Shown piece after piece: positions 1-29,696 of a stretch of 29,696 bases of DNA. Positions within the stretch are counted from its first letter, which is position 1. Each line of letters starts with the position of its first letter. This stretch comes from a virus. A program made the position numbers and the translations under genes. The DNA lies in IMG/VR virus record IMGVR_UViG_3300006869_000065, positions 1 through 29,696 of that record. One strand, written 5' to 3'. Under the pieces are notes generated by a model. It saw only the letters and a list, made by a program, of their open reading frames with translations. It had not been told where the DNA came from and ran no database searches.

Positions 1-185
1 CTGGACTTGCGTTTACCTGAGGGGTTAGACTCAGTTACTGGAGCAGCAAGTTTGCTCCCCGGGTTAGCAGCTCTGTAGGATGCCCTACCTTTTGCATTGA
101 GACCTCCGCTTGGGTTTTTACCAGCTTTCCTAGTCCAAGCAGCTCCTCTCTGATACTGTCTTTTATTTTTACTGAAGTATGTCAT
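1..185 (-). CDS. DUF6321-like small basic protein, 5' part only (runs off the left edge)
   Basis: A minus-strand gene starts with ATG at 185 and is still open at position 1, giving 61 visible codons. The peptide begins MTYFSKNKRQYQRGAAWTRK and continues with GKNPSGGLNAKGRASYRAAN, then PVTESNPSGKRKS. The pattern AWTRKxGKNPxGGLNxKGRxSY is the signature I associate with the DUF6321 family, short Lys/Arg-rich proteins of unknown function common in marine phages and cyanophages; the expected Cys-containing C-terminus would lie outside the window. Its ATG overlaps the stop of the upstream gene (ATGA), so it is translationally coupled to the tail-side accessory genes. The family assignment is from motif memory; no biochemical role is known to me. 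Confidence 0.8.
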   Translation of the reverse strand, partial: MTYFSKNKRQYQRGAAWTRKAGKNPSGGLNAKGRASYRAANPGSKLAAPVTESNPSGKRKS

Positions 186-436
186 AGCCCTAGGTCTTCT
201 GCGGTTACTACTTCAGTCCAGTCTGTACCAGCTAAGATCGCTGTGATCTGAGAGTACGTGTATGTTGTCTTGCCTGAGAAAAAGTCAGGTAGTGGAGTCT
301 GGTACTTGATGACAGCTTGTGTACCATCAAGTGAGTACCTCAACACAGTCTTGTCTGTGTAGGGTAGCTGATCAAAGTCAATTGTAGAATTGACGTCATC
401 CAACTCTGTCTTCGGTATGATTACAAACTTCTTCAT
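182..436 (-). CDS. Small hypothetical protein (84 aa) downstream of the LamG gene
   Basis: An 84-aa protein starting MKKFVIIPKTELDDVN, mixed alpha/beta in character, with SLDGTQAVIKYQ and YTYSQITAILAGTDWTE segments. I do not recognise a named domain, but similar short proteins starting MKK(F/Y)VxIPKTEL lie beside tail-fibre genes in other marine phages, as far as I recall. The frame could be extended one codon to a GTG at 439. I prefer the ATG at 436 because it overlaps the upstream stop as TGATG, the coupling used elsewhere in this operon. The stop (182-184) overlaps the start of the next gene. Its location in the adhesion/tail-end cassette suggests a virion-associated or assembly role, but this is inference only. 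Confidence 0.7.
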   Translation of the reverse strand: MKKFVIIPKTELDDVNSTIDFDQLPYTDKTVLRYSLDGTQAVIKYQTPLPDFFSGKTTYTYSQITAILAGTDWTEVVTAEDLGL

Positions 437-1242
437 CACGGTGGAGTTGGGGTGGTTACAAATGCTGGATCACCTTCTGTTGTTGCAACTGTTGCCAAAC
501 TTCCTGAGTTTGTGAGATCGTTGTTAAGTCTGTACCAGTTTTGCAGAAATGCAGATGACGTGTAGTCTCCACTATCTGAGCTGATGTCGAACGTCTCTCC
601 GCTGTTGTACAAAGCTGTGACTTCTGCTGCACTCAGTTGTGTTGTCCATGTAGCTATCTCATCAAACGTACCAGTTGCATGTCCTGAGTAAGCACCGTTC
701 GATCCTTGATACGCACCGAATGGCATATTAAATGGGACTCCAACAAGCGTTGCTTCTTGTACTGTACCTGTAGACGCGCTTGTGCTGATCTTTTCTACCC
801 CGTCTACGTACAACTTAAACGTACCGTTAGTACTTGCCCCACCCTTTCTTAGTGTTACTACAAAATGCACATAGTCTGATGTGCTAGGGGTACCTGCTGC
901 TGCTAACCCTGAGTATGCAACACCTCCTAGTTTAATATTTGTTTGCCAGTATACTGCTCCAATGTTCAGCGATCTTACAAATACTGCAGTAGTGTTAGCA
1001 CCTGTAGTGGTGTCAAAGCCCATCAAGTAAAATGTCTGCCAAGAAGACACTTTAACCCAGAATGAGATAGAGAAATCACTTCTCATCAAGGTCTGCAAGG
1101 CACCAGATTTATAGGTCTTAATCACATCACCTGTCCCATCTAAGTCTATGGCATGCGTATTAGAGTAGGGAGCAACTCTCTCTACACTACCTGCATCTAC
1201 TATAGCAGCACCTGGACTTATATTTAGGCTGAGACCAAGCAT
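436..1242 (-). CDS. LamG / concanavalin A-like lectin-fold virion protein
   Basis: A 268-aa protein with the features of a LamG (laminin G, concanavalin A-like jelly-roll) domain across roughly residues 25-220. Typical blocks are HAIDLDGTGDVI near the start, DFSISFWVKV, DYVHFVVTLRKG, GTFKLYVDGVEK, and the C-terminal FDEIATWTTQLSAAEVTALYNSG, a very characteristic LamG_3 ending. Such domains bind glycans or serve as structural beta-sandwiches on phage fibres and on secreted bacterial proteins. No signal peptide is visible. ATG at 1242 overlaps the previous stop (TAATG). The N-terminal 25 residues are probably a virion attachment segment. Likely role: decoration or receptor recognition on the tail, or a capsid-surface lectin. 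The domain is clear; the receptor role is inferred. Confidence 0.85.
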   Translation of the reverse strand: MLGLSLNISPGAAIVDAGSVERVAPYSNTHAIDLDGTGDVIKTYKSGALQTLMRSDFSISFWVKVSSWQTFYLMGFDTTTGANTTAVFVRSLNIGAVYWQTNIKLGGVAYSGLAAAGTPSTSDYVHFVVTLRKGGASTNGTFKLYVDGVEKISTSASTGTVQEATLVGVPFNMPFGAYQGSNGAYSGHATGTFDEIATWTTQLSAAEVTALYNSGETFDISSDSGDYTSSAFLQNWYRLNNDLTNSGSLATVATTEGDPAFVTTPTPP

Positions 1243-1529
1243 TACTCACACTTCCTGTATGCTATGATAGCTCCACCTGTAAGTTGAAGTGAGCTGAAGT
1301 TTCCGAATATTGTCACTCCTTTAGGCAGAGTAGTGTCTGTATCCAGATCGTCTATGTTAGAAACGACTCCGCTTGCATCAAGTTGGGTGCTGTCTGCGAT
1401 TACAGTAAAAGCTACAAACCTACCTGTAACAATGGTTGCACCATCTATAAGAACGCCTCCGCATTCACCTGTCCTTGCCTGTCGGTCAATGGAGCTCAGC
1501 AGTCTTTCTTCGTTTGTTGTATATGCCAT
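1242..1529 (-). CDS. Small probable virion protein (95 aa)
   Basis: A 95-aa protein starting MAYTTNEERLLSSIDRQART, then a beta-rich, Gly/Thr-rich body (GECGGVLIDGATIVTGRF, FGNFSSLQLTGGAIIAYRKC). The composition resembles small phage coat-decoration or fibre-tip proteins with an N-terminal helix followed by a beta-sandwich. Proteins with this MAYTTN... start and IIAYR end occur in marine phage tail regions, to my recollection, but I know no assigned function. It is one of the few genes with a Shine-Dalgarno-like sequence: AAGGA about nine bases before the ATG at 1529. It sits between a connector-like protein and the LamG protein, supporting a structural role. Confidence 0.65.
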   Translation of the reverse strand: MAYTTNEERLLSSIDRQARTGECGGVLIDGATIVTGRFVAFTVIADSTQLDASGVVSNIDDLDTDTTLPKGVTIFGNFSSLQLTGGAIIAYRKCE

Positions 1530-1531
1530 GA

Positions 1532-2215
1532 TTATTGTCCTTGTTGTTTATCGTTAACGGTGTCGTTTATACTATTTGTTAGCATAGCGAATTCACCTTG
1601 TACCAAACCTTGTGTTATAGCGCTAACCATATCTAAAGGTAATGGGTATGCCATCTGGTCGTCATAACAATAATCGTTTTCACATGTAGCAAATTTCCCT
1701 ACTTCTTCGGGATCTTCGAACACGCCTCTAACGTTTATCTTTTCCATACCGTTAGGTTCGTAGACGTAAATATACTCATCAATGACGTAATAACGTGTAA
1801 GTCTAGATGTATATTTATCGTATGGAATCCATTCCAGTTCGTAGGGTTCCATCTTAGGTATGGTGTCTGCACCGTTTACTTTACCTATGAATGTAAAAGC
1901 ATCAGTGAGATTGAACCTAACAGTCTTAGGCATTCTCCTGTTGGTTCGATATATGGTACATCCTGTAGGTACTGCAGGACCTATGGTTCCTTCGCAGCAT
2001 CTAGCCCAGTTGACTCTTTCTAGGTCTATGCATCCCAGGTCTTGTTCTATGGTTTTAGAGACGTACCCATTCCGTGAGTAGTCTCTACGTATCATCATAG
2101 CCCTGTAATGCTGGATGTTGAACTTTATCTGATCGATAGATATAAGTTCATCGTTACTGCTCCTGCCGCCCCTAAGCAGGTTCAGTATGTTATATGCCAT
2201 TTCGTCAAGAGTCAT
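1532..2215 (-). CDS. Probable connector/ring-type virion structural protein
   Basis: A 227-aa protein beginning MTLDEMAYNILNLLRGGRSS, followed by an Ile/Tyr/Arg-rich helical block (IKFNIQHYRAMMIRRDY) and then a beta-rich body with WARCCEGTIG, YELEWIPYDKY and IYVYEPN. This N-terminal helix-then-barrel architecture is one I associate with neck or ring proteins of Bacteroidota podoviruses, including crAss-like phages, and it is common in marine viral metagenomes. The protein at 15074-16312 has a comparable N-terminus (MTIQEMH..., then EIDHEINMAVRRFINQRY), so the two may play related roles at the head-tail junction. The gene overlaps the end of the upstream gene by 11 bases. Structural assignment is fairly likely; the exact ring position is not determinable here. 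Confidence 0.6.
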   Translation of the reverse strand: MTLDEMAYNILNLLRGGRSSNDELISIDQIKFNIQHYRAMMIRRDYSRNGYVSKTIEQDLGCIDLERVNWARCCEGTIGPAVPTGCTIYRTNRRMPKTVRFNLTDAFTFIGKVNGADTIPKMEPYELEWIPYDKYTSRLTRYYVIDEYIYVYEPNGMEKINVRGVFEDPEEVGKFATCENDYCYDDQMAYPLPLDMVSAITQGLVQGEFAMLTNSINDTVNDKQQGQ

Positions 2216-2495
2216 CGTACTTCTTTTTAACGTGCACTAGCTCAGCACACTTTTCGTATTCTTCGTTGTCTTCAAAGTATTGTATGATGTCGTCTACAAT
2301 CATGCGAAATGTCTCAGGCGCAGAGGGGTCAAAGGGCAGGAAGATCATGTCGTCTGCTTTGTCCAAAAGCTCACGCACAGTCATCCCACCCGTAGCTATC
2401 GAATATGCATTTCGATAAGCCTCGTCAAGTATCTGTATCTCCTCTTCTAATGAGGAAATATTCTCTTCTTCGTCTCTGTCTTCAAACTCTAACAT
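2205..2495 (-). CDS. Small acidic hypothetical protein (96 aa)
   Basis: A small, strongly acidic helical protein starting MLEFEDRDEEENISSLEEE, with a long predicted helix and a C-terminal Asp/Glu-rich segment ending VHVKKKYDDS. I do not recognise a family. The same frame is open back to an ATG at 2642, with further ATGs at 2591 and 2567. Those starts would overlap the phosphoesterase by 86-161 bases, and the phosphoesterase C-terminus (QAYIWNKSTGLEGYL) looks genuine. I therefore choose ATG 2495, which overlaps it by 14 bases. The start remains uncertain: the 2567 start (MKLKEQGKHIYGISP) also reads like plausible protein. No Shine-Dalgarno sequence decides between them. Confidence 0.6.
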   Translation of the reverse strand: MLEFEDRDEEENISSLEEEIQILDEAYRNAYSIATGGMTVRELLDKADDMIFLPFDPSAPETFRMIVDDIIQYFEDNEEYEKCAELVHVKKKYDDS

Positions 2496-3615
2496 TTGCC
2501 TGTAAATAGCCCTCAAGTCCTGTGGACTTATTCCATATATATGCTTGCCCTGTTCTTTTAGCTTCATACCCCATTTGCTTATGCCATTCATCGTTAGGAC
2601 AAATAGAAGGTATGAACCGTACTTTGATACCTCTGTACTCATTTACCATTTCTTTGTGGAGATGCCCGCAGTGCACTTCTCGGTGTTCTGTACGTGCAAA
2701 CATCTCTGGTTTTTCAGTTGCCATTATTAGTGGCATGTCTGCAGGTTTCTCCTTATCACCATGTGTGAACATGATCATGTTCGTGCCATACTCGTAGTAC
2801 TTGCGTGAATCATAGTCATTGTCCACGGTGACATTGGCATCATTTCTATACCATCCTGCTAACACATCTCCTGCATAGAACATGCGTTCGTAGTCATGGT
2901 TACCTGATACAACGATTACATCTACCGGTGCTCTTTGCTTAAGGAAGTCGATCGCAGTAGTCATCAGTTGCCAGTAACCTCTAAAGGTATCCTTCCACCC
3001 AGCAGAGTCCTGCTGTGGTGTCCCTTTGGTTGTAGTACCTCTCATACCCTCAGAGTTCATACCGTCATTACCGATGGGAAGTATGAATCTTTCTATATCA
3101 AGTCCCGCCGCTTTTCTCCAGAGTTCTTCCACCACCTTCATGTACTGCTTCTCAACCTGATCAAGTGTCAGGCTATGAAGCTTTCCGTAGTGGATGTCGG
3201 GCAATGAGATCTCGTACGCTACTGGCTCAAGAGCAGGCTTGTAGTCTACTCTGTTAACCTTGGGGCTGTACTTAGCTGCAAAGCTTTCTATCTCATCTTT
3301 GATTGCTTCGACGCTCATTGAGTCACCCTTTGTGACTACAGAGAATCTCTGCTGTCCTGACACAGTCTGCCAGAACTTTACACTAGAAACGTCGGACGGG
3401 CTGATGCCGTTCTTGTCAAGGAACTGTTCGAACTCACTAATGACACTCTCGTTATCATTCGTGTTTTCTTCATTACGTGCCAGCTTCCTGGCTTCGTACA
3501 ACGCTGTCTCACAATCTTCGATAGGGCAATTAAGTCTCTCAGATAGTACGTCAGCGCTTTTCTTAAGGTATCCTCGCCTCTCGGCGATGAAGTCTTTGAT
3601 TTCGTTTACAGTCAT
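2482..3615 (-). CDS. Calcineurin-like metallophosphoesterase with N-terminal helical (HTH-like) region
   Basis: A 377-aa protein with the ordered metal-binding motifs of the calcineurin-like/Mre11-type metallophosphoesterase superfamily: D140-I-H142 (SLPDIHYGK), G-N-D at 182-184, the signature G-N-H-D at 238-241 (VVSGNHDYERMF), H285 (FTHGD) and G-H-L-H at 317-320. Known members cleave phosphodiesters or phosphomonoesters using two metal ions. Residues 1-50 look like a helix-turn-helix-like segment (FIAERRGYLKKSADVLSERL, then LYEARKLAR) that could bind DNA. The substrate cannot be read from sequence; a DNA nuclease, nucleotide phosphatase or cell-envelope activity are all possible. Its position directly after the holin (ATGA overlap) within late genes is unusual for a replication nuclease. 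Confidence 0.88.
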   Translation of the reverse strand: MTVNEIKDFIAERRGYLKKSADVLSERLNCPIEDCETALYEARKLARNEENTNDNESVISEFEQFLDKNGISPSDVSSVKFWQTVSGQQRFSVVTKGDSMSVEAIKDEIESFAAKYSPKVNRVDYKPALEPVAYEISLPDIHYGKLHSLTLDQVEKQYMKVVEELWRKAAGLDIERFILPIGNDGMNSEGMRGTTTKGTPQQDSAGWKDTFRGYWQLMTTAIDFLKQRAPVDVIVVSGNHDYERMFYAGDVLAGWYRNDANVTVDNDYDSRKYYEYGTNMIMFTHGDKEKPADMPLIMATEKPEMFARTEHREVHCGHLHKEMVNEYRGIKVRFIPSICPNDEWHKQMGYEAKRTGQAYIWNKSTGLEGYLQANVRV

Positions 3616-4058
3616 GTGTTTGGTTTACGACTCTTTTCAATTGTTCTACCTGCGAAGTATGCACCGAATGCAGTAAGCATAAGTATCTCGAGCAGAGATA
3701 CATAGCTGTCCTTTACATTGAAAGGCCATGCGTCCATGGAGTCTGCTATCATTGTAGCCATGAACATCACCATCAAACAGATCAGTGTGACGGGTCTGAT
3801 GTACTTCGCAAGCTTTACATCGCTACCCATGTCGGCTTTCCACCGCTCAGTAACGTTGTTTTGAAATGCTATCTCAGCATCTATCTTAGCCTTTGCTTCG
3901 GCTGGATCAATCCCTGGCTCTTTGTCCAAGAGATTCTTTACGACACCAAGTGCACCTTGGTCAGGGAGTAGGTCACCTACTGTACTAAGTACGTTAGGTG
4001 CCTTCTCCTTTAACCATTTGCCAAGGCCGGTATCTTTTATTTTTTTACGCTCACTCAT
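3612..4058 (-). CDS. Holin-like membrane protein
   Basis: A 148-aa protein with a soluble, charged N-terminal part and two hydrophobic segments at about residues 87-106 (YIRPVTLICLMVMFMATMIA) and 119-136 (SLLEILMLTAFGAYFAG), then a short basic tail (EKSRKPNT). The motif RWKADMGSD before the first segment and the YFAGRTIEK end are like the 'holin of 3TMs' group. Holins form lesions in the inner membrane that allow endolysin access to peptidoglycan. No signal peptide or catalytic motif is present. It overlaps its neighbours on both sides by ATGA. Its presumed partner, the amidase at 29360-29696, is about 25 kb away. An alternative is a membrane protein with a non-lysis role. Confidence 0.75.
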   Translation of the reverse strand: MSERKKIKDTGLGKWLKEKAPNVLSTVGDLLPDQGALGVVKNLLDKEPGIDPAEAKAKIDAEIAFQNNVTERWKADMGSDVKLAKYIRPVTLICLMVMFMATMIADSMDAWPFNVKDSYVSLLEILMLTAFGAYFAGRTIEKSRKPNT

Positions 4059-4444
4059 TTTGCTGCTCCAGCTAGAACTTCAAGACGAATGCCGTTTGAA
4101 TCATTACCGTAGAGCTTAAGATCATCTCCTGTCTCAGTTCTCCAGGGGAACAGTGTAAACTGCCCAGGGCCGAGTCTCATGATCTGTTGGCTGCCTATGA
4201 TTACATACAAGTACTTGCCAGTAGCTGTAGCCCGGTTCTTAAGAAAAACCAGAACGTTCTTATCTGCTCCGTAGGTAGATACTTGCAACATTGTCTCAGC
4301 AGCACCACTAGTGGTTGCCGTAATGCTACGTATGTATCTGTCTACGTCCGAGTCTAGCGTATATGCTTTATCGTTCCTAGACGCAAAAGCGTTAGTGAAT
4401 ATGTTCTTAGACTGCAGCTGCAGCGTTGTATTAATCGAGGCCAT
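4055..4444 (-). CDS. Small probable virion protein (129 aa), beta-rich
   Basis: A 129-aa protein starting MASINTTLQLQSKNIFTNAF, with SDVDRYIRSITAT, VLVFLKNRATATGKYLYVII and GPGQFTLFPWRTETG. The pattern of a beta-sandwich with a 'xxGPGxFxxFPW' turn is like small phage head or tail decoration proteins often found next to fibre genes in marine phages; I know no family name with confidence. The ATG at 4444 overlaps the upstream gene by 14 bases and the stop overlaps the holin start (ATGA). Role as a virion protein is inferred from composition and location between the tail fibre and the holin. Confidence 0.6.
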   Translation of the reverse strand: MASINTTLQLQSKNIFTNAFASRNDKAYTLDSDVDRYIRSITATTSGAAETMLQVSTYGADKNVLVFLKNRATATGKYLYVIIGSQQIMRLGPGQFTLFPWRTETGDDLKLYGNDSNGIRLEVLAGAAK

Positions 4445-4847
4445 CAGTAATTATTTGTAGTATTTTTTCTACCTGCTCTCCTGTAATGTCATCAGGAAGC
4501 TGGTCTTCTCTTACGGGGTGAAGCTGGAGAGTAACGCTTTCATCAAGCATGTCCTCAACCTTTTTCATTTGGTCCTTGCGCTCTTCGATCAAGTCCTTGT
4601 TGTCTTCCTCCAACTGGTCCATAGCTTCTTTGTCTTGTGCTTCGACGAGATCTCTCATCTGGATAGACACAGTTTGGAAAGCCGGTGAGGGAACAGCTGC
4701 CTGTTCAATTGGGTTAAGGATGTGACGAATCTCCTTCATGTTCTTGCCGACAAGCATAGCGAAGCGAGAGCCTTTAATGTCCTTAACTCCTTCCAGTCCT
4801 CTGTACAAGTTGAGGAGTTCACGGTTAGTACCTTCAAAATTGATCAT
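4431..4847 (-). CDS. Coiled-coil hypothetical protein (138 aa)
   Basis: A 138-aa, largely helical, acidic protein. Residues about 66-108 form a clear coiled-coil stretch (RDLVEAQDKEAMDQLEEDNK, then DLIEERKDQMKKVEDMLDES). The C-terminus (REDQLPDDITGEQVEKILQI) is also helical. I do not recognise a family. It is the first gene after the tail fibre and is preceded by a 40-base gap that contains an exact TAAATTTG promoter-type element, so it may open a sub-operon of late/lysis genes. Possible roles include a fibre-assembly chaperone or virion component, but neither is shown by the sequence. Confidence 0.6.
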   Translation of the reverse strand: MINFEGTNRELLNLYRGLEGVKDIKGSRFAMLVGKNMKEIRHILNPIEQAAVPSPAFQTVSIQMRDLVEAQDKEAMDQLEEDNKDLIEERKDQMKKVEDMLDESVTLQLHPVREDQLPDDITGEQVEKILQIITDGLD

Positions 4848-4872
4848 AATGTTTGGGTTATAGGTTTATATG

Positions 4873-4880
4873 CAAATTTA
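4873..4880 (-). promoter_or_regulatory. Possible Bacteroidota-type promoter -7 element (TAAATTTG)
   Basis: Read on the minus strand, TAAATTTG matches TAnnTTTG exactly and lies in the 40-base gap between the tail fibre and the next gene, about 25 bases before the ATG at 4847. No TTG is present 17-23 bases upstream (only TTC at a spacer of 22), so this is a half-site and could be chance in an AT-rich gap. Confidence 0.35.
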
Positions 4881-4887
4881 CACAGAA

Positions 4888-6501
4888 TTAGTTTATAACT
4901 AGGAAGTTGACTCTCATAACTCCTGCAGTTGTACCAGAGTTTTCTTGGTTGTGCAGGAGTATAGTGAATGTACCTGTACCTTGGTTACCTAGAGATACTG
5001 AGTATCTAGCGTTAGCTGTCCCAGTCTTATCGAACAAGGTCAGTAGTATGAGTGAGTTTGCAGTTACTAAGCTGTTGCTTACATCAAAGGATGCGGTCGC
5101 GTCCCCTGCCAAAGTACAGGTGCTGCAAAGTGTTATCTTACCACTTGTAGTATTGAGAGTTACCCCATCTACAAACCCTGCTGTAGCTCCTTGAGTCACT
5201 GATCCCATACCTGTATGTATGATTCCGTGATCAGCGGCTGTGAGGGTTATGTCCCCGTCCGCAACTGTGAGGTCACCTGAAGTGATGTTAACTTGACCAC
5301 CCGCGACTCTGAGACTACCGTTGTTTACAGTAACGTTTTGAGACTCGTCTACGGTAAGTGCATCAGTATCTGCTGTACGAATCTTTACGCTGCCATCTGT
5401 ACCACTACCAGCTTTACGGCCTCCGTTGATTGTCAGTGCGCCCCCACTACCGTTAGTATCACCGTCTCCAGCTTTGATTGTGACGTCTCCGCCTGCGTTA
5501 CCTGTACCAGATGCACTTGCGCCTTGTATTGTAAAGTTGGATGTCGCTCCAGTGATGGTGTTCTTTACCGACAGGGTTTGGCTGTTACTGCCTGTGGTAC
5601 CCAGAGAAATGTTGTTGGCTACGTTGAGGTCAGATGTGAAGTAAGCTGTAGGGGTAGCACTACCTATGAAGACTTTACCTGATGTGTCTATGTTAATGCC
5701 TTCGTTGGTTACGTCGTTGCTTATCCAACCACTGCCCATCCCCAGGTTGTTGTCGTCAAAGTCTACGTTGGCTGTTATACTACCAATGCTGGAAGATATC
5801 TCTATCGCACCTGCAGTATTGTTTATTGACACATTTGTGCCGGCAGTCAATGTAGACCATGCAGGCTTACCTGTAGTCTCATTGTGTATGAGAACCTGAC
5901 CGTTTGCTGTAGGTGTGACTTGCTGTATGTCATTTGTGTCGTTACCAAACAACACCCCACCTTTTACAATAGAGGACAACCCTGTACCACCGTTTGCTTC
6001 TGGAAGAATACCAGCTACATCTGTAGTAAGGGTAACTGTAGTCAGGTACTCATTGGTAGTGTTCCTAAAGTTGCTGAGGTCGTAGTTAGAGGGGTCCCAC
6101 GCCAAGAGGATGTTACCCTTCGTAGTGTCGTTGGCGTCTGTTTCTTCAACAATCTGTATGGGGCAGTTTGCATTGTTGTGCTCTCCGGCACTTGGCATTG
6201 ATATGCTCCCGTCAAAGTCTACTCTAAATCCTTTGAAGATGAGTGTATTGTTGTCTATACCTGTAGTGGTATCTGCGCTACCTCCTCCCACGAACAGCTT
6301 TGAAGAGTTTCCTATATTAACCAAGGACGTGCTGTTTGCACCGTTGTTATGTGCAAGCGTTCCGTTGTTCAGTTTAGGGAACACGTCTGTAATAGGCAGC
6401 TGGAATGATCTACCCGTACTTCCATTGGACAGGAGCAGTACGTCGTCAGCCGTAGTTTCCCTTTTAGATTTTACCGGTAGTGATGTAAGTCTTTTAGCCA
6501 T
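4888..6501 (-). CDS. Tail fibre / receptor-binding protein
   Basis: A 537-aa fibrous protein. Residues 1-40 (LTSLPVKSKRETTADDVLLL) are typical of a fibre N-terminal attachment segment. The body contains fibre-style modules: NGGTGLSSIVKGGVLFGND, PTANGQVLIHN, and a Gly/Ala/Ser-rich block (ASASGTGNAGGDVTIKAGDG, NGSGGALTINGGRKAGSGTD) built from beta-helix-like repeats. The C-terminal ~85 residues (LCSTCTLAGDATASFDVSN ... VMRVNFLVIN) resemble a globular trimeric tip that probably contacts the receptor. The gene sits one base downstream of the giant tail protein, the usual fibre position. Receptor specificity cannot be inferred. No endosialidase or chaperone cleavage motif was noticed. Confidence 0.85.
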   Translation of the reverse strand: MAKRLTSLPVKSKRETTADDVLLLSNGSTGRSFQLPITDVFPKLNNGTLAHNNGANSTSLVNIGNSSKLFVGGGSADTTTGIDNNTLIFKGFRVDFDGSISMPSAGEHNNANCPIQIVEETDANDTTKGNILLAWDPSNYDLSNFRNTTNEYLTTVTLTTDVAGILPEANGGTGLSSIVKGGVLFGNDTNDIQQVTPTANGQVLIHNETTGKPAWSTLTAGTNVSINNTAGAIEISSSIGSITANVDFDDNNLGMGSGWISNDVTNEGINIDTSGKVFIGSATPTAYFTSDLNVANNISLGTTGSNSQTLSVKNTITGATSNFTIQGASASGTGNAGGDVTIKAGDGDTNGSGGALTINGGRKAGSGTDGSVKIRTADTDALTVDESQNVTVNNGSLRVAGGQVNITSGDLTVADGDITLTAADHGIIHTGMGSVTQGATAGFVDGVTLNTTSGKITLCSTCTLAGDATASFDVSNSLVTANSLILLTLFDKTGTANARYSVSLGNQGTGTFTILLHNQENSGTTAGVMRVNFLVIN

Positions 6502-6502
6502 T

Positions 6503-9500
6503 TTAGAATATTATTTCGTTCCCGTCTTCGTCTTGGAATCCTATGGATGAATTACCACCAAAGTCCTGGGTTCTGTTGTTAGGACCAATGCCCTGTCCTT
6601 CGTTACTTTCATAGATGCCTGAGTTTGCAAGTGGATCTATCTCACAGTTGTCGCAGTATCTCTTGATGAAATCCACGAATGTCTGGAAGTAGTTCTCTGG
6701 GTTGCCCCCGCTTTGGAACTTGACGTTGATGCACGCTTCCCACACTCTTTGCTTTTTGTCTGCTGTTACTCCTGGGAGTGTCATTCCAGGAGACCAATCT
6801 GACTTTGCAGTGTAGTAGCTTGACGTACTCACTCCGTTCACGACCCTCGTGTACTTGACTGTAGTTCCTTTTCTGTAGTTGCTACTTGCAGCGAATCTTT
6901 GATATCTGCCTGCAGCCCACCTTGCTTTACAGTCGATCTCTTTCATTCTATTGCTGAAGCCTCTAACCTTACCGTTTCTCTTGACCCCGGCTTCATAGTT
7001 ATCGCAGTCAAACAAACAATCAAGGTTGTTCTTTGAGCCTTCGATGAACAAGTATGCAATAAGAGCAAGCTTGGTTGTATCTACGTCATCCAGGTGTATG
7101 CCTGCTTTGAGTCGGAACATGTACTTAAGTGCATCTCCGCTGGCGCAGGACATCAGTACCTGAGTCAACCAGTCTTTGTCGTACTCTTCATTTAGAGCTG
7201 CTTCCTCGAATATCGGGTTGCATACAATTGTAGTAGTTGTGAACGTTTCGATGGGCTCACACTCATTGTTTGCTACACTCTGCTCGCATGGTTGTTGTCC
7301 AGGGTTGCACAACTCTGGATTTAGCAAACACTCTGGATTACAATCGTTGCCTACACAAGGACAGTCACCGGTCTCTAGGCAGTTCACGATAGGTGGATTT
7401 ACACAGTCCGGGTTGTTCGGGTCTGGGCAGGGATCTTCGACGCAGCCCTCTCCTGTTGGGTCATCTTCACAATCTGTACATCCTGCACCATTACAAGCGT
7501 AAGTGCACTGGCCGTTGTCTGCATTTTCCCCTCTACACTCAGGGTCGTAGTTAGTCGCACTTTGATCCGCGCAGCACTTACCTCCTCCCTCGCAATCTCT
7601 GAGGCTTGCACTGAATCCTCTACTTCCTGCTGTTAGTGTTTCATCTGCACGTTTGTCGCATAGAAGACACTCTGGGTGTGTTGGGTACAAGTCGCAGAAG
7701 TCACATGTAGTGCAGTACACACAAGTGCCATCGTCAATTGTTGCGTCTGGGTCGTAGTTCTCGGCCCCAGGGTCAGTGCAACCTGCTACGTTGTCTGGAC
7801 AGTCATCCGGGTTTGTAAACTGGTTACAAGGTTGAGGACAGTCATCTGTGTTCGTTATCATGTCAATGACATGATAAGTTTGCTCATCTGCGAACTGACC
7901 AAACTCTGCAATACAGTCTTCAAGTCCCCCGAAGTTTTCACCAACAGCTGTTGCGTCGATGTGGGGTACTACAAACAGAAGGTATTGACCCCCAGTTAAG
8001 TCGTTGGTTGGTCCAAAGAGCGCACCTAACGGAACATTTATTTCATATTCAGAACCCGCTAAACTTTCCCCTATACCAAATGGGTCACCGTTTGTTATAG
8101 GTGTGGTAGTCATATCCCCAACTCCTATGAAGGCTGCAGCAGTATTACTCATAGTCAGGAATTCTCCTTCTCCTAGGCCTTGTATAGCGGTTACGTTGTT
8201 GTCGTAGAAGACCATGGCCTCACCAACAACGTTGATGTTTCCTCCGCTTACGTAGGCTACGAACAGTACAAAGTTTCCTTCGTTAGCTCCAAGTGCTCCT
8301 GTTGGGCTTGATACCGAGTAGTCTTGGACTGTGACAGTCATACTGCCATCGTAGTTCGGGTCGTAGTAATAGTACGGCTCTCCTCCATCACTGGGCTCTG
8401 CTACGTAAACGCAATCTGAGCTTGCTCTGGTTGACTCTACGTCCGTTATGAATATAGAGTTAAGTGCATCATTGAATATTTCTTCGCATGGTATGTACTC
8501 GCAGGAACCATCATCGGAGTTTGCATCCGGGTTGAAGTTCACCGCTGTCTCGTCCATACATCCCTCTACCAAGTCTACGCAGTCTTCTGAAGTTGACACG
8601 TATGAGATAAGTTCTGCGGGGCAGATTACTGATGTTGGGTTACCGTCATCGTCTACTATGTAATCTACTACATCCAGCAGACTTACAAACTGGCCGCTGT
8701 TATCTATAAGTCCAGTTGCTTGAAGTGTAACTCCTATCACAGCCTCACCCACAGATCCGTTGTTATCCTGATCGAAGTCAAAAGGACCTGCATTTATAAC
8801 AGCATTTGCTCCCTGGAATGTGCTGATCACTGACTGTGTTATAGCTATCTCTGGATTAGGTACGTAGAGACCGTTTTCTACTATGTGAGAAACTACTGTC
8901 TGTTCAAGAATACCATCTACAGTTATCTCAACTATGTAATAGAATGCAAATCCTGTCTGCGGTTCAATGAGTTGATATGCATCTCCTAGAGTTCCACCTT
9001 GTCCTGGGTCTGACTGTACAAAGAATCCATCGATAAGAATGCTGAAATTAGCTTCTCCGTACACATTTCCATTCTCGTCTGGTCCGACGCAGTCTGTAGC
9101 TATTTCTGTAAGACACCAAGAGTAGAAGTTGCCGCAAGTTACACTTTCGTCCTCTCCTTGGAACTCACATATTCTTGAGTTGAGCAATCCTGTAGATATA
9201 CCATCCTCAGATGTTACACAGAAGTTAGGTGTAAATACACCGGAGCCATCTGCGAGGAATGTATTAAATTGGTCTGTTGGGGTGTTTACTCCAGGGTAGA
9301 AACTTACTCCATCCCATGGAGTTCCTTGCCACGGAGCATTGTCTGCTCCTGCATAGTTTCCTGCGGAAGTTGATGTTGGATCAGTACATTCACAGTATTC
9401 CACGAAGAAGTGGTAGGCCATGTAGTAGAACTGCTTCTGACCGCAAGTCTGTAGTGGTTGGAATCTAAGTACAGCTACATATTCTCTTCCTGCTTCTAGC

Positions 9501-12500
9501 CCTATGTCTGTTACTGTACTTGCATCATCGGGATCAAAGTTTCTAAAGTAGAATGAACTAGCATCACCAGTGTACTGGTTTGCTAGTGTTGCTACCTCAT
9601 CGAAACTTTCCAACCCAACTCCAGAGAAGTTCCCAAATATATCATAGTACACATTTGTTTGTGCAAATGTTGATCCGTCTCCATTGCTTTCTACCGCCCA
9701 ACCATTACCGAACGTGTTAGCGGGCACAGTTCTGTTCTGCCAGTCGTCGTACGTATATATCTGACATACCCACCTAGAAGCAAGCTCAGAAGTAATCATA
9801 TCGTTTAGTGCAACCTGATACCCACCACTATAGCTATCGTTGCCTAATTGCTGTTGAGAGCCTTGGTCAGATGCAGGTACAAGACGGTCAAGCAAAGCAT
9901 CATGCCTCATAGCGAAGTATGTAAAGGCTGTATTAGGTCCTCCTCCTGATCCGCTTGTTAACGCGTTCTCTGAAGTGTTTACTGCATTAAACAAGTTACC
10001 ATCCTGCCAGTCATAAATATCTGGGCTTGACGTTGGTACGTCAGCCAGTCCCCCTCCAACATTTCCTATATATGTAGCGGGGGCTGTTCCGTATAGTCCG
10101 TTTGCGCTAACACTGTCTACGTTTCCAGGAGTTGTATTTATAAGAAGTGGAAGTGCTTGCACAAAGTGTAAGGCATTTGCATCCGAGTCTAAGGCAGTTT
10201 CGCAGAAGTAACAACTGCCGTCATCCACGTTGGCGTTAGGATTGAAGTTCACTGCGTTTTCATCAGTGCACCCTTTAATAGAATTATCTGGATCTCCGTC
10301 GCCGTCGTTATCTTCAAATCCTGTGTCAATAGTGTGATCTCCTATTACAACAAACTTCCTATTTCTGTATGGGGGTTTGTCTTTGGATACGTCGCTGCAC
10401 TCTGTAGTAATACCTAACGACAGTATAGAACATTCTACCTCTGTGTTTTCCCAGCTCTGTGTCCATCCCAAGTCTACATGAGCTCTTTTAGGATCGGTTC
10501 CTGCTATTGCTAGGCTTCCTGCTGAGAACAACAGCATATGTCTGTGAGGTTCATCATCACTTGAGGCAGCACTGTTATATCCGGCTCCACCTATCGTGGC
10601 AAATACTCTTGCTTCATCTGCTGAGTCATGAACAAAGAACTGCAGGTCTTGATCTATGTATGGATCTCTGCCGGGAAAATACTTGTATGTAAAAGTATTA
10701 GTATCAGCTAAGACATCCGTTGGATCAGCCAAACTGAGGCCCAAGAACTCTGTTTGGAAGATGTCACCGTACCCATTAAATCCTAGGCCAAACTCAGAGA
10801 GAAGGACTGTCTGAGTGGAGTTGGTTGTTGTTCTGTACTCTACAGAGGTTGCAGCGGCGAGCGTTCCGTCAGCGAGGTAGTTTAAGGCGTAGCCGTTATC
10901 TACATTGGCGTTTCCTGTTACTGAGAAGTATGAGTTTACGTACAGCAGTGATGGAAAGGCATCTGCACCACCTGTCCCCGTTTCTGAGTACTGATCAGTT
11001 ACAACGTTTCTAGGATATATGACTACTGTTTCAAACCTTTTGCTGTCAGGGCTAGTGCCCTTTCCGACTTCGCCTACAGGTAGTGACTCTACAACATTTC
11101 TACATCCGCACCGGTCATAGTCTAGTTCCTCGTTACATAGAGACAAGTTTCTGAATCTAACTAAGCTTGTTTCGTTTTCGTCCCCTAAAACAGCCCACGT
11201 TGCTTCAGAATTTTTATCTGTGCAGAAAGTTGAGTTTACACCATTAATGCCGTTGGCAGCTATAGCGTATGTGGGAGGTAGTGTTGAACTGCCCCCTCCG
11301 GAAGTAACGTTAACTCGGTACTTAACTCGGTGTAGGGTGTCTCCAGCTCCCTGCTCTGTTATTGGAGAAAACCCATAAACGTCAGTAAAAGTTGGTATGT
11401 CTGAAGTAGCCCAAGGCGCATAATCGTCATTACTAATCGCTATAGCTTGAGGAGACTCTGCGTATACAAATGCTGTATAAGTGAAGAGCACAGAACTTGA
11501 CAAGTTCTGACTGTTAACAGCGGCTGATGCTACTGTGGGCCACCCAGAAGTTAACCCTGTAGATGCTGGCGTAAAGCCGGCTTCTCCTCCTCCTATGTTA
11601 GCTCCTATGGTTCTTGAGGCGTTGTAAAAGGTTTGGTGTATTCTGGTTGCATGGTACACACCAGAGAACAATTTATCATATGCTGGAACCAGTTCTTGGT
11701 TCTCCGAGGTAGAAATATAGTTTTGGAAACTGTGCGCTGACGTGTTGTCTGGGTCAGCCCCCATGTAAAATGCATTTGATATAAAGTCCTGCCACCCTAT
11801 ATTTCCGATAAGTACTGCGTTTAAAGCCTCAAGACGCATATACTGACTGCCTCCTAGAGCTGTCTGGTTAGAGGCATCAGGATTGCCTGACGCTTCATTG
11901 TATGATGATTGAAAAGCCCAACTAGCATACCAAGCCCAAATGTTTACGTCATTTGAGTTGATTGCACTACCTACACCATTTGTAATGTTGTAGTTAGTAG
12001 TTGAGTTTATGGTGAAGTTAGTGTTCTCCCACTTATAGAAAGTAACATAGTGCATAAACTCAGACTGAGCATGCGGGTAGTAAGGACTTCTGTAGATACC
12101 TCTGTCTGGGTGTACTCTCAGATTCTCACACCTAGCGTTGGATCTGGTTGCTGAGTCATCATACCCGTAGGTATCTCCTAGTTCATATCCTTGGTTTGGT
12201 ATGCCTAGACCTGTAGGTAGGAAATCACCACCCACGGTCTGTGGTAGGTAAGACCCACCTATAGAAGACGCACCGTATTTTGTATCTCCGTAACTAGGTC
12301 CTACTACGTACTTCCAGGCATAGAGTCCATAATTTATATATCCATGGGTTTCCCCTATGTTTAGTTGTGGTCCGTGGAATTCAAGCAAGCTGAATTGATC
12401 GCCCTTACGCTGGCTTCTGTAAGTACTAGTACGTCTGTCTATTCTCTGCTGAGATTGAGGATCAACCATGTCCATCCTGTCCCTTGTCAGGTCCAGTTTT

Positions 12501-13372
12501 CTAAAATCTGGTTTTGAGTTCCTGCCGTATACGGCGTTTCTAAGAAAGTGTATTTGTCCGGGGGCAGTTATTGCTTCAGGGGGAAGATCAAACGCTGACC
12601 GCTGGTGCTTAGGCTGAGCTGGGGCTAGTCTACTAGCTGAACCGGGAGTACCGTTGAGCCACTTTGTTTTTGTCCTTACCGAGTTCCACTGTATACCATC
12701 GTTAGCAGTTCCTAGATCTTGAACCTTCACTGTTGCCCCTATGTTACTGCTGTCAGCCCCAGTTAAGAATCTGGCTACGTCAACTGTGGGGTTTTGGTGT
12801 GCTTTATCGCCAGTTGATGCTGGCACTCCAGCAAGAACGAATGGTACTTGCCTCTTATTTACAGCTACCCCTAAGTCACTTCTGCCCCCTTGTAGCAGCA
12901 AACACCCTTCTAGTATAACTATATCACCGGGCTGGACTTGATCAAAAAGCTTTTCAAGCAGATATACTTTTACTGCCAGGTGCCCATCTGTAAGATATCT
13001 GAACTCTGTCCGCTCGATGTACTCTGCTAGTGTGTTTCCTGTTATAGTAACTAGAGTTAGGTCATCTGACTTTATTTTAATAGACGTGGGCTGCACACCT
13101 ACCAGCTCTCTTATAGGCTTATTAAGCAGACCGTTCTCAAAGTTTCCCTGAAGGCCGTCACCTCCGTTAGCGCCCCCGTACAGCAAAAGATCTGCAGAAG
13201 TCCACCCCTCGTAAGCTAACTCTTCGCTTGAGAGATACCGTATTTCTGAGGGAGAATGCGCGGAATTGTGTATGAATATATCAAATGCGCTAGCGGCATG
13301 AGCCTCTACGAACGTAAATACGGGTAGATCTCTGCCCCCCTCTCTTGTAGAAAATCCAAGTACTCTAGCCAT
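6503..13372 (-). CDS. Giant tail/adhesion protein (2289 aa) with TSP3-like Cys/Asp repeats
   Basis: This single gene fills 23% of the window. The N-terminal ~190 residues (MARVLGFSTREGGRDLPVFT ... GDIVILEGCLLLQGGRSDLG) look like a folded virion attachment domain. Residues ~190-1030 are Tyr/Asn/Gly/Ser-rich and beta-like. Four copies of a GCxDxxAxNxxPxAxxDDGSC motif follow at 1034-1057, 1604-1629, 1864-1887 and, degenerate, 1933-1960. A very Cys/Pro/Asp-rich stretch spans ~1960-2060, and a helical C-terminus (LTQVLMSCASGDALKYMFRL) ends the protein. The repeats resemble thrombospondin type-3-like calcium-binding motifs abundant in secreted flavobacterial proteins. Arg is written mostly AGA at the N-terminus, unlike the capsid gene. 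Located between head/neck genes and the fibre, it is probably a baseplate, tail-spike or adhesin protein; no enzymatic motif is visible. Confidence 0.8.
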   Translation of the reverse strand: MARVLGFSTREGGRDLPVFTFVEAHAASAFDIFIHNSAHSPSEIRYLSSEELAYEGWTSADLLLYGGANGGDGLQGNFENGLLNKPIRELVGVQPTSIKIKSDDLTLVTITGNTLAEYIERTEFRYLTDGHLAVKVYLLEKLFDQVQPGDIVILEGCLLLQGGRSDLGVAVNKRQVPFVLAGVPASTGDKAHQNPTVDVARFLTGADSSNIGATVKVQDLGTANDGIQWNSVRTKTKWLNGTPGSASRLAPAQPKHQRSAFDLPPEAITAPGQIHFLRNAVYGRNSKPDFRKLDLTRDRMDMVDPQSQQRIDRRTSTYRSQRKGDQFSLLEFHGPQLNIGETHGYINYGLYAWKYVVGPSYGDTKYGASSIGGSYLPQTVGGDFLPTGLGIPNQGYELGDTYGYDDSATRSNARCENLRVHPDRGIYRSPYYPHAQSEFMHYVTFYKWENTNFTINSTTNYNITNGVGSAINSNDVNIWAWYASWAFQSSYNEASGNPDASNQTALGGSQYMRLEALNAVLIGNIGWQDFISNAFYMGADPDNTSAHSFQNYISTSENQELVPAYDKLFSGVYHATRIHQTFYNASRTIGANIGGGEAGFTPASTGLTSGWPTVASAAVNSQNLSSSVLFTYTAFVYAESPQAIAISNDDYAPWATSDIPTFTDVYGFSPITEQGAGDTLHRVKYRVNVTSGGGSSTLPPTYAIAANGINGVNSTFCTDKNSEATWAVLGDENETSLVRFRNLSLCNEELDYDRCGCRNVVESLPVGEVGKGTSPDSKRFETVVIYPRNVVTDQYSETGTGGADAFPSLLYVNSYFSVTGNANVDNGYALNYLADGTLAAATSVEYRTTTNSTQTVLLSEFGLGFNGYGDIFQTEFLGLSLADPTDVLADTNTFTYKYFPGRDPYIDQDLQFFVHDSADEARVFATIGGAGYNSAASSDDEPHRHMLLFSAGSLAIAGTDPKRAHVDLGWTQSWENTEVECSILSLGITTECSDVSKDKPPYRNRKFVVIGDHTIDTGFEDNDGDGDPDNSIKGCTDENAVNFNPNANVDDGSCYFCETALDSDANALHFVQALPLLINTTPGNVDSVSANGLYGTAPATYIGNVGGGLADVPTSSPDIYDWQDGNLFNAVNTSENALTSGSGGGPNTAFTYFAMRHDALLDRLVPASDQGSQQQLGNDSYSGGYQVALNDMITSELASRWVCQIYTYDDWQNRTVPANTFGNGWAVESNGDGSTFAQTNVYYDIFGNFSGVGLESFDEVATLANQYTGDASSFYFRNFDPDDASTVTDIGLEAGREYVAVLRFQPLQTCGQKQFYYMAYHFFVEYCECTDPTSTSAGNYAGADNAPWQGTPWDGVSFYPGVNTPTDQFNTFLADGSGVFTPNFCVTSEDGISTGLLNSRICEFQGEDESVTCGNFYSWCLTEIATDCVGPDENGNVYGEANFSILIDGFFVQSDPGQGGTLGDAYQLIEPQTGFAFYYIVEITVDGILEQTVVSHIVENGLYVPNPEIAITQSVISTFQGANAVINAGPFDFDQDNNGSVGEAVIGVTLQATGLIDNSGQFVSLLDVVDYIVDDDGNPTSVICPAELISYVSTSEDCVDLVEGCMDETAVNFNPDANSDDGSCEYIPCEEIFNDALNSIFITDVESTRASSDCVYVAEPSDGGEPYYYYDPNYDGSMTVTVQDYSVSSPTGALGANEGNFVLFVAYVSGGNINVVGEAMVFYDNNVTAIQGLGEGEFLTMSNTAAAFIGVGDMTTTPITNGDPFGIGESLAGSEYEINVPLGALFGPTNDLTGGQYLLFVVPHIDATAVGENFGGLEDCIAEFGQFADEQTYHVIDMITNTDDCPQPCNQFTNPDDCPDNVAGCTDPGAENYDPDATIDDGTCVYCTTCDFCDLYPTHPECLLCDKRADETLTAGSRGFSASLRDCEGGGKCCADQSATNYDPECRGENADNGQCTYACNGAGCTDCEDDPTGEGCVEDPCPDPNNPDCVNPPIVNCLETGDCPCVGNDCNPECLLNPELCNPGQQPCEQSVANNECEPIETFTTTTIVCNPIFEEAALNEEYDKDWLTQVLMSCASGDALKYMFRLKAGIHLDDVDTTKLALIAYLFIEGSKNNLDCLFDCDNYEAGVKRNGKVRGFSNRMKEIDCKARWAAGRYQRFAASSNYRKGTTVKYTRVVNGVSTSSYYTAKSDWSPGMTLPGVTADKKQRVWEACINVKFQSGGNPENYFQTFVDFIKRYCDNCEIDPLANSGIYESNEGQGIGPNNRTQDFGGNSSIGFQDEDGNEIIF
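7493..7576 (-). repeat. Degenerate TSP3-like repeat 4 of the giant tail protein
   Basis: Encodes residues 1933-1960, starting CCADQSATNYDPECRGENAD and ending NGQCTYAC. The repeat keeps the NYDP core and the flanking Cys residues but has an insertion and lacks the DDGSC acidic pair. It leads directly into the Cys-rich segment. Confidence 0.65.
7712..7783 (-). repeat. TSP3-like repeat 3 of the giant tail protein
   Basis: Encodes residues 1864-1887, GCTDPGAENYDPDATIDDGT then CVYC. The GCTDPxAxNYxPxATxDDGxC form is the commonest version I know from flavobacterial extracellular proteins. Confidence 0.85.
8486..8563 (-). repeat. TSP3-like repeat 2 of the giant tail protein
   Basis: Encodes residues 1604-1629, GCMDETAVNFNPDANSDDGS then CEYIPC. 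It is the copy closest to repeat 1 in protein sequence, but several codons differ, so it is an old duplication or a separate acquisition, not a recent DNA repeat. Confidence 0.85.
10202..10273 (-). repeat. TSP3-like repeat 1 of the giant tail protein
   Basis: Encodes residues 1034-1057, GCTDENAVNFNPNANVDDGS followed by CYFC. It has the full pattern G-C-x-D-x-x-A-x-N-x-x-P-x-A-x-x-D-D-G-S-C. The acidic residues could ligate calcium and the two Cys could form a disulphide. Confidence 0.85.
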
Positions 13373-13381
13373 GGGTAAGGT

Positions 13382-13840
13382 TTAGCAGCCGCAAGCACAA
13401 CGCTCTTGGCAAAATTCTTTTGCTTTGCGATACATGTCGTTAGCGTCGGTTTGTCTACCGTTTGTTGCAGCAAAGACAGCAGCTTGTAGCAGGAGATAAA
13501 TCTTCTCCGCAAGCTTGAGATCTTCCTTGCACTTATCGCACTTACATGTGCAATGTATTGCGTCATGCACCAGCTTAGCGATGCAGCACTGTATGTCGGC
13601 TGTACCTACTGAGTACTCAACTGTTTTATTACCTCTACCATCGTCTATGGTTGTCTTCAATACCCCGCTTGAGTTCATAGTAAGCGCAGTAACAACCTTA
13701 CCCTTCTTGGTGCGGGCTCTCTGAGAGACGGTGTCTCCGGTGAATAGGTTTTCTACAGTTACGGTGTAGTTAGTTCCCCTAGCTGCTCCAGGAGATGCTA
13801 CCAAAACTCTTTTGCCTGAGTATACAGATCTTGTTGCCAT
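13382..13840 (-). CDS. Cys-rich small virion-associated protein (152 aa)
   Basis: A 152-aa protein with a beta-rich N-terminal half (VLVASPGAARGTNYTVTVEN, TMNSSGVLKTTIDDGRGNK) and a helical C-terminal half holding all ten cysteines: a CC pair, then a cluster HCTCKCDKC, and a final CQERCACGC. The spacing suggests metal binding or disulphide cross-linking, with the two Cys clusters brought together by the intervening helices (LKLAEKIYLLLQAAVFAATN). Small proteins with this Cys-terminated layout occur in tail regions of marine phages, to my recollection, without a named function. It is preceded by a terminator-like hairpin and followed after nine bases by the giant Cys-rich tail protein, so a partner role in tail assembly is a reasonable guess. 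Confidence 0.7.
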   Translation of the reverse strand: MATRSVYSGKRVLVASPGAARGTNYTVTVENLFTGDTVSQRARTKKGKVVTALTMNSSGVLKTTIDDGRGNKTVEYSVGTADIQCCIAKLVHDAIHCTCKCDKCKEDLKLAEKIYLLLQAAVFAATNGRQTDANDMYRKAKEFCQERCACGC

Positions 13841-13850
13841 GATGATAAGT

Positions 13851-13879
13851 AATAAAGGGGGACACCCTATGTGCCCCCC
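13851..13879 (-). terminator. Intrinsic-terminator-like hairpin after the abundant virion protein gene
   Basis: On the minus strand, GGGGGGCAC (13879-13871) pairs with GUGUCCCCC (13865-13857) in a 9-bp stem with one G-U pair and a 5-base loop. It is followed by UUUAUU. The stem starts eight bases after the stop codon at 13888-13890. The U-tract is short, so this could be a partial terminator or a 3' stabiliser with read-through into the tail genes. Confidence 0.75.
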
Positions 13880-13887
13880 ATATTAGA

Positions 13888-15042
13888 TTAGCTCCAAACG
13901 AAACGCTTCGCAGTACGAACAGTAACTTGGAACAAAGTGTCAATTACTGAGTTAGAGCCGTCAGCAAGGAGTGCCGTGCCAGACGAACCTACGTAGATAC
14001 GAACACTGTTTGTCTGACCTGCAGGAGCAATTCCTGCACCAACTGGCCAGTTAGGAGTGTTGTAGTTGATGTCGATGACATCGTATGCAAAACCAGACTG
14101 AGTAAACGTAGTCTGATCAGTTGGGAAGTACATACGGTTGAAGTTTCCGTACTTACCTCTAGTACCCTTCTCATCAGAGATAGCCTGCCAGTCGTTACCA
14201 GCACCAATAACCAAGTTAGCCTTGGTGTTAGTCAAAGTGCTGTCTACTGCACCAGTGTCGCTGAGGGTGATCATAATGTCAAGATCAACACCAGCATGGC
14301 GAGCAGTGTAGGTGTCACCAGACGTAGTAGTCGTAGTAACATTAATCAACTTGCTCAAAATGCCGTGAGCATCAACTTTTTCCTCAAGCTTAGCACAGAA
14401 GCCAGCAAGGTTATCAGTAGCCAACTCAGAGTTCAGCACCTCAATGTTGAAGACCTTGTGGTTTGTGGTATTGAAAGCTGCGAGTGGGAACTCTTTGCTT
14501 TCACCACTCAAGTCAGTCATCGTCAGGTCCTCGTTGTTTACGAAGTACTCGTAAGCAGTAGGGGTAGTTCTGATGACAAACTTGACCAGTCTGTCTTTAC
14601 TAGTAGCCATTGTGTTGTCAGTGATGGTGTGCTTAGCACCTACAGAAGCAGTGTGGGGCGTGTATTGAATGCTCTTGATGTTAGCCGTAGGGATAACAGG
14701 AGTAGCAATTGGGTTTCCGCTAGGCATACCCTGAGCAAACTGCAAGTGGCTGTAGTGCCATGCTGGATTGACCGAAGTCAGAGCACTCACCTCAGTCACT
14801 ACGAGTTCGTCAGCCACTTGGATACCGTCAGCAGGGTCATCTGCATCTGTACCAACAATGTTCACGTTAGTAGTAGAGTACAACTGATTTGCAGTAATCC
14901 AAGCTTGTCCGTATGAATCCCAAATACCACACTCGTGGTTGGCAGCGGTAGTGCTACCTACAATAGATCCGAAATTGGTGGTCGCGCCCGGGATGAGCTG
15001 ACCATCGTTGCAGATAAAAGTCTGCGAAAGATTAGAAGCCAT
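13888..15042 (-). CDS. Probable abundant virion protein (tail tube or second head protein)
   Basis: A 384-aa protein of unknown family with a beta-rich, Thr/Asn/Ala-rich composition. It starts MASNLSQTFICNDGQLIPGA and ends VTVRTAKRFVWS; other blocks are AYEYFVNNEDLTMTDLSG and GIWDSYGQAWITAN. Three features mark it as highly expressed: preference for C-ending and CGT/CGC Arg codons (both Arg in the C-terminal RTAKRF are CGT), an AT-rich leader (ATAAAACTTTATTACC before ATG), and a strong hairpin just after the stop. By position, after two neck-type proteins and before tail genes, a major tail tube protein is most likely; a capsid decoration protein is an alternative. The long antisense frame across it is a by-product of codon bias. 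Confidence 0.65.
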   Translation of the reverse strand: MASNLSQTFICNDGQLIPGATTNFGSIVGSTTAANHECGIWDSYGQAWITANQLYSTTNVNIVGTDADDPADGIQVADELVVTEVSALTSVNPAWHYSHLQFAQGMPSGNPIATPVIPTANIKSIQYTPHTASVGAKHTITDNTMATSKDRLVKFVIRTTPTAYEYFVNNEDLTMTDLSGESKEFPLAAFNTTNHKVFNIEVLNSELATDNLAGFCAKLEEKVDAHGILSKLINVTTTTTSGDTYTARHAGVDLDIMITLSDTGAVDSTLTNTKANLVIGAGNDWQAISDEKGTRGKYGNFNRMYFPTDQTTFTQSGFAYDVIDINYNTPNWPVGAGIAPAGQTNSVRIYVGSSGTALLADGSNSVIDTLFQVTVRTAKRFVWS

Positions 15043-15073
15043 GGTAATAAAGTTTTATGGCGTTCAACAAAAA

Positions 15074-16312
15074 TTACTCGCTCTCCAGGACCTCCCCAGA
15101 TTGCGTTTGATATCTTGGAGACTCGAATGACTCCAGGATGCTTTTAACTGTCATCTCCACAATCTCGTGATGAGTGTGCTCTGCCAGCTCGCAGCCTATG
15201 CCCTCAGCTAAGTTGACATTTACAGGTCTGCGTAAATACTTTATAGTTACGTTGAGAGGTATCGTATGTACGTCAGAGTACAAATCTACGAAATTTTCTT
15301 GCATCGTGTACATGATGTTGTCCGTTTTTGCAGTGTTAAACGGATCGTCAAGCAATGCAAATATGTCATCGTGTTGGACTGCCTTACAAAGTTGCCTGCT
15401 TATCTTAGTGTGGTTTTGACTTAGGTCAGCTTTTCTATTTACTTTGTATGACACTTCAGGGGATTCAAAGATTTTTCTCTCTATTCCACCGTCCTTTAGT
15501 GGTGCATATGCAGGTGCGTACTTTATCAACCCATATATACCATCATATATCCCATCTGTAGAGTTCTGAACTTGGTGTGGCTTTGCCAACCCACTCCCGT
15601 CAGAAAGTTTTCTTACTGGGTAGCTTAGGTATATTTCGTTACCATCTGCGTGGGGAGAGTCTGAAGTTATAGAGCTGGAGAACATGTCAGCCAAACCATC
15701 TTGGTAAGATCTTCCAGGCACATAGCCTTCAGCCCACATCAGTGGATTTAACAGTTCCTCTAAGCTAGTTCTGCTTCCAATCGTGCTCCATATAACTTCT
15801 AACTCCCCAAAAACGTTAGCTACTGATACTTCTCGTATTACATTGCCTGGTTTTCCAGAGTCTATGGGTATTCTTAGAAACCTATCTGTTGTAGCTATCT
15901 CTTCAAACCGTACAGGCTTATTACAGTTTACTGCAAGTGTGCTCTTTATGTTGATGAGGTACATGTAATCTACAGGAAGCTTGAATCTCTCCAAGTTTAT
16001 AATCTTATTTCCTGTAGCTGAGTAAACTGCCCCGAAATAACTACCCGAGCCTATTGCTTCTGATCCACCTTTTATGTTCAAAGGTGTAGAATAGTCTTCA
16101 AGTAGCGTTCTGAGGTCGTCTATCCTCTTCTGAGATTGCTCAAACCCTTTTCCTTTGGGATTGGACATGGGATTGTAGCGCTGATTGATGAATCTGCGTA
16201 CGGCCATGTTGATTTCATGGTCAATCTCTTCAGGTAAGAGATTGTCAACCTGGAAAGATGCGACTTTTTGCACCCCCAGGTTGACAGCTATATGCATCTC
16301 TTGTATTGTCAC
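15074..16312 (-). CDS. Probable neck/connector structural protein (412 aa, GTG start)
   Basis: A 412-aa protein starting MTIQEMHIAVNLGVQKVASF, then LPEEIDHEINMAVRRFINQR. This opening, with a helix, an EID motif and an RF(I)xQRY motif, is one I associate with structural (ring/neck) proteins of Bacteroidota phages. The body is beta-rich with LPVDYMYLINIKSTLAVNCN and a late IPLNVTIKYLRRPVNVNLAE, then a helical end (VKSILESFESP). The start codon is GTG at 16312, overlapping the stop of the upstream gene as GTGA, the same coupling as ATGA elsewhere. Located between the major capsid protein and the probable tube protein, it most likely joins portal and tail. The N-terminal layout recalls the protein at 1532-2215. 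Confidence 0.65.
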   Translation of the reverse strand: MTIQEMHIAVNLGVQKVASFQVDNLLPEEIDHEINMAVRRFINQRYNPMSNPKGKGFEQSQKRIDDLRTLLEDYSTPLNIKGGSEAIGSGSYFGAVYSATGNKIINLERFKLPVDYMYLINIKSTLAVNCNKPVRFEEIATTDRFLRIPIDSGKPGNVIREVSVANVFGELEVIWSTIGSRTSLEELLNPLMWAEGYVPGRSYQDGLADMFSSSITSDSPHADGNEIYLSYPVRKLSDGSGLAKPHQVQNSTDGIYDGIYGLIKYAPAYAPLKDGGIERKIFESPEVSYKVNRKADLSQNHTKISRQLCKAVQHDDIFALLDDPFNTAKTDNIMYTMQENFVDLYSDVHTIPLNVTIKYLRRPVNVNLAEGIGCELAEHTHHEIVEMTVKSILESFESPRYQTQSGEVLESE

Positions 16313-17115
16313 GCTATTGTCTTCAGTTGAGCTCTCATAGCGTTAACCGCTCCTGAGTTCTTCTTGTTTTTAAAGTAAACTATGGCGTCGGTTTGGTTCT
16401 CTCCAATGGTCTCGTCCCCGTATATGTACTGGTTTCCGATTTTACGCAAGACATCCTTGCTAACCATCTCTTCAATCTCTGCCTTAAGGTCGAGATCTTT
16501 GTCAGTTGCAAACTTCAAGAACTTGGCTGGGTTGTTTCCTTTGAGTTCGTACAGTTTGTTTTCAATTTCCAAGTCAGTTAGCTTCTCTGGATTAGATCCG
16601 TCGCTAAGTAGTCTTACAAGTCTTCTCATTTTGTCAACATCTGTTGAGCACTTGATGAACTCTTTGTCTGCTTCCTTGCTAACTTTTACTTTTGCGTTCT
16701 TCTTAAGAAGATCTCGTTCAGGATCGTAGATATAGAACTTTTTTACTGGGTCTTTCTCCATATGTTCTTGACTATCTGCTACCTGTCTATGCTTCTTGCA
16801 CCACTGAAAGGTGATGTAGTCCATTACGTTGTGCGGGTGACCTGTCTCATCTACTGTAATGTCCAACTCCTTACCTTCAAATGGTACCTTCAGTGCCATA
16901 CTGGCCCAAAAGTCTTTTTCAAGCCTTGGCCAGGCTTCGTGTGTTGGGGGCACGTCGAGTATTCCTGTCAACAACCTGTGTGCTTCATCTCCTTCTACTC
17001 CTCTAAGAGGTTGTCTTCCAACGTAGATGGAGCCAATCGTAATTTTTGCCCCAGCTCTGATCTCTTTTGGGAGATGGTTGAGGACTTCTTTGCGTCTGAT
17101 TATAACTTTTTTCAT
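16309..17115 (-). CDS. Hypothetical head-neck region protein (268 aa)
   Basis: A 268-aa mixed protein starting MKKVIIRRKEVLNHLPKEIR, with a Lys/Asp-rich helical C-terminal half (KFATDKDLDLKAEIEEMVSK, DVLRKIGNQYIYGDETIGEN, QTDAIVYFKN). I do not recognise a domain. The C-terminal 'IGNQYIYGDETIGxNxxDAIxYF' block looks conserved in character and may be a folded module. The gene follows the capsid protein after an 89-base gap containing a long hairpin, and its stop overlaps the GTG start of the connector-like gene. A head completion or head-tail joining role is a positional guess. Codon use is ordinary for the window. Confidence 0.6.
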   Translation of the reverse strand: MKKVIIRRKEVLNHLPKEIRAGAKITIGSIYVGRQPLRGVEGDEAHRLLTGILDVPPTHEAWPRLEKDFWASMALKVPFEGKELDITVDETGHPHNVMDYITFQWCKKHRQVADSQEHMEKDPVKKFYIYDPERDLLKKNAKVKVSKEADKEFIKCSTDVDKMRRLVRLLSDGSNPEKLTDLEIENKLYELKGNNPAKFLKFATDKDLDLKAEIEEMVSKDVLRKIGNQYIYGDETIGENQTDAIVYFKNKKNSGAVNAMRAQLKTIA

Positions 17116-17148
17116 GTTCTTTTGAGTTAAGAATAAACTAGTCCTGGC

Positions 17149-17190
17149 TGCAAATCGGGGAGAGCCGACATTTCAGCTCCCCCCTTTGCA
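17149..17190 (-). promoter_or_regulatory. Strong 3'-UTR RNA hairpin after the major capsid gene
   Basis: On the minus strand, TGCAAA then GGGGGGAGC (17190-17176) pairs with GCTCTCCCC (17165-17157), a 2-base bulge, then TTTGCA (17154-17149). This gives 15 base pairs, including one G-U, around a 10-base loop. It begins 14 bases after the capsid stop codon. No U-tract follows, so a classical terminator is unlikely; an mRNA-stabilising or RNase-processing structure that separates capsid expression from the next genes fits better. Confidence 0.75.
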
Positions 17191-17204
17191 AACCAAACAC
17201 CAAA

Positions 17205-18653
17205 TTACGATGCAGTGCAAGTCAAGTCGAGCGAAGTATCGAATCTGCGGAGCAGGATACCAGCTGTCTTCAACATGTGCACAGAAGCACCGTCTATATC
17301 TGAAGCTCGCGTGTCGGTTTCAGTGAAGCCCTTAGGCACAACTGAACCTGCAACACACCAGCGGAGCATTTCGCGTCCCTTCTTGTTCAACATCTGGAGG
17401 TTGTTCTCCCCGTCATAAGATGACTGGTCAACAAACACCATTCTGTATGACTCAAGCGGCAATCCAGACTCAGGGTGCTTCTGAGAAGCCTGAGCAACAG
17501 GGCCGTGATCGAACAATGGGACCTTAACCACGTTCACCGTGTGACCATCGACGTGGTCGTACGAGGTGAAGTAACCAGTGATACCCAAGCTACGACCGCT
17601 ACCAGTGATAAACTTAGACTCAGTAGTTCTGAGGTAAGAGTTTGTAGTAGTACCGACACCGCTAGAGCTAACACCGTTAGCGTAGTAGCTGCGGAGAGCC
17701 TTGTCGAACTCACGTGCACCACCAATACCGGTGTACAAAGTCACCTGCTTATCAGTAGCGTCGGTCATTCCGTAGAACAAGTCACCAATCGTGTCCTCCA
17801 ACTTCTTCTGCGTGAGAGTAGAGTAGGTGTCCTTATTGATGATCTGCTCGAACAAACCAGGACCAGATATAACTGGTTGGCCATTCTCGTCCAACATTCT
17901 GTTAGATCCTTTGTCATCATAAGTCTTGTTTCCGTACCAGTAGTACATCTCACACTCTTCCTTAAACTTGAGCATGTGACGGTACTCCTCGTAGTCCATC
18001 CACAACTTCGTAGAAGAACCTTCCTTAGTTGGGAGGTTGAACTCTGCTACGTAGTCTTTAGCGTTACCAGAGAAGTGGTAAGACTTACGCACAGTACCAA
18101 TCTTAGAACGGACCAACCCGGGAGCTGTCCAGTTAGAAGCGTTACCGCGTGAGAAGTCAATACCAACGTTAGCAAACAACATGCCCCAAAGAGCACCTGC
18201 TGCACGGTCCTCTGAAGGAATAGCTGTAACGTCTGGAGAAACGATTTGGAGTTCATACTCGTAACCGTTACCAACTGATCTAGGTTCGCTCATAATCCGA
18301 GCCAACACACCAGTCTGTGAGACCAAAGTGTATGGGAAAATGAACCACTTGTCAGGGAAGGTCAATCTGAAGGGTGCACCTCCAGTTCCGTCTCCTGTGT
18401 TAGCGACAACTGGGCGAACGTTAACTTCATGGGTCTTGACACGATACTCAAATTCAAATCTATTGATTGACTTCGTGTTACCAACCCCTTCAGTCAAGAA
18501 GGAAAGAGGAAACTTCTTTTCTTCACGTCCGGCCAAGTGCGTAATGATGGGAGAGAGCTCTTCGGGCTTCTCCATCAAAGCATTAACCAACGAGTTTGTG
18601 TCGGTCATCTGCTGGTCATTGTAGTACGTTTTAAGTACCTGCATCAAAGCCAT
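17205..18653 (-). CDS. Probable major capsid protein
   Basis: A 482-aa protein starting MALMQVLKTYYNDQQMTDTN and ending DTSLDLTCTAS. It has no short diagnostic motif I can name; the call rests on context and character. It follows directly after an acidic scaffold-like gene, lies downstream of portal and terminase, has the expected size (~480 aa, similar to HK97-fold capsid proteins of Bacteroidota podoviruses), and its codon use is more C-ending than that of its neighbours, as expected for the most abundant virion protein. The leader is AT-rich (TTTTAAAATAAACAATC before ATG) with no Shine-Dalgarno sequence. A 15-bp hairpin follows the stop. An N-terminal helix (residues 1-60) could be an assembly arm. 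Confidence 0.8.
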   Translation of the reverse strand: MALMQVLKTYYNDQQMTDTNSLVNALMEKPEELSPIITHLAGREEKKFPLSFLTEGVGNTKSINRFEFEYRVKTHEVNVRPVVANTGDGTGGAPFRLTFPDKWFIFPYTLVSQTGVLARIMSEPRSVGNGYEYELQIVSPDVTAIPSEDRAAGALWGMLFANVGIDFSRGNASNWTAPGLVRSKIGTVRKSYHFSGNAKDYVAEFNLPTKEGSSTKLWMDYEEYRHMLKFKEECEMYYWYGNKTYDDKGSNRMLDENGQPVISGPGLFEQIINKDTYSTLTQKKLEDTIGDLFYGMTDATDKQVTLYTGIGGAREFDKALRSYYANGVSSSGVGTTTNSYLRTTESKFITGSGRSLGITGYFTSYDHVDGHTVNVVKVPLFDHGPVAQASQKHPESGLPLESYRMVFVDQSSYDGENNLQMLNKKGREMLRWCVAGSVVPKGFTETDTRASDIDGASVHMLKTAGILLRRFDTSLDLTCTAS

Positions 18654-18678
18654 GATTGTTTATTTTAAAAGGTTATGC

Positions 18679-19842
18679 TTAAAAAAGCGCGTTTATGTCC
18701 AGTTGATCTGGATCAAATGATGGTTGTCTACGCTGAGCTTTACGAGCACTCTTGACTCTCTCTTCGTTAGACTGGATACGTTCCCTGAGATTTCTGACAC
18801 TCTGCGTGCGTGCTTTTGTGTCAATGATATCTCCGAGATCAAATCCGCTATACATGAGATAGTCTATTGCGAGCTTGATGTCGATGTTGGCATCAGCATA
18901 GTCTAGGTCTCTTTGAGTATTGCCTTCCTCGTCTACGGGAGCGGAGATGTAATCGAAGAAGTCTTGCTTATCTGAGTCTGGGATCACTATACCTGCAAAC
19001 TCATTGTCTTCTGAGATGTAGTCTGCTACATCGCCCCAGAAGTTTTCTTGCACCTGCTCTTCGTACGCTTGCGCCTCAAGTTGCTCTTGGTACAAAGCTT
19101 CTCTCTGCTGCTCTTGCATTGCAGTAAGTTCTCCTTGTGCTATCAATGCTTTGTTGTACAGCTTACCACCTTCTTCGAAATCGTTGAGCATCTCGAGGAT
19201 AAACTCATCTTGGTGGCCCATTGCTTTGTAGTACTCACCAAGCATAGCGCGTTGGAGAGTCACATCCTGTTCCCTAAGCTCGATACGGCTGTAGTCTGAC
19301 TGTGGGTTGTTTGCAGCGTAGAACTCCTGTGGGTCTCCGCCAGCCAACACAAAGTCGAGGTGAGCTTGTATCTCTGGGTACTGGTCAAACAGATCTTGCA
19401 GCTGTGCTTCTGCAACTTCTTCAGACATATCTCTGACAAAGCTGGTGAGCCCCTCTACAGTATCGGCATACTCATTTTCTAATTCAAATCCGAGAATATC
19501 AGAGATCTTATCTGCGATGGGGAGATCGTCGTATTCGTCTTCGGTGAGTTCGTCTTCAAACTCTTCGTCGTCATCTTCCTCATCATCATATTCGTCCTCT
19601 TCGTCGTAGTCGTCTTCTACGGTGTCTTCATCGTCATCGTCATCGTCGTCTTCATCGACATAGTCTTCGAAGTCTTCGTCTCCATATTCTCTAGGGTCTT
19701 CGTCGATGATGTCATCATCGTCGTAGTATTCCTCAACGTCTTGAGGCTCCTGTTCGACTGTTTCCAGTCCTGGTGCGCCTTCCCCAACGACACTGTCGAA
19801 GGTAATGGCGCTAAAGTCTAGTTTGTTGTTTGGGTCTGACAT
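18679..19842 (-). CDS. Acidic scaffold-like head assembly protein
   Basis: A 387-aa protein with an extreme Asp/Glu/Tyr-rich tract at residues 28-106 (EDYVDEDDDDDDDEDTVEDD is part of it), then long helices (NKALIAQGELTAMQEQQREA, LYQEQLEAQAYEEQVQENFW) and a basic C-terminal segment (RNLRERIQSNEERVKSARKA ... QRRQPSFDPDQLDINALF). Strong acidity, coiled-coil content and a basic C-terminal end that could bind capsid subunits are features of phage scaffolding proteins, and the gene lies immediately upstream of the major capsid gene, the usual arrangement. The N-terminal acidic tract could mimic DNA or be flexible cargo. No protease motif was noticed. Function is inferred from composition and position. 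Confidence 0.75.
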   Translation of the reverse strand: MSDPNNKLDFSAITFDSVVGEGAPGLETVEQEPQDVEEYYDDDDIIDEDPREYGDEDFEDYVDEDDDDDDDEDTVEDDYDEEDEYDDEEDDDEEFEDELTEDEYDDLPIADKISDILGFELENEYADTVEGLTSFVRDMSEEVAEAQLQDLFDQYPEIQAHLDFVLAGGDPQEFYAANNPQSDYSRIELREQDVTLQRAMLGEYYKAMGHQDEFILEMLNDFEEGGKLYNKALIAQGELTAMQEQQREALYQEQLEAQAYEEQVQENFWGDVADYISEDNEFAGIVIPDSDKQDFFDYISAPVDEEGNTQRDLDYADANIDIKLAIDYLMYSGFDLGDIIDTKARTQSVRNLRERIQSNEERVKSARKAQRRQPSFDPDQLDINALF

Positions 19843-19913
19843 TACGCAAAAATATTAATGGGTTTGGTTTGTATTTCTGTAAAATTATTTTATACAGTTG
19901 CTATTATTATATA
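19843..19913 (-). promoter_or_regulatory. AT-rich 71-base gap before the scaffold/capsid genes, possible promoter region
   Basis: One of the largest non-coding gaps. On the minus strand it holds TATAATAATAG, a small AT-rich inverted repeat (CTGTA ... TACAG at 19896-19876) and TATTTTTG (19854-19847), which matches TAnnTTTG but lies only four bases before the ATG and has no TTG 17-23 bases upstream. A promoter or RNA element for scaffold and capsid is plausible but weakly supported. Confidence 0.3.
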
Positions 19914-21914
19914 TCACTTGCGCTTTCTGCGCTTCTTTCGTCTATCTATCATTCCTCCTCTTCTACGTAGTGACTTGAGCGAGTTAAGTCCAAACTCGTA
20001 AGCTTTCATATCTTCAAAAGATATGTAGCCTGGAGCGGCTTTATCTAAGTTAATTGGTTGGGGTCCTCGTGATGCTCCTGCTCTAGATATCAAAGGTTCA
20101 GAGCTGCCGGGGAGTGAAATGTTTAGCCTTCCTTGATCAGCGTGTACATCAAAGCTTTGTCGTATTCTTATAGGCTTTCCGCCCAGCGTTTCAAATACCT
20201 CAGTATTGAAGAGTTTATCTTTTGCCCGTTCTGGGAGTTTGTTTATTGCTCTTTTAGCTCTATCAGGAAGTCTGTCCAAGAGTGGAGAGGTTGTTCCTTG
20301 TTGAAACGGTTGGAGATCCCAGTCATCAACCATATCTACTCTCATACCCTTATTCATTGGGGTTGTCTCTATTCTGTATCCACCCATCACACCATATAGG
20401 TCATCAGTGTATCCTACAGATACACCTTTATTTCCTTTAAGACTTGCTTTACCAGCTGCCAGGTGTTCCCCGAATGGTATCTTAGGTCCATGTTTCCATT
20501 CATCTGAGAGAGGTGCTGTCCATTTTCCTCGTGCAATCAAATCTTTCTTTACAGCTTTGGGTATCTGAATGTCTCCCACATTGGACGCTGCAAAGTCAAG
20601 TTGGTCAGGGTCTCTTAGCTTAACCTCTCGTCCGCTGACTCCGGAAGGTTTGTATGAACCATACCGTTGTTCTTTTCCAAGACTTAACCGAACTGCATCA
20701 ATTCTGTTTTCAATTTGATCTCGTTGATTTTTTGGTATTCTATCATACGGCACAATCGGATTTATGCCCCTGCCCCTGTGTGCCCGGAATACGTTTTCTA
20801 CTTGTTTCTTCTTGCTGAATACACTTTGCAAAGTTTCTTTTGGGCCCAGAGACTTTTTACCGTACCCAAAAGGAACTTTAGAGTAGGTCAACCCAAATCT
20901 AGCGGGGGCTCTAAACAGTCCTAGGGCACCCTTTCCCGTCATAAATGCACCTGCAGGATCAAATGCTATATCTGCTGCTACTGCTTTAGCCCCAGTTAGG
21001 CCTAGTGTTGTAGACGGGGAGTAGTTTTCTTGTTTTATACCTCTGGCTGCATCTGTGTAGGCAAACGGGTTTGTATTTATTTTCTTTCCTGTAGCAGCAT
21101 TGAGGAGTGCGCCTGTAGTAACTCTACCCGGCCATGACATTGCATCTGTAGCTACGTTTATCATGTTGTTGCCTGCAGTATTGATGTCTTCTCTTACCCC
21201 AGACTCAAACTTTTTTCGCTTAGACTTATCTGTCTTGGCGTAGTCTCCTACAATGCCTGACCCTGTTCTTTTAACAGCGTCTTCTACAGAGTCTAATCCT
21301 TTCCTGTCTTTCTTTGCTACTACCTCTGCTGTCCCTAACAAGACGGGCATTTGAGTGCCGTCTTCAAACGTCATGATTCTGGTGCCTGGAACTGTATTCT
21401 TATCCAGCTTGTGTTTTTCTGACCACGTCAAGGATACTTTTTGCTTCTCCTCTTTATTATCGTCCTTAGCCCCACCAGTCTGCATCTTTTTTACTTCTCC
21501 CCCTTTTTGATACGTAGCTGGGGTTTCTATCACGGTACCGTGATTTGGTCCCGTAGGCAAGTTGGTTATGCCGGGGGGTACATTCTCGTATGACTGTATC
21601 AGATGTCCCTGCTCATCTACTTTCTTAATGTTGATAGGTGCTTTCATACCTATCGTATTGAACGGGGTATTAGGAGGGACGTCAGGGAAGACCATAGTTT
21701 GATTGAACTCCCCGGCTTTGTGGTAGGGCCTCAGCCCTTCTTTCTGTTGTTCAGGCGTTTCTGCAACCAGCGGCTTAGCCTGTTCTTGTTGCTGTCTATG
21801 TTCAGCCAACAAATCGGTACCCTGAGCGTAGGCCTTGTATACGTCAAGTATAGAGCCCTCCATACCGGATGCTCTAAACTCCTCTAGCAATCTCCTACGA
21901 TCAGCGTTTGTCAT
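19914..21914 (-). CDS. Large virion-associated hypothetical protein (666 aa), basic C-terminus
   Basis: A 666-aa, Lys/Gly/Pro-rich protein of unknown family between portal and scaffold. The N-terminus is helical (TNADRRRLLEEFRASGMEGS, LDVYKAYAQGTDLL). A low-complexity linker with KGGEVKKMQTGG follows, then a region with VLLGTAEVVAKKDRKGLDSV and small-residue-rich stretches (GRVTTGALLNAATGKKINTN, GLTGAKAVAADIAFDPAGAF) that could be membrane-interacting. The last residues are strongly basic (RRRGGMIDRRKKRRKRK), suggesting DNA binding. Proteins with the (Y)QKGGEVKKMQTGG type motif are frequent in Bacteroidota and crAss-like phage structural regions, as I recall, but have no firm function. An internal ejected or DNA-packaging-associated protein is my guess. 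Confidence 0.6.
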   Translation of the reverse strand: MTNADRRRLLEEFRASGMEGSILDVYKAYAQGTDLLAEHRQQQEQAKPLVAETPEQQKEGLRPYHKAGEFNQTMVFPDVPPNTPFNTIGMKAPINIKKVDEQGHLIQSYENVPPGITNLPTGPNHGTVIETPATYQKGGEVKKMQTGGAKDDNKEEKQKVSLTWSEKHKLDKNTVPGTRIMTFEDGTQMPVLLGTAEVVAKKDRKGLDSVEDAVKRTGSGIVGDYAKTDKSKRKKFESGVREDINTAGNNMINVATDAMSWPGRVTTGALLNAATGKKINTNPFAYTDAARGIKQENYSPSTTLGLTGAKAVAADIAFDPAGAFMTGKGALGLFRAPARFGLTYSKVPFGYGKKSLGPKETLQSVFSKKKQVENVFRAHRGRGINPIVPYDRIPKNQRDQIENRIDAVRLSLGKEQRYGSYKPSGVSGREVKLRDPDQLDFAASNVGDIQIPKAVKKDLIARGKWTAPLSDEWKHGPKIPFGEHLAAGKASLKGNKGVSVGYTDDLYGVMGGYRIETTPMNKGMRVDMVDDWDLQPFQQGTTSPLLDRLPDRAKRAINKLPERAKDKLFNTEVFETLGGKPIRIRQSFDVHADQGRLNISLPGSSEPLISRAGASRGPQPINLDKAAPGYISFEDMKAYEFGLNSLKSLRRRGGMIDRRKKRRKRK

Positions 21915-24124
21915 TCTCCGTCAGGTCTTAGGTCACCCTCTTTGTTAAGGGCTTGCTGCTTAAGATCTAGCTCTCTCTGCTTTATCTCAAAGTTCTGCTG
22001 CATCTTGGCCATGTCAATGTTCAGCCTATCCTGATTGTCTGAAGCTTCAGCTTTGATAAGCGCCAACTCGATCTGCAACTGTCTGTCCTTCTCTTTGTCG
22101 ACAGCCTGCTGCTGTATCTGCATCTGCTGAGTCTTCTGCTGTTCAACTTGAGCTTGCTGTTGAGCTTGCTGTTGTTGTTGCTCCAACTCTTTCTGTGCTT
22201 TCTCAGCTTTCTTGATCTTATCCTTGATGCCTGCGTAGTTCTCAGTATCGAACAGGTCAAGTACTGCAGAAGCTGGTACCCCGTTCTGAATCATAGATTG
22301 AGACAACATCTTAGCTTGTTCAAGCTTGTCTTGGTCTCTACCTGCATCAGACACGAAGATGCCGTACTCTGTCTCCATGTGTTGCATAGAGTCGATGTCG
22401 ATCATTTCAGTAGTCATGTCAGGCATAACGTACATGGCCTTCTTACCTGAGAGCCAGGCTTCTTTCGAGTAATCGATCAAGCCTTGCAACTCACGTTGTT
22501 CAAAGCGTGCATACTTACGGAAGATGTCTTCGGTGATATGCGATGACTGTACGATTGCCTGCTGTGATGTAGCCTTGCCTTCGTACGGCCCGATACCACC
22601 TTGTCTTTGTCTGTTGACTCCTGATATCTTCTCCCACTCCTGCATGATGGACTCGAGAAGATTGAGATACTGGTCGATTGTCTTGATAGACATGTCAAGT
22701 ACAGACTGGTGCTGCGGTGACAGCTGTATCCCTTCTTTGTTGTAATCTACCCACGCGATACCTGTACCTTCTACGAAGTACATGAACTTATCCATGTCCC
22801 ACTTCTTGGGTATCATGTTGATGTCAAACTGGGCTATGATGTCTTTTGATCTTGCGATCGCCAACTCCATTCTATACTTAAAGATGTTGTAGTTGAGCTG
22901 GAATGGGACACCCAGTGATACAATTGATATGTTGTCAGCGTTGATGTCTGAGTACTTTCGTCCATTGACTGGTAGTTTGCAGAGTGATGGGTTGTCAAGT
23001 GATGTACGTTGGTTGGAGATGGGGTTCATCTTGATGTAGAAGTCCCCGTCTATACGCGTGCCTTCCCACACCTCATTGACCCACTCGTATTTAATCTTAG
23101 CTCCTTGTTCTTTTAGTTCTTGCGGGATACGGAATCCGTCCTCAACCTGCATCTCTTCGATGACTCCTGTGACTTTGTCTTTGTAAGACAAGAACCCAAT
23201 GCGCTTGCGTGACTTCCAGTATACAGTAACTACTTCGATAAGTCTGTTTCTATAGATGTTGTCATCTGACCCTGTAGCCTCTGATCTGTACAACAAGTAA
23301 GACTCAGTAGACTGCTGCTTTGGGTTCTCCAACTGCAACACCTGTTCAGGCGTGAGATACGGGCTGAACATGTCCACTGCGCTTGATGCGTGCACAAACT
23401 TTCTGATGATGGCCCAGTCCCCGTCCTCCACGAACTCAATGTCTGGGTCTTTATCGAAGTCTATATCAAGAGGGTTAAGTATCTCGTAGAATGGTTCTGC
23501 ATTACGCACGCCTTTGTGCGAGTACACCTCACCCGTCACCAGGTAGTGGAAGAACCCTTTCTGGAACTTGTCGTATATCTCCTGATGCTGCATGATGTAG
23601 TTCAACGCAGCCTGTCCTTTGATGGCTCTGTTGTCTACGTATGTACGCTCGAACTGCTCCAGTACTTCTTCTGGGAGTGGGATCTCTTCGGGGTTGCCTA
23701 CAAGGTCTGAGTTTCTAGCTAGTTCATTCAAGAACATCTTCTGAACCTGAGTAAACAATGCTTGCTTCTTAGCCTCTTCTTTGCGAGTGACTGCATCTGC
23801 ATTGGCTATGATAACGCTGTAGTTCAGAGGTCTCTTGGACTTCTCCCCCAGCAGCAGGTCAATGATGGGCTTGATGATTGGGTAGTTGCGCAGCTTTGAT
23901 GGGAAGTTGCTTCTCGTTTTCCCGTACGGCTTAAGCACATACTTGTAGTCATCGTCATCGATGTTACCGTTGTAGTATTCATACAAGGCTTTCAGTCTGG
24001 AGCGGCGCTCTGACAGACCAAACTTAGACATATCTATGTAGGCTTCAACGCATTCCTCTGCCCACTTCTTCGTCTTCTTTGACCTCGGGATACGCTGTTG
24101 CGGTATTTTATGGGTACCGTACAT
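21911..24124 (-). CDS. Portal protein
   Basis: A 737-aa protein immediately downstream of the large terminase. Portal-like content includes an N-terminal helical region with a YIDMSKFGLSERRSRLKALY start and YYNGN, the segment IIKPIIDLLLGEKSKRPLNY (a common portal theme), a central beta/alpha body (YSHKGVRNAEPFYEILNPLD, then IDFDKDPDIEFVEDGDWAII), and the helical stem region (SIKTIDQYLNLLESIMQEWE, KISGVNRQRQGG). Residues ~655-735 form a long Gln-rich coiled coil (QKELEQQQQQAQQQAQVEQQ), a feature of large portals in Bacteroidota podoviruses. The portal is the dodecameric ring through which DNA is packaged and ejected. It starts ten bases after the terminase stop and overlaps the next gene by ATGA. 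Confidence 0.88.
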   Translation of the reverse strand: MYGTHKIPQQRIPRSKKTKKWAEECVEAYIDMSKFGLSERRSRLKALYEYYNGNIDDDDYKYVLKPYGKTRSNFPSKLRNYPIIKPIIDLLLGEKSKRPLNYSVIIANADAVTRKEEAKKQALFTQVQKMFLNELARNSDLVGNPEEIPLPEEVLEQFERTYVDNRAIKGQAALNYIMQHQEIYDKFQKGFFHYLVTGEVYSHKGVRNAEPFYEILNPLDIDFDKDPDIEFVEDGDWAIIRKFVHASSAVDMFSPYLTPEQVLQLENPKQQSTESYLLYRSEATGSDDNIYRNRLIEVVTVYWKSRKRIGFLSYKDKVTGVIEEMQVEDGFRIPQELKEQGAKIKYEWVNEVWEGTRIDGDFYIKMNPISNQRTSLDNPSLCKLPVNGRKYSDINADNISIVSLGVPFQLNYNIFKYRMELAIARSKDIIAQFDINMIPKKWDMDKFMYFVEGTGIAWVDYNKEGIQLSPQHQSVLDMSIKTIDQYLNLLESIMQEWEKISGVNRQRQGGIGPYEGKATSQQAIVQSSHITEDIFRKYARFEQRELQGLIDYSKEAWLSGKKAMYVMPDMTTEMIDIDSMQHMETEYGIFVSDAGRDQDKLEQAKMLSQSMIQNGVPASAVLDLFDTENYAGIKDKIKKAEKAQKELEQQQQQAQQQAQVEQQKTQQMQIQQQAVDKEKDRQLQIELALIKAEASDNQDRLNIDMAKMQQNFEIKQRELDLKQQALNKEGDLRPDGE

Positions 24125-24134
24125 CTGGCTAAAA

Positions 24135-26087
24135 TTACTTATAAATACGGTCGAACCAGTCGTCCGTAGATCTATCGGATAGAATTTCGGTTACCTCTCT
24201 ATTATATAACTCTCGCGTGTGGTACATACCCACCATGAAAGCCATTACCCTATCGAAGTTTCCTCTGTGGTTAAATTTAATCAATTCTTGGAGAAGTCCG
24301 GGATCGTATATCTTATGCAAGTTAAGTGTTACGTTACCGTCTTCATCTGTGTGTCTTGGTGTCACCAACCAGTCTCTGATGTACAACTCTCCCTGCCGCT
24401 TCCGCTGCTCGGTCATGTGCATCCCGTACTGGCGTCTTACATTTCTGGATCGCAGTTCTCGCTTGTCCAGCATTTCAAATTCTTCTTGTAGCTTATGTAG
24501 TTTGCGATATCTCTTCGCGTAAGCAATGAGCTCTCCACGGTCGTTCTCGAACCCGATTTTTGCGTTGTAGTACTCCGCCAACATAAATAGATTGCGGTTG
24601 TACTCATCCTGTGTTTGTGGTCTCCCGACATAGCTTGCTACTATTATATCATCCGGCTTGGATAGATTGTTTGGTCTCTTGATGACGTATGCAGCCCCAA
24701 GCGATTCATTGCTCGTAGACTTTGACTGAGCATAAGGGTCATGGCAGATAAGATACAAATTGTGAGGCACTTCTTTTTCGTTCGTTAGGTAGGGTGCTTC
24801 GTATACCACTACCGCCCCCTCTGTCTTATCCCCTTTTCTGTGTGGGAACTTGTAGACTGGTTGGACATCTCCAGATGGTCGGAACGATGCCTTCCCGTCT
24901 TTGTCGTAGTACATTACTCCTGCTGTCCCCTCAGTCTGTAGGCCATGAGCTTTAACCTTGTTATACTGCTCTTTAAGACTGTTGACATCAAAAAGATTTG
25001 CTGTGACTTGTAGCGTCGCTTCTTGAGGGGTGAATGGGTGCTCCGCGACGTACTGGTCAAGCGCCTTTGGGTCATTAGCTCCCTTCTTCTTCTCCCTTTG
25101 TATCTCTTCATGTTTCTTGGCTTCTTCTATCATAGAGTTACCGTTCTCATCTATGAACCCGTCTAGGTTTTGGTAGATTGGGACAAAGTATCCGCAGACA
25201 GTTCCCATAGCTCCTGCATCCCACTCGTTGTCAAATGCCATGCAATCATACGACTCAGGGTGGTAGAACAATTCCTCCATACCCTCGAACCCAGAGCCCT
25301 CTTCACCACCCGTACCGAATGCTATCATGGTACCCAGTGTCTTTGAGCCCTGACGCATTGTAGGCATAGCCACTTCCCAAGCTTTCAGCAGTCCTCCGAA
25401 TGAACCTGCCTCCTCAAAGAAAATCAGATCACCTGCTTTACCACGGACTTTGTCTGGGTTATCCTTCAACGATACCCCTATGATTTGGGACTTCATCCCA
25501 AGTTCAACATCTGCCCCGTTTACGTTCTTCTTGTACCCGGATTGTTTGTGCATCTCACGGTCACGCAGGCGAGGTTGCGTCCATGCCGTGTTGTCGTCTA
25601 TGAATGACAGGAAGTCCCAAGCTTTGCTGAGCAGTCCATCCCCGATCAGGTACTCTTTCTGCGAGGCGAACACATAGTTCTTGGAGTTACGCATCAGGAA
25701 GTAGTTCCTGGCTAGCATAGCCCCAGCTTTGTACGAGAAACCTTTACGTCTTGCTTTCAAGACGACCATATGCCTGTTTGTTTTTCTGCACTCGTCTACC
25801 GCAGTGAAGTACTGGTGGTCTCCGTCGTAGAAGGCAGGAAATGTTCTGTCTCTTCGGGCGATCTTTGTACCATCTGCCAGGAACTCGTCTACGACTCGGT
25901 CTATAGGGCAGAAGTTTAGGTAGAAATAGTGATACCCCGTTATGTCTAAATATCCCTGCGTGCATCTCTCTTTCTGTTCGTCCCAGTAGTCGTAGTACTC
26001 TCGCGTGCCCGGCAACGCATCGGTGTAGAACCCGAAGTCTAGGTAGTGCTGAGCAGCAGGTGAGTATTTACTGGAGTTTTTGAACAT
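24135..26087 (-). CDS. terL: Terminase large subunit
   Basis: A 650-aa DNA-packaging motor ATPase/nuclease. Visible motifs are an N-terminal YLDITGYHYFYLNFCPI block (residues ~46-62), typical of terminases from Bacteroidota phages; a Walker A-like segment VVLKARRKGFSYKAG (108-122) in the non-classical Arg/Lys form; Walker B DLIFFEEAG (220-227) with the catalytic Glu; a coupling motif IAFGTGG (255-261); and a C-terminal RNase H-like nuclease region with acidic residues in LICHDPYAQSKS, IGFENDRGELIAYAKRY and FDRVMAFMVGMYHT. It cuts and translocates the genome through the portal. It starts within the last 20 bases of the upstream gene. A small subunit is not obvious; the 165-aa gene at 26460 is a candidate by position. 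Confidence 0.95.
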   Translation of the reverse strand: MFKNSSKYSPAAQHYLDFGFYTDALPGTREYYDYWDEQKERCTQGYLDITGYHYFYLNFCPIDRVVDEFLADGTKIARRDRTFPAFYDGDHQYFTAVDECRKTNRHMVVLKARRKGFSYKAGAMLARNYFLMRNSKNYVFASQKEYLIGDGLLSKAWDFLSFIDDNTAWTQPRLRDREMHKQSGYKKNVNGADVELGMKSQIIGVSLKDNPDKVRGKAGDLIFFEEAGSFGGLLKAWEVAMPTMRQGSKTLGTMIAFGTGGEEGSGFEGMEELFYHPESYDCMAFDNEWDAGAMGTVCGYFVPIYQNLDGFIDENGNSMIEEAKKHEEIQREKKKGANDPKALDQYVAEHPFTPQEATLQVTANLFDVNSLKEQYNKVKAHGLQTEGTAGVMYYDKDGKASFRPSGDVQPVYKFPHRKGDKTEGAVVVYEAPYLTNEKEVPHNLYLICHDPYAQSKSTSNESLGAAYVIKRPNNLSKPDDIIVASYVGRPQTQDEYNRNLFMLAEYYNAKIGFENDRGELIAYAKRYRKLHKLQEEFEMLDKRELRSRNVRRQYGMHMTEQRKRQGELYIRDWLVTPRHTDEDGNVTLNLHKIYDPGLLQELIKFNHRGNFDRVMAFMVGMYHTRELYNREVTEILSDRSTDDWFDRIYK

Positions 26088-26463
26088 ACGTTTTTATTTT
26101 GCTCCAACCCATAGCAGTTTCAGACTGCAACTCTAGTTCGCTAACTGATAGAGCTATGTAGTCTTTGTTAAGCTTAGCTTGTTCGTTAAGCATCACGCCT
26201 CTTCGGTACTTGCTGGAACTCCATATATATATCACATGTATCTTTCTTTCTTTGATGTGGTCCAGTTGTTTGATGGCTATGTCCTTCTGTATCACTGGAT
26301 TAACAAAGACAGACTTAGACCTCAGAAGAGCGCAGTCATAGTAGCAAGCTGACAGTTCTCTGACATGCAGGGGTTTGCGCGAACACTTCACTCCCAGGTC
26401 ACTTATAAAAGCTTTCACTTTCTTCTTGAGCTGATTGGATGCTCCTACGATTGCTATCTTCAT
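26068..26463 (-). CDS. Hypothetical protein upstream of the terminase (131 aa)
   Basis: A 131-aa protein beginning MKIAIVGASNQLKKKVKAFI. The beta-strand then G-A-S-N turn is reminiscent of a Rossmann-type nucleotide-binding start (or a phosphate-binding loop), followed by KRKIHVIYIWSSSK-like strands (actual residues ERKIHVIYIWSSSKY) and helices ending VSELELQSETAMGWSKIKTY. I do not recognise a family and cannot tell whether a nucleotide is bound. Basic composition in the middle (CSRKPLHVREL) might favour nucleic acid contact. It is coupled by ATGA to the 165-aa gene and overlaps the terminase start by 20 bases, so it belongs to the packaging module. Confidence 0.6.
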   Translation of the reverse strand: MKIAIVGASNQLKKKVKAFISDLGVKCSRKPLHVRELSACYYDCALLRSKSVFVNPVIQKDIAIKQLDHIKERKIHVIYIWSSSKYRRGVMLNEQAKLNKDYIALSVSELELQSETAMGWSKIKTYVQKLQ

Positions 26464-26957
26464 TGTGAGTACTTGTTAGTTATCACTCCTCCTCTGTTGG
26501 GGTTGTCCTTTTGTTCGTGTTTCTTGACTATGGCTTCCAGTTCTTCCAAACCGTTTACGACTTTACCCATGTTTGCCAAGTTGGCTATCAGGTCTTTGGC
26601 GTGGTAGATTGGTTTGCCGTGGTCATCTAAAACGTTCAAGTTAATTGTGGCAAAGTACCTCTCCAGTTTAGTTACCGAACTACGTGCAGATTTAAGTAGC
26701 TTGATAGCTGAGGTTTCTGATAGTTCCTTATATTTATCTATTGCCCCCATCACTTTTGGGGTGAACTTAACCTTGAGATCCTTACCTATTTTAGTTTGTC
26801 TCTCTTCTTCCTCATACACAGCGTAGGGGGAGCGGTGGTCCGTGTAGAAGTATACAGCGCCCAGCTCCTGCCCTTTCAGACTCTTGAATTCGTCGATGGT
26901 CAGTGCGTACGCGCTTGGGATAACTACGTTGTTACTAACAGTTATCAAGTCTCTCAT
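26460..26957 (-). CDS. Hypothetical protein (165 aa), candidate terminase small subunit by position only
   Basis: A 165-aa protein starting MRDLITVSNNVVIPSAYALT, with a short N-terminal beta region (GAVYFYTDHRSPYAVYEEEE) and a helical middle (KVMGAIDKYKELSETSAIKL, LKSARSSVTKLERYFATINL). The helical end is followed by a charged tail (KKHEQKDNPNRGGVITNKYS). No helix-turn-helix I can assign. It lies two genes before the large terminase, where a small packaging subunit would be expected, but its sequence does not itself show that function; a virion accessory role is equally possible. ATGA overlaps on both ends place it firmly in the operon. Confidence 0.6.
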   Translation of the reverse strand: MRDLITVSNNVVIPSAYALTIDEFKSLKGQELGAVYFYTDHRSPYAVYEEEERQTKIGKDLKVKFTPKVMGAIDKYKELSETSAIKLLKSARSSVTKLERYFATINLNVLDDHGKPIYHAKDLIANLANMGKVVNGLEELEAIVKKHEQKDNPNRGGVITNKYSQ

Positions 26958-27475
26958 GGGTAGGTTTCTTGAGTGCCATCGAACTCCTCTCTGTAAACCA
27001 CTACGACTGTTAAATTCAGATCCGTCTCGTTCAGGTTTGGTGAAGTGGTTTCGCCGTAATATGAACTGCCGTCGCCCTCAGGGCCCAGGTCCCAGGACCC
27101 AGCTTGCACCGCTGTATTTCTCTTCACCTCGCCTGCCTGCAGGTTGTAGAATGGTGGGTCTGCATACGTATCAGCTATAGTGAAGACTATAGACTTACCT
27201 GTCATTATCTCCTCCCACATCTTTATTATAGAACCCCAGGCCCCACCCTGAACGTCCTCGAAGCGGATTTTAACTACGTCTATTTCGTTTGTAGCATTTG
27301 TTCCGCTACCTCCACCACCTTCTTGGCGCAGCATAGTACCAAAATATATTTCTACATAGTTCCCAGATACTCTACGTATACCTCTGAATAGATTTGCGTG
27401 CCAGAAATGTTGGGTACCGTCACGCGTCCGGACTCGTATTAGTTTATCTGGTATTGTGCGATACTGATTGCTCAT
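26954..27475 (-). CDS. Hypothetical protein (173 aa)
   Basis: A 173-aa protein with a beta-rich character, starting MSNQYRTIPDKLIRVRTRDG. It contains a Gly linker (RQEGGGGSGTNATNEIDVVK) between two halves, IRFEDVQGGAWGSIIKMWEE, and a Glu/Asp-rich C-terminus (LGPEGDGSSYYGETTSPNLN). I do not recognise a family. The opening 'RVRTRDGTQHFWHANLFRGI' reads like a small barrel (Sm/SH3-like) fold. It overlaps the HU-like gene by 32 bases, so either that gene's C-terminus or this start may be slightly different; the ATG at 27475 gives the most natural N-terminus. No function can be given. Confidence 0.6.
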   Translation of the reverse strand: MSNQYRTIPDKLIRVRTRDGTQHFWHANLFRGIRRVSGNYVEIYFGTMLRQEGGGGSGTNATNEIDVVKIRFEDVQGGAWGSIIKMWEEIMTGKSIVFTIADTYADPPFYNLQAGEVKRNTAVQAGSWDLGPEGDGSSYYGETTSPNLNETDLNLTVVVVYREEFDGTQETYP

Positions 27476-27665
27476 TGTTCAAGTGTTTAAGTCGTCCTGG
27501 TAGGACGTGAAACTTACCAAGGAATGGTAATCTGACTGGTTCGAAGCTGCCCTCCTTTATTATGCGTGCAGTGTATTTGAATTGGTAGTAGACTGCCTCT
27601 TCAACTTTCTGCAGCGGGAGTGCATACTTAGTCGCTAGTCTTTGAATTATTATTTTTTCGCTCAT
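27444..27665 (-). CDS. HU/IHF-like DNA-binding protein
   Basis: A 73-aa basic protein with the pattern of the HU/IHF N-terminal dimerisation unit: two helices (IIQRLATKYALPLQKVEEAV, YYQFKYTARIIKEGS) followed by VRLPFLGKFHV at about 44-54, which matches the conserved V-x-L-x-G-F-G-x-F-x-V strand. The long DNA-binding beta arm of full-length HU is missing, so the protein is shorter (73 versus ~90 aa). Phages of Bacteroidota often encode IHF-like proteins near structural genes; roles in DNA compaction or transcription control are known for the family. It overlaps the zinc-protein gene by 38 bases and the next gene by 32. Alternative: an unrelated small protein with a coincidental motif. Confidence 0.6.
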   Translation of the reverse strand: MSEKIIIQRLATKYALPLQKVEEAVYYQFKYTARIIKEGSFEPVRLPFLGKFHVLPGRLKHLNNEQSVSHNTR

Positions 27666-27999
27666 TTCTCAGTTTCTGCAGTCTCCGCTTCTTGTACACA
27701 GCATTCTCTTTTGTCTTGGACAGCTTGACTGTCTTTCCCCCACTACCTACAACCTGTGGCTTCCATCGATCGTCGGGGCACTTTGATGTTGCCCACTTTG
27801 CCTTGTGTTCTACCACACATCCGCAGAGTCCGCACCTACCTTCTTTTTCTCTTAGGTGCTCACATCCATTGCATGTGTTCAGCCTGTCTTGGTAGTCGCT
27901 TTCGTTAACGTTAGGTGCTCCCTGCTTGGCGTATTCTACAGTTTCCTTAGCGAAATTCTTCACCATTTGGAACACTGATAACTTGTTCTTCTTGCTCAT
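27628..27999 (-). CDS. Cys-rich zinc-binding protein (zinc-ribbon-like)
   Basis: A 123-aa protein with putative zinc ligands C43, C46, C56, C59, C61, H65 and C74, in the arrangement CNGCEHL ... GRCGLCGCVVEHKAKW ... KCPDDRW. This Cys cluster with a C-terminal CPxxRW resembles small phage zinc-ribbon proteins (DUF6171-type in my memory). An N-terminal helix (SVFQMVKNFAKETVEYAKQG) precedes it and a very basic, Lys/Arg-rich C-terminus (YKKRRLQKLRNERKNNNSKT) follows, suggesting nucleic acid binding. Located between a winged-helix gene and a HU-like gene, it may be part of a regulatory cassette for late expression. The start overlaps the candidate 52-aa gene by 53 bases. The metal-binding inference is strong; the function is not known. 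Confidence 0.75.
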   Translation of the reverse strand: MSKKNKLSVFQMVKNFAKETVEYAKQGAPNVNESDYQDRLNTCNGCEHLREKEGRCGLCGCVVEHKAKWATSKCPDDRWKPQVVGSGGKTVKLSKTKENAVYKKRRLQKLRNERKNNNSKTSD

Positions 28000-28105
28000 A
28001 GTCTAAATTAAAAATGATTACTGTTGCTGAATCTCCTGAGGGCGAGTAGTACACTGATATAGCCCACGGGTCATAGATCCACCTTGTCTCTATTGGGCGT
28101 GGCAT
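27947..28105 (-). CDS. Candidate overlooked small gene (52 aa)
   Basis: An unusually protein-like short frame from ATG 28105 to TAA 27947, starting MPRPIETRWIYDPWAISVYY and continuing SPSGDSATVIIFNLDYEQEE. It fills the otherwise empty 71-base gap between the winged-helix gene and the zinc-protein gene and overlaps them by 35 and 53 bases. Composition (W/Y/D-rich, balanced, with a beta-hairpin-like SPSGDSATVIIF core) is unlike the shadow frames elsewhere. An alternative 18-codon frame, ATG overlapping the winged-helix stop, occupies the same gap. I recognise no family. Overlaps are on the long side, so this is a candidate only. Confidence 0.4.
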   Translation of the reverse strand: MPRPIETRWIYDPWAISVYYSPSGDSATVIIFNLDYEQEEQVISVPNGEEFR

Positions 28106-28418
28106 TCTGTATGCTTATGGTTACAACGTCTTCAGATATGGTCAACAGCTTAGATAGCTTATACCCGTTCTTGGTTTTCACTATCGCACCCTTGTCTTTC
28201 AGTCGCTTGACGTAGTTGTTCAGGGTGTTGGGGTCTTTGACATTCAGCTCTTTGGCTACGTTCTTCTTTGCATCTGCAGAGCAGAGGTTTACTGTCTTGC
28301 CCAGGTCAATGAAAGCAGACAGTACCTGTAGCTCTTTATCTGTAAGCTCTAGTATACCGTTGAATACCTGCAAGAACTGGTATGTGGTTTTGACTGCTAT
28401 ATTAATATTCCTGGCCAT
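28071..28418 (-). CDS. Winged helix-turn-helix DNA-binding protein
   Basis: A 115-aa protein consistent with a small winged-helix transcription factor: LTDKELQVLSAFIDLGKTVN (helix 1 of the fold), AKKNVAKELNVKDPNTLNNY (helix-turn-helix, about residues 48-70), VKRLKDKGAIVKTKNGYKLS (recognition helix end and beta wing). The sequence is of the MarR/ArsR-like size and layout, but no effector pocket is obvious. Phages of Bacteroidota commonly carry such short wHTH proteins near late genes. It overlaps the upstream gene by 17 bases. It could regulate the virion operon or the promoter at 28945-28976; no operator could be identified. Confidence 0.75.
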   Translation of the reverse strand: MARNINIAVKTTYQFLQVFNGILELTDKELQVLSAFIDLGKTVNLCSADAKKNVAKELNVKDPNTLNNYVKRLKDKGAIVKTKNGYKLSKLLTISEDVVTISIQNATPNRDKVDL

Positions 28419-28650
28419 CTCTGAAAACTATTTTGGCTCTCCCCTCATCTAGGTTTATTCTACACGTGGAGGATTGCCTGTTAAACTCATCTAGGTATTC
28501 TTGTATGTTCTCTCTTGTCACCAAGAATGATAAGAATACCTCTAACTCTCTTGCTGCTCTTTGCAGCATTTGGTCTTTCTGGTCTGTGGCTTCTTTAGCG
28601 CTCCTCAGCTCATCGAAAGACTTTAACGACACTGTGACGCTTCCCTCCAT
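28402..28650 (-). CDS. Small hypothetical protein (82 aa)
   Basis: An 82-aa protein, mostly helical: MEGSVTVSLKSFDELRSAKE, then a coiled-coil-like segment (QMLQRAARELEVFLSFLVTR, ENIQEYLDEF), and a beta-like end (CRINLDEGRAKIVFRDGQEY). The 'SLKSFDELR' opening followed by a helix is a theme of small phage proteins, but I recognise no function. ATG at 28650 overlaps the co-chaperonin stop as TAATG, so it is coupled to the groES-like gene. Confidence 0.65.
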   Translation of the reverse strand: MEGSVTVSLKSFDELRSAKEATDQKDQMLQRAARELEVFLSFLVTRENIQEYLDEFNRQSSTCRINLDEGRAKIVFRDGQEY

Positions 28651-28928
28651 TAGTTAGGGATAATACCGCAGATCATAAATTCGTTCACCATTACGTACTC
28701 CTTACCCTTTAGGTCTATAATTAGACCTTCAGATGTAGGATGTACCATGACAGTGTCGCCCTCTTTGACCATCTCACACTTAGGTCCTGCGGCAACTACT
28801 TCAAGTATGTTCGTACGTAGTGAGTTTTCTGCACCCCCGTGCAGTGTAATACCGGATGCGGTCTTATTCTTACGTTGAACTGGGAGAACTACCCAGTCAC
28901 GTGTGGGTTGGAAGTTGATCTTTGCCAT
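28650..28928 (-). CDS. GroES-like co-chaperonin (Cpn10 family)
   Basis: A 92-aa protein with the Cpn10/GroES layout: RDWVVLPVQRKNKTASGITL (the family's V-x-P-x-x-x-E/K-x-K-T-A-x-G-I/L start), a mobile-loop region GGAENSLRTNI, then LEVVAAGPK and KEGDTVMVHPTSEGLIIDLK, then KEYVMVNEFMICGII, matching the G-D-x-V and final strand of Cpn10. Host GroEL needs a co-chaperonin; T4 gp31 is the precedent for a phage version that lets larger capsid proteins fold. Length equals typical Cpn10 (~95 aa). It heads the virion operon just after a strong promoter candidate, consistent with early-late expression. The mobile loop sequence is divergent, as expected for a phage-specific partner. Confidence 0.85.
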   Translation of the reverse strand: MAKINFQPTRDWVVLPVQRKNKTASGITLHGGAENSLRTNILEVVAAGPKCEMVKEGDTVMVHPTSEGLIIDLKGKEYVMVNEFMICGIIPN

Positions 28929-28944
28929 TTGTGTTGGTTTTAGG

Positions 28945-28976
28945 CAAAGATATAAAAACTTGTCTTATATAAACAA
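28945..28976 (-). promoter_or_regulatory. Flavobacterium/Bacteroidota-type promoter before the co-chaperonin gene
   Basis: On the minus strand TTG (28976-28974), a 21-base spacer, then TATCTTTG (28952-28945) match the Bacteroidota primary sigma consensus TTG-N17-23-TAnnTTTG. Expected transcription starts lie a few bases downstream, about ten bases before the ATG at 28928. Its position in the only intergenic gap of this stretch supports it. Confidence 0.7.
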
Positions 28977-28977
28977 G
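28952..28977 (-). terminator. Intrinsic terminator at the end of the oxygenase gene
   Basis: On the minus strand CTTGTTT (28977-28971) pairs with AGACAAG (28965-28959), seven pairs with one G-U and a 5-base loop. The 3' arm is followed directly by TTTTTAT. The oxygenase stop codon TAA lies at the loop and 3' arm (28967-28965). The stem is short and AU-rich but the U-tract is good. It overlaps the promoter, whose TTG lies in the 5' arm. Confidence 0.6.
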
Positions 28978-29363
28978 AGTAGTACAGTTCTTTTTCCCTC
29001 ATGTGGGGTTACCATGTGCTCTACGTCAGAACTGTGGATGTAGGCTGAACGGTAAATCTTATCTTCTTTCCTGTCTCTGTAGGTAAGTGTGCCCCCAGTA
29101 AACTGATCTGGTTTGGATAGCAGTACACTTGCCCCATATCTGCACCAAAGCATGTGCTTTTTGCTGCCTGTGTCTATATGCCACCCGTGTCCTTGAGGCT
29201 TAGACTCTACTCTCCAATAAGAGTTTTCTGTAGGGGTAGCATCTATGTGAGCTAGCACTTTTTTGAGCGGTGCAGAATCCCAGGTACGATGCTTACCTGT
29301 AGGTTGTGCTTTTAACCAGTTTACGTCATCTTCGTCTATGACGTTGTCAACTCGTTTTCTCAT
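28965..29363 (-). CDS. 2-oxoglutarate/Fe(II)-dependent oxygenase (small, P4H-like)
   Basis: Starting at the ATG at 29363, the protein is 132 aa and shows the double-stranded beta-helix motifs: H62-x-D64 (GHGWHIDTG), the middle strand WCRYGASVLLSKPDQFTGGT, and the distal H116 with R125 for 2-oxoglutarate (SDVEHMVTPHEGKRTVLLLF). These enzymes couple 2-oxoglutarate decarboxylation to hydroxylation of protein, nucleic acid or small molecules. The frame is open to an ATG at 29405, but the 29363 start overlaps the amidase stop as ATGA and is preferred. At 132 aa it is a minimal catalytic core. Substrate is unknown; in marine phages such genes are recurrent auxiliary genes. Confidence 0.88.
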   Translation of the reverse strand: MRKRVDNVIDEDDVNWLKAQPTGKHRTWDSAPLKKVLAHIDATPTENSYWRVESKPQGHGWHIDTGSKKHMLWCRYGASVLLSKPDQFTGGTLTYRDRKEDKIYRSAYIHSSDVEHMVTPHEGKRTVLLLFI

Positions 29364-29696
29364 AGTATATCTGCAAACTTCTCGCTGACTTTGAAGCTGG
29401 GGCATGTTTTGTCTGAGAACTCATTGTGCCCGTGCAGCGTCAACTCTCTATCCCATACCATGCGTAGTGAGAACACCAGTTCCCTGAATGCTTCTTCTTG
29501 GCATTCGAACATTGTGTCCTTGGGGTTCATCTCAGCATCCATCCCACCGATGTAGCAGATCCCTATGGAGTCGTCATTGTGGCCTTTGGTGTGTGCACCT
29601 TTTGTATCTAGAGGTCTCCCACTTTCTATCTCCCCGTTTAGCTTGATGACGTAGTGGTACCCGATATCCGCCCAGCCGTTTCCGTTTACGTGCCAG
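29360..29696 (-). CDS. T7-lysozyme-like N-acetylmuramoyl-L-alanine amidase, C-terminal part (runs off the right edge)
   Basis: The gene is open to the right edge; 111 codons are visible. The sequence aligns from memory with T7 lysozyme (Amidase_2/PGRP fold): WHVNGNGWADIGYHYVIKLN, GEIESGRPLDTKGAHTKGHN, DDSIGICYIGGMDAE, and the C-terminal zinc site HGHNEFSDKTCPSF, with one of the final His residues and Cys as zinc ligands and the preceding Lys as catalytic helper. The Tyr of GYHY matches the catalytic Tyr. The first zinc His should lie beyond the window. The enzyme cuts the amide bond between muramic acid and the stem peptide of peptidoglycan, so it is the likely endolysin. It may also regulate RNA polymerase as in T7, but that is not shown here. 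Confidence 0.92.
   Translation of the reverse strand, partial: WHVNGNGWADIGYHYVIKLNGEIESGRPLDTKGAHTKGHNDDSIGICYIGGMDAEMNPKDTMFECQEEAFRELVFSLRMVWDRELTLHGHNEFSDKTCPSFKVSEKFADIL

Follow-up and report, generated by a model that had tools for sequence, protein, structure and literature searches.

A crass-like phage encodes a giant, likely tail adhesin with recurring cysteine-bounded motifs

The giant gene P0001 of IMG/VR record IMGVR_UViG_3300006869_000065 is a real feature, and its product is likely an adhesin. The 29.7-kb stretch of virus DNA analyzed here (29,696 nt) is referred to as the window, and its features are collected in Table 1. The explanation that we regard as the best, and as probable, is a tail adhesin anchored by its C-terminus, with the motifs as disulfide hinges between modules. 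The conserved C-terminal ~245 residues would attach the protein to the tail, the ~2000 residues ahead of them would form largely beta modules, and the hypervariable, presumably distal N-terminal region would meet the host surface. The 21-residue motifs would serve as short cross-linked joints between neighboring modules, in which a disulfide between the terminal cysteines probably closes a loop that acts as an elbow or hinge, as is thought for a segment between two domains of perforin-2. An earlier note, made from the DNA alone, had described a 2289-aa tail protein with repeated calcium-type motifs at this position. The frame is indeed open for the whole length and lies on the minus strand, i.e., it is read from 13372 down to 6503.

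Table 1. Positions of the giant gene, its parts, and neighboring genes in the window.
Feature	Position	Strand	Basis or remark
Tail ring protein 2	1532..2215	-	PF25702, E 5.3e-35
Metallophosphoesterase-like, phi14:2 gp086 counterpart	2482..3615	-	Family HMM
Next gene downstream of the giant, 537 aa, tail-fiber-like	4888..6501	-	phrog_31660, E 6e-4
Giant adhesin-type gene P0001, 2289 aa	6503..13372	-	Open frame; syntenic homologs in other crass-like contigs
C-terminal domain, residues 2045-2289, proposed virion anchor	6506..7240	-	Homologous to the stand-alone 123-157-aa slot protein
Cys/Pro/Asp-rich stretch, residues 1885-2044	7241..7720	-	Much shorter in ~1000-aa homologs
Motif 4, residues 1933-1956, CCADQSATNYDPECRGENADNGQC	7505..7576	-	Divergent, longer, without DDG; fails the strict pattern
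Motif 3, residues 1864-1884, GCTDPGAENYDPDATIDDGTC	7721..7783	-	Strict copy
Motif 2, residues 1604-1624, GCMDETAVNFNPDANSDDGSC	8501..8563	-	Strict copy
Cryptic fifth motif, residues 1328-1385, insertion-split	9218..9391	-	L128-L130 have an intact motif at the aligned position
Motif 1, residues 1034-1054, GCTDENAVNFNPNANVDDGSC	10211..10273	-	Strict copy
N-terminal region, residues 1-1033, hypervariable	10274..13372	-	12-17% identity in 20 distant homologs
152-aa gene (p152), directly upstream of the giant	13382..13840	-	Weakly like phi14:2 gp098 and the crAss001 THA C-terminal part
384-aa gene (p384)	13888..15042	-	Weakly like phi14:2 gp099 / crAss001 gp36 (5.8 and 3.8 bits)
Tail ring protein 3/4	15074..16312	-	CrAss_Ring_3_4, 21.7 bits (cut-off 27); family HMM to phi14:2 gp100 and crAss001 gp34/gp35
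crAss001 gp33 / phi14:2 gp101 counterpart	16309..17115	-	Family HMM
Major capsid protein (Crassvirales)	17205..18653	-	PF23898, E 1.7e-77
Portal protein	21911..24124	-	phrog_6547, E 2.5e-122

Judged from its capsid, portal, and tail ring genes, the virus is a crass-like phage. The major capsid protein reached 261 bits and tail ring protein 2 reached 121 bits in Pfam, both against a cut-off of 27, and ring 1 was found in the longer record G001 (185 bits, same cut-off). Ring 3/4 stayed below its Pfam cut-off, yet a family HMM linked it to phi14:2 gp100 with 46.5 bits. Crassvirales infect Bacteroidetes, according to an excerpt of PMC10136315. Capsid identity to named phages was 28-30% in the best 30 of 141 records and below 60% in all 141; the virus therefore has no close relative among them. 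In IMG/VR, at least 596 of at least 597 stretches were confirmed as relatives by capsid similarity, and 80 were kept for study, with the same contig sometimes present under several locus ids. Proteins 100% identical to the giant were found over the full length in three loci (L003-L005) and over residues 1-783 in a fourth (L006).

The position of the gene supports the tail adhesin reading of the earlier note. The order is major capsid protein, gp33 counterpart, ring 3/4, p384, p152, the slot holding the giant, the tail-fiber-like gene, metallophosphoesterase, and ring 2. Comparison with Cellulophaga phage phi14:2 and crAss001 by family HMMs revealed clear collinearity for the gp33-like protein, ring 3/4, ring 2, and the metallophosphoesterase, and weak collinearity for p384 and p152 (3.8-7.7 bits). 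The giant thus occupies the slot of phi14:2 gp097, which record KC821624 describes as a tail protein detected in virions by mass spectrometry. Presence of the giant itself in the virion appears probable from this position. We also weighed whether the giant could be an insertion-enlarged form of the muzzle protein, the tail-tip gate of crassviruses, given that the muzzle protein is large and varies by insertions according to an excerpt of PMC10172136. In crAss001, however, muzzle protein gp44 follows ring 1, which here lies elsewhere, beside a 2211-aa frame (L140, G001). The HMM of the giants' C-termini scored gp44 at E 1.4 (E-values of this and the family-HMM searches refer to databases of tens of sequences), and phmmer of the giant gave no gp44 match. 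On ring 1 placement and the gp44 mismatch we rejected this identity, which we regard as hardly credible; the 2211-aa frame in L140, by its place beside ring 1, may be the muzzle gene, although homology did not identify it as such.

Relatives of the phage fill the slot in one of two ways, i.e., with a version of 1000-2550 aa or with a stand-alone protein of 123-157 aa, and the flanking gene order is identical in both cases. This was surveyed in the 80 loci picked by capsid similarity alone, by inspecting the gene after p152; the 45 loci with p152 found on the plus strand formed the base, and the other 35 were left out. Sixteen of the 45 carried a giant-type protein, 21 a stand-alone protein of 123-157 aa, and one a protein of 371 aa (L078), while seven were cut off too early. 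Among the 16 giant-type loci, four represent this same phage and two form a near-identical pair; three (L010, L034, and L036) cover the first 521-786 residues only and end before any motif. The motif was absent from all small slot proteins in the survey. An HMM of the giants' C-terminal 245 aa matched all 22 small or intermediate slot proteins (about 17 distinct sequences) with 25-68 bits. As the small proteins match this HMM in two blocks, giants carry an insertion within the C-terminal domain. In a separate search, the C-terminal 440 aa of the giant were matched in 12 of 30 related records at E ≤ 1e-3. From these comparisons, the giant appears to be a small tail protein that is vastly extended at its N-terminus, with modules that may meet at the motif. 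One crassvirus gene would thus exist in two states, a stand-alone form of ~140 aa and a form extended by as many as ~2000 residues or more, with unchanged flanks, and such small/giant pairs offer natural material on how crassvirus adhesins attach and on host-range determinants.

Database searches placed neither form in a known family. P0001 had no match in Pfam at E ≤ 1, nothing in PHROG at E ≤ 0.1, a single far sub-threshold match in NCBIfam with nothing near the cut-off, and no match among named phages by tblastn. Five small slot proteins yielded nothing in PHROGs at E ≤ 0.1, and one of the small proteins (L079) had no match among named phages. Among 34 reference proteins, the C-terminal HMM scored phi14:2 gp084 (5.5 bits) and gp098 (2.7 bits) best, neither significantly. 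The idea that the C-terminal domain corresponds to the crAss001 tail hub protein THB gained no support (hhalign probability 0.1%, hmmsearch E 2.2).

Conservation declines from the C-terminus to the N-terminus. The closest homolog (L121) shares 89% identity with P0001 over the last 245 aa versus 57% over the first 1033; the corresponding values are 60% versus 43% in L122 and 42% versus 32% in L123. In 20 distant homologs, identity was 21-32% over the last 245 aa versus 12-17% over the first 1033, a level so low that the aligned N-terminal regions are perhaps not homologous at all. The N-terminal region is also shorter in homologs of ~1000 aa. This drop suggests that the C-terminus is the anchor and that the N-terminus is exposed, distal, and variable; the latter may bind a host receptor. 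Most known tail fibers attach by their N-terminus, which counts against a C-terminal anchor.

The strict motif pattern, GC.D..A.N..P.A..DDG.C, starts at residues 1034, 1604, and 1864 of the giant, where ~2e-10 occurrences are expected by an independent-letter model of its composition; chance repeats were rejected. The earlier note had counted four repeats between residues 1034 and 1960. Three of these are strict; the fourth, at 1933, fails the pattern, and a cryptic copy adds to the set. The latter is visible by alignment only, with C1329 and C1385 matching the intact GCLDPSATNYSPLPGNTGLGNC of L128. As the note had stated, the repeats differ at the codon level: strict-copy pairs differ synonymously at 12, 7, and 8 of 22 codons, and the repeats are therefore not recent duplicates. 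The four visible copies are separated by gaps of 570, 260, and 69 aa. An alignment of ten homologs showed an intact or degenerate copy at each of the four visible positions in every homolog. As copies share their positions in this way, recent capture of the motif by this phage alone was rejected. Of the 63 columns in the three strict motifs, 17 were invariant, versus 36 of 2226 elsewhere, a contrast that may be inflated by an alignment anchored on the motifs, and 23 of 64 cysteines were invariant. The cysteine-rich segment that the note had placed after the repeats was confirmed, with 9, 14, and 9 cysteines per successive 100 aa over residues 1801-2100. Within the window and the scanned parts of G001 (L131, L139, and L140), the motif occurs in the giant alone.

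Regarding the chemistry of the motif, we selected copies by nine core positions and left the cysteines out of the selection. Distinct copies with a core score of ≥ 8/9 retained the full cysteine pair in 49/49 cases for the crass group, 275/281 for other viral loci, and 790/793 for cellular loci; at ≥ 7/9, the counts were 56/60, 329/360, and 972/997. No copy lacking both was found. For this joint upkeep of two cysteines, a disulfide is the simplest reading, and the one we favor. The reading of the earlier note was instead a calcium-stabilized adhesin, in which the motif is a Ca2+-binding loop with chelating Asp and Asn and any disulfide is secondary. Position 11, which did not enter the selection, speaks for it, being Asn or Asp in 93% of crass, 94% of other viral, and 91% of cellular copies; positions 4, 9, 17, and 18 likewise hold Asn or acidic residues, although these had entered the selection. 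However, no known calcium-binding repeat family matched P0001 in Pfam (E ≤ 1) or came near the cut-off in NCBIfam, and three papers on the structure of perforin-2 (PMC6989145, PMC9713709, and PMC6753088) do not mention calcium in their main text. We hold a calcium loop as a tentative second option.

The relevance of perforin-2 stems from a profile search against solved structures. The motif profile matched MPEG1/perforin-2 (6u23 and 6u2j) at E 1e-5 and three other MPEG1 sequences at E 0.3-0.4, with nothing else up to E 10, and the profile of the giant family matched MPEG1 at E 0.003. A single tandem motif pair searched against the PDB by phmmer gave no MPEG1 match and one chance match. From the residue numbers (near chain residues 331-353 of 6u23 and 6sb3), we place the motif match in the truncated EGF-like module between the MACPF and P2 domains of perforin-2. 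In the excerpted text of PMC6989145, this module is the focal point of a rotation and is called a hinge point, and it is not resolved in the pore state according to an excerpt of PMC9713709. By analogy, the motif of the giant may act as a hinge. A small, uncatalogued module thereby gains a structural lead; a literature search by the motif letters returned no paper on the motif among the titles, the matching ones belonging to unrelated fields.

Structure models gave a partial view of the modules. The model of residues 1290-2289 (mean pLDDT 58, pTM 0.34) contained strands between the motifs, at pLDDT 70-87 in places, and helices in the C-terminal domain, whereas that of residues 1-1100 (pLDDT 34) was unusable and was discarded. 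With these values, the beta-rich character that the earlier note gave to the spacers between the repeats gains modest support; the module borders would lie near the motifs. Foldseek of residues 1290-2289 against the PDB returned 716 matches at E ≤ 10, none of them at E ≤ 1e-3. Many of the top rows were immunoglobulin-like. A match in the viral library (A0A516M141, E 1.8e-7) was set aside due to its rmsd of 22.5 and TM of 0.09. G8DGS1 also gave a short local match, with rmsd 1.0 and 50% identity over 28 columns, which perhaps corresponds to the motif.

The motif is not confined to phages. Searched at E ≤ 1e-6 in genome samples that each include one center picked for carrying the motif, it was found in 48 of 99 genomes of the order of G273 (Flavobacteriales bacterium), often in dozens of copies or more, 22 of 116 genomes from the archaeal phylum that contains G037 (Poseidonia sp.), 9 of 118 of the phylum of G033 (Phaeodactylibacter, Bacteroidota), and 2 of 101 of the phylum of G036 (Anaerolineales). 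Within the order of G273, the motif was carried by 42 of 50 genomes of 0.8-2.1 Mb, by 6 of the 39 above this range, and by none of the 10 of ≤ 0.6 Mb, as counted by hand on rounded sizes. The motif is thus widespread in Flavobacteriales, in line with the earlier note, but the archaeal counts show that it is no hallmark of Flavobacteriia. That it is uncommon in phage proteins did not hold up: a tandem motif pair matched 23 records of named phages at E ≤ 1, of which 21 belong to Synechococcus phages, with clear copies in S-H9-2 and marine virus AG-345-P14 and shorter variants in S-CAM3. A scan of viral contigs, some of which are perhaps host DNA, revealed at least 80 loci; among these 80, multiple crassviral structural genes were present in 20, and one or two in another six. 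An HMM for T9SS-type tails, seeded with three sequences and extended in three search rounds, matched the motif ORF in 20 of the 67 viral loci that fall beyond the close crass group (these 67 include seven crass-like ones), so part of this set may be bacterial DNA; it also matched 17 of 95 cellular motif ORFs, many of which are cut by locus ends. By Pfam, three examples of the T9SS-exported type were found in contigs labeled as viral. Motif spacing differed between the groups, with 35 of 45 spacings above 120 aa in the crass group and 697 of 1012 at ≤ 32 aa in cellular loci (some contigs counted twice).

Some crass-like relatives encode the motif a second time. Four of them (L220, L174, L172, and L159) carry a separate, same-strand, motif-rich gene 3-5 kb downstream of the giant, cut off by the contig end in L172. 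A T9SS type A sorting domain exceeded the NCBIfam cut-off of 23 in L220 (29.1 bits) and L315, a longer read of L174 (23.9 bits), as well as in the motif-rich proteins of L320, L345, and L361, and those of L159, L338, L350, and L382 remained below it. In the crass group, the three-sequence T9SS HMM gave one match, the second ORF of L159. All 11 N-termini that we viewed start with a segment that is hydrophobic by eye. In viral contigs, 266 of 337 stretches were confirmed as members of the motif-rich family and 80 were kept; within the available DNA, a crassviral marker of any kind was seen in 34 of 83 loci and a strict marker in 15. The three-sequence HMM found a T9SS-type tail in 24 of 78 complete ORFs of this family, and a signal-peptide pattern, which is crude, matched 10 of the 83 loci. 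For Cryophage, an excerpt of PMC7468147 already describes T9SS cargo encoded by the phage. Searches on crass-like phages with T9SS, phage T9SS sorting domains, and tail fibers of crass-like marine Flavobacteria phages returned no title on the motif or the giant.

These proteins bear on several readings. The idea that the phage recruited host modules gains from relatives that encode a host-type exported motif protein; as a recent event in this phage alone, it conflicts with the shared motif positions. The further idea of the earlier note, i.e., that the phage displays host-type motifs as a decoy resembling Flavobacteriales surface proteins, could draw on the abundance of the motif in the order of G273 and on the motif-rich T9SS-tailed proteins of relatives. 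However, copies in the giant are single and widely spaced, unlike the close cellular arrays, the giant lacks a T9SS tail (no TIGR04183 or PF18962 match in P0001), cyanophages and archaea also use the motif, and we found no selective reason for it; mimicry is thus unsupported and, in our estimate, very improbable. The apparently secreted motif-rich proteins near structural genes also raise the option that the giant acts outside the virion, being synthesized late and either attached to the infected cell or set free, e.g., for superinfection exclusion. Against this, its N-terminus (MARVLGFSTREGG) shows no hydrophobic signal segment by eye, the T9SS tail is missing, and the slot holds a virion protein in phi14:2, which leaves this option very improbable. 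A broader and speculative scenario, to which we give a rather small chance, is that one hinge module has two outlets, the joints of the giant adhesin in the virion and phage-encoded, T9SS-exported arrays in the infected cell, and that phages, bacteria, archaea, and animals share it as a mechanical hinge. If true, the phage could use the exported arrays to cover the host surface or to block it.

The proposed C-terminally anchored adhesin with hinge motifs resembles several known systems in part. Regarding position, phi14:2 gp097 occupies the same slot after the block of ring 3/4, gp099, and gp098, but shows no sequence match, has an N-terminal Mtd_N domain, which Pfam did not find in P0001, and no motif was seen in its translation. 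The crAss001 tail hub proteins THA and THB are alike in place, as their two small genes lie between gp36 and ring 2 (excerpt of PMC10172136); p152 shows a weak likeness to the C-terminal part of THA (hhalign probability 11%), and the C-terminal domain of the giant is unlike THB. Regarding the motif, the T9SS-exported repeat proteins of Flavobacteriales share it with the same conserved positions, but mostly form close arrays, some with a T9SS tail, and the giant has neither. The EGF-like hinge module of perforin-2/MPEG1 (6u23, 6u2j, and 6sb3) shares the motif itself, but perforin-2 is an animal immune pore-former, and no other part of the giant-family profile was matched.

The BACON domain is an Ig-like domain of ~90 aa, and none was found in P0001 (Pfam, E ≤ 1). 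For the tandem-repeat BACON tail proteins of crAssphage, a role in host binding is suggested in an excerpt of PMC6949934, by which they are, like the giant, tail-associated proteins of Crassvirales with repeats of a module also present in proteins of Bacteroidota. In the giant, by comparison, a 21-aa cysteine-bounded joint recurs, and the C-terminal domain is shared with a stand-alone small protein. The BACON repeats of crAssphage are the nearest precedent, and the type of element, the shared C-terminal domain, and the alternation between small and giant forms set the present case apart from them.

The slot, i.e., the gene position after p152, is followed by a gene encoding a tail-fibre-like protein, whose length was compared between loci of related records. 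It measured 467-573 aa beside giants (window, L038, L051, L127, L174, L172, L152, and L156) versus 325-392 aa beside the small stand-alone versions (L018, L026, L041, L060, L068, L070, L076, and L079). L220 yielded no match to the tail-fibre-like gene in this comparison, and the copy in L061 is cut by the contig end. The slot gene and the tail-fibre-like gene behave as if they changed together. Regarding the giants themselves, the homologue L122:647-7479 (record G003) is broken into two frames of 917 and 1393 aa, for which sequencing error, decay, or frameshift are candidate causes. Within the giant gene of the window, coding sequence at 7855-7877 forms a near-perfect palindrome, ATCATGTCA-T-TGACATGAT.

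Apart from the giant, some crass-like relatives have a gene whose motif-rich product seems to carry a signal peptide, and in several of them this product also contains a T9SS type A sorting domain. Such products are probably phage-encoded surface proteins that are exported.

Coordinates of the tail-fibre-like gene and the separate motif-rich protein genes
Feature	Location
Tail-fibre-like gene, next after slot	window 4888-6501
Separate motif-rich protein, crass-like relative	L220:13876-16197
Separate motif-rich protein, crass-like relative	L315:575-3109
Separate motif-rich protein, crass-like relative	L159:12647-14887
Separate motif-rich protein, crass-like relative	L172:15738-17783

Outside Bacteroidota, the motif is heavily used in genome G040, titled Euryarchaeota archaeon (L305; at least 151 copies at E<=1e-3 in ~1.7 Mb). 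Elsewhere in the window, two short tandem repeats (19561-19677; units of 18 bp and 24 bp) sit in a 387-aa gene located between the capsid and 666-aa genes. The longer record G001 contains a 3545-aa frame (L139:5356-15990) matching crAss001 gp50 (75 bits), which is annotated as a putative RNA polymerase.
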